From the IMG/VR virus record IMGVR_UViG_3300025133_000072, positions 1 through 64,000 of that record: a DNA stretch of 64,000 bases. One strand, given 5' to 3'. The stretch's first letter is position 1. Each line of letters starts with the position of its first letter. Source of the DNA: a virus. Below the pieces are notes generated by a model, which saw nothing but the letters and a program-made list of their open reading frames with translations, was not told where the DNA came from and made no database searches. The translations under genes were made by a program, and so were the position numbers. Of the stretch, positions 1 through 64,000 are shown in pieces.

Positions 1-8
1 TGCAATTG

Positions 9-37
9 CGAGATGTAATTGTCGCCGGGACATCTCG
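9..37. other. Inverted repeat / hairpin at the window edge
   Basis: CGAGATGT (9-16) pairs with ACATCTCG (30-37) around a 13-base loop. There is no T-tract, so it is not a clear terminator. It lies just upstream of the first small gene and may be the end of an upstream transcript or a leader structure. Confidence 0.35.
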
Positions 38-52
38 GATATAGGAGAAGAT

Positions 53-220
53 ATGAAAGCAATTGAAAAACTAAGAAAATCTAGAGCAAAGACTAACGAG
101 GGCAATTCGTTATCTGATGTCGATAAAAAAATAAAGGACTGGGATGCCAATGCCTTGGCGGGGTACGCCCGTAAAATAGGTATAGACGATGAGGTTGTCG
201 ATCCATTAGTTAAAAACTAG
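53..220 (+). CDS. Small hypothetical protein (55 aa)
   Basis: ATG at 53 follows an AGGAGA ribosome-binding site; the frame ends TAG at 218-220. The protein is charged and probably helical (starts MKAIEKLRKS, ends DPLVKN). No family recognised. Its stop codon lies inside the first copy of a 42-bp direct repeat, suggesting that this gene's 3' end took part in a local duplication. It sits immediately before tail genes with another small helical gene. Confidence 0.55.
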   Translation: MKAIEKLRKSRAKTNEGNSLSDVDKKIKDWDANALAGYARKIGIDDEVVDPLVKN

Positions 221-253
221 AAGAGGCTGATAGCCCTACTTGCTATATTTAAA
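212..253 (+). repeat. 42-bp direct repeat, copy 1
   Basis: Identical to 564-605. It starts at AAAAACTAG, the end of the preceding gene, and runs through TGCTATATTTAAA. It contains a small GGCT/AGCC hairpin and a TGCTATATT stretch resembling an extended -10 element. Confidence 0.85.
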
Positions 254-268
254 TTACAGGAGCATAAA

Positions 269-550
269 ATGAAAACATTATGTGAACAATTGAATGAAAC
301 AATAGAAGCCAAAAAGCTAGAACGCATCAAGTCGGCTTGGGATTATGAACAAGACTTAAAAAAGTTAGCCAAAAGCATTCGAGAGGGCTTGGATGATATC
401 GAAGGAGTCTGGACGCATTTTGATGGTCAGTGGAACTCCGAAGATCGCAAAATGGCTAACGAGATATGCGATGAAACAATAGCTGAACTTAAAAAAGGGA
501 AAGCTTTGTTCAATGACGCTTGGATCAATACTGTCCCGGATGATGAATGA
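269..550 (+). CDS. Small hypothetical helical protein (93 aa)
   Basis: ATG at 269 follows an AGGAGC site. The product is charged, rich in Lys and Glu and probably all-helical (MKTLCEQLNETIEAKK start); no domain recognised. It is flanked on both sides by the 42-bp direct repeat, so its transcription could depend on the promoter-like part of that repeat. Function unknown. Confidence 0.6.
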   Translation: MKTLCEQLNETIEAKKLERIKSAWDYEQDLKKLAKSIREGLDDIEGVWTHFDGQWNSEDRKMANEICDETIAELKKGKALFNDAWINTVPDDE

Positions 551-563
551 AACCACAGAACCC

Positions 564-605
564 AAAAACTAGAAGAGGCTGATAGCCCTACTTGCTATAT
601 TTAAA
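564..605 (+). repeat. 42-bp direct repeat, copy 2
   Basis: Exact second copy of 212-253, placed after the 93-aa gene and reading into an open frame that lacks a normal start codon (573-791). This suggests recombination or duplication between gene ends. Confidence 0.85.
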
Positions 606-791
606 CAAGTAGGGGATGTTCGATCTGATATATCGGAGTCGATTGTTATCCTCAATAAAATAAAAGCAAGAGCTAAGGGATCTAATATGGACAAATCTGT
701 GTTGGATGATATGTTTTCTTTTTTAGAGAAAGCAGAAAATCAAGGAGAGACTTTCAAATCTCTTTTTCGAAAAGTCTACAAGACAAAATAA
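573..791 (+). pseudogene. Possible 5'-truncated small gene
   Basis: An open frame runs from 573 to TAA at 789-791 and encodes a plausible charged helical tail (ending SLFRKVYKTK). The only ATG giving a protein is at 690 (33 aa). The upstream part of the frame is built from the repeat copy at 564-605. I read this as a gene whose 5' end was replaced by the duplicated segment; a genuine 33-aa peptide from 690 cannot be excluded. Confidence 0.35.
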
Positions 792-794
792 TCT

Positions 795-1934
795 ATGGCT
801 GAACTTGTTCAACTTGATATCTTCGAGACATTTGAAAACGAGCCTTTGACGGTAATAATCAGCGAGTCTGTTACATTACTAGATATCAAAGCTCGTGGAG
901 TCTCCCTACACCTTAATAAGATATCCATCCCAGGATCTTTAGGGCAGGCTCTTCTAACTGAATTTGGATTAGTGGGATCTCCTGACGGAGCTTACGGAGC
1001 TAACCCTAACATCCTCAAAAAAGTCGAGATCACAAAGAACAGAGATACTTTTGCTGTTGTAAAAATCGAGGGGATTGAACTTACCAAAGATTTGAAAGTA
1101 GACGAGATCCCAGGAGAAATGTTGGGAGATGCTTTTGGTCTTCAGTTTCTGACGGTCAATATCAAAAAACTCTTTCCCGAAAGCCACTTACAATATCCTC
1201 TGAACAAAAAATTATTAGAGGTTTTTCAATATGTGGTAGAGGTCTGGGGAGAGGACAAACTCCAAAGCACCCTCAGATTTTACGACACTAGATCTAATCC
1301 TGACCTGGATAAGCTCCTGGTTCAATTCGGGGTCAAGGATATGGTCTACGAACTAGAGGACAATCCCGTAGCTTTTAATGCATCCATGCGAGGGATTATA
1401 TCTGTTATAGATTCCTTTTTTCAGATCAAAGGGACTATGAAAGCGGTTTGGTATTGCCTGTATAAAGGCGGGGCTCCTGTTAATCAAGTAGGAGAAACTC
1501 CTGTTACGGGTTTAGTTGAATGGTACGAACCTGCTTTTCTCCCATTAAAAGATGGGGATGTACTGAATGACCTAAGAGGGTGTGCTGATGTTCACCTTTA
1601 CCAAGATTCTCTTGATGTTTCAATAGTTTCGATTATTTCTAAATTCAATGCCCTTCATCCATATCTACTTCCTTGGTTTTTTCATATTTACAGATGGATT
1701 CTAAACAGTTCGTTTACGGATACGGCAGATTTGTCAGGTTCCTCGGATACATTTCGATTGTATAAGAAGTGCGGTGAATTCCTTTACGATAGTGTATATA
1801 AATATGGAGATCCGGTTACATATTCATCTTCAGCATGTCCTCCGATTGCTTACGATGATGAATATGCATACGATGATGAAGTAGCTTATACAGGTGCAGT
1901 AACAACAGCGGAGGAATTGGTGTTGACTATATGA
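795..1934 (+). CDS. Baseplate / tail protein, gpI-like
   Basis: 379 aa. The middle (about residues 170-245) has the pattern of the P2 gpI / tail protein I baseplate family: an acidic helical stretch followed by FFQIKGTMKAVWYCLYKGG and then EWYEP. The family is usually about 180-200 aa, so this one is long, with an unrecognised N-terminal 150 aa and a Tyr/Asp-rich C-terminal stretch (YDDEYAYDDE). No good ribosome-binding site precedes ATG 795. The next gene overlaps its stop (ATGA at 1931), as in a baseplate/fibre operon. Assignment rests on motif resemblance only. Confidence 0.5.
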   Translation: MAELVQLDIFETFENEPLTVIISESVTLLDIKARGVSLHLNKISIPGSLGQALLTEFGLVGSPDGAYGANPNILKKVEITKNRDTFAVVKIEGIELTKDLKVDEIPGEMLGDAFGLQFLTVNIKKLFPESHLQYPLNKKLLEVFQYVVEVWGEDKLQSTLRFYDTRSNPDLDKLLVQFGVKDMVYELEDNPVAFNASMRGIISVIDSFFQIKGTMKAVWYCLYKGGAPVNQVGETPVTGLVEWYEPAFLPLKDGDVLNDLRGCADVHLYQDSLDVSIVSIISKFNALHPYLLPWFFHIYRWILNSSFTDTADLSGSSDTFRLYKKCGEFLYDSVYKYGDPVTYSSSACPPIAYDDEYAYDDEVAYTGAVTTAEELVLTI

Positions 1935-2398
1935 TTGATGTTGCTTCTTTTCCCAATGTTTCGGGGCATTTCAAGTTGTTTCAAACCAACATGAATTCCT
2001 CAGATATTCTTTGTGTGGATAAAAAAAATACAATCGTTAATGGATTCATGGAAGTAGCTGCTCGTACAATATGGTCTGGAGCACAACAAACAGGATACGG
2101 GATATCTCAGTTTGGTGTGGGGACAGGGAGCACAGCGACGAATGTAGCAGACACAAGTTTAGAGGCTTCTGTCTTAACAAAAACAGGAGATGGAGGAACT
2201 CAAATATCCCCCACTACATTCCGTATTAACGGAACTTTGTTAGCTGATGAAGCTAACGATGGAGATCCTACTCTAATTACCGAGATGGGTCTTTTTTCTG
2301 TGACTGGAACTATCATGGTAGCTCGTGTGGTTTTCGAAGCTCAGGATAAGAGTGCTGCCATAACTTTTCGGTTCGAATGGGATATTACTGTCACGTAG
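1931..2398 (+). CDS. Tail fibre / baseplate-associated beta-rich protein
   Basis: 155 aa, start overlapping the previous stop (ATGA). The sequence has the arrangement seen in many phage fibre-attachment proteins: FGVGTGSTATNVADTSL in the middle, ITEMGLFSVTG later, and a C-terminal strand ending EWDITVT. It lies between the gpI-like gene and a tail fibre gene, consistent with a collar or fibre-connector role. Family-level inference only. Confidence 0.5.
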   Translation: MIDVASFPNVSGHFKLFQTNMNSSDILCVDKKNTIVNGFMEVAARTIWSGAQQTGYGISQFGVGTGSTATNVADTSLEASVLTKTGDGGTQISPTTFRINGTLLADEANDGDPTLITEMGLFSVTGTIMVARVVFEAQDKSAAITFRFEWDITVT

Positions 2399-2407
2399 GA
2401 GTAGGAA

Positions 2408-3433
2408 ATGGCGTACAAGGATAAAGCTAATATTTCATGGATACGGAAAGATGCTGTTGCTGATCGTGTTGTTGGGTCTACAGACGCTCAACTAGGACAA
2501 GGATCAGGACTTACTCCAGATACTTCTACCAGTCCCCCTAACAGGTTAGCTGAGGAACTGTATGACAATATCGAGTCAGTTAAAGGTATAGCTGAAGCAG
2601 ATGGTACGTTTAAGTCGTTAACTGATACTCCAGCCTCTGTACCTGACGGACAATTCCTCTTAGGTAACGCATCTAATGCGTTAGTATTCTCAGGGGCTCC
2701 AGGAACTGCATTCAATAAAGCCTTCACTACTTCAGGTGGGGATAATGGAACGTCTACTGACGTAGCTCGTGGTAATCACAAACATGACAGTCTGTATTAT
2801 ACGGAGTCTGAAGTAGACAATTTACTGGCAGGTGTTGGATGTTTGAATCTAGGAAACGTGTATGAGAAAACCTTATCTGGATCAGGTCGTGATGCTAATC
2901 CTAACTCTGGGACGCACTTAACTTCTGACATACTTAAGGTAGGATCAAATTTAGGATCAGTAGGATCTATAAGTCCAGCTTTTAGTCTCAGAATTAAAAT
3001 GATACATACTGTTATTGCTAATTTAGTAGGATCTGGTACTGGTACGTATTTCTCGTCTACACGAGCTGACTACCTTATAACGCTCTATGCAAGATGGTTC
3101 TCCACTACTCAGTATCACTGGGCTATGCACACGTCAGTCCTTGAGTATACATCAAGTAGTGGCTACGCAGGGGCTGGAGTCGTGCCTATGACTACATTAG
3201 TATATGCAGTACAGAAGATTACTGGTACTCGAAGTCTCACTTCATATAGTGGACTTACTGGTGAGGACGCCTATGCTCTGTTCCCTTTTAATGATATTGA
3301 CTACTTCATAGTTGAGTTTAACGGAAAAGGAGGGGAGCCAGGATCATCTACTATCGTTGATAGAGAATTTGCTAAAATTAAAATAGAGGTCTTTCAGGAT
3401 TTCGACGATCCACAACCTATTACAGTATTATAA
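2408..3433 (+). CDS. Tail fibre protein (paralogue of 5477-6487)
   Basis: 341 aa with a good GGAGTAGG site. The N-terminus (MAYKDKANISWIR) and the following 120 residues match the protein at 5477-6487 (MAFKEKTAVRWV...): both contain AFNK(A/N)F, then (Y)TESEVDNL / YTQTEVDNLI. The stretch RGNHKHDSLYYTESEVDNL is typical of phage tail fibres just before the distal region. The C-terminal halves differ, as expected for exchangeable receptor-binding tips. A third, broken copy of the N-terminus follows at 3437. Confidence 0.7.
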   Translation: MAYKDKANISWIRKDAVADRVVGSTDAQLGQGSGLTPDTSTSPPNRLAEELYDNIESVKGIAEADGTFKSLTDTPASVPDGQFLLGNASNALVFSGAPGTAFNKAFTTSGGDNGTSTDVARGNHKHDSLYYTESEVDNLLAGVGCLNLGNVYEKTLSGSGRDANPNSGTHLTSDILKVGSNLGSVGSISPAFSLRIKMIHTVIANLVGSGTGTYFSSTRADYLITLYARWFSTTQYHWAMHTSVLEYTSSSGYAGAGVVPMTTLVYAVQKITGTRSLTSYSGLTGEDAYALFPFNDIDYFIVEFNGKGGEPGSSTIVDREFAKIKIEVFQDFDDPQPITVL

Positions 3434-3436
3434 ACT

Positions 3437-3561
3437 ATGGCTTATAAAACAAAATCACAAATATCATGGTTAAGAGCAGTGGCTCTGAGTCCTCAATAAA
3501 AGGAATGACAGATACCGAAATTATCGGATCATTAAGACATGTGAGTAAACATATAAAATGA
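3437..3561 (+). pseudogene. Remnant of a third tail-fibre N-terminus
   Basis: ATG 3437 begins MAYKTKSQISWLRAV, clearly related to MAYKDKANISWIR at 2408, but it stops after 20 codons (TAA 3497-3499). A shifted frame continues with a plausible sequence (GSESSIKGMTDTEIIGSLR) to TGA 3559-3561. I interpret this as a frameshifted, truncated duplicate of the fibre head-binding domain. Confidence 0.6.
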
Positions 3562-3613
3562 AATCATGAATGATGTAGCACTTGATATAGATGAACTATG
3601 GGAGGAGGAGGCA

Positions 3614-4486
3614 ATGGCGTCTCCCACGCAGAAGAAAATAGGAATTATCGACGACAATGAAGGGGAGATTCGTTTACTGAAAGACACTCTTCAAGAAATA
3701 TCCCTTCTAGATCTTCGGTTCGTTCCTTTCACAGACCCGCACAAAGCTATCAAACATATTGATGAGAAGAATGGGTATGATCTAATCTACATTGATTACA
3801 ATCTAAACAGTACCATGAATGGGCTGGATGTTTTCCACAAGCTCCGGGAGATCAACATTGCTTGCCCTATTGTCATTCTCTCTATTTCGGAGGATGTCAT
3901 CAACAAATTAAAAGGACTCAAAGGAGTCCGGGCAATTTCTAAAATCGATTATACTGATGACTGCCACAAAACCCGACTGTGTGAAATGACAGAGGGACTC
4001 ATTGAAAAATACGATATAACAACAGGTATTTCCTGTGTCCGTCACTCAGTAGACAAACTTGAGCTTTTCCAGGGCGTTCTAAAACATGATCTGGATAAGT
4101 TAAAAACTATTCTGGAAGGTATAACGAATTCAATGCTGACCAAGGGAGATTTAGTTTCGATCACTCAAGCTATTTCAGAAAGAGTTCGTAAAGATTTCTC
4201 TGCAATGGGGGATGGGGATACAGATTTAACAACGATGATTAAAAACCAAAAAAGGCCCCCTGCTCAATTACTCAGAATGGGGCTTCAGATCTGGAAAGAA
4301 GATCCTACTTGGGGAATCTTTGCTAAGATCTTAGAAAAGGTTTTTAGTATCGGAATAAAGATGTTCGTCTTGATTGTTGTTCTTTTAGGGCTTTTGATCG
4401 TCCTGGTTACTCAGCGTCCTAATCTTGGCAAAATGGCTGAGTCTTTGACCTCAGTGACCGCAACACAGGTAAAACCCAGCCGTTAA
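3614..4486 (+). CDS. Response-regulator receiver (REC) protein with C-terminal membrane anchor
   Basis: ATG 3614 is preceded by a strong GGAGGAGG site, so it is preferred to the in-frame ATG at 3566, which lacks one. Residues 8-115 form a CheY-like receiver: acidic pair D13/D14 (IIDDNE), phosphoacceptor D61 (IYIDYNL), switch Ser near 90-92 (ILSIS) and conserved Lys110 (ISKIDY). A middle region of unknown fold follows, and a single transmembrane helix (about 252-272, MFVLIVVLLGLLIVLV) lies near the C-terminus. No DNA-binding output domain and no cognate kinase are visible nearby. It stands among tail-fibre genes, which is unusual. REC fold is confident; function unknown. Confidence 0.75.
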   Translation: MASPTQKKIGIIDDNEGEIRLLKDTLQEISLLDLRFVPFTDPHKAIKHIDEKNGYDLIYIDYNLNSTMNGLDVFHKLREINIACPIVILSISEDVINKLKGLKGVRAISKIDYTDDCHKTRLCEMTEGLIEKYDITTGISCVRHSVDKLELFQGVLKHDLDKLKTILEGITNSMLTKGDLVSITQAISERVRKDFSAMGDGDTDLTTMIKNQKRPPAQLLRMGLQIWKEDPTWGIFAKILEKVFSIGIKMFVLIVVLLGLLIVLVTQRPNLGKMAESLTSVTATQVKPSR

Positions 4487-4490
4487 GTTG

Positions 4491-4499
4491 TGGTAGAAT
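4491..4499 (+). promoter_or_regulatory. Extended -10 promoter candidate
   Basis: TGGTAGAAT about 30 bases before the gene at 4530. Matches the TGnTA(C/G)AAT pattern repeated before other tail genes; no clear -35. Confidence 0.4.
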
Positions 4500-4529
4500 A
4501 AACAGGAAGGCAGCAGAAGAGGAATATCT

Positions 4530-4883
4530 ATGTCCATACTATCCGATCTGCAACAAGCCCTTTTAGAAGATGCTCCTGGTTTTGAAGACATTTCTGAACC
4601 CGCTATAAGAAAGTGGATGCAGTCTTTCTACAAGATCTTAGCTCCTGCTGGATTCCGTCCTCATGATTTTGTTTATAATGACAAAAACATCCCTTATGTG
4701 GAGGCTACGATTGTTGGAGAACCTTCGGTCAAAGTGAAGATCTCTTTTAATCCCTCAACTACAAATACCACAATTGAGTACAAGATTGAGAATACAAGCA
4801 GGCATAAACAATCCAAGAACACGGATGTCGTGAAGGTTCTCAAGGCCATAACACTATTCAAAAAAACCATAGAAAGCATTTAG
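4530..4883 (+). CDS. Hypothetical protein (117 aa)
   Basis: ATG 4530 follows AGAGGA. Predicted mixed alpha/beta protein: a helical N-terminal half (LQQALLEDAPGFEDI) and a beta-rich middle (VEATIVGEPSVKVKISF). No family recognised. It has its own promoter candidate and lies between the REC protein and another unknown gene with the same type of promoter, so these three may be independently transcribed insertions (morons) in the tail region. Confidence 0.6.
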   Translation: MSILSDLQQALLEDAPGFEDISEPAIRKWMQSFYKILAPAGFRPHDFVYNDKNIPYVEATIVGEPSVKVKISFNPSTTNTTIEYKIENTSRHKQSKNTDVVKVLKAITLFKKTIESI

Positions 4884-4907
4884 ATTCTTATAGATTGAGA
4901 GTCTTCG

Positions 4908-4916
4908 TGTTATCAT
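4908..4916 (+). promoter_or_regulatory. Extended -10 promoter candidate
   Basis: TGTTATCAT upstream of the gene at 4948, preceded by TTCTTATAGA, a sequence also found in the early-type promoters of this phage. Confidence 0.35.
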
Positions 4917-4947
4917 TAAATTGAGGCAGCTTGATTTAGGATAAATC

Positions 4948-5469
4948 ATGCTTATCGTGCAAAAACTTCAAGAGGCTCTCAAAGAGGCTCGTAGAGTTCA
5001 GAGAATGAGCGGGGGCGGAGTCCCCGGCGTTATGGTTCCAACAGAGGAGCCCAGACTCTACTCTAATTCTGAAAGACGCAGACTTAATCGATCTCCCCTT
5101 AAATTAGCTTTGGCTGAAGCTCCTTGGTTAGATGATTTCATTTCTCCTTTTAAAAAGAAGCTTCGCTGGAAAGATCCTTTAGTCTCCATGGAAGTGAAAT
5201 TAGATGTGGACGACCGCATTTTAGGAACAGGGGAACTTTCCATAATCTTCGAAGAGAAAGAAAGAACCATTGAAATCTCCATGAATCTATTTGACATAGA
5301 ACTCACTTATGGAGAAGAAGAAATCGAAGATATGGGCCGGGAACGCTCTGCGTTTCTCCGGGTGGAAAACAGCAAGGGCTTTGTTATTTTTGACAAGGAC
5401 ATAGGCCCGATTCACATGCCCCTTCTTTTATACAAAAAAGTCTTGGACGGGCTCAACCAAATCAAGTAG
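4948..5469 (+). CDS. Hypothetical protein (173 aa)
   Basis: ATG 4948 follows AGGAT. The N-terminal 50 residues are basic and helical (KLQEALKEARRVQRM, RRRLNRS); the rest is alternating beta with a strongly acidic patch (ELTYGEEEIEDMGRE). No recognised domain. The N-terminal LQ(E/Q)AL motif resembles that of the 117-aa neighbour (LQQALLED), suggesting a shared targeting or interaction helix. Confidence 0.6.
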   Translation: MLIVQKLQEALKEARRVQRMSGGGVPGVMVPTEEPRLYSNSERRRLNRSPLKLALAEAPWLDDFISPFKKKLRWKDPLVSMEVKLDVDDRILGTGELSIIFEEKERTIEISMNLFDIELTYGEEEIEDMGRERSAFLRVENSKGFVIFDKDIGPIHMPLLLYKKVLDGLNQIK

Positions 5470-5476
5470 GAACTAA

Positions 5477-6487
5477 ATGGCTTTCAAAGAAAAAACAGCA
5501 GTTCGTTGGGTAGTCGATGGAGCGCCTGTACAGGGGTCTACAGTAGCAAACGATCCAGATTCCGCTAATTCTCCTGTTGGAGCTATGGGAGAGGATCTCT
5601 TTGAAAATACCAAAGCGAACAAAGACGAGATCTCTATTATCCAAGGCAGTCAAGTTTCTACTTGGGAGGGACTGATTGGTACTTCAGGAACTATTTCAGA
5701 CAATCAAGTTCCTGTTTCTTCTGGGAATGCTCTGGTTCTCACAGGAACTGGAACAGCTTTTAATAAGAATTTTGGAACTGGGTCTGGTGATGTGGCAGAG
5801 GGCGATTCTGTCTATACTCAGACGGAAGTAGATAATTTAATTTCCGGTGTAGGTACGGGATTTCCTGTAGATAATGTCTCTAGGGCCACATCTAACATTC
5901 AGAGCAGATTTATAAAAACGAGCGAGACAAATATAGAAATACCATTATTGACTATGACTTTAGCAGATGACTCTTCGGATTATTCAGAATATGGGCTTAG
6001 GTATTCTGTTATTCAAATTGTTCATCCGACGCAAGGAGCTGTATATAATGGTGGTCAATATTCTTTGTCGGTTGCATGGTCATTTCAATATATTGTGGTT
6101 CCTCAAAAGAGATATTCCAATGTGGTTGCTGATGGTACAGTACGATATACTATACTGCTAGAATATATGGCAGGAAGAGGTGAAACGGCCTTTAATGCGG
6201 GCGGAGACATTATTTTATACAATTCTTCTGGGGGGGCAATATGCAACATGAAAACGGTAAGCTCTGCGTTTGTTTTAGATATTGATGAAACTTACACCAT
6301 GAAGATGGGAACATCAATTCAATCAAATAGTTACGGTGGTTTTGCATCCACAACTTCAGTCACACAGTTATTAATTGCAGTAAGTTCATTTAAAATTACT
6401 TCTGGCAATACCTTGACGACAAATGTAGAAGAATTTTTAAGCAATGATATGAGTATCTTTCCCTTTAATTTGGTATGGTTAATATAA
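5477..6487 (+). CDS. Tail fibre protein (second paralogue)
   Basis: 336 aa. The N-terminal 130 residues parallel the fibre at 2408-3433 (MAFKEKTAVRWV; AFNKNFGTGSGD; YTQTEVDNLISGVG). The distal two thirds are unrelated to that copy, beta-rich and clearly richer in A+T, suggesting a tip acquired by exchange. It overlaps the next gene (TAATG at 6485-6489), which may encode its dedicated assembly partner. Confidence 0.7.
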   Translation: MAFKEKTAVRWVVDGAPVQGSTVANDPDSANSPVGAMGEDLFENTKANKDEISIIQGSQVSTWEGLIGTSGTISDNQVPVSSGNALVLTGTGTAFNKNFGTGSGDVAEGDSVYTQTEVDNLISGVGTGFPVDNVSRATSNIQSRFIKTSETNIEIPLLTMTLADDSSDYSEYGLRYSVIQIVHPTQGAVYNGGQYSLSVAWSFQYIVVPQKRYSNVVADGTVRYTILLEYMAGRGETAFNAGGDIILYNSSGGAICNMKTVSSAFVLDIDETYTMKMGTSIQSNSYGGFASTTSVTQLLIAVSSFKITSGNTLTTNVEEFLSNDMSIFPFNLVWLI

Positions 6488-6984
6488 TGATAAGATGTTT
6501 TAAAATAGACAAGGAAAATAAAAATATAATTGCTAATGTAGAGGTAGAAAAAAACTCTATAGATTATGTTGAGTTTGTTCCGTTAAATGAATTTCCATAT
6601 CCATTAAATATAAACAAGCCTATATGGGATTCAAAAAATAAACGATGGAAAGAATCTGCTAAAAAGGCTGATATAGAGACCGCCAACAAATACAATTTAA
6701 TTGTTCTTCGAGAAGAAAAAATAAACCAGGCTAAACAAATATGCAAACAACAATGTTTAGAATTAGCAGACGAATATAAACAAATGAACCTTATAAGAGA
6801 AGGCGATACAGAAAATCCTATTTTTATAAAAATAGATACCATAAGAAAATTATCTAATAAATTAGAAGAAAAAATCTTAAAAATTAAAACAATAAAAGAA
6901 ATGAAGGAGCTAAACATTCCTTTGGAATTTTTTTCACCGGATGACATTGGAATATTAGGAGGAGTCACCAATGGCACTACCTAA
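6487..6984 (+). CDS. Possible fibre-associated / chaperone-like protein
   Basis: 165 aa from ATG 6487 (an in-frame ATG also exists at 6475). The start is chosen because TAATG overlap is the coupling used repeatedly in this genome. The sequence is Lys-rich and A+T-rich, with a beta N-terminus, the phrase KPIWDSKNKRWKES and a long coiled-coil-like helix. This shape is common for small proteins encoded directly after tail fibres (tail fibre assembly proteins), but no specific family is recognised. Confidence 0.5.
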   Translation: MIRCFKIDKENKNIIANVEVEKNSIDYVEFVPLNEFPYPLNINKPIWDSKNKRWKESAKKADIETANKYNLIVLREEKINQAKQICKQQCLELADEYKQMNLIREGDTENPIFIKIDTIRKLSNKLEEKILKIKTIKEMKELNIPLEFFSPDDIGILGGVTNGTT

Positions 6985-7213
6985 TGCAACATTAACATGG
7001 ATAATAACACAACCCCTCCCGGTGGCACCCTTGATGAGGGGGAGCCATTTCCAATAGATCTTGGTTCCGTACCTGTGGGAAGTTCCATTTATCTGACGAT
7101 TCATATAAACGTGAACACTGAGGCACTTTCTATTCACAATAGGGACGATTTTTCTATACGACACGGACGGGCCAGAAACCCTCAACCAGGATTTGATAGA
7201 TGCTATGGAATAG
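6971..7213 (+). pseudogene. Frameshifted tail-region gene
   Basis: Three successive frames each look coding: MALPNATLTW from 6971, then DNNTTPPGGTLDEGEPFPID through INVNTEA (frame of 6997), then FTIGTIFLYDTDGPETLNQ to TAG 7211-7213. Together they would form a roughly 80-residue beta-rich protein. I read this as one gene with two frameshifts, caused by mutation or sequencing error. Function unknown. Confidence 0.4.
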
Positions 7214-7216
7214 ATT

Positions 7217-7345
7217 GTGGTTTCTCGTCAGTCTTTTAGAGAATATTGGAAGTACAAGTCTTCTGAGGATGATGGTGTTTTGAATTGGCTATTAGGACTC
7301 TCTGCTGGATTGATTGCTTTGACCGGGTATGTAGTTTTAATGTGA
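7217..7345 (+). CDS. Small single-span membrane protein (42 aa)
   Basis: GTG 7217 to TGA 7343-7345. The N-terminal half is polar (SRQSFREYWKYKSSEDDG) and the C-terminal half forms one hydrophobic helix (LNWLLGLSAGLIALTGYVVL). No strong ribosome-binding site, so the start is uncertain. A tiny tail-anchored protein among tail genes could be a holin-like or superinfection-related peptide; that is a guess. Confidence 0.4.
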   Translation: MVSRQSFREYWKYKSSEDDGVLNWLLGLSAGLIALTGYVVLM

Positions 7346-7351
7346 TACAAT
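7343..7351 (+). promoter_or_regulatory. Extended -10 promoter, probably giving a leaderless mRNA
   Basis: TGATACAAT ends six bases before ATG 7358. Transcription starting at the normal distance would begin at or next to the start codon, and no ribosome-binding site is present. Confidence 0.5.
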
Positions 7352-7357
7352 ATCCTT

Positions 7358-8080
7358 ATGCCTCTCGGAGATAAAACAGACCAGATCCAAACCCTCATTG
7401 ATGGAATCCGAACAACGCATTCCGGTTATCTAACAGGACTTCCAGAACCTCCTGAAAAGGATTTCCTAGATAATCTTGAGACAGAAAAGGGATCTATTAA
7501 AACCACGGGTGAGGCTTTTATAACTGATGAGGCGGTCAATGCTCAGGCTCGAATGATTTCTAAGCTTACAGCTACTGATCGGATCATAGCTAAAGAAGGG
7601 ATCGCAGATACATCCTGCGCTAAATACAATCTCTTGAACCTGATCGATTCAGGGGCTTTTTTGGACAATATCATATCAACCTTAACAGGGATCGTTACCC
7701 AACAGGATTTGATAGATAATATTGAAAGCATCTTAGATGAGGCTCTGGAAAAACGAGGGAAAATTGATGAGGCTCAGACAGCTATCAACAACACCAAAAC
7801 CCTTTTGGACGATGCTACCAGTGTTCTGATGAATGCAGCCCTTGGCTCTGCTTTTGATCCTGCTTTAGTAAGCTGTCTGTCCAATTTCTTTCCGACCCTA
7901 TCTGCACAAAACCCTACCTTCCATTCATCTATGAACAATGCAAAGACCCTTCAGGATGAAGGGAAGACCTCTTCTGAGATTTTTGACAGCTTGATTACTT
8001 CGGGAAAAACCAGTAATAATATAGACACACGTCAAACAGATGTGGTGGATACGCTAAATACTTTAGCAGCTTCTTTCTAA
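7358..8080 (+). CDS. Hypothetical helical tail-region protein (240 aa)
   Basis: ATG 7358 lies six bases after a -10 box and has no ribosome-binding site, suggesting leaderless translation. The protein is almost entirely helical with Asp/Thr-rich repeats (LIDGIRTTHSGYLTGLPEPP; LLDDATSVLMNAALG; IFDSLITSGKTSNNID). The next gene, a PAAR-like spike tip, overlaps it by one base (TAATG), suggesting the two act together at the baseplate hub. No family recognised. Confidence 0.55.
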   Translation: MPLGDKTDQIQTLIDGIRTTHSGYLTGLPEPPEKDFLDNLETEKGSIKTTGEAFITDEAVNAQARMISKLTATDRIIAKEGIADTSCAKYNLLNLIDSGAFLDNIISTLTGIVTQQDLIDNIESILDEALEKRGKIDEAQTAINNTKTLLDDATSVLMNAALGSAFDPALVSCLSNFFPTLSAQNPTFHSSMNNAKTLQDEGKTSSEIFDSLITSGKTSNNIDTRQTDVVDTLNTLAASF

Positions 8081-8376
8081 TGCCAAAAATAGCTCATCTA
8101 AATGCAATCTGGGCCGGGGTCTGTGTGTGCCACAATCCCCCCATTCCTATGAGTGGCCCTATCATCACAGCTTCAACTGACTCCACTGTGAATAATCAGG
8201 GCATAGCTACAGTCTTTGACACTGTATCCGGAGGCTGTGGACACACAGGAATGATCATAACCGGATCTCTCGACATAGAGGTAAATGATAAATCAGTCGC
8301 TCTTGTCGGGGATGTAGTGACCGGATGTTGTCAAGGCACAATAGTTACAGGAAGTAATGACTCAGAGGGAAATTGA
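8080..8376 (+). CDS. PAAR-like tail spike tip protein
   Basis: 98 aa, translationally coupled to the upstream gene. The sequence shows the PAAR-type pattern: PKIAHLNAIWAG at the N-terminus, PIPMSGPIITASTDSTVNNQG, repeated short strands, and Cys/His pairs (CVCH; GGCGH; TGCC) that could bind the metal found in PAAR tips. Family members cap the spike of contractile tails and help pierce the outer membrane. Length is normal. Supports a contractile tail. Confidence 0.7.
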   Translation: MPKIAHLNAIWAGVCVCHNPPIPMSGPIITASTDSTVNNQGIATVFDTVSGGCGHTGMIITGSLDIEVNDKSVALVGDVVTGCCQGTIVTGSNDSEGN

Positions 8377-8401
8377 TTTCTGTAACTCTTTTCCGGATCT
8401 G

Positions 8402-8410
8402 TGTTACAAT
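8402..8410 (+). promoter_or_regulatory. Extended -10 promoter candidate
   Basis: TGTTACAAT about 42 bases before ATG 8453; the gene then has its own GGGGA ribosome-binding site. Confidence 0.45.
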
Positions 8411-8452
8411 CTAAGTAGGCAGCGAGATAAACCGTACTAGCGGGGAATTTCG

Positions 8453-9304
8453 ATGCCTGATAAAAAACCTTTAGTTCTAGGCCCTGACGGGATAGAACAA
8501 CTCCAAAGCGGAGACGCCCTTTCTACAGGGACTTCTCCATACCTTTCCCAAGCGGATATCGTTAACAATCTGACAACGAATGATCCTCTCAAGCCTTTGT
8601 CGGCTGCTCAGGGAAAGCTCTTATTTGACACAGCAGAACAACTCGACTTTGAAAAAGTGGCTGACGAAGATGCCATGATCGTGGATGCTGCTGCTGTTTC
8701 AGACTCTACAAACAAGAGATATATCGTTTCCTCTAATTCAACTCAGAATGGAAACACCACAACATATCTCTGTACAGCAAATGTAGATCCTGGGGAAACT
8801 CTCTTCTCAAACAATACAGCCAAGTTCAATCTTCTCCAGACTCTGGATGTCCAGATATTGGAAACTGAGCTTTCTGCTGTTTTGACTTCGACTGCTACTA
8901 ATATCGCTTTGAATCTCTTGGGAGCAAAGACTCTCCAGGATCAGATCGATTCTATTGTAGGAGGCGGAGCAGGTGTAACCCCTAGAACAGAGCATATCGA
9001 AATCACTCAAGATGTATTAGATGACGGATATTTTCTTGTTGATTATATCCCTGTCAATTACCAGCATCCTTTGATATTTATGGATCAGGGGAGTGCTCAA
9101 ACAGGTAAAGATCAAGTTTCAGTAAAATCAGGAAGTCCTTCGATAGATTTCCAATTTGACTCTGTTGTGAAAAGGCGGTGTTACATTATGAATAAATCGG
9201 CTGATCATGACGGGAATAGCACTGTAGAACATTCAGGACTATCAGAATCATTTGTAGTAAATCAAGTCTTGTTAGTGTTCTTCATGCACACGGGACAGCA
9301 ATAA
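8453..9304 (+). CDS. Tail fibre / adhesin protein
   Basis: 283 aa. Residues near 40-60 read LTTNDPLKPLSAAQGKLLFD, a motif very common near the head-binding part of tail fibres. A Ser/Thr/Asn-rich middle and a beta-rich C-terminal domain (after GGGAGVTPRTEHIEI) follow, ending in a hydrophobic strand. It probably forms part of the receptor-binding apparatus with the following repeat-containing fibre. Own promoter candidate upstream. Confidence 0.6.
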   Translation: MPDKKPLVLGPDGIEQLQSGDALSTGTSPYLSQADIVNNLTTNDPLKPLSAAQGKLLFDTAEQLDFEKVADEDAMIVDAAAVSDSTNKRYIVSSNSTQNGNTTTYLCTANVDPGETLFSNNTAKFNLLQTLDVQILETELSAVLTSTATNIALNLLGAKTLQDQIDSIVGGGAGVTPRTEHIEITQDVLDDGYFLVDYIPVNYQHPLIFMDQGSAQTGKDQVSVKSGSPSIDFQFDSVVKRRCYIMNKSADHDGNSTVEHSGLSESFVVNQVLLVFFMHTGQQ

Positions 9305-9373
9305 CCAGCAGTACCTTCTCTGGTTCAATTAGTAACCAACCGGGCAGTGTAATATACAAAGGAGGAATCGCTA

Positions 9374-11041
9374 ATGAGCGGTTTAAAACCATCTTATTTT
9401 GAAGCGGGTACTGCTTCGGCTGCTATTACCTTTAGCGCCATTACCATTTCTGGAGGATCAATCTCCGGGATCACCGATCTTGCTGTTGCTGACGGAGGAA
9501 CAGGATCGAGTACGGCGGGGGGCGCTCGTACTGCACTTGGACTGGCTATCGGAACCAATGTCCAGGCTCAAAGCGCTGTTTTAGACGACTTGAATACCAC
9601 TGGGGCTGTAGGTGCTGATGGAGAAATCTTAGTAGGGACGGGTGCTGGGGCTATGGCTTGGGAGTCTGGCGCTACTGCAAGAACTTCTCTTGGACTGGCT
9701 ATCGGAACTAATGTTCAAGCTCAGGGGGATGTCCTTGATGACTTGAATACCACTGGGGCTGTAGGAGCTGACGGGGAGATTCTTGTCGGAACTGGAGCCG
9801 GGGCTATGGCTTGGGAGTCTGGAGCAACAGCTCGAACCTCCTTGGGCATTGCTATCGGAACTAATGTTCAAGCTCAGAGTGACGTGCTTGATGATCTCAA
9901 TACGACCGGAGCTGCTAGTGCTGATGGGGAATTTCTTGTTGCTACCGGAGCCGGGGCTATGGCTTGGGAGTCTGGAGCTACTGCAAGAACTTCTATAGGT
10001 CTTGGAACTGGGGACGATCCTACTTTCAATGACTTGACCGTAGCCGGAAATCTGATTGTTAGCGGAACCACTGTTACCCAGAATGTTTCTACTTACACCG
10101 TAGAAGATCCTCTGGTTAAGTTTGCTGATAACAATGGAGCTAATTCCGTTGATATTGGATTCTATGGAGAATATGTATCTGGATCTACCTTTTTTCGAGG
10201 TATGGTTTTTGATGCTTCAGATTCTACCAAAGTGAAATTCTTCAACGGATTGGATACAGAGCCCACTACATCTACGGACTTCACCAAAGCTTATACCAAG
10301 CCTGATATTGATGCCGATATTCTGGGGAATGCTGCTACAGCTACTACAGCTACTTCGGCTGGTTCAGCTACCAATGCGACTAACGCTACCAATGCTACCA
10401 ATTGGACTGGAGCTACTCTAAACAGTTCTGAGAATCAGTATGATCTCATTACTGGTGGAGGGTCTGGATTTGTTGCTTCTAATATTGGAACAGCAAATTC
10501 CTTGGTTATTCGTCCAGGTTCTGGAAATCTTGGCGGTTCTGCTGTTAATGACAACGAGATTTGTGGTCGTAATGGTGGGGATATCACTGGTATCGCCCTT
10601 TCCACAAATGAGGTTCTCGGAAGAGCGGGAAGTAACATAGCTGCTATTGCCATAGCATCTAATTCCGTTCTGGGTCGTCTCGGTGGAGACATTACTGATC
10701 TTACCGGGGCTGATTTTCGGGATTCCCTCGGAGTAGGTTTCCGAGCTAAGTCTTTCCGTCTCAGTTCTACTGATGTAGACACCAACGGATATATTGAACT
10801 TGACAGTGATTCTGTTATTGCCGGATCTGTCATGGTGTTCAAAGTCGGTGGGGGTATTCAAATCGGAGATACCATTGATGTGACGGGCCAAACCCCGGAT
10901 TTTGCGGTTGGGGATTCTAATGCCAATCGTCTTTATATCACTTCCAGTAAAGAAGCTGATGGAGATGCTGCTTATGCAACCCTTAGTGATGAATTTGCTG
11001 CGAATGATGATGTGATTGTTTTATATCAGGGCAACGCCTAA
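9374..11041 (+). CDS. Repeat-containing tail fibre protein (555 aa)
   Basis: ATG 9374 follows AGGAGG. After an N-terminal GGTGSSTAGGARTALGL segment come three near-identical 51-residue repeats (LAIGTNVQAQ..VLDDLNTTGA..ADGE..V.TGAGAMAWESGATARTS), a repeat class typical of phage fibre shafts. A domain with VSGTTVTQNVSTYTVEDPL follows, found in many fibres, then Ala/Thr/Asn repeats and a C-terminal beta domain. A strong terminator follows, closing the transcription unit. Confidence 0.75.
   Translation: MSGLKPSYFEAGTASAAITFSAITISGGSISGITDLAVADGGTGSSTAGGARTALGLAIGTNVQAQSAVLDDLNTTGAVGADGEILVGTGAGAMAWESGATARTSLGLAIGTNVQAQGDVLDDLNTTGAVGADGEILVGTGAGAMAWESGATARTSLGIAIGTNVQAQSDVLDDLNTTGAASADGEFLVATGAGAMAWESGATARTSIGLGTGDDPTFNDLTVAGNLIVSGTTVTQNVSTYTVEDPLVKFADNNGANSVDIGFYGEYVSGSTFFRGMVFDASDSTKVKFFNGLDTEPTTSTDFTKAYTKPDIDADILGNAATATTATSAGSATNATNATNATNWTGATLNSSENQYDLITGGGSGFVASNIGTANSLVIRPGSGNLGGSAVNDNEICGRNGGDITGIALSTNEVLGRAGSNIAAIAIASNSVLGRLGGDITDLTGADFRDSLGVGFRAKSFRLSSTDVDTNGYIELDSDSVIAGSVMVFKVGGGIQIGDTIDVTGQTPDFAVGDSNANRLYITSSKEADGDAAYATLSDEFAANDDVIVLYQGNA
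9542..10000 (+). repeat. Three tandem 153-bp repeats
   Basis: Unit starts at 9542, 9695 and 9848 (period 153 bp, 51 codons) in the fibre gene. The copies are nearly identical at protein level with some silent differences, so the array could expand or contract by recombination. Confidence 0.85.
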
Positions 11042-11063
11042 GAGTCTGTTTTAGAGCAATAAA

Positions 11064-11087
11064 GAGGGGGCTCTTCGGAGTCCCCTC
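11064..11087 (+). terminator. Strong rho-independent terminator
   Basis: Ten-base-pair stem GAGGGGGCTC / GAGTCCCCTC capped by a TTCG tetraloop, followed by ATTTTGC, directly downstream of the 555-aa fibre gene. Confidence 0.8.
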
Positions 11088-11118
11088 ATTTTGCATAAGG
11101 GCATAATGAGGGTAGTAT

Positions 11119-11427
11119 ATGGTTAAACTTAAAACCAAATATCTTGATCAATTATATCCAGAACTCATTTACGGAGATGAATCTGACGGGGGTGTTACAG
11201 GCCGAGGTAATGGGGGCTCTGGAGGTTATTGTGGGTACGCTGCTAGAAACGCAGGATATCCGGACTGTGGGGGTGGTGCTGCTGGCTCTTTTGCAGGTGG
11301 AGGTACTGGAGGAGCTTCTGGTACTGGGATTGGCGGGATTGTTAGTTTCTCTGGGACTATTACTGGTCGTTTGATTGTCATTGACGGATCTAATGCTACG
11401 GACTTCCTAACACGATACAATTCCTAA
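11119..11427 (+). CDS. Short glycine-rich adhesin-like protein
   Basis: 102 aa with a GAGGGT site. It has the same ends as the two large glycine-rich genes that follow: N-terminus MVKLKTKYLDQL...YGDESDG and C-terminus SFSGTITGRLIVIDGSNA..LTRY. The glycine-rich centre is much shorter. It may be a minimal member of the family, a partner subunit, or a deleted copy still in frame. Confidence 0.6.
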   Translation: MVKLKTKYLDQLYPELIYGDESDGGVTGRGNGGSGGYCGYAARNAGYPDCGGGAAGSFAGGGTGGASGTGIGGIVSFSGTITGRLIVIDGSNATDFLTRYNS

Positions 11428-11443
11428 ACTATAAAGGACCATA

Positions 11444-12910
11444 ATGAGCAAGATTAAAGTAAAAGAAATCGAAAACGTCCCCCCTTCTGACATGTATGGA
11501 ACAGGGTCAGACGGAGTAGTTACCACAGGATTTGGGAACACTAATCTGAATGCGACCACAATAGCAACAGACGGGACGGATTCCATTGATTCTGGAAAAA
11601 TCCACAGAGCTACCAGTGCGGTTACTATTAGTCATACTCTTACTATTGAACAGCAATCCGGCCTATCCCATTCTATAACAGGTTTTCCTACAACTTATGG
11701 ATCTCCCGGAATAGCTCCCTCTGCTGTTTTCCCTACAATTGGAACAGATAGTATCCCTTCCTTGGTTAGAGGAGGAGCTGATGATGCTGATTCTCCTGGG
11801 GGATGGGTTCAGATCCTTGCTGGGGGGGATGTAGCTATCAATGCTAATCTAGATGCTAAAGGAACTGCTACTGTAGGAACTGCTGGGGGTGGTGGCGGTG
11901 GTTTGCTCGTTATTGTGTCTGGTGGAGATATTTCAGGATCAGGCAACATAGACCTTTCTGGAGCCAATGGAGGATCTACTGGATCTGCTAAAGGTGGGGG
12001 AGGCGGTTATGCTGGAGGCTGGGGAGGCCATTCTGGATATGGCGGTTCCGGGGGAGGAGCAGGTTCTTCTGTTGATGCTTCTGGAACCGGAGGTTCTGGG
12101 GGTGGTGGTTTAGTATCTGGGAATGATGGCGGGGATATGTATTCTGCTGGAACTCTTGGAGCTGCTGGAGGAGGTTCCTTAGACAATACAGGTGGAGATG
12201 GTCACCCGAATGGAGATGGAGGAAATGGTGGAGCTGGAGGAGATCATCTGAGCTCTTACAAACCTATTCCCAAACAACTTCTTCAAGGAGCTATTCGAGC
12301 TGCTGTTGCTACTGCTGGTGCTGGAGGATCGGCTGGAACTGAGTCTAATACTGGAGGCACAGGAGGATCTGACGGAGGTGGCGGAGGTGGCGGAGCTTGG
12401 GCTACTGATGCTGTAAATGATGGTGGTGCTGGCGGAGATGCGGGTGCTGGAGGCGGTGGCGGTTCAGGATACGAAACAGGCGGAGGAACTTCCGGAGACG
12501 GAGGAGATGGAGGAGACGGGAATGCAGAACTTTACCCACAATTCGACGAATCACCCTGGAACGGACGACCAGGAGGACAAGGTGGAGGTGGCGGTGGAGG
12601 AGCCTGTAAAGGTAATTCCTATAATGGTGGTCTATCTAACGGAACAGGAGGTTCTGGGGGTTCAGGAGCTTCTGGAAATACTGCTAATTTGAATAATACT
12701 GGAGCAGGAGCAGGAGGAGATGGAGCAGACGGAGCTGCGGGAGACTCTAATGGAAATGGAGGAGCTGGCGGAGCCGGGGGAAATGGAGGAGGAGCGCCGG
12801 GATTGGTAATCTTTATTTGTACTACTTTTTCATATACCGGGACCATTACAGGTCGCTCTCTCATTTTGACTGGGGATGATGCCCGAAAGATAATTACTCG
12901 TTATGTCTAA
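11444..12910 (+). CDS. Large glycine-rich adhesin (488 aa)
   Basis: N-terminus MSKIKVKEIENVPPSDMYG..SDG, a beta domain to about residue 120 (GGWVQILAGGDVAINA), then several hundred residues dominated by GG, GA and GD runs, and the C-terminal FSYTGTITGRSLILTGDDA..ITRY. Long glycine-rich stretches of this kind form stacked polyglycine helices in phage receptor-binding adhesins (T4-type gp38 tips); fold similarity is inferred. Overlaps the next paralogue by eight bases. Confidence 0.65.
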   Translation: MSKIKVKEIENVPPSDMYGTGSDGVVTTGFGNTNLNATTIATDGTDSIDSGKIHRATSAVTISHTLTIEQQSGLSHSITGFPTTYGSPGIAPSAVFPTIGTDSIPSLVRGGADDADSPGGWVQILAGGDVAINANLDAKGTATVGTAGGGGGGLLVIVSGGDISGSGNIDLSGANGGSTGSAKGGGGGYAGGWGGHSGYGGSGGGAGSSVDASGTGGSGGGGLVSGNDGGDMYSAGTLGAAGGGSLDNTGGDGHPNGDGGNGGAGGDHLSSYKPIPKQLLQGAIRAAVATAGAGGSAGTESNTGGTGGSDGGGGGGGAWATDAVNDGGAGGDAGAGGGGGSGYETGGGTSGDGGDGGDGNAELYPQFDESPWNGRPGGQGGGGGGGACKGNSYNGGLSNGTGGSGGSGASGNTANLNNTGAGAGGDGADGAAGDSNGNGGAGGAGGNGGGAPGLVIFICTTFSYTGTITGRSLILTGDDARKIITRYV

Positions 12911-13748
12911 AATCAGAACTAAAGAAATTGAGTATGCTCCAAGCCCTGATATGTATGGTGATGGATCTGATGGAGCTGTAGGAAATCTATCTTCAGGAAG
13001 TACCGAAGCAACTTCAGTATCAACTACCAGTACACATGGAATTGGATCTGGGGCTATTGTTCGAAGTCAAGGAAATGTAGCTATTAACGAAGGGGACTCT
13101 CTTCAGATACAGCAACAGGACGGAATTGCTCGACAATCTGATGCTGAAATAGGTAGTGAGGGAATTGATCCTGATATCATTATGAACATGATAGGAACCA
13201 GTTTTATTCCTCCTTTGGAAAGAGAAGGAACAGATGCTACCGGGGCCTGCGGGGGATGGGTTCAAATCATAGCTGATGGCAATGTTTCCATTAATGGTAT
13301 TCTCCAAGCTAAGGGGTTGGCTCCTGCTACTAATGCTGGGGGAGCGGGTGGAGGATTGGTCATAATCGTTTGTTCAGGTTCTTTTGATGGATCTGGGACA
13401 ATTGATATATCCGGAGCTGTTGCTGGAGCTACAGCTAATGGGAAAGGTGGGGGCGGAAGTTATTCAGGACGAAGAGGAGGCCACGCAGGTTATGGCGGAT
13501 CTGGTGGTGGTGCTGGAACAAATGATAGCGGAGATGCTTCTGCTGGAACAGGTGGGGCTGGATTTGTTGCTGGAAATGCAGGTGGAACAGGGGGACAGAC
13601 TGACGGAGGAGGCGGAGGTGGAGGCGGAGCCTTAGCCGAAGCTGGGTCTAACGGAGCTGCTTCCGGAGGAGGCGGAGGAGGCGATGGAGGGTCTAACGAA
13701 TTAAGTGGGGAAATCTTCGTTGCTCAAAATCTCCAAAACCAAACTTAG
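12903..13748 (+). CDS. Glycine-rich adhesin paralogue, N-terminal part
   Basis: 281 aa. Starts MSKIRTKEIEYAPSPDMYG..SDG, aligned with 11444-12910 through GGWVQIIADGNVSING and into the glycine-rich region, then ends abruptly at QNLQNQT (TAG 13746-13748). It lacks the family C-terminal GTI.G...RY motif, which is present in the next gene in a different frame. It therefore seems to be the first half of a split adhesin. Confidence 0.65.
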   Translation: MSKIRTKEIEYAPSPDMYGDGSDGAVGNLSSGSTEATSVSTTSTHGIGSGAIVRSQGNVAINEGDSLQIQQQDGIARQSDAEIGSEGIDPDIIMNMIGTSFIPPLEREGTDATGACGGWVQIIADGNVSINGILQAKGLAPATNAGGAGGGLVIIVCSGSFDGSGTIDISGAVAGATANGKGGGGSYSGRRGGHAGYGGSGGGAGTNDSGDASAGTGGAGFVAGNAGGTGGQTDGGGGGGGGALAEAGSNGAASGGGGGGDGGSNELSGEIFVAQNLQNQT

Positions 13749-13756
13749 GAATCATT

Positions 13757-14620
13757 ATGCATTTATTTGACCCATTTTATAATTCAATTTGTTTTGCTTC
13801 TTGTGGAGATAGTGGGAGTGCTCCTGGTTCTGGGGGAGGCGGAGGGCAAGGATCTTCGGGAGATGGATCTGCTGGAAATGGCTCTTCGGGTGGTTCTGGT
13901 GGAACTGGGGGAGGGGCTGCTGGAAATGGATCAACTTCCGGAGGAGCTACTGGGGGAACAGGGGGCAATGGTGGTGCTGGCGGAGGCGGAGGTGGGGGAG
14001 GAGGTAAGTCAACCGGACCCTCGACATCTGCTGGCGGATCTGGTGGCTCGGCTGCTACTGGAGGAGGAACTGCTGGTGCTGGAGGTAATGCTGGAGGAGG
14101 CGGAGGTGGGGGAGGTTCTTCTCTTACCAATGGGGACACAGGCGGAGGAGCTGGAGGAATAGCTGGATCTGGTGGGGGTGGAGGAGCTGGATACAATGAT
14201 ACTGGTCCCGCTTTAGGAGCTGGAGGCGATGGAGCTGATGGAGATGCGGATCTTGTTCCTTATGTGAATAAAGATTATTTCAATGGAGGTTCCGGGGGTC
14301 AAGGAGGCGGAGGTGGGGGCGGTCCTGCTGTTTATTCTGAATCTAATGGAACAGTTGGGGCTGGTGGAGGTGGAGGAGCTGGAGAACCTCGTGCTGGAGA
14401 GCAAGCTGTTGGATCAGGAACCGGAGGAGCTGGGGGAGCTGGATCTAATGGAGCTACAAATGGAAATGGGGGAGCAGGTGGGAATGGTGGGAATGGTGGG
14501 GGAGCTACTGGTTGTTTGATCGTGCTCTGTACAGCTAATAATTTTACAGGAACGATCAACGGATACAGTCAAATTATTGTAGTTGATGATCCAAAGAAAT
14601 TAGCTAAACGATACCTTTGA
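13757..14620 (+). CDS. Glycine-rich adhesin paralogue, C-terminal part
   Basis: 287 aa. ATG 13757 follows AGGA eight bases upstream. A short Cys-containing leader (MHLFDPFYNSICFASCGDSG) precedes a glycine-rich region and the family C-terminus (NNFTGTINGYSQIIVVDD..LAKRYL). It completes the architecture missing from 12903-13748. Either a frame disruption has cut one adhesin into two, or both halves are made and assemble. Confidence 0.6.
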   Translation: MHLFDPFYNSICFASCGDSGSAPGSGGGGGQGSSGDGSAGNGSSGGSGGTGGGAAGNGSTSGGATGGTGGNGGAGGGGGGGGGKSTGPSTSAGGSGGSAATGGGTAGAGGNAGGGGGGGGSSLTNGDTGGGAGGIAGSGGGGGAGYNDTGPALGAGGDGADGDADLVPYVNKDYFNGGSGGQGGGGGGGPAVYSESNGTVGAGGGGGAGEPRAGEQAVGSGTGGAGGAGSNGATNGNGGAGGNGGNGGGATGCLIVLCTANNFTGTINGYSQIIVVDDPKKLAKRYL

Positions 14621-14625
14621 TTCGT

Positions 14626-14634
14626 TGATATAAT
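14626..14634 (+). promoter_or_regulatory. Extended -10 promoter, probably giving a leaderless mRNA
   Basis: TGATATAAT ends six bases before ATG 14641. No ribosome-binding site lies between. Confidence 0.5.
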
Positions 14635-14640
14635 GATCCC

Positions 14641-15048
14641 ATGGAATTAGATAAGATCCTTCTTCAAAACAAATGGAGCAGAGATCCAAAAGAACATAAG
14701 ATAGTCTATTCTGCTTCTATCCCATCCCATCTTGTATTAATGAAGATTAGAGACTGGTCTATTTTCTTCGCTAAGAAGCTGGCAGGGAAGCAGGAAATTG
14801 ACTTAGCTTTTAACATAAACAAGTGTACGTTAGATTTGGAATATCATGCCGAAAAGGGGATATTACAGGATGGACTCCATCCCTGTGCCGATAAACAAGA
14901 AGCCTATGACCGATCGGGCGGAGGTCATCAAACGTATGGTGAAAATGGGAAAGTTGCCATATATCGACACCGAGGGAGAACATTTCTTGGTAACTTGGAA
15001 GAAGTCCGAGAACGAGACAAAGACGAATCCGGAAGATGTTTGGTCTAA
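14641..15048 (+). CDS. Hypothetical protein, probably frameshifted near its middle
   Basis: The first 70 codons look genuinely coding (MELDKILLQNKWSRDPKEHK; SIFFAKKLAGKQEIDLAFN). After about 14846 this frame becomes low quality, while the +1 frame becomes convincing (PMTDRAEVIKRMVKMGKLPY; EGEHFLVTWKKSENETK). I suspect one gene crossing frames near 14840-14880, or an overlapping gene pair. No family recognised. Confidence 0.4.
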   Translation: MELDKILLQNKWSRDPKEHKIVYSASIPSHLVLMKIRDWSIFFAKKLAGKQEIDLAFNINKCTLDLEYHAEKGILQDGLHPCADKQEAYDRSGGGHQTYGENGKVAIYRHRGRTFLGNLEEVRERDKDESGRCLV

Positions 15049-15634
15049 ATTATCGTTGCCTAGAATGGATGCTTTCTTCACCGATTCTGTGTATGAAGGA
15101 AGTCAAGTTTTTGCTCTTAATTGTGATACAATAGAATTAGGGCAGTCTGAAGAGGAGAATACAATGGCTGGATTTTCAGGCCGAGCCCAACACATCCGAG
15201 TCAACAGCATCCAGAACAATCTTACTGACGATCAGAAACAAGAACTTCTGAATTCTGAAAAAGTCCCTACTGCTTCTGAACTCACAAGCAGCGATATTCT
15301 GGACGGAACTATCCAAGCTTACAAAGTCCTGGTCAAAACGACTTCAGACAAAGTACGAGCAGGGAATTCTGCTACAGTATCTGAGAAGGATGCTGTGGTG
15401 GGTGTTTCTTTGGATGGTGGGATTGACGGAGAAAGAATTACCTATGCCCGGTTCAAAGAAGTTTATATGAAGGCCCATGGATTCGCTGTTCAAAAGCCTC
15501 TTTTCTTGAGTGGGTCTACAGGGGATTTTTCTACGACAGCTCCTACTTCTGGCTTTGTCAAAAAAGTAGGAGTGGTTTTGGATCAAGATCGAATTGCTTT
15601 CGATGTCCTTTCCAGTGATTCCATCAAGTTATGA
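14846..15634 (+). CDS. Fibre/decoration-type beta protein; true start may be 15164
   Basis: The open frame from ATG 14846 covers two parts. Codons 1-106 probably continue the disrupted gene at 14641. From ATG 15164 (good GAAGAGGAG site, and a TGATACAAT promoter at 15124) the frame encodes 156 aa resembling small capsid-decoration or fibre-tip beta domains: ASELTSSDILDGTIQAYKVL, AVVGVSLDGG, GERITYARFKEVYMKAHG, GVVLDQDRIAFDV. I favour 15164-15634 as the mature gene. Function inferred from pattern only. Confidence 0.5.
   Translation: MPKRGYYRMDSIPVPINKKPMTDRAEVIKRMVKMGKLPYIDTEGEHFLVTWKKSENETKTNPEDVWSKLSLPRMDAFFTDSVYEGSQVFALNCDTIELGQSEEENTMAGFSGRAQHIRVNSIQNNLTDDQKQELLNSEKVPTASELTSSDILDGTIQAYKVLVKTTSDKVRAGNSATVSEKDAVVGVSLDGGIDGERITYARFKEVYMKAHGFAVQKPLFLSGSTGDFSTTAPTSGFVKKVGVVLDQDRIAFDVLSSDSIKL
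15124..15132 (+). promoter_or_regulatory. Extended -10 promoter candidate inside a reading frame
   Basis: TGATACAAT upstream of ATG 15164, followed by a GAAGAGGAG ribosome-binding site, which supports an internal gene start. Confidence 0.45.
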
Positions 15635-15729
15635 GTTCTGTAGAAACACACATTCCTGGGAAACGAATTAAAATAGATTCCTTTATTCCTGGGAAACGGA
15701 TCAAGCTAGAAACTGCGGTAAGGAAATAA
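15631..15729 (+). CDS. Tiny protein with a tandem IPGKRIK motif (32 aa)
   Basis: ATG 15631 overlaps the previous stop (ATGA), and its TAA overlaps the next ATG (TAATG 15727-15731), so it is firmly placed in an operon. The sequence contains two copies of a basic motif (HIPGKRIKID and FIPGKRIKLE). Function unknown; possibly a linker or peptide modifier of the adjacent structural protein. Confidence 0.5.
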   Translation: MSSVETHIPGKRIKIDSFIPGKRIKLETAVRK

Positions 15730-16097
15730 TGTCCAATCCAAGATTTGCTATAGGGAGTGTTCCTGAATTTGATTGTGTTTTCAATGACGAGAGCACAGGA
15801 ACTTTCTTAGATCTCACTGGAATCGATACAGCTAAGTCCTACCTGTGTTTGTTGAGTTCTGACGGGACAACAGAATTCAAAGGATTATTGAACTCCTCTG
15901 CCGTGACAATGCCAGCGGATCTCATGGACGGAAACATCATTTTATTGACTAAGAATCTGACCAACTTCACGAACCTGGACGAAGCTGGGAAATGGACTAT
16001 TGGATTTCGTCTTGAGTATACTGCTGGGGCTGTGATCATTTCGGAACAGCATACAGAGTTTGCTGTCCAGGTCATTGTTGCTGTAGATTGTGCCTGA
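15729..16097 (+). CDS. Beta-rich tail protein (122 aa)
   Basis: Starts at the TAATG overlap. The sequence is an Ig/BppU-like all-beta pattern (FAIGSVPEFDCVFND; LTGIDTAKSYLCLLSSDG; KWTIGFRLEYTAG; EFAVQVIV), as in phage fibre-connector or upper baseplate domains. The next gene overlaps at TGATG. No exact family assigned. Confidence 0.5.
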   Translation: MSNPRFAIGSVPEFDCVFNDESTGTFLDLTGIDTAKSYLCLLSSDGTTEFKGLLNSSAVTMPADLMDGNIILLTKNLTNFTNLDEAGKWTIGFRLEYTAGAVIISEQHTEFAVQVIVAVDCA

Positions 16098-16483
16098 TGG
16101 TATCTGTTAAACGCTGGCTCACTTACTCTCTCTATATTCTGGCTTTTGTTGGTCTATTTGTCCTCCTTCGAGGATTTCTTAAAAAAGAAGACTTTGACAA
16201 AATCCTCGGAGCATTGAAGAATAAAGAGAAGGATCTTCAAAAACAGATCCACAAGAAAGAAATAGAAGCAGCTAAGCTCCAAACCAAAAAAGAGATGATC
16301 AATCTTCAGTATGAGGATTTACAGGTCAACACAGTTCGACGTATTGAGGCGATTGAGGCTTCTCTAAGGGTCAAGGACCAAGAACTTGAGATATACTTCA
16401 AATCTGTACGAAACGGAGCCCTTTCTGGTAATTTCTCGGAGGCTCTGGTTCTTGCTAAGGCTAAACAAGTGGATGAGTTTTAA
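16097..16483 (+). CDS. Inner-membrane spanin-like protein
   Basis: 128 aa from ATG 16097, overlapping the previous stop. One N-terminal transmembrane helix (about residues 9-27, YSLYILAFVGLFVLL) is followed by a long charged coiled coil to residue about 105. The next gene, in another frame, starts inside this one and encodes a lipoprotein with a coiled coil. That arrangement matches Rz/Rz1-type spanins, which join inner and outer membranes in the last lysis step of Gram-negative hosts. No holin or endolysin is seen beside it, which leaves doubt. Confidence 0.5.
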   Translation: MVSVKRWLTYSLYILAFVGLFVLLRGFLKKEDFDKILGALKNKEKDLQKQIHKKEIEAAKLQTKKEMINLQYEDLQVNTVRRIEAIEASLRVKDQELEIYFKSVRNGALSGNFSEALVLAKAKQVDEF

Positions 16484-16967
16484 ACTCTTTCTATTTCTCC
16501 TTCTTGTTTGCTCCTGCTCTTCTGTTGAATTCACAAACCTTCCCGAACCCTTCACAGCTTCTCGTGGAGACAAATCCAAAGAGTTCCCTGCTGGAGTGTT
16601 CATCGAGAAGAAGCAATGGGAATCTCATCTCCTGATAATCGTCTCTGACCAGGAAACAATAGCTCGTTTGAAATTGAGAAACGATGCCTTTGTGCAAAAG
16701 GAAAAAATCTACAAGGAAATTCTCCAGGGAAAAGATGAACTTTGGGAGCAGAAAAAGCAGATCGAAATCGAACAGAAACAGATAAGAGAAGATCTGAATG
16801 TTTTGTACGAAGAGAAGTTCCGGGTCAAAGACGAGATCATAGAAGTTTACAAGGAGAAAGAAAAAACCCTCCAGTATAAACTGAAGGGCTCCAGATTCCT
16901 TCAAAAGGTTTCGCTTGTAACCGGACTGTGGATCGGCTACAAAGTGTCTAAGATCTTAGACTTTTAG
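16473..16967 (+). CDS. Lipoprotein with coiled coil, outer spanin-like
   Basis: 164 aa from ATG 16473, inside the 3' end of 16097-16483. The N-terminus is a lipoprotein signal (MSFKLFLFLLLVCSC, lipid attachment at the second Cys of VCSC). A coiled coil follows (residues about 65-140, many EK/EQ heptads) and a short hydrophobic C-terminus (SLVTGLWIGYKVSKIL). Outer spanins are usually shorter and Pro-rich, so the role is tentative. Its stop overlaps the convergent gene at 16964. Confidence 0.5.
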   Translation: MSFKLFLFLLLVCSCSSVEFTNLPEPFTASRGDKSKEFPAGVFIEKKQWESHLLIIVSDQETIARLKLRNDAFVQKEKIYKEILQGKDELWEQKKQIEIEQKQIREDLNVLYEEKFRVKDEIIEVYKEKEKTLQYKLKGSRFLQKVSLVTGLWIGYKVSKILDF

Positions 16968-17671
16968 ATGTACCTACCGTGTAAAATTCCATGTCTGCTT
17001 AAAGCAGAACATCCTATGTTTCCTGTGGCGTGAACTAATCCCTCAAAGATAAAAGGAATTCCCGCTTTTTGTTTCTTCCCTTTTTTCATCGTGGAATAAA
17101 TATCAGCGAGTTTATCCACGGAGATTTTAGTTCCGATTTTATCTAAGGTCCCTGTTTTCATTAAAAGAGATATTTCAGGATCTTTGTCATCTTCGATCTT
17201 GGCATAGATCCCAGCGTCTTGATCATATTTTTTCAGAAATTTAATAACCATGCTCTGGAATTCTTTCCTGGGCATATCTTCTGGTTTGACGAACAACAAA
17301 GAATCTTCCTCACTCTTAAAAGATTTACCGTCTTCCTTCTCTTCTCTCCAGAATCCATTGAGAAGGTATCCTCCTATTTTCTTAGAATTGAATTCTTTCA
17401 GAATATCCCTGTTAGCTTTTATATTCTTTTTGTGTTGATCTCTTTGGTCTTTTGTCCATTCGCTCTTTGGCCTTGAATGGTCTGTGTTATATGGATCTCT
17501 CCAACCTGTAAACACAGTAAAATCATCCTCTTTTACTCGTTGAAGTAACCGGGATAATTTAGCTTCGGAAATAGGCATGGAATTAGAAAAATCCGGGGTT
17601 TCTCTTTCCTGGGCTTCTTCTAATGCTTCGGATAATTTGTCAGTGAGGGTTAGGGTATGGGAGTAGTTCAT
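16964..17671 (-). CDS. Hypothetical protein with DUF3293-like region
   Basis: 235 aa, leftward, ending inside the stop of the convergent lipoprotein gene. Residues about 50-165 (FTVFTGWRDPYNT; NRDILKEFNSKKIGGYLLNGFW; SLLFVKPEDMPRKEF; FLKKYDQDAGIYAKIED) resemble the DUF3293 arrangement: an alpha/beta domain that starts with a TGWRD/TAWNP-type strand and includes a GY...G.W segment. The C-terminus (GNIGCSALSRHGILHG) is unassigned. Overlaps the upstream gene by four bases. Confidence 0.5.
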   Translation of the reverse strand: MNYSHTLTLTDKLSEALEEAQERETPDFSNSMPISEAKLSRLLQRVKEDDFTVFTGWRDPYNTDHSRPKSEWTKDQRDQHKKNIKANRDILKEFNSKKIGGYLLNGFWREEKEDGKSFKSEEDSLLFVKPEDMPRKEFQSMVIKFLKKYDQDAGIYAKIEDDKDPEISLLMKTGTLDKIGTKISVDKLADIYSTMKKGKKQKAGIPFIFEGLVHATGNIGCSALSRHGILHGRYI

Positions 17672-18270
17672 AGGAATTCCTTTTCCTTATTATACCATTC
17701 ATTTCCCTTTAATAGACGAGTTACCTTAGCTCCTTGTTTATTCGTGTAATGATACAGAACAAGACCCATGAATCTACAATCATCCCCGGCTGTGTGTCGT
17801 AGCCTTTTTTCGGATTCTATGGCTAGTAAATTCCCTTCCTTTGTTCGAGCAAAGTAAACGAAGCAAGGCGAATTATAATCCCCTTGATTGATCACATAAG
17901 TAACCGTAGCTCGTAACATAAGGACTTCCTCTTTCTTCCCTATGTAAACAGACGCTTTATCTTGAACTATACGCCTCCGAGTTCCCAGGAGATACTTTGC
18001 ATGGTTGGCCCAAGATTTTTCTAGAGCGCTTATTTGAGATGCAGACAAATCTCTTCCCTGTCCTACTAAGTTCAGACAGTCTCTGATGAATTTCATATTG
18101 TGTTTGGATTTGAATTCGGCCTCTTCTAGTTCCTCCAGGAATTCTTCAAGATCCCATATAAGCGTTTTCCTACGGGCTTTTTTATGGATTGAAGCTAATG
18201 TGACAGGGGAGTAATAAGGCATGAATGCTGTTCGGCTATATCGTTTTTTCGTCATAGTTTTAGTATACAT
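17668..18270 (-). CDS. Hypothetical protein (200 aa)
   Basis: Leftward; start 18270, or 18255 at an internal ATG (MTKKRYSRT). Basic N-terminus, acidic helix (DLEEFLEELEEAEFKSK), then a beta-rich C-terminal half (VYIGKKEEVLMLRATVTYVI; PCFVYFARTKEGNLLAIE). No family recognised. Coupled to the following gene by a four-base overlap. Confidence 0.55.
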   Translation of the reverse strand: MYTKTMTKKRYSRTAFMPYYSPVTLASIHKKARRKTLIWDLEEFLEELEEAEFKSKHNMKFIRDCLNLVGQGRDLSASQISALEKSWANHAKYLLGTRRRIVQDKASVYIGKKEEVLMLRATVTYVINQGDYNSPCFVYFARTKEGNLLAIESEKRLRHTAGDDCRFMGLVLYHYTNKQGAKVTRLLKGNEWYNKEKEFL

Positions 18271-18313
18271 AGAATCTCTTATAATGCCAAGAGTCTATTA
18301 GAGAAAGAAAAAG

Positions 18314-18409
18314 TTGACGGGGATGAATTGGATCGGTATCTTAGATTTATTCTTTTTATACAAGAAAGCGTGAATTGAATGAAGCTCCTGGGTGGTCCGG
18401 GAGCTTTTT
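18314..18409 (+). ncRNA. Candidate small RNA unit (promoter plus terminator)
   Basis: Between two leftward genes a rightward TTGACG-17-TATCTT promoter (18314-18342) is followed about 45 bases later by a hairpin with T-tract (stem 18382-18391 / 18397-18406, then TTT). Predicted transcript about 60 nt. It could also encode a 16-residue peptide. Pattern evidence only. Confidence 0.3.
18382..18409 (+). terminator. Hairpin terminator
   Basis: AAGCTCCTGG / CCGGGAGCTT stem with a GTGGT loop, followed by TTT on the plus strand. It could also help end the leftward gene at 18413, although the minus-strand side has a poor U-tract. Confidence 0.6.
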
Positions 18410-18412
18410 CAT

Positions 18413-18850
18413 TTACCCGTAAGTTAGGTGAGCATTGGGAGCAGGGGTATTCACAGGAGGAAAGAACCTGTCTGCTTTAGTTCGTAGATCTCGAACCCTG
18501 TATTTCGTGTAGATCTCTTCAGTGCCTTCATCACAGGCCACTTCCCCATTAAACAAAAGAACCCGATCCTCATCCACTAGAAAAGTCATATCGATCAGTG
18601 GATAAGAAAGCTGAGGGATCAATTTTCGGATAACCTCTATGGTCTTTCTTTGTTTTTGGATAGAGAGTCCTTTTTTCTTCAGCGCACAACAAAGGTCTAT
18701 TTGAAATAGATCAGTGAAGGTATACAATCTATACTTAGACTTCCTTCGATATGAAGGTTTGATGAAGTTAGTCTTGTCCCAATATTGGATCTGCCTGTAA
18801 GACAGGTTTGTGATCTTAGCTACCTCTTGTGGAACAAAAAATGATTTCAT
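18413..18850 (-). CDS. MerR-type transcription regulator
   Basis: 145 aa. The N-terminus is a MerR winged helix: FVPQEVAKITNLSYRQIQYW (helix-turn-helix, residues 5-25), then the KYRLYTFTDLFQI wing and a dimerisation helix (QKQRKTIEVIRKLI). The C-terminal part (about 95-145) is short and carries no Cys metal site. Divergent from the gene at 18982; the intergenic region has a promoter and an inverted repeat, so it may autoregulate or control the early genes. Start supported by an AGGAAA site. Confidence 0.75.
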   Translation of the reverse strand: MKSFFVPQEVAKITNLSYRQIQYWDKTNFIKPSYRRKSKYRLYTFTDLFQIDLCCALKKKGLSIQKQRKTIEVIRKLIPQLSYPLIDMTFLVDEDRVLLFNGEVACDEGTEEIYTKYRVRDLRTKADRFFPPVNTPAPNAHLTYG

Positions 18851-18882
18851 CTGGATTTCCTCTGGTTACAAAAAATTTACAT

Positions 18883-18911
18883 TTGACACGTTTATTGTAC
18901 TGGGCTATATT
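18883..18911 (+). promoter_or_regulatory. Sigma70-like promoter
   Basis: TTGACA (18883-18888), 17-base spacer, TATATT (18906-18911), reading towards the gene at 18982. Confidence 0.65.
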
Positions 18912-18921
18912 CAAACTGTCA

Positions 18922-18952
18922 AATCTTATACAGATTGATTTTATAAGAGATT
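18922..18952. promoter_or_regulatory. Inverted repeat, possible operator of the MerR-like protein
   Basis: AATCTTATA (18922-18930) and TATAAGAGATT (18942-18952) form an imperfect palindrome between the divergent MerR gene and 18982. The CTTATA half-site recurs in early promoters of this phage. Confidence 0.4.
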
Positions 18953-18981
18953 ACTTTTACTATTATAGAAAGGAATAAAAT

Positions 18982-19278
18982 ATGAGTGAGAACTGTCCCT
19001 CTTCGAAACTATCGGTTTTAGCCATGGACATAGACTTGTTTAAAAAGAGCTTGCCAACAGGCGTAAATCTACTGGAAGGTCTGAGAGAGGTTCGATTGGA
19101 AATTGAGCGCTTGAGAGGAATTGATCAAGCTAATGCTCCTGGAACTTTGGGCAAGGATCATAATCTTCGAGCTTTGGAAAAAAAGCTGGTTGAGATATTA
19201 AATTCTTTGACTCCGGTTCGACATGACCTGGATCGATTTTCTCAGATACTTGAACAGGAGGCGGTATCTCGACTGTAA
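18982..19278 (+). CDS. Hypothetical protein (98 aa)
   Basis: ATG 18982 follows AGAAAGGA. Acidic helical protein (LLEGLREVRLEIERLRG; LRALEKKLVEILNSL), probably a coiled coil. First gene of a short rightward island inside the leftward block, driven by the promoter at 18883. Function unknown. Confidence 0.55.
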   Translation: MSENCPSSKLSVLAMDIDLFKKSLPTGVNLLEGLREVRLEIERLRGIDQANAPGTLGKDHNLRALEKKLVEILNSLTPVRHDLDRFSQILEQEAVSRL

Positions 19279-19445
19279 TGCCCCTTAAAATGTGGGATAT
19301 CATTTTCCCTGTTCTGAATAGAAAGGTAAAAGCCCCTAAGATTTTAGAATTGCGCCGATACATTCTAGAGCAAGAAAGTGAAGTGGGAATGGACGAAGGC
19401 GGTCTTTTCTTTTCCTCCAACACATGTTCAAAAAGAGCATTTTGA
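19278..19445 (+). CDS. Small hypothetical protein, possibly the front part of a frameshifted gene
   Basis: 55 aa, coupled to the previous gene by TAATG. Reads MPLKMWDIIFPVLNRKVKAP and ends KRAF (TGA 19443-19445). The frame of 19378-19647 continues with convincing coding sequence (HVQKEHFDYCSVNF), so the two may once have formed one protein of about 120 aa. Confidence 0.45.
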   Translation: MPLKMWDIIFPVLNRKVKAPKILELRRYILEQESEVGMDEGGLFFSSNTCSKRAF

Positions 19446-19647
19446 TTACTGTTCTGTGAATTTTGCGTGTTCTTTGAAATTTGCTAAGATCGTTCTACAA
19501 TCTGTTTCTTCTCAATCTGACATGCTTATGGTTCGCAGCTTTTATGCGGATCTGAGTAACTACCAAGTAACGCTAAAAGAATTTCAAAAATGGGGGGCGG
19601 ATCAAGAGGAAAGAAAAAAGCCCCTGGACCCTCCAGAGGCTTTATAG
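19378..19647 (+). CDS. Hypothetical protein, possibly the rear part of a frameshifted gene
   Basis: Open frame from GTG 19378; the coding-like part begins near 19420 (KEHFDYCSVNFACSLKFAKI) and ends DPPEAL. No good start or ribosome-binding site of its own. Its last codons form one arm of the terminator for the opposing gene at 19655. Confidence 0.35.
   Translation: MKWEWTKAVFSFPPTHVQKEHFDYCSVNFACSLKFAKIVLQSVSSQSDMLMVRSFYADLSNYQVTLKEFQKWGADQEERKKPLDPPEAL
19612..19642 (-). terminator. Terminator of the leftward gene 19655-20044
   Basis: Minus-strand stem AAGCCTCTGGA / TCCAGGGGCTT with a GGG loop, followed by a T-tract (A-run at 19614-19619 on the plus strand). Confidence 0.7.
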
Positions 19648-19654
19648 GGTGGGT

Positions 19655-20044
19655 TTAGGACTTGGGAGGTTCTAAGCGCACCGAGTCCTCGAAAAACGAC
19701 TCATACGCTTCGTGAACATCTTCAGCAAATTTAGTGTTGCTCTCATTTAACAATGTTTTGATCTGAGGACTACTGATGGGAGTCCAACGAGCTTTGAAAG
19801 TTATCTCAAACTCTACCGGGAAATCCTTGCGGAGATCCCCGAGCCTATCCTGATCCCAGCCCATTTTCTCTTTAGATATGATGATCGCCTTGCCCGAACC
19901 TGTTTCTAGCGTTACGGAAGACTTGCCTTGGGGAACCGGATTTGATTTGATCAACTCGGCTTTAAGAGCTTTAAGCTCTTTAGTAAATTTTTCCGAGAGT
20001 CTTTTGAGCTTTAGCGCTCTTCTGATTTTGTCTTCTGTTTTCAT
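19655..20044 (-). CDS. Hypothetical protein (129 aa)
   Basis: Leftward, with an AGGAGC site and an early-type promoter upstream. Starts with a basic coiled-coil helix (IRRALKLKRLSEKFTKELKALKAELIK), then a beta segment (KSSVTLETGSGKAIIISKE) and a C-terminal FEITFKAR strand. The pattern suggests a small nucleic-acid-related or structural protein but no family is recognised. Monocistronic between promoter and terminator. Confidence 0.55.
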   Translation of the reverse strand: MKTEDKIRRALKLKRLSEKFTKELKALKAELIKSNPVPQGKSSVTLETGSGKAIIISKEKMGWDQDRLGDLRKDFPVEFEITFKARWTPISSPQIKTLLNESNTKFAEDVHEAYESFFEDSVRLEPPKS

Positions 20045-20071
20045 GCTGCTCCTTTGTCTACCTACTCTTAT

Positions 20072-20092
20072 AGTATAACACTTCTATAAGAT
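20072..20092 (-). promoter_or_regulatory. Early-type promoter for 20044
   Basis: Minus strand reads ATCTTATAGAAGTGTTATACT: spacer palindrome TCTTATAGA directly before an extended -10 TGTTATACT. A conserved AAGAGTAGG leader follows. Confidence 0.6.
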
Positions 20093-20129
20093 CTTGTATA
20101 GTATTATAGTCTTTATTGAATATGGAACA

Positions 20130-20138
20130 TGATATACT
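20130..20138 (+). promoter_or_regulatory. Extended -10 promoter, probably giving a leaderless mRNA
   Basis: TGATATACT ends six bases before ATG 20145; the bases between (CTCTCT) contain no ribosome-binding site. Confidence 0.45.
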
Positions 20139-20144
20139 CTCTCT

Positions 20145-20561
20145 ATGCTAAGTAGAATATCAGATTATTTTCTCCAGGGTGTGTTTGTTGGTTTGGGTGC
20201 TTCAGTCGTGGCTTTTTTAAGTTGGTCAGCTTTGAGGCAGCATGAGATTGAAACCGGGATCTTGTTTCAAATGAAAATGGAATCGCAGGCTATAAAAATG
20301 ACCTTGGAACATGTGGCTCAGGATGCCGGACATTTAAAAGGGAGACTCCAGGTATTGGAAGATCGGGAAATTGATAAATTTGTTAAGAAGATTCAGGAGC
20401 CTGAGTCAGAGAACGGAAGTAGTCTAGTTCCTGACGAACCTTATTCTGAAGAGGTTCCAATTCACGAGCCTCTCGACTACCACAAGCAGTACATGGAACA
20501 GAGTCCAATGCAGCGACTAGAGATCCAACAGATGCGCCTTCCACGGAAGACATCCCCTTGA
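20145..20561 (+). CDS. Membrane-anchored coiled-coil protein (138 aa)
   Basis: An N-terminal transmembrane helix (about residues 8-28, YFLQGVFVGLGASVVAFLSW) is followed by a helix (SQAIKMTLEHVAQDAGHLKGRLQVL) and an acidic, Pro-rich tail. Lone rightward gene with its own promoter in a leftward block, the position of a moron. Could be a membrane-modifying or exclusion protein, but nothing specific is recognised. Confidence 0.5.
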   Translation: MLSRISDYFLQGVFVGLGASVVAFLSWSALRQHEIETGILFQMKMESQAIKMTLEHVAQDAGHLKGRLQVLEDREIDKFVKKIQEPESENGSSLVPDEPYSEEVPIHEPLDYHKQYMEQSPMQRLEIQQMRLPRKTSP

Positions 20562-20575
20562 GATCATAAACAAAT

Positions 20576-20767
20576 TCAAGGGATCATAGGTTTTCGTCCT
20601 GTTATTGTTCTAAATGCCTGACAGATAAAATTTTCCCCAATAAACAGACCTCCAATAAAAGACTGATCAAGATCTCTGTATGCGCTTTCCATAGGCACTT
20701 GACCATGCCATTTTACGTATTCTCTGATTTCTTTATGGGGGTAATTGAACTCAACGGTTATACGCAT
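20576..20767 (-). CDS. Small hypothetical protein (63 aa)
   Basis: Start at ATG 20767 with a GGAG site, inside the end of the upstream gene (20751-21275). Reads MRITVEFNYPHKEIREYVKW and ends GRKPMIP. Last gene of the leftward DUF3150-like cluster; it lacks the shared hRK-x8-W motif. Function unknown. Confidence 0.5.
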   Translation of the reverse strand: MRITVEFNYPHKEIREYVKWHGQVPMESAYRDLDQSFIGGLFIGENFICQAFRTITGRKPMIP

Positions 20768-21275
20768 AGAAAGTCTCCTCTTCTCGCCTGCTGAAAGCAT
20801 CCACAATATACAGAGGAAAGGACCCATTTTTGAAAAAATGATCTATGTGCCTGCCCTGAACTATGCCGTATTCATTTCTTTTTCCGCATATATCTACCCA
20901 ATAGATTTCTTTGGATTCTATCTTGAATTGAATGGAAGGGGAATCCTGTTCAAAAGCATCCATCGTAGATTGAAATCGATTGCCCCATTCCGTGGATAGT
21001 TGAGGCTGAATATCATGCTCCAAATAAGCTTCACCCCATTTGGCTTGAGCATATCCCAAGCATTTTCTGATCCTCATGGCATAAGAACTGTCCATGATAT
21101 AGGTGTGTCTTTCCTCTTCCATAGTCCCCAAGCTTTTCAGATCCAGTACGCCTCTGATTAAGCCTTGTATACCAAGGAGAATATCTGCGTGGCGTGGAGA
21201 CCGTTTTTTCTTTCTGTCGAGTCGAGGAAAAATAGGCGTTACCAAAAGGACTTGAATGGATTCTTCTTCAATCAT
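20751..21275 (-). CDS. DUF3150-like small protein, member 1
   Basis: 174 aa, leftward. It carries the family motif IRKCLGYAQAKW at residues 69-80, preceded by a beta/helix N-terminal region (IQVLLVTPIF; ADILLGIQGLIRGVL) as in the other members. The C-terminal half (FKIESKEIYWVDICGKRNEY) is its own. Overlaps both neighbours by a few bases, so it belongs to one operon with the DUF3150 gene. Catalytic function is not evident; a role with the MoxR/VWA machine is inferred from location and the shared motif. Confidence 0.5.
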   Translation of the reverse strand: MIEEESIQVLLVTPIFPRLDRKKKRSPRHADILLGIQGLIRGVLDLKSLGTMEEERHTYIMDSSYAMRIRKCLGYAQAKWGEAYLEHDIQPQLSTEWGNRFQSTMDAFEQDSPSIQFKIESKEIYWVDICGKRNEYGIVQGRHIDHFFKNGSFPLYIVDAFSRREEETFYAYNR

Positions 21276-21699
21276 CGATAGCCTTTGACATTATTTCCAG
21301 GTGTGTTTTCTTCTCCAGATCCTTCGGGAGCATAAGCACTTTTCTCAATCGGTGCATAGGGCTGTCGGGGTCTTCAAAAAGAGATTGGTATTCTTGATCA
21401 TATCTCTGAGCAATCTCCTGAAATTCGTTTTGGAGTGTGGACAGGATCTCTCGGAAGTCTTTCATAAGATCGATTTCGTAAATGATCCAGAACTCATTTC
21501 CATTATATCGCTTTGCTCGAATGCCGTGTTCCTTTTGAAATTCTTCCAGGGCATTTTCGATCTTAGCTCCAAAGCAATTCATCTCACTCCGGAGAACCCC
21601 CATTTCTGGAACCTTGTCCATTTGAGTTCGGAGCCTGTGATCATTAGAGGGCTCCCATATTTTGATGATTATGGTCGTTTTTAGATATTCTGTACCCAT
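21268..21699 (-). CDS. DUF3150-like small protein, member 2
   Basis: 143 aa from ATG 21699 (AAAGGAT site; the upstream in-frame ATG lies inside the previous gene). Family motif FREILSTLQNEF at about residue 82, with Phe replacing the usual Trp, followed by QEIAQRYDQEYQSLF. N-terminal strand TTIIIKIWEP and a middle region with FWIIYEIDL. Eight-base overlap with the next gene. Confidence 0.5.
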   Translation of the reverse strand: MGTEYLKTTIIIKIWEPSNDHRLRTQMDKVPEMGVLRSEMNCFGAKIENALEEFQKEHGIRAKRYNGNEFWIIYEIDLMKDFREILSTLQNEFQEIAQRYDQEYQSLFEDPDSPMHRLRKVLMLPKDLEKKTHLEIMSKAIDD

Positions 21700-21712
21700 G
21701 CCTATCCTTTGC

Positions 21713-22156
21713 TTAAGTCCATTTAGGCTCTTCAAAATGATGGGGGTCGGGTGCTTCTAGTGCCTCATCCGTTAATTCGATTTCGATGGTAAGGACGAAT
21801 AGACTATCCAAAGTCTCTTTGAATTCAGGTCCATTACCTCCGTATTTTGTAGCCATTTCCTCTTTTGTTTTTTCCCAGGAGGTTTTGACTTTTTCAATAT
21901 GCTTTCTAAAATCCAGGGCCTCTGATCCCGGAACCAAATAAGTGGTCCAACGATCCGAGCCGAATGGAGCATGTTCTGAATTCCTTTTTACTAAAACCCA
22001 ACCCCTTACTTCATGAGCAGTTGCCAGGAGATCGAATAATGTGTTTATGCAGTCGAAACTCTCTCCTCCTATATTCAGAGATTTTCCAAACACTGAATTT
22101 TTTCTTGTTTCCCATTCTTCTACGTGGGAATAGATTCTGACTTTTAGATTTTTCAT
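21713..22156 (-). CDS. DUF3150-like small protein, member 3
   Basis: 147 aa with a GGAGG site. N-terminal strand (LKVRIYSHVEEW), middle beta segment (GWVLVKRNSEHAPFG) and the family motif FRKHIEKVKTSW at residue 83, followed by a helix. C-terminus FVLTIEIELTDE resembles a beta strand shared with fuller DUF3150 proteins. Separated from the DUF3150 gene by a 33-base hairpin that may tune expression. Confidence 0.5.
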   Translation of the reverse strand: MKNLKVRIYSHVEEWETRKNSVFGKSLNIGGESFDCINTLFDLLATAHEVRGWVLVKRNSEHAPFGSDRWTTYLVPGSEALDFRKHIEKVKTSWEKTKEEMATKYGGNGPEFKETLDSLFVLTIEIELTDEALEAPDPHHFEEPKWT

Positions 22157-22183
22157 TTAAAAAAACCTCCTTCCTACAGGTAT

Positions 22184-22216
22184 ATCCAGAGCCTCCTTTT
22201 TTCAGAAGCCCTGGAT
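22184..22216 (-). other. Intergenic hairpin between DUF3150 and member 3
   Basis: Minus strand: ATCCAGGGCTTC pairs with GAGGCTCTGGAT (12 pairs including G-T) around TGAAAAAAG. No T-tract follows, so it is probably an attenuating or mRNA-stability element rather than a full terminator. Confidence 0.5.
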
Positions 22217-22233
22217 AGTTACTTGTCCTTGAA

Positions 22234-23088
22234 TTAGAATCCAAGGGAATTGATATTCCCCAGGATGTCGTTGGCGATCTCGGCGGTACTCTTGCGCTTC
22301 TTTTCATCTTCCCTGAGTTCTTCCGGAGAGTATTTCGAGACTTCCGATAGGCGCTTGCCCAGTTCCTCGATGTTCTCATCATCCGAAATATTCAACCCTG
22401 GAAGAATTCCAAGAAGTTCTGAGATGTTATTGATCAAGCTGTTTTTGAAGATCTTGGGCTTGCCCTCTTCACGATCCTCAGCCAGCCTGTCTGTAACCGA
22501 ATGAGCCACTTTCTTGATCCTGTTATACAGATCTCTCAAAGTATCCTCTTCCGTAGACTTAATGGATTCTGCGACTGACTTACGGATCTCTTCCATGTCC
22601 TCATCGTCTAGTCCTGCAATCCTGAAATCCGAGCTATCCGGAACCGGATAAGCCTTGACATCAAAAGCGAACTTGTCGGAAATCTCAGCCGGGAATTCGT
22701 TGATGTCATACAGATCTCCCAGACGCTCTCTGGCCTCTTCACGAGCTACGTCATAGTTCGCAACGAGCCTAGCAACAGCATCATTCCACTTGCCATGATA
22801 CTCAGCTTCCTTCTTGCGGAAGTCCGAGAAAAGCTTGATGGGAAGGACCCTGGAGCCTGTATCGCACCAAGGCAGCGTCATTTCATAAAACATCCCACGG
22901 ATCTCTCCTGCTAGGGATTCGACCTCTTTGAGATGCTCTTTGGAAATCAGGCGCTTGTTGTAGCGACCAGCATCCTTAGCAGCCCCATTGTTTTCGTGTA
23001 CTTCTTTGGTCGCTTTGCGATCCAGCTTACGAGCAGTCCACCTTGAAATGCTCAGATTTACTAAAATGGATTTAGTGTGTAACCCCAT
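22234..23088 (-). CDS. DUF3150 family protein
   Basis: 284 aa from ATG 23088 (GGAGGTTGGAG site). N-terminus GLHTKSILVNLSISRW, then RKLDRKATKEVHENNGA and KRLISK, the usual opening of phage DUF3150 proteins, which are commonly encoded with MoxR-type ATPases and VWA proteins. Motif FRKKEAEYHGKW at about residue 90 is followed by NDAVARLVANYDVAREEARERLG. The C-terminal half is acidic and helical. Full-length family member and the likely ancestor of eight shorter relatives nearby. Confidence 0.7.
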   Translation of the reverse strand: MGLHTKSILVNLSISRWTARKLDRKATKEVHENNGAAKDAGRYNKRLISKEHLKEVESLAGEIRGMFYEMTLPWCDTGSRVLPIKLFSDFRKKEAEYHGKWNDAVARLVANYDVAREEARERLGDLYDINEFPAEISDKFAFDVKAYPVPDSSDFRIAGLDDEDMEEIRKSVAESIKSTEEDTLRDLYNRIKKVAHSVTDRLAEDREEGKPKIFKNSLINNISELLGILPGLNISDDENIEELGKRLSEVSKYSPEELREDEKKRKSTAEIANDILGNINSLGF

Positions 23089-23130
23089 CTCCAACCTCCA
23101 GTTAGTTTATACTTTGTTTCCCACTCTTTT

Positions 23131-23156
23131 AGTATAACACCTTTCTATTAGAAAGT
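23131..23156 (-). promoter_or_regulatory. Early-type promoter for the DUF3150 operon
   Basis: Minus strand contains CTTTCTAATAGAAAG, an almost perfect palindrome, then GTGTTATACT (extended -10) and an AAAAGAGTGGG leader. Confidence 0.6.
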
Positions 23157-23173
23157 ACATGTTGTTTTAGTTT

Positions 23174-23404
23174 TTATCCCTCTTCCTCTTCCAATTCATC
23201 CTCTAAAAGCTCAATCCACTCTCGAAAGTTGATGAGATCATGCTCAAACGAGAGCCAATCCACATCGGTCATCAAAGAAATTGCATCCACTTCCCCTTTG
23301 AAGGATTCAAGAGCTAGACGCTTTGTTTCCGGGGATGTAGCCACTCTAGCCAGATAATTGGCTTTGGCCTTCTCTAATCTTTCTGCTGGATTTAATCGTG
23401 TCAT
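23174..23404 (-). CDS. Small acidic hypothetical protein (76 aa)
   Basis: Leftward. Helical and acidic (ALESFKGEVDAISLM; REWIELLEDELEEEEG). Preceded by a GGAGG-type site after the neighbouring gene at 23417. No family recognised. Upstream of the DUF3150 promoter, so it probably ends the transcript from 23998. Confidence 0.5.
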   Translation of the reverse strand: MTRLNPAERLEKAKANYLARVATSPETKRLALESFKGEVDAISLMTDVDWLSFEHDLINFREWIELLEDELEEEEG

Positions 23405-23416
23405 CTCAAAACCTCC

Positions 23417-23737
23417 TCAAACATCTTCCATGTAAATTGATTTTCTAGCCCTTGCCCACTCAGGGATATATCCAAAGGAATGATAAAAATCTTCGATTTC
23501 GTATCCTTCTGCTGGAGTGATAGTTCCCCTTTGTATCCCATCTGCAACATGGAGAAAAATAAAAGCCCCATGTCCTTTGGGATTCCCGTCCTTGTCTTTT
23601 CTATATGAATGAAAACGATAGGTCATTTCCAGTGTCTCCTTTGAAAGGGAGTCATGGATATATGGAGGGAGTCCTCTGCGAATTGCCTTTAATGCGTGAT
23701 CGTTGAACAATGACGCATGTGATCTCGTATACCCCAT
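23417..23737 (-). CDS. Hypothetical protein (106 aa)
   Basis: Start at ATG 23737 after GGAGGTTAGAA. Reads MGYTRSHASLFNDHALKAIR, then MTYRFHSYRKDKDGNPKGHG and GYIPEWARARKSIYME. Mixed alpha/beta, no family recognised. Between two small genes on the same leftward transcript. Confidence 0.5.
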   Translation of the reverse strand: MGYTRSHASLFNDHALKAIRRGLPPYIHDSLSKETLEMTYRFHSYRKDKDGNPKGHGAFIFLHVADGIQRGTITPAEGYEIEDFYHSFGYIPEWARARKSIYMEDV

Positions 23738-23747
23738 TTCTAACCTC

Positions 23748-23954
23748 CTAAGTCCATTTAACAGTAAAGTTTTTTGTTCCCACATTTAAGATCATTCCAC
23801 GACGATTTGCTATACTCTTCATAATGTTGATAGCTTTGGTAAATTCGTTTGCATCATCGTTAAGCGCATTCAAAACTAAATCTTTAGGAACCTTGTGATT
23901 AGTTTTGTAAAGATCACCCATAGCCATGTGAGCTATAATTGATGTGTTTTCCAT
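23748..23954 (-). CDS. Small hypothetical protein (68 aa)
   Basis: First gene after the promoter at 23998, with a GGAGG site. Short helical N-terminus and a C-terminal beta hairpin (MILNVGTKNFTVKWT). Its 5' leader is almost identical to the leaders at 31728 and 32120. No family recognised. Confidence 0.5.
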   Translation of the reverse strand: MENTSIIAHMAMGDLYKTNHKVPKDLVLNALNDDANEFTKAINIMKSIANRRGMILNVGTKNFTVKWT

Positions 23955-23997
23955 CTTGAACCTCCTTAGTTCTTATCTTCTTCCCACCTACATATAT

Positions 23998-24019
23998 ATT
24001 ATAACAGGTTTATATAAGA
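23998..24019 (-). promoter_or_regulatory. Early-type promoter for 23954
   Basis: Minus strand TTCTTATATAAACCTGTTATAAT, then ATATATATGTAGGTGGGAAG. Matches the promoters at 31661 and 32053 almost base for base. Confidence 0.65.
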
Positions 24020-24058
24020 ATAGCAAAGATGTATTAGAATCGAACAAGTCTCTTATAA

Positions 24059-24092
24059 AACAAGAACCCCCGGACTTTCCAGGGGCCTTGTT
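24059..24092 (-). terminator. Terminator downstream of MoxR
   Basis: Minus strand: AACAAG / CTTGTT outer stem and CCCCTGGA / TCCGGGGG inner stem around AAG, followed by TTTT. Ends the leftward MoxR transcript. Confidence 0.7.
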
Positions 24093-24109
24093 GTTAAGGA
24101 AGTTCGACT

Positions 24110-25138
24110 TTAGAAGTCATCGCCGTCGGAACTCATGTCCTTGGCAATCCAGTCTAAGAAAACCTTATTCTCAAGAGCTTCGGGATCACGTCCGTTGACG
24201 ATCTCTACCATGAGACTAATGAACTCGCCATTGTCTCTCAGGTACTTAATCGCATTTCCGATAGTAACCTTATTTACTTTCATGGCGATTGCTGCGGTTA
24301 CGGCATACCTTGCACAGAGCTTGTCTGGCAGATTGATCGTGGTTGGATCATCTGCGGTAAGGATGTCATCCAAATTTGGAATCTGAGTGTAGTAATCCTC
24401 AAAGCTCTTCAGAGCTGTCGCAGCCTCTTCCCCCACTGCTCCAGAAGTCGTTTCGTAATTGGCAATCTTCATTTTGCGAAGATTAGAAACAAACTCCCAG
24501 GAACGAGGCGTTGGAAATCCTCTTTCGCAGGGCTTCTTAGGTGGATCAAGAAGCTTGTCAGCCGAGAAGTTCAGGAATGCGATGATTGTAGGATCAATGG
24601 CATTCTTTGCAGCCCACTTAGTCCAATCAGCAATCGCCACGTCAAATTCCAGGTGTGTGAAACGATTAGCCAGAGGAGCTGGGAGTCGGTTTGTTACTCC
24701 ACGATCTTCGGCCCTGTTTCCTGCTGCTACGATGATCCAGCCTGGAGGAAGGGTATAGGAACCGACTTTCCTATCCAAGACCAACTGATAAGCTGCTGCC
24801 ATTACGCTGGGAGGGGCTGCGTTAATCTCGTCCAGGAAAAGAATCCCTTTGTCCCCGTGTGTATCCAGGTGAGGGAGAATGGGGGATTCGGAAAAGCTTG
24901 TTCGATTGCTGGACTTATCCACAACTGGGATTCCCCTCATATCCACAGGATCGATCTGAGAAAGCCTCAGATCCTCGAAACTGATTCCCAGATCATCGGC
25001 TACCTTCTTAACCACCGAACTTTTTCCTACTCCCATGGCTCCCCACAAAAAGACGGGGATATGCACAAGATCTTTAGGATTGTTCAGGTTGTGGCCTATA
25101 AGAGCCTTTAAGAATTTTTCTGTTTCCATCGGTGTCAT
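24110..25138 (-). CDS. MoxR-family AAA+ ATPase
   Basis: 342 aa from ATG 25138; the upstream in-frame ATG (25153) lies inside the GAGGAGG site. AAA+ features in order: Walker A GAMGVGKSS, Walker B ILFLDEINAA, sensor 1 AAGNRAED, and arginine-rich NRLPAPLANRF. The insert pattern (SQIDPVDMRGIPV; VGSYTLPPGW) is that of MoxR/RavA ATPases. In other genomes these act with VWA proteins as metal-insertion or remodelling chaperones. Divergent from the cluster leading to the VWA protein at 27510. Own sigma70-like promoter and terminator. Confidence 0.85.
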   Translation of the reverse strand: MTPMETEKFLKALIGHNLNNPKDLVHIPVFLWGAMGVGKSSVVKKVADDLGISFEDLRLSQIDPVDMRGIPVVDKSSNRTSFSESPILPHLDTHGDKGILFLDEINAAPPSVMAAAYQLVLDRKVGSYTLPPGWIIVAAGNRAEDRGVTNRLPAPLANRFTHLEFDVAIADWTKWAAKNAIDPTIIAFLNFSADKLLDPPKKPCERGFPTPRSWEFVSNLRKMKIANYETTSGAVGEEAATALKSFEDYYTQIPNLDDILTADDPTTINLPDKLCARYAVTAAIAMKVNKVTIGNAIKYLRDNGEFISLMVEIVNGRDPEALENKVFLDWIAKDMSSDGDDF

Positions 25139-25182
25139 GTTGAACCTCCTCATTTGGTTGTGTTTTCCTGACCTACTCTCTT

Positions 25183-25212
25183 AGTATAACCCACGGCTAA
25201 AAGCTCTGTCAA
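25183..25212 (-). promoter_or_regulatory. Promoter of MoxR
   Basis: Minus strand TTGACA (25207-25212), 18-base spacer, TATACT (25183-25188), followed by an AAGAGAGTAGG leader. Back to back with the rightward promoter at 25226. Confidence 0.7.
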
Positions 25213-25225
25213 TCATTTTTATTCT

Positions 25226-25254
25226 TTGCAAACTCTCTTATAAACCCCTATAAT
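25226..25254 (+). promoter_or_regulatory. Promoter of the rightward DUF3150-like cluster
   Basis: TTGCAA (25226-25231), 17-base spacer containing CTCTTATA, TATAAT (25249-25254). Divergent from the MoxR promoter; the -35 boxes lie 13 bases apart, so the two are probably co-regulated. Confidence 0.7.
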
Positions 25255-25276
25255 ATAGAGAAGGAGGTTTGACAAC

Positions 25277-25762
25277 ATGAGTGGAATTTTAGTTAGAGTA
25301 TCATACTGTGGGACTGCCAAAATTCTCCACTTTCTTAAAGAGCTTACTTATAACACCAGCCCTTTAAGAATACATAAGAAGAAAGCCATAGACTCTAGAG
25401 GGATAAAAGAGGTTGAACAGGCTTTGAATTTTCTGTGGAATCGGTATCGAAGGAACCTGCCGTTTAAAGGGTCTTCTTGCTCTAATAACAGAGCATTGGT
25501 CTTTTGGTTAAAAGCGGGAGCTATTGATTTCAGAAAGACTTTGGAAGTGTTCAAAGCCGACTGGAAAAAAGATGTTATCAATGTTCTGAGAGATCATCTT
25601 CCTTTCAATGTGTCTGAAGTAAAAGAAAGCATAGAGGAGTTTATGGACGAGTCCCTTAATATACAAGTGGACTCATCTTACCTGGATTACAAACCAAGTC
25701 TAGGGGGAATGCTCAGTAAAACATCTTTTGATATTGAGGTGGGAAATGAAAATTCACCTTAA
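25277..25762 (+). CDS. DUF3150-like small protein, member 4
   Basis: 161 aa with a strong GGAGG site. N-terminal strand GILVRVSYCG, middle helix EVEQALNFLWNRYRRNLP, family motif FRKTLEVFKADW at residue 85, then KDVINVLRDHLPFNV. First gene of the rightward cluster. Overlaps the next start by 17 bases. Function inferred only from family and position. Confidence 0.55.
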   Translation: MSGILVRVSYCGTAKILHFLKELTYNTSPLRIHKKKAIDSRGIKEVEQALNFLWNRYRRNLPFKGSSCSNNRALVFWLKAGAIDFRKTLEVFKADWKKDVINVLRDHLPFNVSEVKESIEEFMDESLNIQVDSSYLDYKPSLGGMLSKTSFDIEVGNENSP

Positions 25763-26159
25763 AACCAGATACTCTGATCTCTATAATCTCCTCTTGTCTC
25801 ATAAAACAAGAGCCCAGAAAAAAGGTCCTGGCTTCTGGCCTGTTGTAAATTTTTATGAGAGCATGATCCATGCCTTGTATTTTTTTAATAGGCCCCTTGA
25901 AGGAATTCATAGAGCGCTGGGCTCGAAAAGTCTCTTATGTTTGACAGGTGGGTACGTGGTTGCTCCTTCGGAAATTTTGTCTGTTAGAAGAAGCTTAGAA
26001 TCCGCTAAACAAGGATGGGTGGAAACTAGGATTACCTACGTGTCTGAATACTCTCGATGGGTGGCTGGTATGCATTCTCGTTTCCCTCAGATTTCTTTTC
26101 CGTCCCCGGCATTAATTGAATCTTTTTTAGATCTATCTTACGGAGTTGAAGATGATTAA
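25746..26159 (+). CDS. DUF3150-like small protein, member 5
   Basis: 137 aa from ATG 25746 (GAGGTGG site). N-terminal MKIHLKTRYSDLYNLLL, middle helix FYESMIHALYFFNRPLEG, motif VRRSLESAKQGW at residue 80, then VETRITYVSEYSRW. The closest shared layout is with member 4. The next gene starts inside its stop. Confidence 0.55.
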   Translation: MKIHLKTRYSDLYNLLLSHKTRAQKKGPGFWPVVNFYESMIHALYFFNRPLEGIHRALGSKSLLCLTGGYVVAPSEILSVRRSLESAKQGWVETRITYVSEYSRWVAGMHSRFPQISFPSPALIESFLDLSYGVEDD

Positions 26160-26609
26160 CGAGCCTGGAATATTAAACCGAGACGAGCCTGTTTTGAGAT
26201 ATGCATTGAAGACTCTATCCGATGTTCAAGGAGCCTTAGATATGGTGCCTGCATATGTTTTGATTAAATAGAAGGACGACAGGACTACTCCAGGTCAATA
26301 GGATTCCATAGAAAAATTCTCTATCTTTTAGAAGACAAACTTCCTCATTGTATTTTTGACAAGTTTGTTCAAGGGTCTGATCTGCTTTTGTTAAGGAGGC
26401 ATTTAACTGTTCAAAAAGGTATATGGAATGAAGCTGTAGCAGAACTCTTGGATCATTTGGATTATGGGGAAACTCATGATTTCATTCGAAGAGGATTTCC
26501 GATAGAAGAGTTCAAAAATAATTTGAAGGTAAAACATATCCTATTCAAATGGGATGAGGAGACAGACAGATGGGTGAACGAAGAAAAGAAGCAGGAGAAG
26601 GGGACATGA
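26152..26609 (+). pseudogene. DUF3150-like protein, member 6, interrupted by a frameshift
   Basis: ATG 26152 overlaps the previous stop and encodes MINEPGILNRDEPVLRYALK... to a TAG at 26269-26271 (39 aa). The -1 frame, open from 26268, continues with IEGRQDYSRSIGFHRKILYL and the family motif LRRHLTVQKGIW at about residue 81, ending at TGA 26607-26609. Joined, the product would have the family size (about 150 aa). Either a mutation or a programmed -1 shift at ATTAAATAG. Confidence 0.55.
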
Positions 26610-27034
26610 ATAATTTTCCCGTTCTAGAATATGAAACCAAACGAACCGAAGTAGTCGGATGGAAAAGGCTTGTACGAAGAGCCCACAAAGCTCAACTTGA
26701 ATCAGAAGCAGATGTTAAGTTAGCTATGTCCCCTTATGACATGTTTGAACTTCTTACATATGAACAGAAGTTAAGAGGAATCCTTGTTCAAGTCTCTTGC
26801 CTGGAATTTACTAATGAGAAATTTACTTTTAGTTTCTACGGAATAAGTCCTTCTTCGGTACTTCAAATCAGAAACGAATTGGAATTGTTCAGTCAAAAAT
26901 GGGATGAGGCTTTGAATCGGATTCTTTCTGTTTATGAAAGGCAATGGGAAGGTGGTTTGAAAAGACCTTATCTTCCACCACCAGAAGAATTAAAAGAGCG
27001 CTGGAGATTCCGAATTAAGGAGAAATCCGAATGA
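26606..27034 (+). CDS. DUF3150-like small protein, member 7
   Basis: 142 aa from ATG 26606 (GGAGAAGGGG site, overlapping the previous stop). Middle helix YEQKLRGILVQVSC, strand KFTFSFYGISP, motif IRNELELFSQKW at residue 88, then DEALNRILSVYERQWEGGL, which resembles the segment after the motif in the full DUF3150 protein. Coupled to the next gene by ATGA. Confidence 0.55.
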   Translation: MNNFPVLEYETKRTEVVGWKRLVRRAHKAQLESEADVKLAMSPYDMFELLTYEQKLRGILVQVSCLEFTNEKFTFSFYGISPSSVLQIRNELELFSQKWDEALNRILSVYERQWEGGLKRPYLPPPEELKERWRFRIKEKSE

Positions 27035-27411
27035 TGCGCCTCATTGTAAAGTGTAAATGGAATTCTTTTCATGAGCATCTCCAAGGACTTAACACCCTGT
27101 TTCTTGTAGATAGGGACCCTCGTTTTACAAAGCCTTTTAACACTGTGTGGATGAAAAATATAGTTGGGATTATCGCTCCTATAGGGGACATAGCACACAA
27201 CACAAACACAGCACTCAGCCACGTAGATTCCATCGTAGAGATAAGAAAGATATGGACTAAATCCCAATTGCTATGGGAAGAGGAATCTAGGCTCGTTCTT
27301 CAGAAATGGGAGAATGTTTTGGTGTATCAAAAACAGGTTGAGATTTTCAATCTTGCCGATTCCAAACAAGTAATCGAATGGCTGCATAGGAGTCATGAAC
27401 TCAATTTATAA
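27031..27411 (+). CDS. DUF3150-like small protein, member 8
   Basis: 126 aa. N-terminal strand MMRLIVKCKWNSFHEHLQGL, middle NIVGIIAPIGDIAHNT, motif IRKIWTKSQLLW at residue 71, then EEESRLVLQKWENVL. Last member of the rightward run, directly before the promoter of the VWA peptidase. Confidence 0.5.
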   Translation: MMRLIVKCKWNSFHEHLQGLNTLFLVDRDPRFTKPFNTVWMKNIVGIIAPIGDIAHNTNTALSHVDSIVEIRKIWTKSQLLWEEESRLVLQKWENVLVYQKQVEIFNLADSKQVIEWLHRSHELNL

Positions 27412-27439
27412 ATTTATTCTGTCTGTTTCTAAGACAAAG

Positions 27440-27468
27440 TAGACACTCTATTATAGACATGCTATACT
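27440..27468 (+). promoter_or_regulatory. Early-type promoter for the VWA peptidase
   Basis: TAGACA (27440-27445), 17-base spacer containing TCTATTATAGA, extended -10 TGCTATACT (27460-27468), then an AAAAGAGTGGGG leader. Confidence 0.7.
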
Positions 27469-27509
27469 AAAAGAGTGGGGTAAGAAGTAAGAGACTCAAG
27501 GAGGTTTGA

Positions 27510-28739
27510 ATGTCAGATAAAAAAGTTTTTAACAGTAAGGCCGAGAAGAAATACAAAAGGGCCAAAAGATCCCTTATGATTCTTCATCCTTTTTTTGGGC
27601 CTTTGATTGTTCGATTGAAGCCTATTCAGAAAGTGGAAGTAGGAACGGCTGGGGTAGATGGGGAATCCTTATTTTACAATCCAGAGTGGTTTAATACCCT
27701 TTCCGATCAGGAAGCTGTTTGTCTGCTGGCTCATGAAGTCATGCATTGTGCGCTCGGACATCATACCCGTCGAGGGAAGAAGGATAATAAGCTGTGGAAT
27801 ATTGCTTGCGATCATGCAATTAATATTCTTCTAGATGCCCATGGGAACATCCTTCCTCCAAATCCAGTAATGGATAAGAAATATGACGGATGGCCCTCAG
27901 AGAAGATCTATGCAGACATCTACGAAGATCAGCCCCAGAATCCAGGCGGAGGAGCGGGTAATGGAATGTCTGGTAGTGGGACTGGGAACAGTCCTGGGAG
28001 CAATCCTGGAAATGGTCAGCCTGATCCTAATGCTCCAGGGCAGTGGGGTCAGATTTTAGATGCTCCTAAAGGCTCTGAAAAGGAATCAGCGTCTGACTGG
28101 GAAGCAGCTACTATCGGTGCTGTAAAGATCGCTCAGATGCAGAAGAGCAAAGGAACCAATCCTGGATTTGCAGACAGATTGGCTGACATGTTCGGCCTGT
28201 ATCACAAAGTTTCCTGGAAAGAGGTTCTCAAGAACTTTGTCCAGACCTCTATTGGTGTGGATGATTTTACCTGGAAACGTCCTGGTAGAAGGGGTCTTTC
28301 GGAAGATCTGTACCTCCCTCATAGAGAAGGGGTCAAACTTGATGGAGTTTGGGTAGCTATTGATACATCCGGGTCTATCGATGACAAGACTTTGCAGATG
28401 TTCAAGACTGAAATTGAAGGAATCATGGAAATGTTTCCGAATAGCGAAGTCGGCTTGATGTTTTGTGACGCAAGGCTGCACAACATTTCAATGCAGAGCG
28501 CTCCTCTGGATTTCAAACCAAAGGGCGGAGGCGGAACTGATTTTCGTCCGGTATTCAATTATTTTGAGGAGCAGTACATCAATCCCAAGTGTGTGATTTA
28601 CTTAACCGATCTTTACGGAAGCTTTCCGGAAGAGCCTCCTTTTTACCCGACATTGTGGGTTGTAAAGGACGGGCCTTCAAAGCCTGAAGATCATGTGCCT
28701 TTTGGCATTACAATTGTACTTGAGGAAGATGATGATTAA
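27510..28739 (+). CDS. Metallopeptidase-like / VWA domain protein (DUF2201 type)
   Basis: 409 aa with a GGAGG site. The N-terminal domain has a zincin motif AHEVMHCALGHH (HExxH) at about residues 74-85. A Gly/Pro-rich linker (GGGAGNGMSGSGTGNSPGSN) follows, then a VWA domain with MIDAS residues DTSGS (about 286) and the later GGGTDF threonine. This two-domain design is typical of the VWA-like partners of MoxR ATPases. Together with MoxR (24110) and DUF3150 (22234) it forms a known phage triad; the substrate is unknown. Confidence 0.8.
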   Translation: MSDKKVFNSKAEKKYKRAKRSLMILHPFFGPLIVRLKPIQKVEVGTAGVDGESLFYNPEWFNTLSDQEAVCLLAHEVMHCALGHHTRRGKKDNKLWNIACDHAINILLDAHGNILPPNPVMDKKYDGWPSEKIYADIYEDQPQNPGGGAGNGMSGSGTGNSPGSNPGNGQPDPNAPGQWGQILDAPKGSEKESASDWEAATIGAVKIAQMQKSKGTNPGFADRLADMFGLYHKVSWKEVLKNFVQTSIGVDDFTWKRPGRRGLSEDLYLPHREGVKLDGVWVAIDTSGSIDDKTLQMFKTEIEGIMEMFPNSEVGLMFCDARLHNISMQSAPLDFKPKGGGGTDFRPVFNYFEEQYINPKCVIYLTDLYGSFPEEPPFYPTLWVVKDGPSKPEDHVPFGITIVLEEDDD

Positions 28740-28777
28740 TCTAAACCAAAAGATGGTAACTGAGGATATAGGGGACT

Positions 28778-29110
28778 GTGACAAGGGGGATTTCAATTCC
28801 CCCTTTGCTCAGAATAAGAACAGGGTTTTTCAATTGGTGGGCGGATCTCCCTGATAAAATCTTAAATAAAGCTTCCTCTAAATTAGATGAAGCAAAGCTG
28901 AGAGATGATGTTAGTTTGAGTATGGACTTGATCCCCTTGATGCCTTTTCATAAAATCAACAGAGGAAGAATGAACTGGAGATCTACAAATTATCGAGAAT
29001 CTGAAGATTTTTTTGTAACAGATGAGCCTACTTTCAAAGATCTGACAAAGGATATGCCCAAGGCAAAAAGAAAAGAGATCCGAAAATCAAAAACTCTTGT
29101 GGTGGTGTAA
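28778..29110 (+). CDS. Hypothetical protein (110 aa), start uncertain
   Basis: From GTG 28778; the part after FFNWWADLPDKILNK looks coding. A competing frame, ATG 28732 to TGA 28852-28854 (MINLNQKMVTEDIGD..., 40 aa, overlapping the VWA stop), may be its true N-terminus joined by a frameshift. A GC-rich hairpin (AAGGGGGA / TCCCCCTT, about 28783-28805) overlaps the region. No family recognised. TAATG overlap with the helicase gene. Confidence 0.4.
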   Translation: MTRGISIPPLLRIRTGFFNWWADLPDKILNKASSKLDEAKLRDDVSLSMDLIPLMPFHKINRGRMNWRSTNYRESEDFFVTDEPTFKDLTKDMPKAKRKEIRKSKTLVVV

Positions 29111-30918
29111 TGGGCAAAGCGACTTGTATAGGTAACGAAATAATCATCCAATTCAGATATGACCCGGTTCTTGTAGCCAAGATAAAAGACATCCCCGGAA
29201 GGAAATACTGTCCTGATACAAAAGCCTGGAAAGTCCCTGCTTGTGATTTGAGCCTTGATCATCTAAACGGAATCCCTGAGATCCGCATGACTCAATCTGT
29301 GGCTCAGGCGCAGGGTAGAAATCCAATGAATACTCAACCTGGAAAAACTGGGGAAATCATAGTTCATTTTCCTTATGACGAAGAGTTGATCAAAGACATC
29401 AAAACAGTCTATGGAATTCGATGGGACAAGGAGAAAAAATACTGGACTGCTCCTTATAAAACCCACACCCTCAAATATCTTCGGAAACTTGGATTTGATA
29501 CTTCAGAGACTCCGGAAGAAAGAATCTCTTTTGACATCACCCCGACTGCCGGACAGCTTCCAGATCATTTTCTTGATGGCCTGTACAATTTCCAATTGAT
29601 AGGCTTTCGCTTTATCGAACGCATGGGTGGAAGGGCTTTGATAGCCGATCAGATGGGGCTGGGAAAAACAATAATTGCTCTTGCTTACCTAGCTGCTCAT
29701 CCTGAAATGCGTCCGGCTATTATTGTCTGTCCTTCTAGTGTGAAGCTCAACTGGGGAAGAGAGATAAACAAGTGGCTCAAGAAGCCTTGTACTGTCTTGT
29801 CTGGAAGGGTAGCAGATCCAAGGATGCAAAGTGACATATCCATCATCAATTATGAGATCCTGCACAATTCTGATGATACTGAAAAATCCTGGGTAGAGCA
29901 CTTCAAGAAAAAGGTGAAGCCTAGAATAGTGATTGCTGATGAGTGTCATTATTTCAAAACAGACAAATCCCTGAGAACAAAGGCAGTCAAGAAACTAGGG
30001 AAAATCACCCCTTATTTCGTTGCTCTAAGTGGGACTCCGATTACCAACAGGCCCATCGATGCTTTCAATGCTCTTAATATTATTCGTCCAGAGATCTTTC
30101 CTTCTCGGTGGGAATTTGGAAAAAGATACTGTGATCTTAAAGATACTTGGCAGGGCTTGGATTGGACTGGGAATTCTAATGAGGCGGAGCTTCACGAGCT
30201 TCTCAAAGAAACTTGTATGATTCGCAGAGTCAAGAGCGAGGTACTCCAGGATCTTCCTCCTATTCAAAGAACCATCGTCCCCATGGGAATTTCCAATGCA
30301 GCTTACAATTCCTACAAAAAGAAGCTGGAGCAGATGACCCAGTACCAAGGATCTACTGTAGGAGCCATGCAGGAAATTGAGAAAATGAAACAAGACATTC
30401 TGAGAGCAAAACTCCCTTCCTGTATTCAATGGATTCAAGACTTTGTAGATACCGGGGAAAAGCTCGTGGTTTTCACTTATCATCATGAGGCTATAGATGC
30501 GCTCAAAGCTAAGTTCAAGGACATAGCTGTTGTATTGGATGGACGAACCCCGATGAAGAAAAGACAAAAGGCTATTGATGAGTTCCAAGAAGGAGATCGG
30601 GCTCGTTTGTTCCTGGGCAATATTAAGGCAGCAGGAACCGGGATAACTCTGACAGCAGCTTCTAATACCTGTTTCATAGAATTGCCCTGGATACCCTCTG
30701 ATTTAGACCAATGTGAAAGCAGAACGAACCGTATTGGAAGTACAGGAACCTCTAATAATGCTTGGTATTTATTAGCTGACGGGACTTTCGAAGAGTGCAT
30801 AGCACAGGTTCTGGATTCCAAGAGAAAAGTAATAGACAAGATCATTGACGGAAAAGAGACTGACGAAAGCTCTCTCCTGTCGGAACTCATGAGGTTGATC
30901 AAAGGAGGATTAACATGA
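29110..30918 (+). CDS. SNF2-family helicase with HARP-like repeats
   Basis: 602 aa. Two N-terminal repeats (about residues 12-45, FRYDPVLVAKIKDIPGRKYC..KAWKVP, and 88-122, FPYDEELIKDIKTVYGIRWD..KYWTAP) resemble the HARP motif of SMARCAL1-type annealing helicases. A SNF2 core follows: Walker A DQMGLGKT, DEAD-like DECH, SGTP, and motif VI DQCESRTNRIG. Such proteins rewind or remodel DNA at forks. Placed between VWA and an unknown gene (ATGA overlap). Confidence 0.8.
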   Translation: MGKATCIGNEIIIQFRYDPVLVAKIKDIPGRKYCPDTKAWKVPACDLSLDHLNGIPEIRMTQSVAQAQGRNPMNTQPGKTGEIIVHFPYDEELIKDIKTVYGIRWDKEKKYWTAPYKTHTLKYLRKLGFDTSETPEERISFDITPTAGQLPDHFLDGLYNFQLIGFRFIERMGGRALIADQMGLGKTIIALAYLAAHPEMRPAIIVCPSSVKLNWGREINKWLKKPCTVLSGRVADPRMQSDISIINYEILHNSDDTEKSWVEHFKKKVKPRIVIADECHYFKTDKSLRTKAVKKLGKITPYFVALSGTPITNRPIDAFNALNIIRPEIFPSRWEFGKRYCDLKDTWQGLDWTGNSNEAELHELLKETCMIRRVKSEVLQDLPPIQRTIVPMGISNAAYNSYKKKLEQMTQYQGSTVGAMQEIEKMKQDILRAKLPSCIQWIQDFVDTGEKLVVFTYHHEAIDALKAKFKDIAVVLDGRTPMKKRQKAIDEFQEGDRARLFLGNIKAAGTGITLTAASNTCFIELPWIPSDLDQCESRTNRIGSTGTSNNAWYLLADGTFEECIAQVLDSKRKVIDKIIDGKETDESSLLSELMRLIKGGLT

Positions 30919-31508
30919 AATTAGAAGTAGGCAGCATTGTAAATTATGATTTTTTATCCGCACGTTATGACGAGTACGTACTTCAGATCCTGGGGGTTCA
31001 ATCCGGGGAAGGGGATTTCCTTAAGCTGGGATCTCCTGATGAAGACAAGAACGATCAGTTCAAGATCATGAAGCTCATGCCTTCGATTCGAGAATATGAA
31101 AAATTGAGAGATAAGCTCTACTTGTTTTCTATTGGAGGGACTTACGATTTCATTGAGGCCAAGGTTCTGAACTTTGCTGATGAGATTGTTGTTATGGAGG
31201 ATGTCCCAGCCACGATCAGGAGGGCTATTCAAAACGCCGTTCGGGAAACTCGCATTCTGGGGCTTATGCTTCGACAAGAACACAGGAACCAGGAGCTTCA
31301 TGGACATCCTAAGATTGATGAGAGGGGTTGGATTGACCGGGACCAGGATATCCCTCACGAGGAACTTCAAGAGGTTTGTGATACAATAGAGGATATTGTG
31401 GCATATTTCCCACCAGAAATAGGAACGACGATGACCCAGATCCAAAAATCATTATCGGTAATGGGCAAGGGAGATGAGAACAAAGGTTTCTTAAAAAGTC
31501 TGCTTTAA
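30915..31508 (+). CDS. Hypothetical protein (197 aa)
   Basis: ATG 30915 overlaps the helicase stop and follows AAAGGAGG. The N-terminal 65 residues are SH3-like beta (VGSIVNYDFLSARYDEYVLQI); the middle is helical (IRRAIQNAVRETRIL), and HGHPKIDERGWIDR precedes an acidic C-terminus. No family recognised. It is followed by four tandem hairpins and a terminator. Confidence 0.55.
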   Translation: MKLEVGSIVNYDFLSARYDEYVLQILGVQSGEGDFLKLGSPDEDKNDQFKIMKLMPSIREYEKLRDKLYLFSIGGTYDFIEAKVLNFADEIVVMEDVPATIRRAIQNAVRETRILGLMLRQEHRNQELHGHPKIDERGWIDRDQDIPHEELQEVCDTIEDIVAYFPPEIGTTMTQIQKSLSVMGKGDENKGFLKSLL

Positions 31509-31513
31509 CAGCA

Positions 31514-31587
31514 CCTGTCCAACCCACTGACAGGACTCCAATCAACTTGACCCACGAGTTGATTAAACCTCTAAGTTCTTCTAGAAC
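31514..31587 (+). ncRNA. Tandem hairpins in a 3' UTR
   Basis: Three stem-loops in a row before the terminator: CCTGTC/GACAGG (31514-31534), AATCAAC/GTTGATT (31540-31564), GTTCT/AGAAC (31575-31587). This is more structure than termination needs; could be an mRNA-stabilising 3' end or a small RNA. Confidence 0.35.
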
Positions 31588-31593
31588 CTACTT

Positions 31594-31620
31594 GAGAGGC
31601 TCGGAAACGGGCCTCTCTTT
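31594..31620 (+). terminator. Rho-independent terminator
   Basis: GAGAGGCTCG / CGGGCCTCTC stem with a GAAA loop, then TTTGTTT. Ends the transcript covering the VWA, helicase and 30915 genes. Confidence 0.8.
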
Positions 31621-31634
31621 GTTTATCTTAGAAA

Positions 31635-31732
31635 TGTTCCTTTCTAATACAAACTACCTATTCTTATAGAAACGTGTTATAATATATATGTAGGTGGGAA
31701 GAAGAGATAAGAACTCAGGAGGTTCAGATGAA
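31635..31732 (+). repeat. 98-bp exact direct repeat, copy 1 (promoter and leader)
   Basis: Identical to 32027-32124. Covers the early-type promoter, leader, ribosome-binding site and the first codon and a half of the gene at 31728. Confidence 0.9.
31661..31683 (+). promoter_or_regulatory. Early-type promoter for 31728
   Basis: TTCTTATAGAA (31661-31671), then the extended -10 TGTTATAAT ending at 31683, then GTAGGTGGGAAG. No recognisable -35. Confidence 0.7.
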
Positions 31733-31976
31733 TTTAACAAATTTAGAGACTATCGTTTTCGAAGCAATTAGTAAAAACTCCAATCCCCATTACATGGAGT
31801 GTATCGATATATTGGATCTGGAGATACTAACCCGTATCACTTCCAAGGTACTTCGTGGGGTTATATCTTCCCTCGTAAAAAAAGATTTAATTGAGGTTGA
31901 GAAGTGGCACAACGGTAATAGAAAAGCAGAATATTACTGGAACAGAAAAGAAGCGATAGTAGCATTTAGCATTTAA
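31728..31976 (+). CDS. Small winged-helix-like protein
   Basis: 82 aa. Helix-turn-helix-like order (LETIVFEAISKN; ILTRITSKVLRGVISSLVKKDLIEVE), then a basic wing-like end (KWHNGNRKAEYYW). Probably DNA-binding, perhaps a transcription regulator, but without a clear family. Expressed alone from a duplicated early promoter and closed by its own terminator. Confidence 0.6.
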   Translation: MNLTNLETIVFEAISKNSNPHYMECIDILDLEILTRITSKVLRGVISSLVKKDLIEVEKWHNGNRKAEYYWNRKEAIVAFSI

Positions 31977-31993
31977 CCTTTAATAAATTCCTC

Positions 31994-32022
31994 AAGCTCC
32001 TGTTGAAAGACAGGGGCTTTTA
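31994..32022 (+). terminator. Terminator of 31728
   Basis: AAGCTCCTGT / ACAGGGGCTT stem, loop TGAAAG, followed by TTACTTTT. Confidence 0.7.
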
Positions 32023-32026
32023 CTTT

Positions 32027-32124
32027 TGTTCCTTTCTAATACAAACTACCTATTCTTATAGAAACGTGTTATAATATATATGTAGGTGGGAAGAAGAGAT
32101 AAGAACTCAGGAGGTTCAGATGAA
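32027..32124 (+). repeat. 98-bp exact direct repeat, copy 2
   Basis: Identical to 31635-31732, offset 392 bp. Drives the gene at 32120. Confidence 0.9.
32053..32075 (+). promoter_or_regulatory. Early-type promoter for 32120
   Basis: Same sequence as 31661-31683: TTCTTATAGAA, then TGTTATAAT. Confidence 0.7.
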
Positions 32125-32365
32125 AATGATGATAATAGGAGGAAACTTTTACGTAGTGTTAGAAGGTACGACGTTATACACCAAGCCCTTATGTGCTACG
32201 GTTGATTTCCCTTTTGAAGACGGGATGTTGTGGGACATGCCTCTTACAGAAGGAGACGAGCTTATTGAAGTAACGGCGGTAGAGGAAGAGGATGCAGGGA
32301 TTCTGGTGCTTATCAATAAACACTTCGGAACTAATTTCAAGTTTGAAGACTTTGCGGGGAGATAA
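32120..32365 (+). CDS. Small acidic hypothetical protein (81 aa)
   Basis: Strong GGAGG site in the duplicated leader. Beta-rich N-terminus (MKMMIIGGNFYVVLEGTTLY) and an acidic C-terminal half. No family recognised. Followed by a short GAAA-loop terminator. Isolated small early genes like this often encode host-takeover proteins; that is an inference. Confidence 0.55.
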   Translation: MKMMIIGGNFYVVLEGTTLYTKPLCATVDFPFEDGMLWDMPLTEGDELIEVTAVEEEDAGILVLINKHFGTNFKFEDFAGR

Positions 32366-32382
32366 ATCAAAGGAAAATGATT

Positions 32383-32406
32383 GGGGCCTGGAAACGGGTC
32401 CTTTTC
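32383..32406 (+). terminator. Weak terminator of 32120
   Basis: GGGGCCTG / CGGGTCCT stem (several G-T pairs) with a GAAA loop, followed by TTTCT. Confidence 0.55.
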
Positions 32407-32419
32407 TGTTATATAAGAC

Positions 32420-32449
32420 TTGACATATTCTCTTAGTGTTTTTTATATT
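32420..32449 (+). promoter_or_regulatory. Sigma70-like promoter
   Basis: TTGACA (32420-32425), 18-base spacer with CTCTTAG, TATATT (32444-32449), about 20 bases before ATG 32469. Confidence 0.65.
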
Positions 32450-32468
32450 AAAAGATAAAGAGGTAGCT

Positions 32469-33041
32469 ATGAAAGAATGTTCTGGATGTGGGATGGTTCG
32501 TCCCCTCGGTAAATTTCAAGATAATGAGTACCAACCAGACGGAAAAAATTCCTGTTGCAACAAGTGCTTAGAAATTCCTGATAGCTTGAATGAGAAGCGA
32601 TGTTCCCAATGTAAAAAATACAGGGCTTTGGACCAGTATCATAAGTGTGTCAATACCAAAGACGGACTTCAAACCAAGTGCAAGTCATGCCAAAAGAAAA
32701 ACGACAGAGGCCGAGAGCAAATAAAGAGAGAAAAAGGTATGTTCATACCCGTGGCTAAGGCCCCTATTCGGGCTCCTATCGTAGGTGGGCTGAACCCTTC
32801 GCATAAAGCTGAAACTTTGTTTGACGGGAATATTTATGTTCAACAGTGTTTTCCTGGTATGAAGGGGGTTTCTTTTGCTGACCCAGCCCCTCCAGCCAAA
32901 CGAAAAAGAGGACGACCTAAGAAAGAGAAAACCAAAATGTGCCTCAAGTGTGCCAAAGTCCTCACCAAAGAATATTTTGAGAATGAGGAATGGATTTGTT
33001 CTGGGTGCCGGGATATGCCCTTGGTGGCTTTTGGTACATGA
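32469..33041 (+). CDS. Multi-zinc-finger protein with AT-hook
   Basis: 190 aa from ATG 32469 (AGAGGTAGCT site; the upstream in-frame GTG overlaps the promoter). Cys pairs form at least three zinc sites: CSGCGM..CCNKC (residues 4-33), CSQCKK..CKSC (about 45-74) and CLKCAK..CSGC near the C-terminus. A basic KRKRGRPKKEK segment at about 148 has the GRP core of AT-hooks. Probably DNA- or RNA-binding; may recruit factors to A+T-rich DNA. Overlaps the next gene. Confidence 0.65.
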   Translation: MKECSGCGMVRPLGKFQDNEYQPDGKNSCCNKCLEIPDSLNEKRCSQCKKYRALDQYHKCVNTKDGLQTKCKSCQKKNDRGREQIKREKGMFIPVAKAPIRAPIVGGLNPSHKAETLFDGNIYVQQCFPGMKGVSFADPAPPAKRKRGRPKKEKTKMCLKCAKVLTKEYFENEEWICSGCRDMPLVAFGT

Positions 33042-33562
33042 CCCCTCTCAGATTTTATGCCGGGATAGGCTCTAGACAGACCCCTGATGAAGTCCTAATC
33101 AAAATGAAGAGGATGGCTTCTTTATTAGAGAGGCTTGGATTCATTCTAAGATCGGGAGGAGCTAATGGGGCTGACTCTGCTTTTGAATCTGGAGTTGAAT
33201 CTGATCTCAATCAAGAGATCTATCTTCCCTGGAAAGGGTTTAATGGAAATCGATCTGATTTATACACTCAGCCTATACGGATAAGACGTTTAGTAGAACG
33301 TGTTTTTCCTCCTGCAAAAACAGTGGCGGTAGAAAGGTTTCAAAGAAGGAATGCACAACAAATTCTAGGCTATCATGGATACCCAGAGAGCAAAGTTTCG
33401 TTTGTTCTTTGTTGGACTCCTCAAGGACGAGGATCAGGTGGAACGGGAATGGCTCTTAGAATAGCTCGAAGATATCAGGTTCCTGTCTTTGACATGGGAA
33501 AGGAAGAGGTTGGACATCCTGAACTTTTTATAAGGAAAATCTTAGCTCATATTGCACTATGA
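33038..33562 (+). CDS. SLOG / DprA-like Rossmann protein
   Basis: 174 aa from ATG 33038 (overlapping the previous stop). FYAGIGSRQTP at the N-terminus and LRSGGANGADSAFESG at about residues 40-56 are the nucleotide-binding signatures of the SLOG superfamily (DprA/Smf, YspA-like), followed by QEIYLPWKGFNG and VSFVLCWTPQGRGSGGTG. Such proteins bind nucleotides or single-stranded DNA; phage members have unknown roles. Directly upstream of primase with an ATGA overlap. Confidence 0.65.
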   Translation: MTPLRFYAGIGSRQTPDEVLIKMKRMASLLERLGFILRSGGANGADSAFESGVESDLNQEIYLPWKGFNGNRSDLYTQPIRIRRLVERVFPPAKTVAVERFQRRNAQQILGYHGYPESKVSFVLCWTPQGRGSGGTGMALRIARRYQVPVFDMGKEEVGHPELFIRKILAHIAL

Positions 33563-34455
33563 AACAATTCAATGTTCTTTCTTTCTACCAGGATTACAGA
33601 ATTTCAGTAGCTCCTGATGGTCATAAACATGCTCGGTTTGGTTGGATTCAAATCCCCTGTCCTTTCTGCACAGGAAACCCTGGATATCATTTAGGCTTCA
33701 AAGAGGACAAAGGATATTTCAATTGCTGGCGCTGCGGATTTCATTCGATTAAAGAAGTGATCAAAGAACTCCTGGACTGTAACTGGAAGAAAGCCAAACA
33801 AGTTTATGACGAGTACCTGGAGAGAGTTGGCCGGGTAGTGGATAAGGCTGAATTAGTTGAGAATCGAATCCTCTTACTTCCAGAAGGAACAGCTCCTTTG
33901 CAAAAGATCCACAAGAAGTATTTGACCTCCAGGGGATTTGAATCCTGGGTAGAGGAACTGTTTGATCTTAAAGGGACTTCTTACTTCGGTCCCTATAGTC
34001 ACAGGATCATTGCTCCTATTTATTACAGAGGGCAATTGGTGTCCTATCAAAGTCGAGACTACACAGGGAAGACAGACATGCGTTGGAAGGCTTGTAGTGA
34101 CTCTCACGAACTCCTATCACATAAAACAATGGTCTATGGATCTGATTTGGTTCCCACTTCAGTCGCTATTGTCGTAGAAGGGATCTCAGATGTCTGGAAG
34201 ATAGGTCCTGGGGCTGTAGCAACGTCCGGGGTCGAATACAAGACAGAACAGGTGCGTTTCCTTGCCAAGCATTTCTCGAAGCTTTATGTAATGTTTGATA
34301 ATGATTCTGCGGGAAGAAGAGCGGGTAAATCTTTGAGGGCTGAGTTAGAATTTAGAGGAGTAGAGACAGAAAGTATCCCAGTTAAATCAGATCCTGGAGA
34401 CATGGAACAAGAAGAGATCCAGGAGCTTTTAAATAAATACAAAATCCTGGGATAA
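33559..34455 (+). CDS. DNA primase, DnaG type
   Basis: 298 aa. N-terminal zinc-binding domain (CPFC at about 34, CWRC at about 57), a linking helical region, and a TOPRIM core: VVEGISDVWKIG (Glu) and MFDNDSAGRRAG (DxD). Shorter than bacterial DnaG and without a helicase-interaction domain. It should make RNA primers for the DnaB-like helicase at 38883. Coupled to the SLOG gene by ATGA and followed by a terminator. Confidence 0.85.
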   Translation: MKQFNVLSFYQDYRISVAPDGHKHARFGWIQIPCPFCTGNPGYHLGFKEDKGYFNCWRCGFHSIKEVIKELLDCNWKKAKQVYDEYLERVGRVVDKAELVENRILLLPEGTAPLQKIHKKYLTSRGFESWVEELFDLKGTSYFGPYSHRIIAPIYYRGQLVSYQSRDYTGKTDMRWKACSDSHELLSHKTMVYGSDLVPTSVAIVVEGISDVWKIGPGAVATSGVEYKTEQVRFLAKHFSKLYVMFDNDSAGRRAGKSLRAELEFRGVETESIPVKSDPGDMEQEEIQELLNKYKILG

Positions 34456-34458
34456 GAA

Positions 34459-34493
34459 AAAGCCCCAATTCCGGGAAAAGAACATGGGGCTTT
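34459..34493 (+). terminator. Terminator after primase
   Basis: AAAGCCCCA / TGGGGCTTT stem with a 17-base loop, ending in TTTC. Confidence 0.65.
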
Positions 34494-34578
34494 CGGGAAC
34501 AAATTGGTTTCAGTAAAGAAACTAACTGTAAATTCATAATATAAGAAAGAAAGGACTATGTAAAGGGAGTGAGGGGAA

Positions 34579-35064
34579 TTGGATAAATTAAGGGGGATTA
34601 AAACGATTGCGGATCTAGGTTGTGGTATAGGTTATTCATCGTGGGCTTTGAAGGGTATATTCCCTCAAGCTACTGTATGGGGAACAAATTATCCTGGGTC
34701 CGATCACTTTGCCTATAGTGTACGTTTAGGTGCAAAAAAAGGGTTTCAAGTATATGAAGAAATACCAGAGGGAGCGGGGAAAATTGATTTCCTTTTCGCT
34801 TCCGAATTCTTCGAGCATCTAAGAGAGCCTTTCCATTACTTAAGACGCTTCATCCAAAACCACAAACCTAAATTTTGTTATATAGCTAATGCGTTCAATA
34901 CAATATCTGTTGGTCATTTTATTGAATACAGAGATGGGCCTGATTTAATCTCGCAGGAGAGTGCTAGTAGATATTTTAATCAGATATTAAAAGATGCGGG
35001 TTACTCTAAACTGAAAACAAACTTGTGGAATAATCGACCCTCTCTGTGGCAAAGAGGAGATTAA
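34579..35064 (+). CDS. SAM-dependent methyltransferase (class I)
   Basis: 161 aa from TTG 34579 (AGGGAGTGAGG upstream). Motif I IADLGCGIGYSSW at the N-terminus, an acidic strand end, DFLFASEFFEHLREP (post-motif II/III) and a C-terminal beta region. Small for a DNA methyltransferase and without an NPPY/SPPY motif, so the substrate is unknown. Confidence 0.6.
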   Translation: MDKLRGIKTIADLGCGIGYSSWALKGIFPQATVWGTNYPGSDHFAYSVRLGAKKGFQVYEEIPEGAGKIDFLFASEFFEHLREPFHYLRRFIQNHKPKFCYIANAFNTISVGHFIEYRDGPDLISQESASRYFNQILKDAGYSKLKTNLWNNRPSLWQRGD

Positions 35065-35068
35065 AACA

Positions 35069-35401
35069 ATGAGAGATATAATATGCTCAAACTGCTTTGG
35101 AACAGGTTTAGAGGACAGATATTGGGCCACAAGTGGTTCTTGTGTTACGTGTACAGGAAAAGGAGCAATTAACATGTGGACAAAATTGGACGAGAAAATA
35201 TGGGATTTACCTCAGCTTACGGTCATTTGTATAAGGGGATTAGGCATACCCAAAACCTATCAATATGATCCTGGTTACGGGCTTCTCTCTGTCCAGGGAC
35301 ATGGATTGATTACAAAGACTAAGCTTCCTGAAATCATAAAGCGGAGTGAGCTAGAGGGAAAGATCCTTGAATATATTGTTGTACAAGAAGGGGTAGCATG
35401 A
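35069..35401 (+). CDS. Small protein with DnaJ-type zinc motif
   Basis: 110 aa with a GAGGAG site. CSNCFGTGL and CVTCTGKGA form a CxxCxGxG pair like the zinc-binding repeats of DnaJ, here near the N-terminus. The remainder is alpha/beta. A similar pair is found in the phage SSB (46302), so it may be a local zinc module. Overlaps the next gene by four bases. Confidence 0.6.
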   Translation: MRDIICSNCFGTGLEDRYWATSGSCVTCTGKGAINMWTKLDEKIWDLPQLTVICIRGLGIPKTYQYDPGYGLLSVQGHGLITKTKLPEIIKRSELEGKILEYIVVQEGVA

Positions 35402-36408
35402 CCAAGAAACGCCTTTTTCCTTTAGTATGCAACAAACGATTTTGGAGGGGGTTAAATCCAGAAGACTATGAGATTTGGATAGAACAATTATTTCAACATT
35501 ATAGAACCAAGGGGTTCCCTTATTTTCCTTTTGATGATTTAACTTTGGATCGAGAACTAAAAAAATTGGTTCTTTTTGATTATCGAAAACTAATTGACCA
35601 TCAAAATAAAACTATTCGCCAATCAATGCATGGGCTTTCGTGGGCTTGGCCTTTTTTCCCTCATTCTTGGGAAGTGCGATGCGGGAAGCAGAAGACCCCA
35701 TGGGAGGTGTTTAATGATGATGATTTATTCAAACAAGTTATTCGCAAACGAACCCAGATAGGGGATAATATGTCTGATGCAGGTATCCGTAAAATCCTTA
35801 AAATATTCAGCGGAGCCCAATCTGTAAGTAATTTTCGACCCACGGCAGCAGCTTGTGTTTATTCCATATTTTGTGATAGGGGAGACGTGGTTTGGGATAT
35901 GTGCGCAGGATTTGGAGGAAGACTATTAGGAGCGTTTCTATTAGATTTGAATTACATAGGAACAGACCCTTCTTCCCACACGTACAGAGGATTGAGACTT
36001 ATGGCTAAAAAATTAGGGATGGATTCTCAGTTATGGAAAATAGGGAGTGAGTCCTATTTACCTGAAGCTCATTCTTTAGATTTCTGTTTCACGTCTCCGC
36101 CTTATTTTGATAATGAAGTATATGCTCAAGAAGAAACCCAGAGCTGTATAAAGTACCCAAACCCAAACAAATGGATGGATCATTTTATAGGACGCACTTT
36201 TTTTAATTGCTTTATAGGACTTAAGCCTGGAAAATTTATGGCGATTAATATAGCTGATGTTCGGTCATTCAAAGATTTAGAAAAACAATTATGTAACAAA
36301 GCCCAAGAAATAGGCTTTATTTGGGTCGATACTTGGTTCTTGCAGTTGTCTAGATTGGGTGGGACTGGGTATAAAACAGAATCTATTTTTATTTTCCAGA
36401 AACCATAA
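35398..36408 (+). CDS. DNA methyltransferase (N4/N6 type)
   Basis: 336 aa. SAM-binding motif VVWDMCAGFGGRLLGAF at about residue 162 and catalytic FTSPPYFDNEVY at about 222 (SPPY, as in N4-cytosine and some N6-adenine enzymes). A helical N-terminal 130 residues may recognise DNA. No restriction endonuclease lies nearby, so it is likely a solitary protective or regulatory methylase. ATGA overlap with the zinc protein. Confidence 0.75.
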   Translation: MTKKRLFPLVCNKRFWRGLNPEDYEIWIEQLFQHYRTKGFPYFPFDDLTLDRELKKLVLFDYRKLIDHQNKTIRQSMHGLSWAWPFFPHSWEVRCGKQKTPWEVFNDDDLFKQVIRKRTQIGDNMSDAGIRKILKIFSGAQSVSNFRPTAAACVYSIFCDRGDVVWDMCAGFGGRLLGAFLLDLNYIGTDPSSHTYRGLRLMAKKLGMDSQLWKIGSESYLPEAHSLDFCFTSPPYFDNEVYAQEETQSCIKYPNPNKWMDHFIGRTFFNCFIGLKPGKFMAINIADVRSFKDLEKQLCNKAQEIGFIWVDTWFLQLSRLGGTGYKTESIFIFQKP

Positions 36409-36425
36409 ATAAACAAAGGGATGGA

Positions 36426-36650
36426 ATGACCAAGAAACGCACTAGAGAAGAAGTAAGAGAAAAAATCCTGGGATTGTTGAATCCTTCAGTGAAATTGACT
36501 GTGGATCAGATCACAATACGAACTGGAATGTCGGACAGCAAGATCCGAAAAGTGCTCAAGGATCTCAAGCAGGAAGGCATCCTGGGATCTACCAAAATGC
36601 CCTTGAGCCAGAAGATGTATTTCTTCAAAATCATTGACCAAGCCAGTTAG
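36426..36650 (+). CDS. Small winged-helix protein
   Basis: 74 aa. REKILGLLNPSVKLTVDQITIRTG followed by the recognition helix DSKIRKVLKDLKQEG and a beta wing; a typical winged helix. Starts MTKKR like the methyltransferase before it. Probably a small DNA-binding regulator, placed just upstream of the origin-initiator unit whose promoter lies in its 3' end. Confidence 0.6.
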   Translation: MTKKRTREEVREKILGLLNPSVKLTVDQITIRTGMSDSKIRKVLKDLKQEGILGSTKMPLSQKMYFFKIIDQAS

Positions 36651-36661
36651 TTTGGTACAAT
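36634..36661 (+). promoter_or_regulatory. Promoter of the initiator/replication operon
   Basis: TTGACC (36634-36639), 16-base spacer, extended -10 TGGTACAAT (36653-36661), the best match of its class. About 200 bases of structured leader follow before the initiator gene. Confidence 0.7.
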
Positions 36662-36692
36662 AGAAGAACGATTATATCGAACGGAGTTGAGG

Positions 36693-36808
36693 CCCAGAAT
36701 CCGGAATTCTGGGGTTTTAAACCGAGGGACAAGTTCTACCTACTTACTCCGGGGTAGACACCATATCGATCTTGTCCCGAAGCCTCTTTTTCACCAGATA
36801 TGGGGTGA
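36693..36808 (+). ncRNA. Structured leader RNA upstream of the initiator
   Basis: The 219 bases between genes contain CCCAGAAT/ATTCTGGG (36693-36713), a long-range GGGACAAG/CTTGTCCC pair (36726-36733 / 36771-36778) enclosing TCTACC/GGTAGA, and TCACC/GGTGA (36791-36808). Consistent with a regulatory 5' UTR, a replication primer RNA, or a separate small RNA. Confidence 0.45.
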
Positions 36809-36869
36809 GTAGCGGAACCCCTGGACAATTAAATAAGTTTTATTTTAGGACTCAGGAGGGGTATACCCT

Positions 36870-38312
36870 GTGAATTTGTGCAATCAATTGAAAGAAATTG
36901 TAGAGAATCAGACTATAGAAAAGAGGGAGCTTATGCCTTTGGATGTGTTCTACGATCCCGATTTATCCTTACAAGCCAAGATGGTTTATGCCTGTATTGT
37001 GGATGCCTGGAACTCTAATAATGGGGTATGTAACAAGTCCGTTCGAAGCCTTGCTTTGTTTGCTCATGTGTCCAAATCAAGGATAAGTGAGTACATAAAA
37101 GAATTGGAAGATAAGGAATATATCCACATTGAAAGGAACCACAGAACAGCCTTAGCTATCCTTCCAAAAGAGCCTAATGATAAGAGGGAAGCGCTCAAAA
37201 TAGTGCGAAATCAGATAAAGGCAGCTCTTCCCTCTGTAAAGGAAGAAGGGGAAAAGCACTGGATGAGGATCGGCTCTGAGAAAGGGATTGAGGAGGTACT
37301 GTCCCTGAAAGAGGACAGACGGATGAAAATACCCTATCCGACCGCCCCCAAAGAGGACAGAGCAAAAAACACCGCCCCCAAAGAGGACAGAGCACTACTC
37401 TCTGTCCCCCAAAGAGGACAAGACTCACATTTTCATAATAGAATTGAGGGTTTTTTGTCATGGCCTCCAAAGAGGACAGAGCAAGAAGAAAATGAAGCTT
37501 TGCGCCCCCAAAGAGGACAAGACCCACAAAAACTAGATAATACTGGATTTTCTGTATGGAGCTTCCGAGATTCCGAACAGTCGATTTTAACGAGAAAAAC
37601 CCCTTATAAGAAAGATCATTCAATATCCCCTTTATATGGGAATATCTCCTCTGTCGAGGATCTATTCCTTGTTATGGAAAATTCCATAACGTGTATGAAA
37701 TTATATTTTTCTTCATTAAATTCAGAAAAACAACCTCCAGGCAAGCAAACTCCTTTTGAAATAACTAACAATATAAAACCCCTATCTGTAGCCTTTCCCC
37801 AGCTAAGTCTCTTAGAGCACCTCAAGTCTCTTAGTGATCTCATTTCTAATAGAGATGGGGTTACGGTACAGCCCCCTCATCCGAAACCGAAATTGGTTGG
37901 CCCTTCGAATCGGGTGAAGTCGATTGACCCAGAAGGAAAATTCCGAGAAGTGGTTTTGGAGTTTTACTCGGAGGCGAGACAGGGGGGACTGATCGAGCGA
38001 GTGGACGATTCCCTGATTGACCGATCCATCGTCCAGCTCGAACTCCTCCACCGCAAAGACAAATTCCCGATTGAGAAGATTCGGGAGGTCCTCCTCTGGG
38101 GGTTGACGGATACGTTTTGGTGCGATAAGATTTCATCGTTAGCAAATATTCGAAAGAAGTCATCGAGCAACGGGAAATTGAAATTTGTAAATCTCTTGGA
38201 CGGAATGGGAAAGGACAAAGCAGGGACAACCAAGAATTTTCAAAGTCAAATTGGTTCGAAGACTAAATCAAAACCCTACACCTACCACCGAGGAGGAATG
38301 GGTAAGGGCTGA
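36870..38312 (+). CDS. Replication initiator protein with embedded origin
   Basis: 480 aa from GTG 36870 (GGAGGGG site). Residues about 15-100 form a winged-helix replication-initiator domain (MPLDVFYDPDLSLQAKMVY; NKSVRSLALFAHVSKSRISEYIKELEDKEYI). The centre is low complexity because it encodes six DNA repeats (37303-37522). The C-terminal part is helical (EVVLEFYSEARQGGLIERV) and basic. The layout mirrors lambda O, where iterons lie inside the initiator gene and the protein binds them and recruits helicase. Next to the loader and helicase genes. Confidence 0.7.
   Translation: MNLCNQLKEIVENQTIEKRELMPLDVFYDPDLSLQAKMVYACIVDAWNSNNGVCNKSVRSLALFAHVSKSRISEYIKELEDKEYIHIERNHRTALAILPKEPNDKREALKIVRNQIKAALPSVKEEGEKHWMRIGSEKGIEEVLSLKEDRRMKIPYPTAPKEDRAKNTAPKEDRALLSVPQRGQDSHFHNRIEGFLSWPPKRTEQEENEALRPQRGQDPQKLDNTGFSVWSFRDSEQSILTRKTPYKKDHSISPLYGNISSVEDLFLVMENSITCMKLYFSSLNSEKQPPGKQTPFEITNNIKPLSVAFPQLSLLEHLKSLSDLISNRDGVTVQPPHPKPKLVGPSNRVKSIDPEGKFREVVLEFYSEARQGGLIERVDDSLIDRSIVQLELLHRKDKFPIEKIREVLLWGLTDTFWCDKISSLANIRKKSSSNGKLKFVNLLDGMGKDKAGTTKNFQSQIGSKTKSKPYTYHRGGMGKG
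37303..37522 (+). repeat. Iterons: probable replication origin
   Basis: Six copies of an 18-mer resembling CCCCCAAAGAGGACAGAG at 37303, 37345, 37375, 37406, 37464 and 37505, irregularly spaced by 42, 30, 31, 58 and 41 bp. They fall in different reading frames of the initiator gene, giving APKEDRA, VPQRGQD and PPKRTEQ, so conservation is of DNA. A+T-rich DNA follows from 37530 to 37760, a candidate unwinding element. Confidence 0.75.
37671..37690. repeat. Palindrome downstream of the iterons
   Basis: GTTATGGAA / TTCCATAAC with a two-base centre inside the A+T-rich part of the initiator gene. Possibly part of the origin or a binding site. Confidence 0.5.
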
Positions 38313-38335
38313 GAAGCCGGAGGGCTGGGAACAAA

Positions 38336-38893
38336 TTGAACCAAGACGAGCTTGATCGAATTGTACAGGAAAAAATAAGGGAAGCCGGAATACCACCAAG
38401 ATTCCAAAAAGCAAAACTAGAGGACTTCCCAAAAAAGATTCAAACTGAAGCGAAGGAAAACCGACAAGGGCTTTTTATAGCCGGACCAGTCGGATCGGGC
38501 AAGTCCCATCTTCTAGCTTCCATCCTCATTGATCACTTAGGCAGGGCTCCCTTTTTGAAGTACAGCTTTGTCTCAACTACCGATCTTCTACACAACCTCA
38601 GAAGTGAGGAATTTTCCGGGACAACTTTCGACACCCTGGATAAGGTCAAATATTGTGACGCTCTTTATTTAGATGATTTTGCAGCGCACACATTATCTCC
38701 CTGGAAATACCAGGAACTGTTCACTATCATTAACCATCGTTATGCTCACATGCTTCCTACTTGGGTTACATCTAATTCGAGCTTACAGGATTTGTATGAG
38801 GGTGATTACGAGCGCTTAGCTTCTCGATTCAGTGAGATGTGTAAGAGCCTTGTATTAGATGGAAATGATAAGAGAGCAGTCAATGAGTATTGA
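38336..38893 (+). CDS. Helicase loader, DnaC-like AAA+ ATPase
   Basis: 185 aa from TTG 38336 (GGAGGG site). Walker A AGPVGSGKSHLL, Walker B ALYLDDF, sensor 1 WVTSNS and ARF-type arginine ERLASRF, the order of DnaC/IstB-type ATPases. The N-terminal helix is short. Loads the helicase encoded by the next, overlapping gene. Confidence 0.8.
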   Translation: MNQDELDRIVQEKIREAGIPPRFQKAKLEDFPKKIQTEAKENRQGLFIAGPVGSGKSHLLASILIDHLGRAPFLKYSFVSTTDLLHNLRSEEFSGTTFDTLDKVKYCDALYLDDFAAHTLSPWKYQELFTIINHRYAHMLPTWVTSNSSLQDLYEGDYERLASRFSEMCKSLVLDGNDKRAVNEY

Positions 38894-40457
38894 ACGCAGA
38901 ATAGTAACGGGACTCATTGTTTCGGCCTCTTACATAGAGGACTTCATCAAAATCTACCACTCAGATTATATCGATTCTGAGTCAGCCGAAACCCTTATTA
39001 GCTGGGTGCTCGATTACTTTTCCAAACACAAGAAAGCTCCTGAGAGAAAAATAGAAGAACTCTTTCAGTCGAAGCTGTCCACAGGCAAGATCCAGAGCAA
39101 GGAAGTAGAGCAGGATATAGCCGAGATCCTCGAAGGACTCTCCAGAGATTACGAACGAACTTACGCTGATTTTGATCCCGCTATCCTCATCGAGGACACA
39201 GAGAACTATTTCCAGAAACAGCAGCTCATTATGCTCAAGGAGGATATTGGGGAGTGTCTGGATAAGGGAGATGTTCCAGAGGCTCACAAGCTCTTAGCTG
39301 AGACAAAGCCTGTCAAGCTCATTTCGGTTTCCAGTGGAAAGCTTCTGGAGAACAAGGAGGCTGTGTTTGGGGCCTTTGACATGAACTACGAACCCTTGAT
39401 TCGTTTCGGAGGCGCTTTAGGCGAATTATTGGATCATCAATTTGTCAGAGACTCGTTTGTAGGTATCACAGCTCCTGAGAAAAGAGGAAAATCCTTCTGG
39501 CTTCAGGAGGTGGCTTTCCAGGCCCATCGATCAGGTAGTTCTGTTGTTTATTTTGAAGTGGGGGATATGACAGAGAAGCAGATTTTGAGAAGGATGGGAG
39601 TTTCCCTTTCAGGCAGGCACTACATGGAAAAATATTGCCGACCGGATTACATTCCTACCCTCGATTGTACCCATTCCCAAATGGGTTCTTGCACACGAGA
39701 TGAGTTTATCACCAGAGATCACTATCCCTTCAAAGAGTACAAGAAATCTCAGATCGGCAAACTCTCGTACTGGGATTTGATTGGTTCTGTGAAGTCTTTT
39801 GATCAGTACAAGAGTTGCACAGCTTGTCGAGATTGTAAGAAGTCAGATTTCGATCCTGCTCTTTGGTATTGGCTCAGAGGCAAACAAGAGCCTTTGACTA
39901 AGGAAGATGCTTGGGAATTATTCCAAAGACAGTTAGAGCGTTATGGTAATAATTTTCGGGTGGAGATCTTCCCCAGGAATTTAACCACAGTCGAGGATCT
40001 TCACACATTGCTACAGGAGTGGGAAAGAACTCAGAATTTTGTGCCTGATGTGGTTGTGATCGATTACGCCGACGTACTGGCTCCTGAGAAGGGTCAGAGG
40101 GACGGGAGAGATGTTCACAATGAAAGATGGGGAAGGCTTCGGAGATTGAGCCAGGATTGGAGTTCTTGTGTGGTTACAGCTACTCAATCCAATTCCATGG
40201 GAAGTCAGGCTTCTAATTTGACTGATCAGCATTTCTCAGAAGATAAACGAAAAAATTCTCATGTTACTGGAATGGTTGTTTTGAATCAGGATTTAGTTGA
40301 GAAGAAAAAAGGGCTCCTGCGAGTGGGGGTCACGCTTTCCAGAGAAGAGGATTTTGATCCTTTTAGTACAGTTACGGTCTTAGAGAGAAGGAGCATGGGC
40401 AGAATTTTTCTAGATTCTTATCCGACCCCTATTGACAACCAGTTCAAATCTAAGTAA
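38883..40457 (+). CDS. Replicative DNA helicase, DnaB-like, with zinc-type insertion
   Basis: 524 aa from ATG 38883, overlapping the loader stop. N-terminal helical domain (ERRIVTGLIVSASYIEDF) with DnaB-like spacing; RecA-type core with Walker A variant APEKRGKSFW, Walker B VVVIDYADVL and TATQSNS. Between them an insertion (about residues 255-345) holds CTHSQMGSC and CTACRDC, enough Cys for a metal site; this is unusual for DnaB-like proteins. Drives the fork with primase and polymerase. Confidence 0.8.
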   Translation: MSIERRIVTGLIVSASYIEDFIKIYHSDYIDSESAETLISWVLDYFSKHKKAPERKIEELFQSKLSTGKIQSKEVEQDIAEILEGLSRDYERTYADFDPAILIEDTENYFQKQQLIMLKEDIGECLDKGDVPEAHKLLAETKPVKLISVSSGKLLENKEAVFGAFDMNYEPLIRFGGALGELLDHQFVRDSFVGITAPEKRGKSFWLQEVAFQAHRSGSSVVYFEVGDMTEKQILRRMGVSLSGRHYMEKYCRPDYIPTLDCTHSQMGSCTRDEFITRDHYPFKEYKKSQIGKLSYWDLIGSVKSFDQYKSCTACRDCKKSDFDPALWYWLRGKQEPLTKEDAWELFQRQLERYGNNFRVEIFPRNLTTVEDLHTLLQEWERTQNFVPDVVVIDYADVLAPEKGQRDGRDVHNERWGRLRRLSQDWSSCVVTATQSNSMGSQASNLTDQHFSEDKRKNSHVTGMVVLNQDLVEKKKGLLRVGVTLSREEDFDPFSTVTVLERRSMGRIFLDSYPTPIDNQFKSK

Positions 40458-40498
40458 TCTTCAATCGTTGAGATATTCGACAGGGCAGGTATCCAAGA

Positions 40499-41494
40499 AT
40501 GAATCCATTAAATTTTCAAAGTGTCCTCAAGTTTGTGACTTCTTTTGCCTCGGTAAAGGAAGGTCCGAACGTAACTTTCTTGGATGGTAAAGTGATTGTA
40601 TTTGGCGGGGAAACCTTAGCCTATGCAGAAGCTAATCATCCATTCGGCAAGGTTCCGGTTTCGGTTCCTAGAGAAAAACTCGTTGCCGTAGTGAATTCTC
40701 TCCCTTCTTTACCGGAGGAAGAGGTGGATCTGAAAGTTGAAGATGATGTGATGAAGATTGAGTGTGGTTCCGTTTTGGCTGAGATTCCCACCACTAATCA
40801 GGCTTTGGTTGCTCTTCCTTCTTTTAAGAAGGGAAAGTCTTTGACTGGAGTTAGTTTAGGGGATGCTTTGGGAGATGTGTTGCCTGCGGTTTCGCAGACG
40901 ATGTTAGATCCTAAATTAACCTGCGTCCACTTCGAGGGAGGCAGAGTTGAAGCTTGTGATGGCTTCCGTATGTCAAGGTACGAGCTTGAAGAAGCCGTAT
41001 TCCCAAATAGCGGAGGCATCTTGGTTCCTGGTCATCTGTTAAAAGCGATTTCAAAGAGAGTATTCACGGCTTATGCTGTTGCATCTCCTTGGCTGCTGTT
41101 AGAAGAGTCTGAGGGGCGTATCGCTGGAGTTCGCACATACAGCGAAAAGTACGACGATCTTGAGACATGTTCTGATGTTTCGGGTAATTCTGTAGAATTT
41201 CCGGCGGGTCTTGAGAAAGAGCTGCCCAAGCCTGCAAAGGTTTTCTGCAAGGATCATCCGGATATTCGGGTGCGAGTAGCAGATAATTCTCTGTCGCTTT
41301 ATCTTGGCGGAAGTCTAGGGTGGATGCAAAAAAAGTTTGATATGGAATATGGTGGCGATCCCATTCAGTTTTCAATTCGATCTGAGCATCTACTCTCGGC
41401 TTTAACTTTAGGGAACAATTTGGAAATTGGAGGAGGCAGAGTGAAAATATCTGGGGAAAGATTTTCACATGTAGTCTGCATCTCTCAAAGCTAA
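40499..41494 (+). CDS. Sliding clamp (DnaN/beta-like)
   Basis: 331 aa, start AGGTATCCAAGAATG. Three-domain clamp-like alternation of strands (VSVPREKLVAVVNSLP; LTCVHFEGGRVEACDGFRMSRYE; FSIRSEHLLSALTLG). The segment GRVEACDGFRMSRY matches the conserved TDGHRL-type region of beta clamps. Shorter than bacterial DnaN (about 366). Fits the pol, loader and helicase neighbourhood. Confidence 0.7.
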   Translation: MNPLNFQSVLKFVTSFASVKEGPNVTFLDGKVIVFGGETLAYAEANHPFGKVPVSVPREKLVAVVNSLPSLPEEEVDLKVEDDVMKIECGSVLAEIPTTNQALVALPSFKKGKSLTGVSLGDALGDVLPAVSQTMLDPKLTCVHFEGGRVEACDGFRMSRYELEEAVFPNSGGILVPGHLLKAISKRVFTAYAVASPWLLLEESEGRIAGVRTYSEKYDDLETCSDVSGNSVEFPAGLEKELPKPAKVFCKDHPDIRVRVADNSLSLYLGGSLGWMQKKFDMEYGGDPIQFSIRSEHLLSALTLGNNLEIGGGRVKISGERFSHVVCISQS

Positions 41495-41513
41495 TTCAGT
41501 AAAGAGGTGAACC

Positions 41514-42800
41514 ATTGGTGACATAGTAGGTTTTTTCGGGAACAGCCTTAAAGATGTAGCCAAAGCCAAGAAGTCCAATAAGATTCCGGACTGTTTTTCT
41601 TGTAAGCTCTATACGGGGTGTATGCATCCTAAGATGGAGCCTGTTGGAGAGGGCAGGAAAGGTATCTTCATTATTGGAGAATCTCCTAGTAGTCAAGAAG
41701 ATGCTTTGGGGGAATCCTTCGTAGGTAAAGCCGGGGAGTTCCTCAGAGAAACATTAGAGGATTACGGGATTCATTTAGAAAGAGATTGTTGGAAAACTAA
41801 TGCTATTCAGTGTCATCCGAGAGAGAACAGAACCCCCTCAGACTTTGAGATCCAGTGTTGTCGAACCAGACTACATAGGCAGATCCAAGAAAGGAATCCA
41901 TCTAAGATTCTTCTCCTGGGCAATTCAGCGATTCAGAGCATAATAGGCCATCGCTGGACCCGGATCAAAAGATACTCCGTTTCTTATTGGCGAGGCTTCA
42001 CCATTCCAGATGCTTTTTACAAAGCTTGGATCTGTGCTACTTATCATCCTTCGGCTATTCTCAGGGCTTTGGACGATAAGATCCCTTCTGTTATCCCAAC
42101 CTTGTTTTTCAATGACATGGACACTTACATGAACCTGCCAGAGAGAACTCATTTCAGTGATTTGGATGAGGATCGAAAGAATGTGCGGGTTCTTTACAAA
42201 AGAGCTGAGATCGAGAGAGCTTTGATAGATGTTTTGGATAATCCAGATCCCCTCTTTGCTTTTGACTACGAGACGACAGGACTTAAGCCCCAGGATTCCA
42301 GGCATAGAATCGTTTATGGGGGATTCAGTGTGGAGGATGGGAAGTCCACAGCATTCCCTTTCCCTATCACAAGAGATGACAGAATCTTTTATCTATGGAG
42401 GAGGATTCTTTTAGATCCCAGAATTGAGAAGACAGCACACCATATTAAGTTTGAGGAGAATTGGAGCAGAGCCAAGGTAGGTCTTGAGGGTGTTGTGAAT
42501 TGGAAATGGTGCTCAATGGAGGGCGCTCATATCCTGGACAATCGGGAAGGCATAACAGGATTGAAATTCCAGACCTATATTCGTTTTGGAATACCTGATT
42601 ATTCTTCTGCTGTAGACAAGTTTCTGACACATGATGATGAGGATGATTCTGGATCGAATGCCATGAATAACATCACCAATGCAGATCCCAGAGAGGCTAT
42701 GATTTATTGTGGTTTGGATTGTATTTATCAGAGAAGATTGGCGTTGGATCAGATGATAGAGAATCGATTATTGGCTACGTCCATGCTGGAGAAAAAATAA
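41514..42800 (+). CDS. Family-4 uracil-DNA glycosylase fused to a 3'-5' exonuclease
   Basis: 428 aa if started at ATT 41514, preceded by an ideal AGAGGTGA site; the first ATG (41622) would remove FeS cysteines CFSCKLYTGC. UDG motifs: GESPSSQEDALGESFVGKAG, TNAIQCHPRENRTP, second Cys set QCC, and YHPSAIL. The exonuclease has Exo I FDYETTGLK, Exo II HHIKFEENW and Exo III YCGLDCIYQ. This matches the N-terminal two thirds of SPO1-type phage polymerases, cut off from the polymerase domain that follows (TAATG overlap). Confidence 0.8.
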   Translation: MGDIVGFFGNSLKDVAKAKKSNKIPDCFSCKLYTGCMHPKMEPVGEGRKGIFIIGESPSSQEDALGESFVGKAGEFLRETLEDYGIHLERDCWKTNAIQCHPRENRTPSDFEIQCCRTRLHRQIQERNPSKILLLGNSAIQSIIGHRWTRIKRYSVSYWRGFTIPDAFYKAWICATYHPSAILRALDDKIPSVIPTLFFNDMDTYMNLPERTHFSDLDEDRKNVRVLYKRAEIERALIDVLDNPDPLFAFDYETTGLKPQDSRHRIVYGGFSVEDGKSTAFPFPITRDDRIFYLWRRILLDPRIEKTAHHIKFEENWSRAKVGLEGVVNWKWCSMEGAHILDNREGITGLKFQTYIRFGIPDYSSAVDKFLTHDDEDDSGSNAMNNITNADPREAMIYCGLDCIYQRRLALDQMIENRLLATSMLEKK

Positions 42801-44194
42801 TGAGAGCTACGACTCAGGAAGCTTACCAATTATTTCATGATGGGGCTCTGGCTTTAGCACGAGCTGAGTACAACGGCATCAAAGTAGATCTTCCCTACTG
42901 CAAGGAGACAGACAAGCATCTCCAGAATAGAGAAGAGGCTATGCAGAGTCTTCTAAAAGAGTCGGAGCTTTACCAGCTCTGGGGGAAGATGATGCCTCCT
43001 ACAGAGATCAACCTGGATTCGACAAAACAATTGGGGAAAGTTCTTTTTGAGGTGATGGAAATTCCTCCTCCAATTATAACTGACAAGGGAAATTATTCTG
43101 TTTCAGAAGAGGCTCTTTCTATTGTGGCCCCGGAGGTTCCTGGGGTTCAGCACATCTTAGATATTCGAGGGATTCAGAAAGCTCGGTCTACTTATTTCGG
43201 AGGGATTCTCAAAGAGCAATTTGACGGGGTTCTCCATCCTTTCTTTCATTTGAACAAAGTCAAGACCTATCGCTCCAGCAGTTCCCGGATCAATTTTCAG
43301 AACCTTCCTAAGCGGGACCCTTTTATGATGAACATGATCAGGAAGGCTTTTTCCGCTCGTCCTGGTCACAGGTTGGTAGAAGTGGATTTTGGGGGTATCG
43401 AGGTCAAGGTGAGTGCCTGTTGCCACAAAGATCCGAACATGCTGAAATACATTAGAGATCCCTCCACGGACATGCACAGGGATGTTTCTCAGGATGCTTT
43501 TTTCCTATCCTTGGAAGACATGACACCAGATAACGAGGACCAAGAAAAAGACATAGGAAATATCCGTTACGTGGGTAAGAACGGGTTTACCTTTGCTCAG
43601 TTCTATGGAGATTATTTTGGGAACTGCGCTCGGATTATGTGGAATTATATTGATTCAATGAACCTCGTTACAAAACAGGGCGTGGGTCTTTATGATCATC
43701 TGGCGAAACATGGAGTGCATAATCTGGAGGATTTCAAAGATCACCTTAGAGGGGTGGAGGATATTTTTTGGAATGTTCGTTTTAAGAAATATTCTGCCTG
43801 GAAGAAGAAGACATTCAAAAAATATTTGGACACGGGTTACGTAGATCTTTTGACAGGGTTTCGATGTGGCGGAATCCCATTAGAGAAGAACCAAGTTTTG
43901 AATACACCAATACAGGGTCCAGCGTTTCATTGCTTGCTTTGGTCATTGATTGAGACAGACAAAGAACTCAGGAGAAATAACATGAAATCCTTGATCTTGG
44001 GCCAGATCCATGATGCGATTGTGCTCGATGTTCTGGACAGTGAATTTGACAATGTGTTAGATCTCTTATTAAATATAATGTGTAAGAGACTTAGAAAATA
44101 CTGGAAATGGATCATCGTTCCTATGGAAGTCACAGTGGAAGCTTCCCCTGTTGACGGGAACTGGTCTGAGCTAAAAAAATTGAAACTAAACTAA
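42800..44194 (+). CDS. Family A DNA polymerase, polymerase domain only
   Basis: 464 aa from ATG 42800 at the TAATG overlap. Palm and fingers motifs: motif A LVEVDFGGIEVKV, motif B RYVGKNGFTFAQFYG, motif C QIHDAIVLDV. Motif C has Ala where most family A enzymes have Glu (HDE). RSSSSRINFQNLPKR precedes motif A as in T7-type enzymes. The proofreading exonuclease is the separate preceding protein, so the two must assemble or act in sequence. Confidence 0.9.
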   Translation: MRATTQEAYQLFHDGALALARAEYNGIKVDLPYCKETDKHLQNREEAMQSLLKESELYQLWGKMMPPTEINLDSTKQLGKVLFEVMEIPPPIITDKGNYSVSEEALSIVAPEVPGVQHILDIRGIQKARSTYFGGILKEQFDGVLHPFFHLNKVKTYRSSSSRINFQNLPKRDPFMMNMIRKAFSARPGHRLVEVDFGGIEVKVSACCHKDPNMLKYIRDPSTDMHRDVSQDAFFLSLEDMTPDNEDQEKDIGNIRYVGKNGFTFAQFYGDYFGNCARIMWNYIDSMNLVTKQGVGLYDHLAKHGVHNLEDFKDHLRGVEDIFWNVRFKKYSAWKKKTFKKYLDTGYVDLLTGFRCGGIPLEKNQVLNTPIQGPAFHCLLWSLIETDKELRRNNMKSLILGQIHDAIVLDVLDSEFDNVLDLLLNIMCKRLRKYWKWIIVPMEVTVEASPVDGNWSELKKLKLN

Positions 44195-44203
44195 GGGGCA
44201 GCT

Positions 44204-44803
44204 ATGAGTGAACCACTCTACGATTTTTTGATTACATTTAAGACAACTTCTTTAGATCCTTTGTGTTGTTCTGTTATAGGAATTGACGCAGCCCTCCTCC
44301 ATCGGAAGGACAAAAAGTTAGAGAAGTCTTATTCTAGTTCGGTCAGTCCTTTTGAGGAGGATTTTGATTTGGATATGAGTACCTCCGAATATCTAGGACT
44401 CAAGGGAGATGAAGAGGATATTCGGAATCAGTTATTGTCCTGGGATTCGGCTGATTCTGTTTTTCTGGCGTTGCATAAGTTAGGGATGTATTGGGAAAGA
44501 CCTCGTTTATTTATCTGGGGTGGATTTTCTATGATCGTCTTTGAGCGTTGGTTTGAGGATGCCTACAATTTGTTCAACAGGAACAACCCAAACAGCCTGC
44601 TCCATCCAAAAGCATACAAGCTTGTGAATTCTTTTTCTCTCCCGGCAGTAGATATCCAGTCTTTGGCGATAATCCAATTGAGATCCCAGAATCTCCGGTC
44701 TTTTGGATTCGACAGTGTTTCCAAGCATCTGTCTCATGGCAAGCAGCCCCATTTATCTCGTGCCATAGAATTGGCTCAGGTTTATCGGAAATTGGATCTG
44801 TAG
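44204..44803 (+). CDS. Degenerate DnaQ-like exonuclease fold protein
   Basis: 199 aa with an AGGGGCAGCT site. YDFLITFKTTSLDPLCCSVIGI aligns with the Exo I region of DnaQ proteins, but the DxE is replaced (ITFKTTS). The C-terminus SFGFDSVSKHLSHGKQPHLSRAIELAQVYRKL matches the end of DnaQ folds (H...A.DA...Y), again without the Asp. Probably a catalytically dead structural homologue, perhaps a polymerase or clamp accessory. Confidence 0.5.
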   Translation: MSEPLYDFLITFKTTSLDPLCCSVIGIDAALLHRKDKKLEKSYSSSVSPFEEDFDLDMSTSEYLGLKGDEEDIRNQLLSWDSADSVFLALHKLGMYWERPRLFIWGGFSMIVFERWFEDAYNLFNRNNPNSLLHPKAYKLVNSFSLPAVDIQSLAIIQLRSQNLRSFGFDSVSKHLSHGKQPHLSRAIELAQVYRKLDL

Positions 44804-45751
44804 ATGAGTTTATATAATCAACATCGACCAGCGACTTTTTTAGACATGATCGGATCTCCCGAAACAATAACCTCTCTCCAGACAGTTTTTGACAGGCCAG
44901 AGGATATGATTCCTCATGTGTTTCTGTTCCATGGACCTACAGGTTGTGGGAAAACAACAGCAGCCCGGATCTGTGCCAGTGAACTTGGGTGCGAGGGCTC
45001 AGATTATGTAGAGGTGAATTGCGGGAGCCAGAGAGGGATCGATAATATTCGGGAGATTGCTTTGAATAGTAAGTATGCTCCTATGTATGGGAAGAGTCGT
45101 ATATGGGTTTTCGATGAAGCCCATAAGATGACCAAGGATGCTATGTCCTGTCTTCTCAAGCCCCTGGAAGATGTTCCTCCCCATGTGTATTTCTTTCTGG
45201 TTACAAATCAGCCCGGAGGATTATTCAATGAGATCAGAGGGAGATGTATCCAGTATGAATTTCATCCTTTGATTCGGATGGAGATGATGCGCCTTATTCG
45301 GACGGTTTCTCACAAAGAGAAATTTGGGGTTATCCCAGAGATCTGTGATGAGATATTCAAGAGATCAGAAGGCAGACCCAGAGAAGCTCTCCAGATCCTC
45401 GATTCTATAAAGGATGTGCCTTCAGAGGATATGATGGAAGCTGTCCAGGCTTTCCAAGAGGAACAGACCTTGGCTTTTGATTTAGCACAGACTCTTATGG
45501 AGTCCACGACTACTATGGATGAGGCGGGTTGGCTTAAGATAAAGCCTGTTCTTAAAAAATTAAAAGGAGATCCAGAGTCTGTTAGAAGGGTGGTGCTTTC
45601 TTATTGCACTCAGGTCATACTTTCCAGTAGATTGGAGAGCACAAAAGGATCAAAAGCCTTCATTATTTTGGATTGTTTTTCGAAATCATTTAGAGAATCA
45701 GAGTTCGCAGGGTTAGTAAAATCTTGTTACGAAGTGTTTAGTAGCTCTTAG
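44804..45751 (+). CDS. Clamp loader ATPase (DnaX/RFC-like)
   Basis: 315 aa. MSLYNQHRPATFLDMIG opening, Walker A HGPTGCGKTTAA, Walker B IWVFDEAHKM, SRC-like EIRGRCIQYEFHPL, and a three-helix C-terminal collar. The usual DnaX zinc cysteines are absent. One gene appears to supply the loader, as in some phages, perhaps as a homo-oligomer. Starts directly after the DnaQ-like gene. Confidence 0.85.
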   Translation: MSLYNQHRPATFLDMIGSPETITSLQTVFDRPEDMIPHVFLFHGPTGCGKTTAARICASELGCEGSDYVEVNCGSQRGIDNIREIALNSKYAPMYGKSRIWVFDEAHKMTKDAMSCLLKPLEDVPPHVYFFLVTNQPGGLFNEIRGRCIQYEFHPLIRMEMMRLIRTVSHKEKFGVIPEICDEIFKRSEGRPREALQILDSIKDVPSEDMMEAVQAFQEEQTLAFDLAQTLMESTTTMDEAGWLKIKPVLKKLKGDPESVRRVVLSYCTQVILSSRLESTKGSKAFIILDCFSKSFRESEFAGLVKSCYEVFSSS

Positions 45752-45768
45752 ATTTTTTAGTAGAGGGC

Positions 45769-45796
45769 TTGTCTTTTAGAATAAAAGGGGTAGAAT
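45769..45796 (+). promoter_or_regulatory. Promoter, probably giving a leaderless mRNA
   Basis: TTGTCT (45769-45774), 16-base spacer, TAGAAT (45791-45796). The GTG start codon is seven bases further on (45804), without a ribosome-binding site. Confidence 0.5.
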
Positions 45797-45803
45797 AGAA
45801 ACA

Positions 45804-46295
45804 GTGAGCAGACCTTCCTTTATAGAAGATATAGAAATTGATGAGCATAGATTAGATGCGGAATGGTTGAAGCAACCATCTCTTATTCTTCAATATTCAG
45901 AAGACCAAGCTTTAGCAAAGAAAAGACTTGAAAGAGCAAGACAGAGAGTAGATAGAGTCAAAGCAGAGACATTCAAAGACATTTGTAAAACTCCCTCAAA
46001 ATATGGACTTACTAAAACTACCGTCGATGCTATGCGCTCAGCAGTGGATCTCCAGCCTGAAGTTAAGGCTGCGAATGATGCTGTAGCCGAAGCTGTTTAT
46101 CAGGCGGAGAGGTACAGGGGTGTTTTATCGGCTTTGGATCACAAAAAGAAAGCTTTAGAAAATTTAGTGACTTTGTATCTAAGAAATTATTACAGCGACT
46201 CAGATCATTCAGACATGAGCCCAGAAGACAAAAGATTAGCAAATAGGCGTGTTGCCAGAACAAGGACAATGAAAACTAAAATCAACAAGGAGTAG
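45804..46295 (+). CDS. Coiled-coil recombination accessory protein, UvsY-like
   Basis: 163 aa from GTG 45804. The pattern IEIDEHRLDAEWLKQPSLILQYSEDQA, long coiled coil, FKDICKTPSKYGLTK, VDLQPEVKAANDAV and HKKKALENLVTLYLRNYY is that of a widespread phage protein often annotated as a recombination mediator. Upstream of SSB and the RecA-like gene, which supports a role loading the recombinase on SSB-coated DNA. Assignment by pattern. Confidence 0.6.
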   Translation: MSRPSFIEDIEIDEHRLDAEWLKQPSLILQYSEDQALAKKRLERARQRVDRVKAETFKDICKTPSKYGLTKTTVDAMRSAVDLQPEVKAANDAVAEAVYQAERYRGVLSALDHKKKALENLVTLYLRNYYSDSDHSDMSPEDKRLANRRVARTRTMKTKINKE

Positions 46296-46301
46296 GGTGT
46301 A

Positions 46302-47492
46302 ATGCAAAGAAAAAGTATGCGAGAAAGGACAAGGGAAAGAGCAAGCAGAGTAAAGGGCATGGGTCTTTTGTACACTTTCGAGGAAGGAATAAAGCCTGTT
46401 TTTTACAGAGAGAAGGTTGAGGAAGAAATCAACCTGGACATCATCCCGTATGTCGTGACCATGGATAATCATCCAGACGAAGTAGAGAAGGGAGATCTTT
46501 TTTGGGTTCTGACTGTCCCTCTACATAAGAACGTAGGGGCAAGCAAAGAGAAGTTGGTCTGTCCTAGATTCAAGAATCTTCCCTGTCCAATTTGTGAAGA
46601 AGTGGACGCTCTTTCGGAAAATTATGACGCTAACAGCACATTGATAAAGAACATCCGGTCTAAGGACATGGATATGTTCAATGTCATCGATACGGAGGAC
46701 AGAGACAAGGGACCTCAAATCTGGACTATTTCCCCTTTCTGTTTCACCAATATGCTGGATCGAAAACTGAAAAGGGCTAAGGATGATTCTCCTCATTTGG
46801 ATTTTGCTGAGTTGGAGGGTGGTTCTACTTTGGATTTAGTTTTCGTAGTAGACACTTCCGGAAAGTACAAATTCAATAAGGTCGATGAGATCTCTTTCTC
46901 CAAGAGGGCTAAAGACTATCCGGAAGATATTCTCAAAGAGGGATTTCCTCTGGACAAGATTGTTCGAATCCTGGACTACGATAAGATCGCTGCCATGTTC
47001 TTTGGAGGCTCTGAGGGTGATTCCGAAGAGACTGAATCTAAAGACGATGCGGAGTCAGAGAGTCCAGCGGATCAAGCAGCCAGCAGACAGGCCAAAGAGA
47101 ATGCATCCGAGTCGATATCCCAGACGACGAAATCCCCTTCTGAGGAAGAGGAGGAGCAAGAGGAGCAGGAGACTAAGGAATTAGATCCTGATGCTTGTGT
47201 AGCGTGTGAAGGAGCAGGGAAGTCCTCTAACGGTAGGAAGTGCAAGCCTTGTAAAGGGGCGGGGAAGAAAGAGGAAGATAAAAAAGAGGAAGCGAAAGAA
47301 GAAGAACCTTCCGGGGAAAAGGAAAAGACTAAGGAAGATACGACCTCTACAGAGAAATCAGGGGACGAAAAGTGTCCGTCAGGATTCAAATACGGTATAG
47401 ATACTGACCAACCACATTGTAGAGAAGTTTGCTTGAAATGCGATCTGTGGCCTGAATGCTTCAGAGCTAAGTCAAACAACAAAGCAACCTGA
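46302..47492 (+). CDS. Single-strand DNA-binding protein, gp32-like
   Basis: 396 aa. Basic N-terminus (RERTRERASR), OB-type core with a zinc site (CPRFKNLPCPICEE at about residue 90) as in T4 gp32-like SSBs, then a very acidic tail. The tail carries extra zinc motifs: CVACEGAG..CKPCKGAG (DnaJ-like) and CREVCLKCDLWPEC at the end, which is unusual. The acidic tail should recruit recombination and replication partners. Confidence 0.7.
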   Translation: MQRKSMRERTRERASRVKGMGLLYTFEEGIKPVFYREKVEEEINLDIIPYVVTMDNHPDEVEKGDLFWVLTVPLHKNVGASKEKLVCPRFKNLPCPICEEVDALSENYDANSTLIKNIRSKDMDMFNVIDTEDRDKGPQIWTISPFCFTNMLDRKLKRAKDDSPHLDFAELEGGSTLDLVFVVDTSGKYKFNKVDEISFSKRAKDYPEDILKEGFPLDKIVRILDYDKIAAMFFGGSEGDSEETESKDDAESESPADQAASRQAKENASESISQTTKSPSEEEEEQEEQETKELDPDACVACEGAGKSSNGRKCKPCKGAGKKEEDKKEEAKEEEPSGEKEKTKEDTTSTEKSGDEKCPSGFKYGIDTDQPHCREVCLKCDLWPECFRAKSNNKAT

Positions 47493-47507
47493 TTAAGAGG
47501 AGTTGAT

Positions 47508-47948
47508 ATGTCGAAAGACACAAAAGAAAAAACAAAAGATGTTCTGGTATCCGCTTGGGTCCCTAAAGAGGATGTGGAGAGGTACTCCCTCATTCTTTTC
47601 AGCAAGGAATCCAACAAGCAGAGAGACATTATATCTCGTGTGAAAAAAGTTGTTTCGGCTGAGACAGAAGATGAGACGTTCGCCCGGATCATTGAGATGT
47701 ATCGGAAGCACTGGTTTGAAGCTGGCGGGTTCATGCCCCTGGAAGTATTCATGAAGAAAGTCCAGGAGGATCTCCATAACAAGAGAACGGGCCTTCCGGA
47801 TCGCTATGTTCCGATGATCATTGATCGAGTTGAAAAAGGGCTCAAGGAACAGAAAGGGGATACCAAAGGTGGCTCCAAGAAAAAAGCAGCACCTCCCGTC
47901 CGGGGCGGAAATGGGAAGCTCCAAAAAGCAAAAACAGCCTCAGCCTGA
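47508..47948 (+). CDS. Hypothetical helical protein (146 aa)
   Basis: Acidic/basic helical protein (MSKDTKEKTKDVLVSAWVPKED) with a conserved-looking core ETFARIIEMYRKHWFEAGGFMPLEVFMKKV and a Lys/Gly-rich tail. Overlaps the RecA-like gene by 38 bases, so both are translated together. No family recognised; probably a recombination or replication partner. Confidence 0.5.
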   Translation: MSKDTKEKTKDVLVSAWVPKEDVERYSLILFSKESNKQRDIISRVKKVVSAETEDETFARIIEMYRKHWFEAGGFMPLEVFMKKVQEDLHNKRTGLPDRYVPMIIDRVEKGLKEQKGDTKGGSKKKAAPPVRGGNGKLQKAKTASA

Positions 47949-49083
47949 TACCATTGCAGAATTAGATGCGATGATCGACCAGGAGGAAGAGGAGGATGAG
48001 AATTTAAAAACTCATCTGATGGTTCCTACAGGGAGCACCCTTTATAATCTGGCTTGTACAGACAGGCCAGATGGGGCGTTTCCAGTCGGCACAATTGTCA
48101 ATGTCGTTGGAGATTCTTCTTCTGGAAAGACTGTCCTGGGTTTGTCTTGTTTCGGGGAGTGTAATCTGCTCCCTTCTTTTGATGATTATAGATTCATCTA
48201 TGATTATTCTGAGTGTGCTGCTGAGATAGACATCGGAGCTATGTTTGGCAAACGCACAGCTTCGAGAATAGAGAAGCCCCACGAGGGGAAGACTCTTACC
48301 GGGTATTCTTCTACAGTAGAGGACTGGCAGGATGCTATGAATGCCTGCCTGGAAGACGGCAGGCCATTTATCTATCTTCTGGATTCCCTGGATGCTCTTA
48401 CCAGTGAGAATGAGCTGGCTCAGGTGGAGAAACAGAAGATCTCCAGAGAGACAGGAGAAGCGACTACTGGCGACTACACAGCAGCCAAGAAAGCAGCTTC
48501 GATCACTCAGATTCTTCGGACGATGAATGATGAGCTGAAGGGAAATAATTCTCTTCTCATTGTCATTTCACAGGTTCGAAAAAAGCTGGATTCTCGTTTC
48601 CCGGTTAGGTATAGAACTGGGGGAGATGCTCTTTTGTTTTATACTTCCCTGGAATCCTGGGTTCAGATTAGAGGGAAGCTAGAGGTCAGAGGCCGACAGG
48701 TTGGAGTTCACACAGTAACTAGAGTCTCTAAGAACAAAATAACAGGGAAGCGTAGAGAGGTTCCGATTGTTATGCGGGATGCTTTGGGGATTGATGATGC
48801 AGAGGCTCTCCTCACTTTTTTGATTGATGAGAAAGTTTTTGAGGTAGGGAAGAAAAAGAATACGAAAAAGAAAGACAAGGAAAAGGACAAAGAGAAAGAA
48901 AAAGAGAAGAAGAAATCCAATTCCATTACTATTGAGGAACTTGGTTTTGAAGGACTCCCCTCAACCTTTCTCAAGAGGACAGAAGATCCAGAAGTCATGA
49001 AGTGGTTGGTAGACAAGACAACCCAGACCTGGAAAGAGATCGAAGCATCCTTGGTCGTTACAAGGTTCCGAAAATATGCGTAG
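47911..49083 (+). CDS. RecA/UvsX-like recombinase
   Basis: 390 aa from ATG 47911; an earlier in-frame start would extend deep into the neighbour. Walker A VVGDSSSGKTVL, Walker B FIYLLDSLDAL, and the DNA-binding/ATP loop LIVISQVRKKLDSR then GGDALLFYTSLESWVQIRG. The C-terminus holds a 30-residue Lys/Glu low-complexity linker before a small domain (TIEELGFEGLPSTFLKR). Drives strand exchange with SSB and the UvsY-like protein. Eight-base overlap with the flap nuclease. Confidence 0.8.
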   Translation: MGSSKKQKQPQPDTIAELDAMIDQEEEEDENLKTHLMVPTGSTLYNLACTDRPDGAFPVGTIVNVVGDSSSGKTVLGLSCFGECNLLPSFDDYRFIYDYSECAAEIDIGAMFGKRTASRIEKPHEGKTLTGYSSTVEDWQDAMNACLEDGRPFIYLLDSLDALTSENELAQVEKQKISRETGEATTGDYTAAKKAASITQILRTMNDELKGNNSLLIVISQVRKKLDSRFPVRYRTGGDALLFYTSLESWVQIRGKLEVRGRQVGVHTVTRVSKNKITGKRREVPIVMRDALGIDDAEALLTFLIDEKVFEVGKKKNTKKKDKEKDKEKEKEKKKSNSITIEELGFEGLPSTFLKRTEDPEVMKWLVDKTTQTWKEIEASLVVTRFRKYA

Positions 49084-49975
49084 GAGATCTTATAATACTG
49101 TCCTTCTCTTAGATTGTAATAATCTGGGACACGTTAGTTTCCATACAACAGGAGAGCTTACCCATAAAGGTGTTCCAACAGGGGTAATCTATGGCTTCCT
49201 TCGCAAGCTCATAGATATGTGTCATCATCACAATACAGGCCGGGTCCTTTTCTTTTGGGATGGAGCCAATTCCAGGATGCCCAGGAGGACTATATTTCCT
49301 GAGTACAAAGGGAATCGAGAGAGGACTGAAAAGATGCCTAAAGAACAAGAGGATATGTACTGGCAGTTCGACACTATTCGACATAATATTCTTCCTGCTC
49401 TTGGATTAGGTCAGTATGTTTTTCAGAAGCATGGAATGGAAGCTGACGATCTGATTGCCTGTGCTGTCAAACAGCTCCCTGGACATGAATTGGTTATAGG
49501 TTCTGGGGACACAGACATGTATCAGCTCCTATCCAAGTCCGTTTCTATTGCTCCTCTTGGAAAAGGGAGTGTTCCCCTTGTGACAGAGAAAGACTTCAGA
49601 ACAAGTTATGGGGGATTGGGTCCTTCGGATTACGTGACCATCAAGGCTATGGCAGGGGATGCCTCAGACAATATTCCAGGCATAGTCAAGGTAGGGGAAA
49701 AGACTGCGGTTAAGTATCTGAAAGGTGAGTTGAAAAATACTACCAAAACATGGGAAGCCCTTACTTCTGATGAGGGGATGGGCATTGTTCGGAGAAATCG
49801 TAATATAATCAGACTTCCTTTTAGGGATGTTCCTTTGGACTTTCCTTTGGATGAGGGCAAAATCAGATATCCTATGTCTTGTTCTAAGAGATTCGCTAGT
49901 GTATTTGAGGAATATGGATTACATACTTTTTTACGTCCAGAGAATTTTAAGCGATGGGCTGAGTTTTTTTGCTAG
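49076..49975 (+). CDS. 5'-3' exonuclease / flap endonuclease
   Basis: 299 aa. PIN/FEN-type metal residues: LLLDCNNLG, FFWDGANSRMPRR, HGMEADDLIAC, IGSGDTDMYQLL, and helix-hairpin MAGDASDNIPGIVKVGEKTA. Corresponds to the 5' nuclease of Pol I or T4 RNase H, here a separate gene. Removes RNA primers and processes flaps. Starts inside the RecA-like stop. Confidence 0.85.
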   Translation: MRRRSYNTVLLLDCNNLGHVSFHTTGELTHKGVPTGVIYGFLRKLIDMCHHHNTGRVLFFWDGANSRMPRRTIFPEYKGNRERTEKMPKEQEDMYWQFDTIRHNILPALGLGQYVFQKHGMEADDLIACAVKQLPGHELVIGSGDTDMYQLLSKSVSIAPLGKGSVPLVTEKDFRTSYGGLGPSDYVTIKAMAGDASDNIPGIVKVGEKTAVKYLKGELKNTTKTWEALTSDEGMGIVRRNRNIIRLPFRDVPLDFPLDEGKIRYPMSCSKRFASVFEEYGLHTFLRPENFKRWAEFFC

Positions 49976-49983
49976 GGGTAGCT

Positions 49984-50175
49984 ATGTGCGAGGAAAAAGA
50001 GGTTCCTGTAGAGAGGTCTTTGAAGAATGAATTCAATGACCGGGCCTATTGTTGTTCTGAGATTATTCAGAGCATGATAGGAGAGCATCCTTATTTAGAG
50101 GAGGATGCCAAAGCATCTAAGAAGGTGGCTGAGGTTTGTGAACTTTTGTCTAATTTGTATCACGAAACCGTATGA
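49984..50175 (+). CDS. Small hypothetical protein (63 aa)
   Basis: ATG 49984 follows AGGGGTAGCT. Helical: MCEEKEVPVERSLKNEF, CCSEIIQSMIGEHPYLEED, VAEVCELLSNLYHETV. Its stop overlaps the RuvC-like start (ATGA). Unknown function. Confidence 0.5.
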   Translation: MCEEKEVPVERSLKNEFNDRAYCCSEIIQSMIGEHPYLEEDAKASKKVAEVCELLSNLYHETV

Positions 50176-50750
50176 AAGAAGTTATTCTTTCAAACCAAAA
50201 AGGCGAACATGTAAGGGTCCCAATCTCCGATGATTTCATCATAGGAGTAGATCCAGGACCTGAAACATCCGGGCTGGTTATTTATGTTCCCCAAGCCCCA
50301 AGGATTGCTTTCTCCAATTATGCTTTTCCCAACGATCGGTTTCCCTATGTCATAAGGTGTTTTCAAAACTGCTCTTGGGCAGTGGAGATGGTGTCTTGCT
50401 ACGGGATGCCTGTAGGAGATCCCATTTTTAATACCTGCGTAGCTATCGGAGCCATAGAAGAAAGAGCACGAGACTACCAGTCCAAGATCTACAGAATTAC
50501 CAGACCGGATGCTAAGGTCTTTCTTTGCGGGAGTCGTGCAGCCAAAGGAACGAATTTAACTCAGGCGCTTAAAGATAGGTTTCCAAAAGTAGGAGGGGGG
50601 AAGGATGCTTCAGTGGGTATTAAGAAGCAGCCAGGACCTCTGTTTGGAATAGCAAAGCACTCTTGGGCTGCGTTGGCAGTGGCGTACACTCTAGCCCACG
50701 GAGAGGCTCATTTGGGTATGAAAGAATGGGCTTTAGGGAGAACAGTATGA
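50172..50750 (+). CDS. RuvC-like Holliday-junction resolvase fold protein
   Basis: 192 aa. RNase H-fold opening FIIGVDPGPETSGLVIY, second acidic strand AVEMVSCYGMPVG, and C-terminal helix HSWAALAVAYTLAHGE in place of the usual DAxA motif. Phage RuvC-like proteins of this layout sit next to recombination genes. The final catalytic acid seems to be missing or moved, so activity is uncertain. Confidence 0.65.
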   Translation: MKEVILSNQKGEHVRVPISDDFIIGVDPGPETSGLVIYVPQAPRIAFSNYAFPNDRFPYVIRCFQNCSWAVEMVSCYGMPVGDPIFNTCVAIGAIEERARDYQSKIYRITRPDAKVFLCGSRAAKGTNLTQALKDRFPKVGGGKDASVGIKKQPGPLFGIAKHSWAALAVAYTLAHGEAHLGMKEWALGRTV

Positions 50751-51823
50751 TCAAAGGAGCCAGAGGAACAGATTTCCAGGCGTTGGCTAAATATGACGTA
50801 GAACTCCATCCAGGGGTGAATTGTTTTGTGGGGGAATCGGATGTAGGTAAATCTGCTTTCCTCAAGACGATAAAGTTCGTTTCCCAGAACAGACCTTCAG
50901 GGGATGCTTTTATTCGAGAGGGACAGGATTTCGTTTCTTGTTTCCTTGACGTGGCAGAAGGTTCAGTAGAAAGGACCAAGGGAGAGAAGAAGCAAGTTTA
51001 CAAGATTGTGACAGAGAAGGAGAGCAAGGATCTCACAGCATTTGGGACCTCAGTTCCAGAGGAAGTGTCAGACCTCCTTCGATTAGATCCAGAGATAAAT
51101 TTCCAAGGCCAGTTCGACAAACATTTTCTTCTGTCCTGGACTCCTGGGGAAGTGGGTCGGTTTTTCAATAGGATTGTGAATTTAGAGAAGATGGACTATG
51201 CGGTTTCTTCTATTCAGAAAACGGTCAATTCCCTGAGTGCGGATATCAAAGCTAATGAAGCTCTTCTTGTGGAACACATATCCTCCCTGGATCAATACAC
51301 AGACCTGGATGAAGCTGCTAATCAAGTGAATGCCCTGGATCAGCTTAATGCAGAAACAGATAAGATAAAAGAGGACATCTCAGGGCTCTCAGATCTCCTT
51401 GATAACTCGCAAACGGTTACTGGCAGGCTAGAAGACCTGAAACCTTATAAAGGGGCTGGCGTGTCTGTTTTGGCTATCAGGGACCTGTTTGGAATGTCTG
51501 CTGTAGCTCAAAAATACATAGAGGATATTCAGGGGATTTTGAAGAGCAGAGAACAGGTAGAGAAAGCCCTGAGTCCGGCCAAGAGGATGAGCAAGTGTTC
51601 CAAGGCTATAGAAGGGTTCCAGGAAGGCATAGCAGAGATCCAAACCATACAAAAATCCATGGCAGAGATTGAGGCTATGATTTCCTCCTATACTAAAATG
51701 AGATCTGCTTTGTTCTCTGTTGAGGCAGAGCAGGCGGAATTTATAGCGGAGAGGGAGAAACTCATTCCTGATGAGTGTCCTTTGTGTAAGCAGCCTGTGG
51801 GCAGAGAGGTGTTTTGTGGCTAA
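50747..51823 (+). CDS. SbcC/Rad50-like ATPase, N-terminal half ending at the zinc hook
   Basis: 358 aa from ATG 50747 (ATGA overlap). Walker A CFVGESDVGKSAFLKTI at about residues 30-45, Q-loop NFQGQFDKHFLL, long coiled coil, then the zinc hook CPLCKQPVG nine residues before the end. The second half of the ATPase head is encoded separately at 52984-53601. Together with the SbcD-like gene they would form a Mre11/Rad50-type (T4 gp46/47) nuclease. Confidence 0.8.
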   Translation: MIKGARGTDFQALAKYDVELHPGVNCFVGESDVGKSAFLKTIKFVSQNRPSGDAFIREGQDFVSCFLDVAEGSVERTKGEKKQVYKIVTEKESKDLTAFGTSVPEEVSDLLRLDPEINFQGQFDKHFLLSWTPGEVGRFFNRIVNLEKMDYAVSSIQKTVNSLSADIKANEALLVEHISSLDQYTDLDEAANQVNALDQLNAETDKIKEDISGLSDLLDNSQTVTGRLEDLKPYKGAGVSVLAIRDLFGMSAVAQKYIEDIQGILKSREQVEKALSPAKRMSKCSKAIEGFQEGIAEIQTIQKSMAEIEAMISSYTKMRSALFSVEAEQAEFIAEREKLIPDECPLCKQPVGREVFCG

Positions 51824-52712
51824 ACCGATAGCTATTTTGGTGGGCGATCTCCATGCAAGGGAAACGGTTCCTGAGTGTCGTGTGGATGATTTTTTGGAGG
51901 CGCAATTTAATAAGTGGCGTTGGTTGAAAAAACTCTGGGAGGAAACAAAGGTCCCTATTGTTTATGCGGGGGATGTTTTCGACAAATGGAAATCCAGTCC
52001 TTGGCTTTTGAGCAAGGTTCAGGAACTTCTTCCTCCTGGTTTGTTCATCGTAGGACAACATGATATTTCAGGCCATAGCATGAAGAATCTAGAAAAATCT
52101 AATCTCAATGTTCTTTTGACTTCAAAGCTAGGGTGGACTGAGATAACAGACATGGGATATCTGGACAATAAGGATTTCACAGCATGGGGCTATTCCTGGG
52201 GAACAGGATTGAAAAAAATGCTTAGCGGGAATTCTTTACCTTGTTTGGCTGTGGTACATAAGTTTGTCTATGAGAAGGAAATTCCTTGGCCTGGATGTGA
52301 TGGTCTTTCAGCAGAGGAGGCCCTGGAACAGCTCTCAGGATATGAACTCGTTCTGTGCGGGGACAATCACCAGAAATTCATTTATGAGAAAGGGAATCAG
52401 AAGCTTTTGAATCCTGGTTCTTTCTTGAGGATGTCTGCGGATCAACAGAATTTTGCTCCTGCGGTTTTTATCTGGAAGGATGACAATTCCCTAGAAGAGG
52501 TTCCCGTTCCCATTGAGAAGGGCGTGGTTTCCAGGGAGCATATTGAGAGGAAGAAAGAGACGGATGAGAAAATGAATGCTTGGGTAGAGTCTCTGAATTC
52601 TGACATTGAAATCACTTTGTCTTTTGAGGAGAATATAAAAAGATACAAAGAAGAGAATCCAAATGTTCCAGATCATGTTTGGGATATTGTAATGACGCAT
52701 GTTAAAGCATAG
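51816..52712 (+). CDS. SbcD/Mre11-like nuclease
   Basis: 298 aa from GTG 51816 (AGAGAGGTG site, overlapping the previous stop). Phosphoesterase motifs: VGDLHARE, YAGDVFDKW, GQHDISGHS (Gln in place of the usual Asn of GNHD), VHKF, CGDNHQKF, and NPGSFLRMS. C-terminal coil (EHIERKKETDEKMNAW) should bind the ATPase. Located between the two SbcC halves. Confidence 0.75.
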   Translation: MAKPIAILVGDLHARETVPECRVDDFLEAQFNKWRWLKKLWEETKVPIVYAGDVFDKWKSSPWLLSKVQELLPPGLFIVGQHDISGHSMKNLEKSNLNVLLTSKLGWTEITDMGYLDNKDFTAWGYSWGTGLKKMLSGNSLPCLAVVHKFVYEKEIPWPGCDGLSAEEALEQLSGYELVLCGDNHQKFIYEKGNQKLLNPGSFLRMSADQQNFAPAVFIWKDDNSLEEVPVPIEKGVVSREHIERKKETDEKMNAWVESLNSDIEITLSFEENIKRYKEENPNVPDHVWDIVMTHVKA

Positions 52713-52714
52713 GG

Positions 52715-52987
52715 GTGGCTGTGGAACACAAGATTGATGATATTTTAGAGAATATAAAGCGAGCGGACAAGAGGATCAAAGATGCTCAGGAAGAGGGGTC
52801 TAAGTTAGAAGGGAAGCTCGAACAGCTCAAGTCTGATTTAGAGTCCAGGTTTGCTTGTAGTAGCTGGGACAAGGCAGAAGAATTGCTCCAGGGAAAGAAA
52901 GAAGCTAAGGAAGCTATGGAAGCTAGGATTCAGGTTCGTTATGAGAGCCTTGTCGAGGAGCATGGGACACTTTTAGGATTAGTATGA
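52715..52987 (+). CDS. Coiled-coil protein of the split SbcC locus (90 aa)
   Basis: From GTG 52715. Almost one continuous coiled coil (ENIKRADKRIKDAQEEGSKL) with CSSW in the middle. Lies between SbcD and the second SbcC half, each joined by short overlaps. It may be part of the return coil of the split SbcC, i.e. a third fragment, or a bridging subunit. Confidence 0.5.
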   Translation: MAVEHKIDDILENIKRADKRIKDAQEEGSKLEGKLEQLKSDLESRFACSSWDKAEELLQGKKEAKEAMEARIQVRYESLVEEHGTLLGLV

Positions 52988-53601
52988 ATTGTGTAGAGAA
53001 TCTCAAACTCAAAGTGTCTGCTCTCACAGGAGAGCGGGATCAGATTCTGAGATCAATAGAATCGATTGCTACAAAGGTCGTCGGGCTCAGAGATCAGAAA
53101 GATGATCATAAGAAGGCTCAGCAGATCATTCGAGATGTATCCCTTCAAACTCAGAAGCAATTGGAGTTCAAAGTGTCTTCATTGGTTTCCACTTGTTTGT
53201 CAACGGTTTTTGAAGATCCTTATGAGTTTCATTTGGAATTTACAGAGAGAAGGAACAAAACAGAGGGAGACATCTTCTTTACCAGAGGAGATGCTGTTAT
53301 TGATCCTATGGAACAGTCAGGAGGCGGGGTGCTAGATGTTGCATCTTTTGCTCTCCGGGTGGTAGGCTGGAAGTTGTCGAGAAAGAACCTTCGTCCTGTT
53401 TTTATCTTGGATGAGCCTTTCAAATTCCTTAACAGGGATCGACAACCGAAAGCGGGACAAATGTTGGTTGAAGTAAGTCAGAAGCTCGGAGTTCAGATCA
53501 TAATGGATTCTCACCAAAGGGATATTATTGCTCGTTGTGACAAAGTATTCGAAGTCACAATGAGGGACAGAGTCTCCAAGATAATGGAGATAGAAGCGTG
53601 A
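52984..53601 (+). CDS. SbcC/Rad50-like ATPase, C-terminal half
   Basis: 205 aa, ATGA overlap. Begins with a coiled coil (LKLKVSALTGERDQILRSIE), then the C-lobe: signature MEQSGGGVLDVASFALRV, Walker B/D-loop VFILDEPFKFLNRD, and the H-loop MDSHQRD. Lacks Walker A, which is in 50747-51823, so the two gene products must pair to form ATP sites. Last gene before a terminator. Confidence 0.8.
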   Translation: MNCVENLKLKVSALTGERDQILRSIESIATKVVGLRDQKDDHKKAQQIIRDVSLQTQKQLEFKVSSLVSTCLSTVFEDPYEFHLEFTERRNKTEGDIFFTRGDAVIDPMEQSGGGVLDVASFALRVVGWKLSRKNLRPVFILDEPFKFLNRDRQPKAGQMLVEVSQKLGVQIIMDSHQRDIIARCDKVFEVTMRDRVSKIMEIEA

Positions 53602-53643
53602 GAAAATATAACTTCAATGTGATCTCGAACGACACCGGATAAA

Positions 53644-53667
53644 AGCGACTGTTCACGGTCGTTTTTT
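53644..53667 (+). terminator. Rho-independent terminator
   Basis: CGACTG / CGGTCG stem with a TTCA loop, followed by TTTTTT. Ends the long replication/recombination transcript. Confidence 0.8.
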
Positions 53668-53794
53668 CTTTCCTCTTATTTTTTGCGGGATACGTTTCGC
53701 TTCAAGACTTAGGGGAGGAGAGGGATATAAAATTCCAGGGCAGGCGCAGTAGTGGTGGTATTTACGTGATAAAGAGCAGCAGGAGGATTCAGTC

Positions 53795-56734
53795 GTGGCT
53801 CATTTTTTATCTTTTCAACTTGAGGACGAGTTTGTAAATTCGATCCCAGAGCCCCAGTTAGGATTTGGAGAATTAGGAGCATTTACATTTCTAAGGACCT
53901 ATAGCCGGGTTAAACCAGATGGAACAAAGGAATCTTTCCGGGACGTTATTAAGCGTTGTGTGGAAGGTTCTTTTTCATTACAGAAGGATCATATTCTTTC
54001 CCATCATCTAAGTTGGGATGAGGGGAAAGCAACTAAAGCAGCTCAAACAATGTTTTCTCATATGATGAATTTATATTTCCTTCCTCCTGGGAGAGGGCTG
54101 TGGATGATGGGAACCGAGTATGCTCACACCAGGACTCCGGCTGGATTATTTAACTGTTTTTCTGGGGATACTGAGGTTCTTACCAGACATGGAACTAAGG
54201 AAATACAAAATTTAGTAGGCACAGAACCTTTTCTTCTCACAAGTGCTGGAACTTGGACTTCGGCACCTGTTCGATCTTATGGTTTCCAGTCTTTATATGA
54301 GCTTACATTAACTAGACAAGGAATTCATAAAACCATCCGAGTAACCAAGGACCACAAATGGTATGCCCAGCATGGTCATAAGGTACGGAGAGGGCATTCT
54401 TTTGATGAATTGACTACACTTGAATTAGAAGAAGGAATGTGGTTGAGGTATCAGTTAGCCCAACCAGCGGGGAAGCCTTCTCCTCAAGGGATTCAACATG
54501 GAATTTCTTTTGGGGACGGCACAGGCACTTCTTTGAGTTTAGTAGGAGAAAAACAGGATCTTCTTCACTATTATTCGGCTAATGACAAATATCCTGAAGA
54601 AGAGAGAAATATAATCCGAGTGATCGATCTACCAGAACATTTTAAGGATAAGCCTGATCTGTCCTGGGACAGAAAATATCTATTAGGTTGGTTGATGGGG
54701 TATTTCGCAGCAGACGGGTCAGTGGATAATGGGCAAGTCACTTTGTCTTCTTCTCGAAAAGAAAATTTGGAGTTAGTTCGAGATGTTGCTTCTATTATAG
54801 GGATAGGGACTTATTCAATCAGGTTTTCTAGCGGGTCTTCTAATTATAAGGAAGATCGAGAATTATGGGACATAACTTTCATGCGGGATACATTTCCGGA
54901 GGGGTTTTTCTTAAGAAAAAAACATAGTGAAAAGGCGGGGAATAAAGACACGCCCAGAAGAAATTGGAATGTTGTTTCTGTGAAAGATTTAGGAGTAGAA
55001 GAAGAGGTTTTTTGTGCCGAAGTTCCTACAACACAAAATTTTACCTTGGAGGGAAATATTTTGACCCATAATTGTGCCTTTACGAGCACGAGAAACATAG
55101 CTAAAGAGTATGAGTCTCCCTTCACATTTTTGATGGATGTTTCGATGCTGGGAGTTGGATGTGGTTTTGATGTCAAAGGAGAATCCAAGGTCGAGATCCA
55201 CAAACCGACTGGGGAAGCAAAGAATTTTGTAATAGGGGATTCTAGAGAAGGCTGGGTGGAGAGTACAGGAGCCCTCATTCGATCCTATATCCATCCCACA
55301 GATAATCACCAGCTCCTTTTTGATTATTCAGGTATACGAGCAAGGCATACTCTTATTAAAGGATTTGGAGGAGTAGCCGGGGGACCAGAGAGCCTTATTC
55401 AATTGCACTGGGATCTCAGGGAGATGTTTGATCGAGCTATCGAAGCAGATAAAAAGCACATGGATTCCAGGATGATTACAGACATTATGAATCTTTTAGG
55501 TTCCTGTGTGGTGTCTGGTAATGTTCGTAGGGTCGCTGAGTTAGCTCTAGGCTTTCCTGATGATGAAGACTATTTGGATCTTAAGAATTATGAGATTAAT
55601 CCAGAACGCAAGGGATATGGGAAGTACAGTAATAATTCTGTATTCTGTCAGGTTGGAATGGATTACTCTTCTCTTATTGAGCGCACAGCTATCAATGGAG
55701 AGCCTGGAATGTTTTGGTTAGACAATGTTCGTCGCTTTGGTCGAATGGGGGATGATGAGAACAATCGGGATGCTCTTGTGAAAGGAGCAAACCCTTGTAT
55801 GGAGCAATCTCTGGAAGATAAGGAGATGTGTAATCTCGTTGAGATTTTCCCTACGAATATTCCTGATTATGTGTCTTTTGAGGATGTTTTGAAGTCGGCT
55901 TACTTGTACGGAAAGTCTGTGACGCTGACCAAGACCCATATTCCTGAAACAAATCAGAAGCAGCTCAAGAATCGTAGAATTGGGATCTCCTTGTCTGGAT
56001 TAGCTATGTTCAAAGAATCCAGGGGAATGAACACTATGATCGAGTGGATGGATCGGGGATACAAATTCCTGAAAGCTACAGACACTCAATACAGCAAATG
56101 GCTCACGATTCCAGAGAGTGTGAAGCTCACTTCGATCAAGCCTTCTGGTACTATTTCTTTAGTAGCAGGAGTAACAGCCGGGGTTCATTATCCTGTGGCT
56201 AAGCATTACTACAAGAATATCAGAGTGTCTTCACATCTCCCTCTTGTGGATAAGTGTAGAGAGCTTGGATACAAAGTGGAATGGGAGATCAAGTACAAGG
56301 ATGATCCTTCTTCTCTTACAGGATTCTCTTCTTATGAATCTGATGATACGGTAGTCATTGCTTTCCCGGTCAATATCCCAGTCAATATACGAGGTCGGTC
56401 GGAGATTTCTGTCTGGGAACAGGTAAAGTTTGTGGAACTTGTTCAGCGCTATTGGGCTGATAATCAAGTCTCTTGCACAGTAACTTTTCAGGATTTTGAA
56501 AAGGATGATTTGGTTCGGGTCTTGGAGATGTTTGATAGATCTTTGAAAAATGTTTCTTTCTTGCCTTTATTTGATAGCGGATACGAGCAGATGCCCGAAG
56601 AGAAAGTGAATCCAGAAGATTTCCAAAAGTACGTGACCGGGATTGTTCCTTATGCATTTGCCTCCGAATACATCAAAGGGGAAGCCAAGGGAGAGACTGG
56701 GTGCGACAATGAAGGGGGTTCTTGTTCTTTATAG
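53795..56734 (+). CDS. nrdJ: AdoCbl-dependent (class II) ribonucleotide reductase with intein
   Basis: 979 aa from GTG 53795 (AGGAGG site). Resembles monomeric RTPR: FLPPGRGLWMMGTE then FNC at 118-121. An intein (121-426) sits before the redox Cys; after splicing the sequence reads LFN-CAFTSTRN. NPCMEQSLEDKEMC (Cys668 and Cys679, spacing 11) matches the thiyl-radical and redox cysteines of L. leichmannii RTPR (408 and 419). The C-terminal pair Cys970/Cys977 is the expected shuttle. Extein about 673 aa, slightly short for the family. Makes dNTPs independently of oxygen, needing host cobalamin. Confidence 0.85.
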   Translation: MAHFLSFQLEDEFVNSIPEPQLGFGELGAFTFLRTYSRVKPDGTKESFRDVIKRCVEGSFSLQKDHILSHHLSWDEGKATKAAQTMFSHMMNLYFLPPGRGLWMMGTEYAHTRTPAGLFNCFSGDTEVLTRHGTKEIQNLVGTEPFLLTSAGTWTSAPVRSYGFQSLYELTLTRQGIHKTIRVTKDHKWYAQHGHKVRRGHSFDELTTLELEEGMWLRYQLAQPAGKPSPQGIQHGISFGDGTGTSLSLVGEKQDLLHYYSANDKYPEEERNIIRVIDLPEHFKDKPDLSWDRKYLLGWLMGYFAADGSVDNGQVTLSSSRKENLELVRDVASIIGIGTYSIRFSSGSSNYKEDRELWDITFMRDTFPEGFFLRKKHSEKAGNKDTPRRNWNVVSVKDLGVEEEVFCAEVPTTQNFTLEGNILTHNCAFTSTRNIAKEYESPFTFLMDVSMLGVGCGFDVKGESKVEIHKPTGEAKNFVIGDSREGWVESTGALIRSYIHPTDNHQLLFDYSGIRARHTLIKGFGGVAGGPESLIQLHWDLREMFDRAIEADKKHMDSRMITDIMNLLGSCVVSGNVRRVAELALGFPDDEDYLDLKNYEINPERKGYGKYSNNSVFCQVGMDYSSLIERTAINGEPGMFWLDNVRRFGRMGDDENNRDALVKGANPCMEQSLEDKEMCNLVEIFPTNIPDYVSFEDVLKSAYLYGKSVTLTKTHIPETNQKQLKNRRIGISLSGLAMFKESRGMNTMIEWMDRGYKFLKATDTQYSKWLTIPESVKLTSIKPSGTISLVAGVTAGVHYPVAKHYYKNIRVSSHLPLVDKCRELGYKVEWEIKYKDDPSSLTGFSSYESDDTVVIAFPVNIPVNIRGRSEISVWEQVKFVELVQRYWADNQVSCTVTFQDFEKDDLVRVLEMFDRSLKNVSFLPLFDSGYEQMPEEKVNPEDFQKYVTGIVPYAFASEYIKGEAKGETGCDNEGGSCSL
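54155..55072 (+). other. Intein with LAGLIDADG-type endonuclease in ribonucleotide reductase
   Basis: 306 aa, Cys121 to Asn426 of the precursor. Block A CFSGDTEVLTRHGTKEI, block B-like IRVTKDHKWYA, endonuclease motif LGWLMGYFAADGSV, block F VFCAEVPTTQNFTLEGN, block G ILTHN, followed by +1 Cys. Only one clear LAGLIDADG motif is seen. Inserted beside the active-site cysteine, where deletion must be exact. Confidence 0.85.
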
Positions 56735-56742
56735 GGTAGGGT

Positions 56743-56901
56743 ATGGAAAAGCCCACTGAGAAGACCAAAGCCCAAAAAGTAGTTGTGGATTATTATACTG
56801 GAGAGAGATTTTATCTTGTTTCTGTGAAGGGGAATCAGATGTATGTTGATGAGGAGCAATATCTTCAGATACAGAGAAGGGAGACAAAAGCCCCTTCCTA
56901 G
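56743..56901 (+). CDS. Small hypothetical protein (52 aa)
   Basis: ATG 56743 follows AGGGTAGGGT. Reads MEKPTEKTKAQKVVVDYYTG; a beta hairpin (RFYLVSVKGNQMYVDEEQY). Follows ribonucleotide reductase closely. A compact strand-turn-strand peptide; role unknown. Confidence 0.5.
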   Translation: MEKPTEKTKAQKVVVDYYTGERFYLVSVKGNQMYVDEEQYLQIQRRETKAPS

Positions 56902-56913
56902 TATTTTGTAATC

Positions 56914-57126
56914 ATGCGGGTAAAACCAAAGGCGGTAGCTAGAGCAACTGGGGTTCCTGAAAAATTAGTCAGAGTTTTAGGAGCCCTTCTCCTATCCATG
57001 AAACCTGGAGATGAAATCAATCTGGGTGAGATCCTCATGACTCGTGTTTCTCAGGATACTTTTAGAATCCACAAAAAGAGGAGATACGCTACAGAGGAAT
57101 TATTCGATGAGTTTTTCAAAGATTAG
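56914..57126 (+). CDS. Small hypothetical protein (70 aa)
   Basis: ATG 56914. Basic, helical N-terminus (MRVKPKAVARATGVPEKLVRV) followed by beta (MKPGDEINLGEILMTRVS) and DTFRIHKKRRYATEELFDEF. Overlaps the next gene by 20 bases. No family recognised; could be a small DNA-binding or portal-region protein. Confidence 0.5.
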   Translation: MRVKPKAVARATGVPEKLVRVLGALLLSMKPGDEINLGEILMTRVSQDTFRIHKKRRYATEELFDEFFKD

Positions 57127-58255
57127 TAGACCACGAGATATTTACGTCTATAAGAAGGCCAGAGAAATTCCTCCTCTTATTCGGGAGTATCGAGAAACAG
57201 ATGAGGGGGACATCCTTTTGCCTGTGTTTGAGAAGGTCCGGGATGTTGCTTACCATTGGATGAAGTGGGAGCTGTCCTCTACTGCTATGTCCTTTGAGGA
57301 TATCGGAGAGCTTTCCAAAGACTACGCTTCGTCTTTCATAGAGAAGATTCTTACCAAATCGGATTTCAGGGTGAATGATGCATCTAAGTATATCCAAAAG
57401 AATATGCTGGAAATTCTTTATGACAAGGACAGGAAAAAGCGGGTTCCTGTTTCTTATGCAGAGGTGTTCAAAGAAACTAATCCTGATTTAATTTTGGTTC
57501 GCCGGGAAGTTCTCAAAGAGTGCTTGGATACCATTCAACTGCTTTTGGGGGAGGATCTTTTTCCTTTGTTTGTTTCTTATATTAAAGGAGATATTCAAGG
57601 GTTTAAGGGTTTGGTAAATGACCGGGATCTCATGCGGTATACAATAGCCAAACATTTACTAGAAACACGTTGTAGGTTTTTGGTTTCTTCTAAAATGCCG
57701 TCTTACAAAGAGAGCAGTTTAGCTTCTGCGGTTATCCTTTCCCATCTTATGGAAGTGGACGAATCCCTTATATACATCCCCATGTTGATTGGGGAAGAGA
57801 ACTTCGTGAAATTGATGACCACGTTCCAGGGAAGGACAATGACTTTCCCTACTATGGAGGAAATTGAGATAGCCTATGATGTTGGTAGAACTCTTACTTT
57901 CTTTGAAGATCCTACAGTTAAGCATTTGAATTTTAGGATAGCGGAAAGGATGATAAATTTTTCTGGAGAAATGGAGCTGGTAGACCTTCCTTCTTCACAC
58001 AATCATAAGTATAATAGAGCTGACTTTCCTATGAATCAGGGTGTTCTTGTATCATATTTCATCACTAATTTTAGTAGGATAGGTGGTCTTTTAGGGTCAT
58101 TAGAAACTAAGGTTAAAGATCTTCCTAGAGATGGCGCAGGGAATTTGTCGGACATCACAAAGGAATTGAGCAGGATATTTAAACTGCAAACAACTTTACT
58201 GGATCAAGTGAGTAAGTCTACAGAGGAGATGCGGGAACATGATAGACAAGATTGA
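57107..58255 (+). CDS. Hypothetical protein (382 aa), possibly sigma-factor-like
   Basis: ATG 57107 with a GAGGAA site. The N-terminal third (VRDVAYHWMKWELSSTAMSFED; SSFIEKILTKSDFR; KYIQKNMLEILYDKDRKKRVPVSYAE) has the rhythm of sigma-70 region 2, as in phage late-sigma proteins, but without a clear match. The middle (LLLGEDLFPLFVSYI; AIAKHLLETRCRFLV) and C-terminus (coiled coil) are unassigned. If sigma-like, it would explain the second promoter class of this phage. Low certainty. Confidence 0.4.
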   Translation: MSFSKISRPRDIYVYKKAREIPPLIREYRETDEGDILLPVFEKVRDVAYHWMKWELSSTAMSFEDIGELSKDYASSFIEKILTKSDFRVNDASKYIQKNMLEILYDKDRKKRVPVSYAEVFKETNPDLILVRREVLKECLDTIQLLLGEDLFPLFVSYIKGDIQGFKGLVNDRDLMRYTIAKHLLETRCRFLVSSKMPSYKESSLASAVILSHLMEVDESLIYIPMLIGEENFVKLMTTFQGRTMTFPTMEEIEIAYDVGRTLTFFEDPTVKHLNFRIAERMINFSGEMELVDLPSSHNHKYNRADFPMNQGVLVSYFITNFSRIGGLLGSLETKVKDLPRDGAGNLSDITKELSRIFKLQTTLLDQVSKSTEEMREHDRQD

Positions 58256-58409
58256 GAAATCCTGTGGGAGCTGGGAAGAGGCTGAGAAGTATATTAACGA
58301 GAACAAAGGGAATTACAAGAACTATGCGATCAATCCTTCAGGGAGTTGGTATGTGGCAGTTCTGTGGGGTAAGATGCATTCCCCGGACACAATTCCATTA
58401 CACGAATAA
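58239..58409 (+). CDS. Small hypothetical protein (56 aa)
   Basis: ATG 58239, overlapping the previous gene by 17 bases. Reads MIDKIEKSCGSWEEAEKYIN and INPSGSWYVAVLWGKMHSP; helix plus beta hairpin. Not annotated by size cut-offs but supported by position between two genes with overlapping ends. Function unknown. Confidence 0.5.
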   Translation: MIDKIEKSCGSWEEAEKYINENKGNYKNYAINPSGSWYVAVLWGKMHSPDTIPLHE

Positions 58410-58424
58410 GGAAGGAAGGATTCA

Positions 58425-59123
58425 ATGGCAGTTAAAGCCAAAGTATCAAAAGAACCAAGAAAAGCTCAAATAACCATGATGGAGGCTCTGGGCCTGCTGT
58501 CTTCTTCACACAAACGATGCTCGGAAGTTCTCCAAGACGCTCGATTTCTAGGCATTCGCAAAGGGAATGAAATACCTCCGGATTTTAATTCCTGGAAGGA
58601 TTTTGAGAAGTTGGCTAAGTCCGGGATGATGAAGATAGAAGCGCTGCTCAAAGCCAGACAAGTGCTCACCAAGCTTATCGTCAAATCCAATATGGAAACG
58701 ACTGTCTCAGTAGAGGGTGTGGAAATGCCTTTAGCTCAGGCCGATGCTTTCCAGGAAGCTACCATGTCCACACATACCCAGATCCTGGAGTATTTCCGAC
58801 AGGTCCTCAAGGTCAACCTCAATACACTGGGAGAAAAGAACAAACCAGTGGATGAGCAGACTACCAAGCATATTGCCGAGATTATGGCTTGTGATATGCC
58901 TGCGAAGGACAAACAGAAGCAGATAAAGGATTTCGAGGCATTGTACCGCCTTCCTTATCAGCATAGTTTGGTAGATCCTACAAACATTCGAGGAGTCATT
59001 GAGAAGATGGACAGGATTCGGGTTCAGACAGTGAACAAGTATTCCTCGGTCATTCAGCAATCCCATCAAGTGGTTAAGATTGAGCTTGATCAGAAAGTCT
59101 TGGATGTCCTTCGAGAAACGTGA
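58425..59123 (+). CDS. Hypothetical protein (232 aa)
   Basis: ATG 58425 with GGAAGGAAGG. Helical, rich in Lys and Gln (MMEALGLLSSSHKRCSEVLQDA; DKQKQIKDFEALYRLPYQ; MDRIRVQTVNKYSSVIQQ). Conserved-looking but no family recognised. Near terminase and portal; helical proteins here are often small terminase or packaging factors, but evidence is lacking. Confidence 0.5.
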   Translation: MAVKAKVSKEPRKAQITMMEALGLLSSSHKRCSEVLQDARFLGIRKGNEIPPDFNSWKDFEKLAKSGMMKIEALLKARQVLTKLIVKSNMETTVSVEGVEMPLAQADAFQEATMSTHTQILEYFRQVLKVNLNTLGEKNKPVDEQTTKHIAEIMACDMPAKDKQKQIKDFEALYRLPYQHSLVDPTNIRGVIEKMDRIRVQTVNKYSSVIQQSHQVVKIELDQKVLDVLRET

Positions 59124-59349
59124 TCTGTCAGTAATAAAGGACCCAGCCTTTGTAGCCTATCTCAAGAAGAGTAAAGCTTTCCAGGAGATTCTTATTCATA
59201 GTGTTTCCCCGAATGTGATTATAGCTTGTGTAGATATGCTCCCTTCGACCACTGTTGATGAGTGGTTGAAGGACTTCAAGAAGAAGAAAACTAAAACGGA
59301 AACTTCAGGTAAAGTTATTCCTGTGGACTTTACAAGTTCGAATGTTTGA
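59104..59349 (+). CDS. Small hypothetical protein (81 aa)
   Basis: From ATG 59104, inside the end of the previous gene. Helical: MSFEKRDLSVIKDPAFVAYLK, FQEILIHSVSPNVIIACVDM, then a Lys-rich tail KDFKKKKTKTE. No family recognised. Coupled in the packaging gene run. Confidence 0.45.
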   Translation: MSFEKRDLSVIKDPAFVAYLKKSKAFQEILIHSVSPNVIIACVDMLPSTTVDEWLKDFKKKKTKTETSGKVIPVDFTSSNV

Positions 59350-59406
59350 GCCTCTTTTTTGTATTCTATTGGACATTCTCTCTTATTATCCATTACACTT
59401 TTATTA

Positions 59407-60135
59407 ATGCCAGCACGACAAGCACGTAAGTCGAAAGGCTCTTCTAGGATTCGGAAACGAAGACAAATAGAGCCAGAAGAACCTTCTGTAGATCTAGAAA
59501 AGAACACTACAGTCAGTACAGCTATCTCCATTCTTTCAGACCCAACGAATCTGGATGAGAAGGTAGCCAGCTTGCTTTCGACGACTTCTATTGGTATCAA
59601 GGTCTTATTTGCGGGGATAGCACAGCAGACTTCCTCTACCCTGAGTTCTATGTTCATGACATTGGATTCTATGGAGAAGGAATTATCTACTGACAAGTTT
59701 CAACAAGACTTACCAAAATCTCAGAAGATTCAACTTTACAGAACCATACGAGATACCTTCCAAGATAAGTTGGAGTTCCTCAGACAGGTTATGGAAAAGG
59801 GGGATCACGATACTTTCAAGGATGAAATTATGCTGGCTCTGAGATCAGTACAGGGGACAGAGGAACATCAACAGGACGTAGATCATCATGATATAACTAC
59901 CCTGGAAGAATTTCCGGATATGGAAAAATCCATTCTGTCGGATTTAAGAAACATTATCCAGGACAATGCTCTCCCGGCCCCTAAGAAAGAAGATCCTCCA
60001 TGTCCTCCCAAAAAAGCCAAAAAACCCCCATCCAAGAAGTCTTCTCGATCCTCGACCCGCTCTACCAAAAATACCCAAAAGTCGAAGTCCACAAAGTCAT
60101 CGGCAAGCAGTTTGGTTATGAACGGGTCCCCGTAG
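59407..60135 (+). CDS. Hypothetical protein overlapping TerL; candidate small terminase
   Basis: 242 aa from ATG 59407 (weak ribosome-binding site). Basic N-terminus (MPARQARKSKGSSRIRKRRQ), a helical middle (YRTIRDTFQDKLEFLRQVME) and a C-terminal Lys/Ser/Pro tail (KKAKKPPSKKSSRSSTRSTK). The last 136 bases overlap the start of TerL in another frame. Position directly before TerL suits a small terminase subunit, but the classic fold cannot be shown. Confidence 0.45.
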   Translation: MPARQARKSKGSSRIRKRRQIEPEEPSVDLEKNTTVSTAISILSDPTNLDEKVASLLSTTSIGIKVLFAGIAQQTSSTLSSMFMTLDSMEKELSTDKFQQDLPKSQKIQLYRTIRDTFQDKLEFLRQVMEKGDHDTFKDEIMLALRSVQGTEEHQQDVDHHDITTLEEFPDMEKSILSDLRNIIQDNALPAPKKEDPPCPPKKAKKPPSKKSSRSSTRSTKNTQKSKSTKSSASSLVMNGSP

Positions 60136-62066
60136 ATATAGATGAGTTCATTGCCAGTGATCATTATTTAGGTCGCTTGTTTAATCAGAAGCAATCTGGA
60201 AGATGGGATCAGAGAGACTCAGAGGAATTCAGAGAGTGCTGGAGGCACCACTTACACAAGATTTACCCCAATCCTTTTTTTAGTCCTTTCCACGAGGTTA
60301 TTCTCACTGGAGGAATTGGAACAGGAAAGACCACAGGGGGAAATATCATAGGGGCTAAAGACATTGAGAATATTCAATGCATGGGCAATCCTCATGCTCG
60401 TTTTGGATTAGATCCCACAACCGTTCTGGTCTTTGCTGTGTTCTCCGCTACGTTGAAACAAGTTCAGGATGTTGCCTTTCAACAGATCATGGGATTTTTT
60501 GATGTTAGTCCTTACTTCAAAGACTTGAGAAAAAGATCTTTGGCAGAATTTAAAAAGAAGGTATCCGAACAAGATCCCATGACACAGAAGAGACAGAAAG
60601 CTCTTCAAACATTGTTTCCCAAGAGGACTGATATTTCTGTGGGCTCTGTTGGGGGACATGGATTAGGGAAGGCTATTTTTGCTGCTGAGATTGATGAGTC
60701 TAATTTTGGGGGAAGACTGGGACAGGCTAAGGATACCTACACTACTCTAAGAAGGAGAATCCAGACTCGTTTTATGGAAGCGGGTGGAGGGCTCCCAGGA
60801 CACATGATTTTGATATCTTCTAGAAAAGATGACACTGATTTTCTAGATGAGCATATTGAGAAGGTCAAAGATTCCAAAGGGGTCTATGTTGTAGAGATGC
60901 CGATTTGGGAAGCCAAGCCCCAAGTATATTCAGGCCATTCTTTCCCTGTGTTTGCAGGAGACACTACGACAGATCCTTTTATTATCGATGAGAGCAACAT
61001 AGCTGATAGGGCTACGTTAGATGAGTCCAATATCATTTATTTCCCTGAAGAGCACCGAGAGGACTGCTTACAAGACATTTACGGGGCTCTAAAGGATTTG
61101 GCTGGTCGCAGTACCATTACGAGTAAAAAGCTCATTACTAAGCCAGCTCTGTTGGAACAGGCTATGTATTTCCCCATCATCACATCCCAGCAAGTCATTC
61201 GTCTCTCCTTAAAAGGTTCTGATAGGTTGATTGATTACGTGTATTCACATCTCCTGGGACAGAGGGCAGATCCACAGGCTCCTAGATTCATTCATTGTGA
61301 CTTTTCCCTCACAGGCGATAGGACTGGGGTAGCTTGTTCGTATAACAAAGGATTCAAGAAGATTGAGCGTTATGATCCTTTGTCTGGAACCTATAAGGTT
61401 TTTTCAGAGCCCACTATAAAAACAGAATGGGTGATCTATCTTCAGTCTCGTCCTGGGGAAGAAATCCCTCTGTTCAAGATTTTGGAATTTATTGTGGATC
61501 TCAGGGATTCCTATAAATATCATATTGGATTGCTTTCTACTGACGGATTTCAATCAGCCGATTTTAGACAACGAGCAGAGATGCAGCATTTTAAAACAGA
61601 TGTTTTGTCTCTAGATAAATCGAAAGACCCTTACATTAAATTTAGGATCATGGTGAATGATGGTAGGTGGGAGGGTCCGAGACATCCTCTTTTATTGAGA
61701 GAGTTTGTAGGGCTCAGGGATACAGGGAAGAAATTTGATCACGGAACGGATAAGGAGGCTTGTTTTGTGGGGGAGACAGAGGTTCGTATTAGAAAAAAGG
61801 AGGGGGAATATAATATAGCAATGGAGGCTCTCTCTAAGGAGGTTTTTGCCGAGATTTCTGTTTTGTCTTATGATCAAAGTAAAGGGACTTTTTGTTTTTC
61901 TAAATTAAACAGGTGTTGGGAGTCCAAAATTGTGGAGGAGTTGATCGAAATAGAGTTGGATGAGGGGACAGTTTTCAGATGTACTCCGGATCATTTAATT
62001 TTGACTAGAAGAGGATATGTGCAAGCTCAGGAGCTTACGTTAGAGGATGAATTAATTAGTGCTTAA
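60000..62066 (+). CDS. terL: Terminase large subunit, N-terminal part with IntN
   Basis: 688 aa: 587 residues of terminase followed by 101 residues of an N-terminal split intein. ATPase motifs: Walker A ILTGGIGTGKTT (104-111), Walker B IFAAEIDES, coupling motif ISSR. Nuclease: IHCDFSLTGDRTG and LLSTDGFQSADF. The third nuclease motif, SKDGADAVGG, is missing and is encoded at 62421-62693. The protein stops at TAA 62064-62066. The first 136 bases overlap another gene. The product needs trans-splicing to pack DNA. Confidence 0.85.
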   Translation: MSSQKSQKTPIQEVFSILDPLYQKYPKVEVHKVIGKQFGYERVPVDIDEFIASDHYLGRLFNQKQSGRWDQRDSEEFRECWRHHLHKIYPNPFFSPFHEVILTGGIGTGKTTGGNIIGAKDIENIQCMGNPHARFGLDPTTVLVFAVFSATLKQVQDVAFQQIMGFFDVSPYFKDLRKRSLAEFKKKVSEQDPMTQKRQKALQTLFPKRTDISVGSVGGHGLGKAIFAAEIDESNFGGRLGQAKDTYTTLRRRIQTRFMEAGGGLPGHMILISSRKDDTDFLDEHIEKVKDSKGVYVVEMPIWEAKPQVYSGHSFPVFAGDTTTDPFIIDESNIADRATLDESNIIYFPEEHREDCLQDIYGALKDLAGRSTITSKKLITKPALLEQAMYFPIITSQQVIRLSLKGSDRLIDYVYSHLLGQRADPQAPRFIHCDFSLTGDRTGVACSYNKGFKKIERYDPLSGTYKVFSEPTIKTEWVIYLQSRPGEEIPLFKILEFIVDLRDSYKYHIGLLSTDGFQSADFRQRAEMQHFKTDVLSLDKSKDPYIKFRIMVNDGRWEGPRHPLLLREFVGLRDTGKKFDHGTDKEACFVGETEVRIRKKEGEYNIAMEALSKEVFAEISVLSYDQSKGTFCFSKLNRCWESKIVEELIEIELDEGTVFRCTPDHLILTRRGYVQAQELTLEDELISA
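61761..62063 (+). other. Split intein, N-terminal fragment (IntN)
   Basis: 101 residues starting at Cys588: block A CFVGETEVRIRKKEGEY, block B FRCTPDHLILTRRGY (TxxH-type), ending QAQELTLEDELISA. Length and end point are those of natural split inteins. No endonuclease domain. Confidence 0.85.
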
Positions 62067-62431
62067 GCTAGATCGGTATCTATATAAATACCCAAGTATA
62101 TCTGATCATTTGGATGAGATTATTTTTTTGTGCACAAAGGAGGGCTTGTCTGTAAGAGAAATATCGAAGGGGTTAGATTCGAATGTGCATCATGCCGTTA
62201 TACAAAGAATTCTTAAGATGTTAGGCTTGCTGAGAAGTAAAGCAGAGACTTGATTTAGATATACCTCTTCCTTCTCAGCTTCGAGATAAATTGAGGCAAG
62301 GCGGGTTTTCACAGGTTGCTCAGGTTTTTCGATGGATTGGTAGATCCAGGAATTATGGGATTGCTTGGATAGAAAAGATTTATAGGCAAAAATACACAGA
62401 ATTTTATAGGGAGCATTTTAATGAAGATTAG
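62059..62431 (+). CDS. Gene inserted between the two TerL halves, possibly frameshifted
   Basis: Frame 1 from GTG 62059 encodes 64 aa (MLKLDRYLYKYPSISDHLDE; HTH-like EGLSVREISKGLDSNVHHAVIQRILKML) and stops at TGA 62251. Frame 2 (62234-62431) continues with LDLDIPLPSQLRDKLRQGG, RNYGIAWIEKIYRQKYTEF and a stop overlapping the IntC start. Together they suggest one protein of about 120 aa with a +1 shift. No nuclease motif recognised. Sits where homing endonucleases occur in fractured genes. Confidence 0.5.
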
Positions 62432-62531
62432 ATCAATTCAAAGAGTTTTTTGTTCTCCCACACCTGTTTATGATTTAGAAACAGAAGAATTCCATAATTT
62501 TGCTTTAGGATGTGGTGTGATTGTTCACAAT
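62421..62531 (+). other. Split intein, C-terminal fragment (IntC)
   Basis: 37 residues: block F VYDLETEEFHNFALG and block G GVIVHN with terminal Asn, followed by extein Ser. Standard size for a split IntC. Confidence 0.85.
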
Positions 62532-62693
62532 TCGAAAGATGGTGCTGATGCCGTGGGAGGGTCTGTGTATCAAGCAGCTACTTCCGATTCTCAGCCACAG
62601 GTATACGCTGATGATTTAATAGCTCAAATGGAAGCCGAACTTCAGAGAGGTTCTGAGGGTGGTCTTTTGTCTGATTTGTTTGATGATGATTAG
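62421..62693 (+). CDS. terL: Terminase large subunit, C-terminal part with IntC
   Basis: 90 aa: 37 residues of intein (MKIRSIQRVFCSPTPVYDLE..., ending GVIVHN) and 53 residues of terminase starting SKDGADAVGGSVYQAA, which carries the third nuclease motif of TerL, then an acidic tail. ATG 62421 starts inside the previous frame. Spliced TerL would be about 640 aa, a normal length. The +1 residue is Ser. Confidence 0.85.
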   Translation: MKIRSIQRVFCSPTPVYDLETEEFHNFALGCGVIVHNSKDGADAVGGSVYQAATSDSQPQVYADDLIAQMEAELQRGSEGGLLSDLFDDD

Positions 62694-62738
62694 GATTGAT
62701 TTGCTTTGTTTTGTTTTTCGCCGTTTTCCCCTGGAATC

Positions 62739-62747
62739 TGGTACAAT
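62739..62747 (+). promoter_or_regulatory. Extended -10 promoter before portal
   Basis: TGGTACAAT, the same as at 36653-36661, 33 bases before the GTG start of the portal gene. Confidence 0.5.
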
Positions 62748-62780
62748 AGAATAGGGTAGTAGAATAGAGAATATACTGCT

Positions 62781-64000
62781 GTGTTTGCCTTATTAGATCC
62801 CCGAACCTACTATCAATCCTTCCAAAAATTATTCCAGAGGGATGATCCTTGGTTAAAGCAGATCACGAACGCTGTTGATCAGGCAAAACTTGAAACCAGA
62901 GAAACAACAGCCTTCAAGATCTATCAGACTTATCAGGATCTAGCAGGTTTGATCGCTGATCTTAATCCCTTTATTGATTATTATCTTGTAGATCTGATCT
63001 TAAACACTCATAAGGATCAGACACTTTCAGAAGACCCCTCTTCCGGGAAAATGTTCACGATCGAAATAGATTCCAAAGCTCAGAACGCTTCTAAAATCCA
63101 GAAAAGAATTGATCGTCTTTATGAGGTGATTGATCTGGAGGCTGTTTTAGCTGATGTTCTTTCGGACGCTATGTTCTGGGGCCAGTATCCTTTGAGGATT
63201 ATGTTTCAGAAGACTGGAACAGAAAAAGGGATTGTAGACCTGCTTGATGTAGTGCAGCCTGGATCATTAGTCTCTATTCATCGTAAGCACCTTCCTTCTA
63301 TTGTGTTTGAAAAAACAGGCAGGGAAATTAGGACGTTCAATCCTTGGGAATACTGGACCTTGGATATGTCGATGAGAAAACTTATGATCGAAAGCCAGTA
63401 TGGGTGGACTAAAATTCCTTATCACCTTCGAGTAGGCCGACCTATGTTTGCTAATCTCCTTCCTCAGATTCGAGATCTGATGTCCTTGGAGATTATCGAT
63501 GTAGCCAGAGAGCTTGCTGAGCTATCCCGGAATTCGCTTGTGAATATCTCAGGTCCTGATGGATTGGATTTGGACAAGCAGAAGATCTATACCACTTATT
63601 ATGAGAAGAAGATCAATCGTAAAGTAGGCGACCTCACTACCATGTCTCCTCAAGCTATTGAGAAGATCATCCGGAAATCCGGAGAGATGAAAGCCATCAT
63701 CCGAGACTCCAGTAAGGGGGAAGTGAACCCCATATCTCTATCACAGGCTCATCATGGAGAGAATAGGATAGATAAGATCAAGGATCGAAGAGAAGCCATT
63801 TGTACCAGTACAGGAACCCCTTTTGAGGTTGTGTTCGGTCAAACAGATGTTTCTGCTCGTGGAGGCATTCGACAATTTGCCAGATTTCAAAAACGTATAG
63901 CTGCGAATCACAAGGCTATCGGTTGGGCTATTAAGCGATTGATAGCTATCGATACTGCCATGGCTGGGATTGAGATCAGGAACTGGAAAGATATCCAGGT
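62781..64000 (+). CDS. Portal protein, N-terminal part (cut by window end)
   Basis: At least 406 aa from GTG 62781; the frame is still open at 64000. Starts MFALLDPRTYYQSFQKLFQR. Features of T4 gp20-like portals: FIDYYLVDLILN, AMFWGQYPLRIMF, LLDVVQPGSLVSIHRK, wing/stem residues and GTPFEVVFGQTDVSARGG. Directly downstream of TerL, as usual. Forms the dodecameric DNA channel and docks TerL. Confidence 0.85.
   Translation, partial: MFALLDPRTYYQSFQKLFQRDDPWLKQITNAVDQAKLETRETTAFKIYQTYQDLAGLIADLNPFIDYYLVDLILNTHKDQTLSEDPSSGKMFTIEIDSKAQNASKIQKRIDRLYEVIDLEAVLADVLSDAMFWGQYPLRIMFQKTGTEKGIVDLLDVVQPGSLVSIHRKHLPSIVFEKTGREIRTFNPWEYWTLDMSMRKLMIESQYGWTKIPYHLRVGRPMFANLLPQIRDLMSLEIIDVARELAELSRNSLVNISGPDGLDLDKQKIYTTYYEKKINRKVGDLTTMSPQAIEKIIRKSGEMKAIIRDSSKGEVNPISLSQAHHGENRIDKIKDRREAICTSTGTPFEVVFGQTDVSARGGIRQFARFQKRIAANHKAIGWAIKRLIAIDTAMAGIEIRNWKDIQ

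Follow-up and report, generated by a model that had tools for sequence, protein, structure and literature searches.

Eight short, very divergent proteins encoded by an uncultured phage form, together with a full-length DUF3150 protein (named D), one paralogous family, a homology that is well supported. Their genes flank those of a MoxR AAA+ motor, its VWA partner and D. The MoxR-VWA pair is already known; the apparently new element is the swarm of short DUF3150-like paralogs around it, which probably serve the MoxR motor as interchangeable adaptors or clients of the phage's own making. The window analysed was a stretch of 64,000 nt from a virus record of 75.7 kb. The genes for MoxR (minus strand) and VWA (plus strand) are divergent; three short genes (n1, n2 and n3) and D lie on the minus strand, and the other five (p1 to p5) on the plus strand. 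The structural genes are separate from the cluster, the neighbours of which are a SNF2-type helicase and replication genes. The original prediction had set the family at nine members; nine are indeed found at the cluster, but a profile search (not the motif search) identified at least one further relative, a longer protein encoded ∼41 kb away.

The short proteins are 126–174 aa long, with identities of about 20–25%. The minus-strand members are n1 (20751–21275; 174 aa; motif IRKCLGYAQAKW), n2 (21268–21735; 155 aa; motif FREILSTLQNEF) and the central member, n3 (21713–22156; 147 aa; motif FRKHIEKVKTSW). Those on the plus strand are p1 (25277–25762; 161 aa; motif FRKTLEVFKADW), p2 (25728–26159; 143 aa; motif VRRSLESAKQGW; likely start ATG at 25747), p3 (26152–26609; motif part LRRHLTVQKGIW, open from 26268), p4 (26570–27034; 154 aa; motif IRNELELFSQKW; likely start ATG at 26606) and p5 (27031–27411; 126 aa; motif IRKIWTKSQLLW). 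The translations showed the frame of p3 to be broken by an in-frame stop, with the continuation in another frame.

A scan for the pattern [ILVFM]R[KREN]x8[WF] found the nine predicted motifs in the nine genes. Over the 75.7-kb record the pattern occurred nine times in the 1,419 residues of the family and five times in the 20,750 residues of the other genes; the motif is far rarer outside the family, as the original prediction needed it to be. This enrichment is far beyond chance. When each short protein was shuffled, the motif appeared 4–10% of the time (joint probability 6e-11, calculated post hoc), and with the motif columns masked the leave-one-out PSSM scores were still high (Fisher 9e-16), indicating that the flanks agree too. 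The motif had been expected to start near residues 69–90. Its arginine was found at residue 70 in n1, 72 in p5, 84 in n3, 86 in p1, 87 in p2, 93 in D, 95 in n2 and 101 in p4, a wider range of about 70–100, although p2 and p4 come nearer to 80–90 if their internal ATGs are the starts. Only two of 57 other DUF3150 proteins have this arginine, while 54 have the aromatic residue; the arginine is a feature of this phage's lineage, and the aromatic residue the conserved part of the motif. A tyrosine that is nearly invariant in DUF3150 (56 of 57) is present at +21 from the motif arginine in n2, n3, p2, p4 and the tenth relative.

Leave-one-out HMMs placed the left-out protein first among ∼245 ORFs for n1 (E 7e-4), n3 (E 7e-6), p1 (E 8e-4), p2, p3 and p4, a rank that random sets of eight small genes reached in three of 240 trials. 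The weakest members of the family are n2, which ranked only eighth, and above all p5 (rank 4, E 0.21). Given the weak support for these two and the broken frame of p3, some of the copies may have no function. In phmmer comparisons p1 matched n3 (E 0.004) and p2 matched p4 (E 4e-4), while the best partner of p3 was D. With a profile built from the short proteins alone, all eight of them, the top-ranked non-member was the phage's own D (E 0.004). When this profile was compared with a 57-sequence DUF3150 profile, hhalign returned an E-value of 4e-4, the best of 49 control families reaching 0.12; this comparison, proposed earlier as a check, supports homology. The hhalign probability was only 31–35% despite the small E-value, so the case for homology rests on the controls and the agreement of methods rather than on any single score. 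Other phages' DUF3150 proteins outscored length-matched proteins with the shorts-only HMM (p 2e-16), while their MoxR and VWA proteins showed no such excess. Among 253 ORFs searched with the DUF3150 N-domain profile, D ranked first, n3 second and n2 third, with n2, p2, p4 and p1 aligned in register; n1 itself gave no score. All the short proteins fell below the gathering score of DUF3150 (PF11348); the sole match was p2 (residues 73–121 on 73–121, E 0.19, 11.5 bits), for which this was the only Pfam match at E<1. The detectable sequence similarity spans ∼50 residues, and the strand-plus-motif-helix core of the short proteins resembles the DUF3150 N-terminal unit. The likeness to DUF3150 claimed earlier thus holds for the N-terminal alpha/beta part, and is limited to it.

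The D protein (22234–23094, minus strand; 286 aa) scored under the Pfam cut-off for DUF3150 (14.1 versus 24.9 bits), but its assignment to DUF3150 was clear by tblastn, which matched an annotated DUF3150 across 98% of its length (E 5e-36); plasmid homologs gave E-values down to 5e-41. Its AF2 model (pLDDT 88) has the DUF3150 fold, matching the BFVD model A0A6J7WV52 with an E-value of 5e-21 and a TM-score of 0.85. Structure prediction of single proteins, also suggested earlier, was run for n3 and D. In Foldseek, the top four matches to the n3 AlphaFold model, built without any DUF3150 sequence, were all models of the DUF3150 fold, and n3 and D retrieved the same BFVD models. Confidence in this model, the only one of a short protein in the fold test, was moderate (pLDDT 61; 75–78 in the core). 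Its elements run in the order E-H-H-E-E-H-H-E, agreeing with the N-domain of D, and it stops after the last strand; the C-terminal helical bundle (D residues 164–283) is missing from the short proteins. As modelled for n3, the short proteins retain the DUF3150 N-terminal unit, i.e. a strand and a helix followed by a second strand, the long motif helix, a short helix and a last strand. DUF3150 thereby gains a predicted two-part structure, with an N-terminal unit that may stand alone. Against the PDB, the D model found only generic helical bundles, which aligned to its C-terminal half; these searches barely probed the N-terminal unit. Profile, secondary-structure and fold evidence are concordant in making the short proteins, as predicted, relatives of DUF3150 that flank divergent MoxR and VWA genes.

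The MoxR protein (24110–25153, minus strand; PF07726/PF07728, phrog_1297) has intact Walker A and B motifs (invariant GxGK and DE). The VWA protein (27510–28739, plus strand; 409 aa) combines a DUF2201_N metallopeptidase-like and a VWA-like domain (PF13203, E 3e-42; PF09967, E 5e-22), and contains both an HExxH motif (HEVMH; invariant H75, E76 and H79) and the MIDAS residues (DTSGS, T and D; invariant D285, S287, S289, T343 and D367). The two proteins have the sequence motifs of a MoxR-vWA phage chaperone pair. One promoter-like box is common to D (23124–23138, minus strand; GTTATACTAAAAGAG), MoxR (25176–25190, minus strand; one mismatch) and VWA (27461–27475, plus strand; GCTATACTAAAAGAG), lying upstream of each and confined to the surroundings of this cluster; p1 is not preceded by it.

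The short proteins are linked to this machine by the gene order, the shared box and the conservation of a MoxR-DUF3150-VWA operon in plasmids and phages. The most likely reading, about as probable as not, is that the short members, which have lost the C-terminal bundle of DUF3150, act, presumably as adaptors, as alternative third subunits of a MoxR-VWA/metallopeptidase machine. The MoxR hexamer would drive the VWA/metallopeptidase protein, with full-length DUF3150 as the standard third subunit; the short proteins might dock in place of the latter via the shared motif helix, and through its own divergent surface each could bring in a separate phage or host target to be remodelled or cleaved. 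More tentatively, the whole may be a modular AAA+ remodelling/proteolysis machine that comes with its own stock of eight or more exchangeable adaptors, all descended from its third subunit through successive truncations and divergence. If so, a single motor could serve many targets. Phages and plasmids widely carry MoxR-VWA machines. A natural third-subunit series beside the motor genes, some of it under a shared promoter-like box, would allow a direct test of how the phage machines choose their targets, the short copies being swappable and usable as baits.

Alternatively, though this seems unlikely, the short proteins and D might be clients rather than adaptors: the machine would fold, assemble or cleave them as substrates, for instance while virions are being built. 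The intact HExxH and MIDAS residues would fit such a role, and virion assembly and processing have been proposed as the function of the MoxR-vWA pair with a fused metallopeptidase found in jumbo phage group 2.2 (PMC7824862). However, the cluster adjoins helicase and replication genes, away from the structural ones, and the MoxR-DUF3150-VWA operon is also present on plasmids, which make no virions. Small, fast-diverging phage genes frequently act as effectors, for example against host defence, and the short proteins could be independent effectors of this kind, with the DUF3150 N-domain as a mere scaffold and no need for MoxR-VWA; against this improbable reading stands the close clustering of all eight copies with the genes of the machine, and the absence of matches to PADLOC defence families argues neither way. 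It is marginally less probable still that they are remnants, left by recurrent partial duplication of the DUF3150 gene and now drifting with no role in common. The broken frame of p3, the low identities and the short span of similarity would suit drift, but stops would be expected in drifting copies, whereas seven of the eight frames are intact and tightly packed despite extreme divergence, and the motif and tyrosine positions are kept. A chance or convergent amphipathic helix pattern, suggested by weak single scores (most E-values between 1e-4 and 1) and by a family initially chosen by eye, is very improbable and already largely refuted by the controls (random gene sets, 49 control families, length-matched proteins and the fold search) and by the tenth relative, which surfaced by profile rather than motif. 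None of chance motifs, PADLOC defence families or PHROG matches gave a better account of the cluster.

The MoxR-DUF3150-VWA operon is conserved in plasmids (Burkholderiales and others) and phages (MinM2, IMG/VR contigs). These operons resemble the three-gene set described here, with D as the full-length member and the short proteins matching its N-terminal unit, but at each locus one DUF3150 gene was seen, with the operon genes on one strand; this phage has D, eight paralogs of the N-terminal unit only, a distant tenth relative, and MoxR divergent from VWA. The phages, plasmids and literature that were searched showed no comparable swarm, in line with the earlier claim that it is undescribed, the search of other phages being of low sensitivity. 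The other phages with the operon have unrelated small genes in that place, none of which stood out as a hidden DUF3150 copy. The shorts-only profile had no match in 50 other virus records, a result of little weight given how poorly individual members score. Single-protein queries (D, VWA, p4, the tenth relative and the protein at 60000–62066) identified no near relative of the phage in IMG/VR or phage records.

The group 2.2 jumbo phages have the same MoxR and metallopeptidase-VWA fusion, the passage describing them mentioning neither DUF3150 nor short paralogs and offering the role likewise as a proposal (PMC7824862). Related MoxR and VWA proteins occur as gp24/gp25 of N4 in the Schitoviridae (e.g. 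LIT1), but tblastn detected no DUF3150 in N4-like phages, which have other small genes between the two. The MoxR-vWA ternary conflict systems (VMAP/iSTAND/FtsH; PMC7159879) likewise join MoxR and vWA to a third component with diversified partners; here that component is DUF3150, and no Pfam match to VMAP, iSTAND or FtsH domains was found among the ten cluster proteins scanned. In MoxR-VWA couples the VWA protein is the adaptor and uses its MIDAS to bind the target at an acidic residue (PMC9976466). NorQ/NorD and RavA/ViaA (PMC9976466, PMC10585395), with a MoxR hexamer and a VWA adaptor, offer a model for how the phage machine may work, although these cellular systems have single VWA partners and, unlike this phage, no paralog swarm. 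Finally, the promoter-like box recurs without mismatches at 20065–20079 (minus strand), upstream of a gene for a 129 aa protein (19655–20044, minus strand) that is a possible fourth member of the regulon.

The window forms part of a virus record of 75,720 bases. Its MoxR gene (24110-25153, minus strand), which has kept the Walker motifs, is followed on that strand by three small genes and then by a gene for a full-length DUF3150 protein (22234-23094, minus strand; named D). Beyond D, on the same strand, lie the genes for three short proteins, n3, n2 and n1 in that order, reaching position 20751. Genes for five further short proteins (p1 to p5, in order) run divergently from MoxR on the plus strand and precede a metallopeptidase-VWA gene (27510-28739, plus strand), the product of which has kept its HExxH and MIDAS residues. 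All eight genes beyond D and ahead of the VWA gene contain the motif [ILVFM]R[KREN]x8[WF]; the three small genes separating D from MoxR do not. The p3 gene has an in-frame stop and then continues in a different frame, reflecting either a true break or an assembly error. A 63-aa frame immediately beyond n1 (20576-20764) opens with a similar strand (MRITVEFNYPHKE), lacks the motif, and is perhaps a truncated member. A 76-aa protein encoded between D and MoxR (23174-23404) was the top phmmer partner of n2 (E 0.085, alignment at HDLINFREWIELLEDEL) and is perhaps a degenerate member.

The original prediction, that D and the eight short proteins share this motif, was borne out by its frequency: 9 occurrences in 1,419 family residues versus 5 in 20,750 residues of the remaining predicted genes. 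Shuffling the short proteins produced the motif by chance in 4-10% of cases for each one. Since the family had been picked by its motif, tests independent of the motif were used. Leave-one-out position scores (positions -10 to +30) still combined to p 9e-16 after the motif columns had been masked, although part of this signal may come from an amphipathic-helix pattern. For six of the eight short proteins, a leave-one-out HMM of whole proteins placed the protein left out first among ∼245 ORFs; random sets of eight small genes from the same phage equalled this in 3 of 240 trials. In all-against-all phmmer searches, the top partner of n1, n3, p1, p2, p3, p4 and D fell within the family.

D was identified as a DUF3150 protein by tblastn, its score lying under the Pfam cut-off. 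A profile of the DUF3150 N-terminal region, built from 24 proteins including D and run on all 253 ORFs, placed n3 (E 0.04) and n2 (E 0.05) immediately behind D; p2, p4 and p1 ranked lower, yet aligned at the identical profile position. Conversely, when the eight short proteins alone were made into a profile, its top non-member was D (E 0.0044, D residues 83-154). When this shorts-only profile was run on 3,113 ORFs near MoxR/DUF3150 genes of other phages, DUF3150 proteins scored above length-matched proteins (p 2e-16, a value inflated by relatedness among the sequences), and MoxR and VWA proteins did not. The proposed likeness to DUF3150 also emerged from hhalign: with D left out, the short proteins matched 57 DUF3150 proteins at E 4e-4 across 50 columns, versus 0.12 for the best of 49 control families and 0.08 for VWA, although hhalign's own probability was only 35%. 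In those 57 proteins the motif aromatic position is F, Y or W in 54, and a Tyr lies 11 residues past it in 56; direct reading of the sequences showed n2, n3, p2 and p4 to carry that Tyr at equal spacing. The motif Arg occurs in only two of the 57 and so probably marks this phage's own lineage, which suggests that the short genes derived from the phage's own DUF3150 line.

AlphaFold2 modelling of D (alignment with 11 phage homologs; pLDDT 88) predicted a strand (9-17), a helix (56-72), a strand (81-85), the motif helix (86-112), a helix (114-128), a strand (143-150) and then a C-terminal helical bundle. The n3 model, made from an alignment of the other seven short proteins only, without DUF3150, had a mean pLDDT of 61 (core 75-78) and comprised a strand (3-11), helices, a strand (70-75), the motif helix (77-104), a helix (110-119) and a strand (121-129). 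In a Foldseek search of BFVD, the n3 model recovered six of the seven models matched by D at E <1e-10, one of them named DUF3150; these six took ranks 1-4, 8 and 14. Single E-values for n3 were modest (0.03-0.4); the overlap of the two predicted-structure lists would be hard to get by chance. Given the n3 fold and this overlap, the most fitting description of the short proteins is that of DUF3150 N-terminal units lacking the C-terminal bundle.

A tenth relative of 309 aa is encoded outside the window, ∼41 kb from the cluster (record 69250-70179; L009:9250-10179, L009 being part of this same record). It was repeatedly one of the three best-ranked proteins with the leave-one-out HMMs (best E 8e-4). 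Its sequence contains the motif LRKRLEPEHGAW, a Tyr at +21 from the motif Arg, a strand-like N-terminal start and a P-P-D-D-F segment resembling its counterparts in p4 and p3; the alignment also shows an SSDF stretch resembling that of D. Its C-terminal half had no match in Pfam or PHROG.

On plasmids and in many phage contigs, the MoxR, DUF3150 and VWA genes form a compact operon, which makes D an ordinary third component. The genes for D, MoxR and VWA and a 129-aa gene at 19655 each have a 15-base box, GTTATACTAAAAGAG, a short distance upstream, and these four were the only matches in the record at ≤1 mismatch. Because the pattern was defined on the copies ahead of D and MoxR, the two remaining copies serve as a test. 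Beyond the homology, gene order, common box and intact active-site residues shown here by computation, we infer by analogy how the short proteins might dock, be exchanged and select targets. In NorQ/NorD, the VWA protein sits in the pore of the MoxR hexamer and uses its MIDAS to bind the target at an acidic residue (PMC9976466). DUF3150 would, by that analogy, be a targeting or bracing subunit, and each short protein might replace it via the common motif helix, contributing a different surface. The main rival is that the machine acts upon DUF3150-type proteins as clients, e.g. in virion assembly, a role put forward for jumbo phages (PMC7824862); the plasmid operons speak against a purely virion role.

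The swarm had been thought undescribed. The MoxR-VWA pair and the operon are known already or, at the least, occur in databases, but the 160 other virus loci, phage records and literature searched yielded no swarm of short paralogs of the third subunit; this negative is weak, since members are hard to detect. Small paralogs in a MoxR-DUF3150-VWA block also occur in a second phage, cyanophage MinM2 (L002:9878-10904): three in tandem, of ∼112 aa and a different family, between DUF3150 and VWA. Small, otherwise unlike proteins between the MoxR, DUF3150 and VWA genes of other phages (loci L031, L041, L051, L056, L102, L104, L116, L119 and L125) have a common C-terminal tail, approximately (A/E/L/K)-R-(L/M)-(K/R/N/T), as in SAVTAERLKG and LLIEARLKS. 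The tail was present in 20 of 88 proteins within the block versus 21 of 503 outside (Fisher 8e-8, the pattern having been picked after some were seen), and may serve as a tag that the machine recognises.

Elsewhere in the window, a B12-dependent ribonucleotide reductase (53795-56734) contains an intein with a LAGLIDADG domain. A frame at 62421-62693 with ...FHNFALGCGVIVHN, adjoining a gene at 60000-62066, looks by eye like an intein C-terminus.
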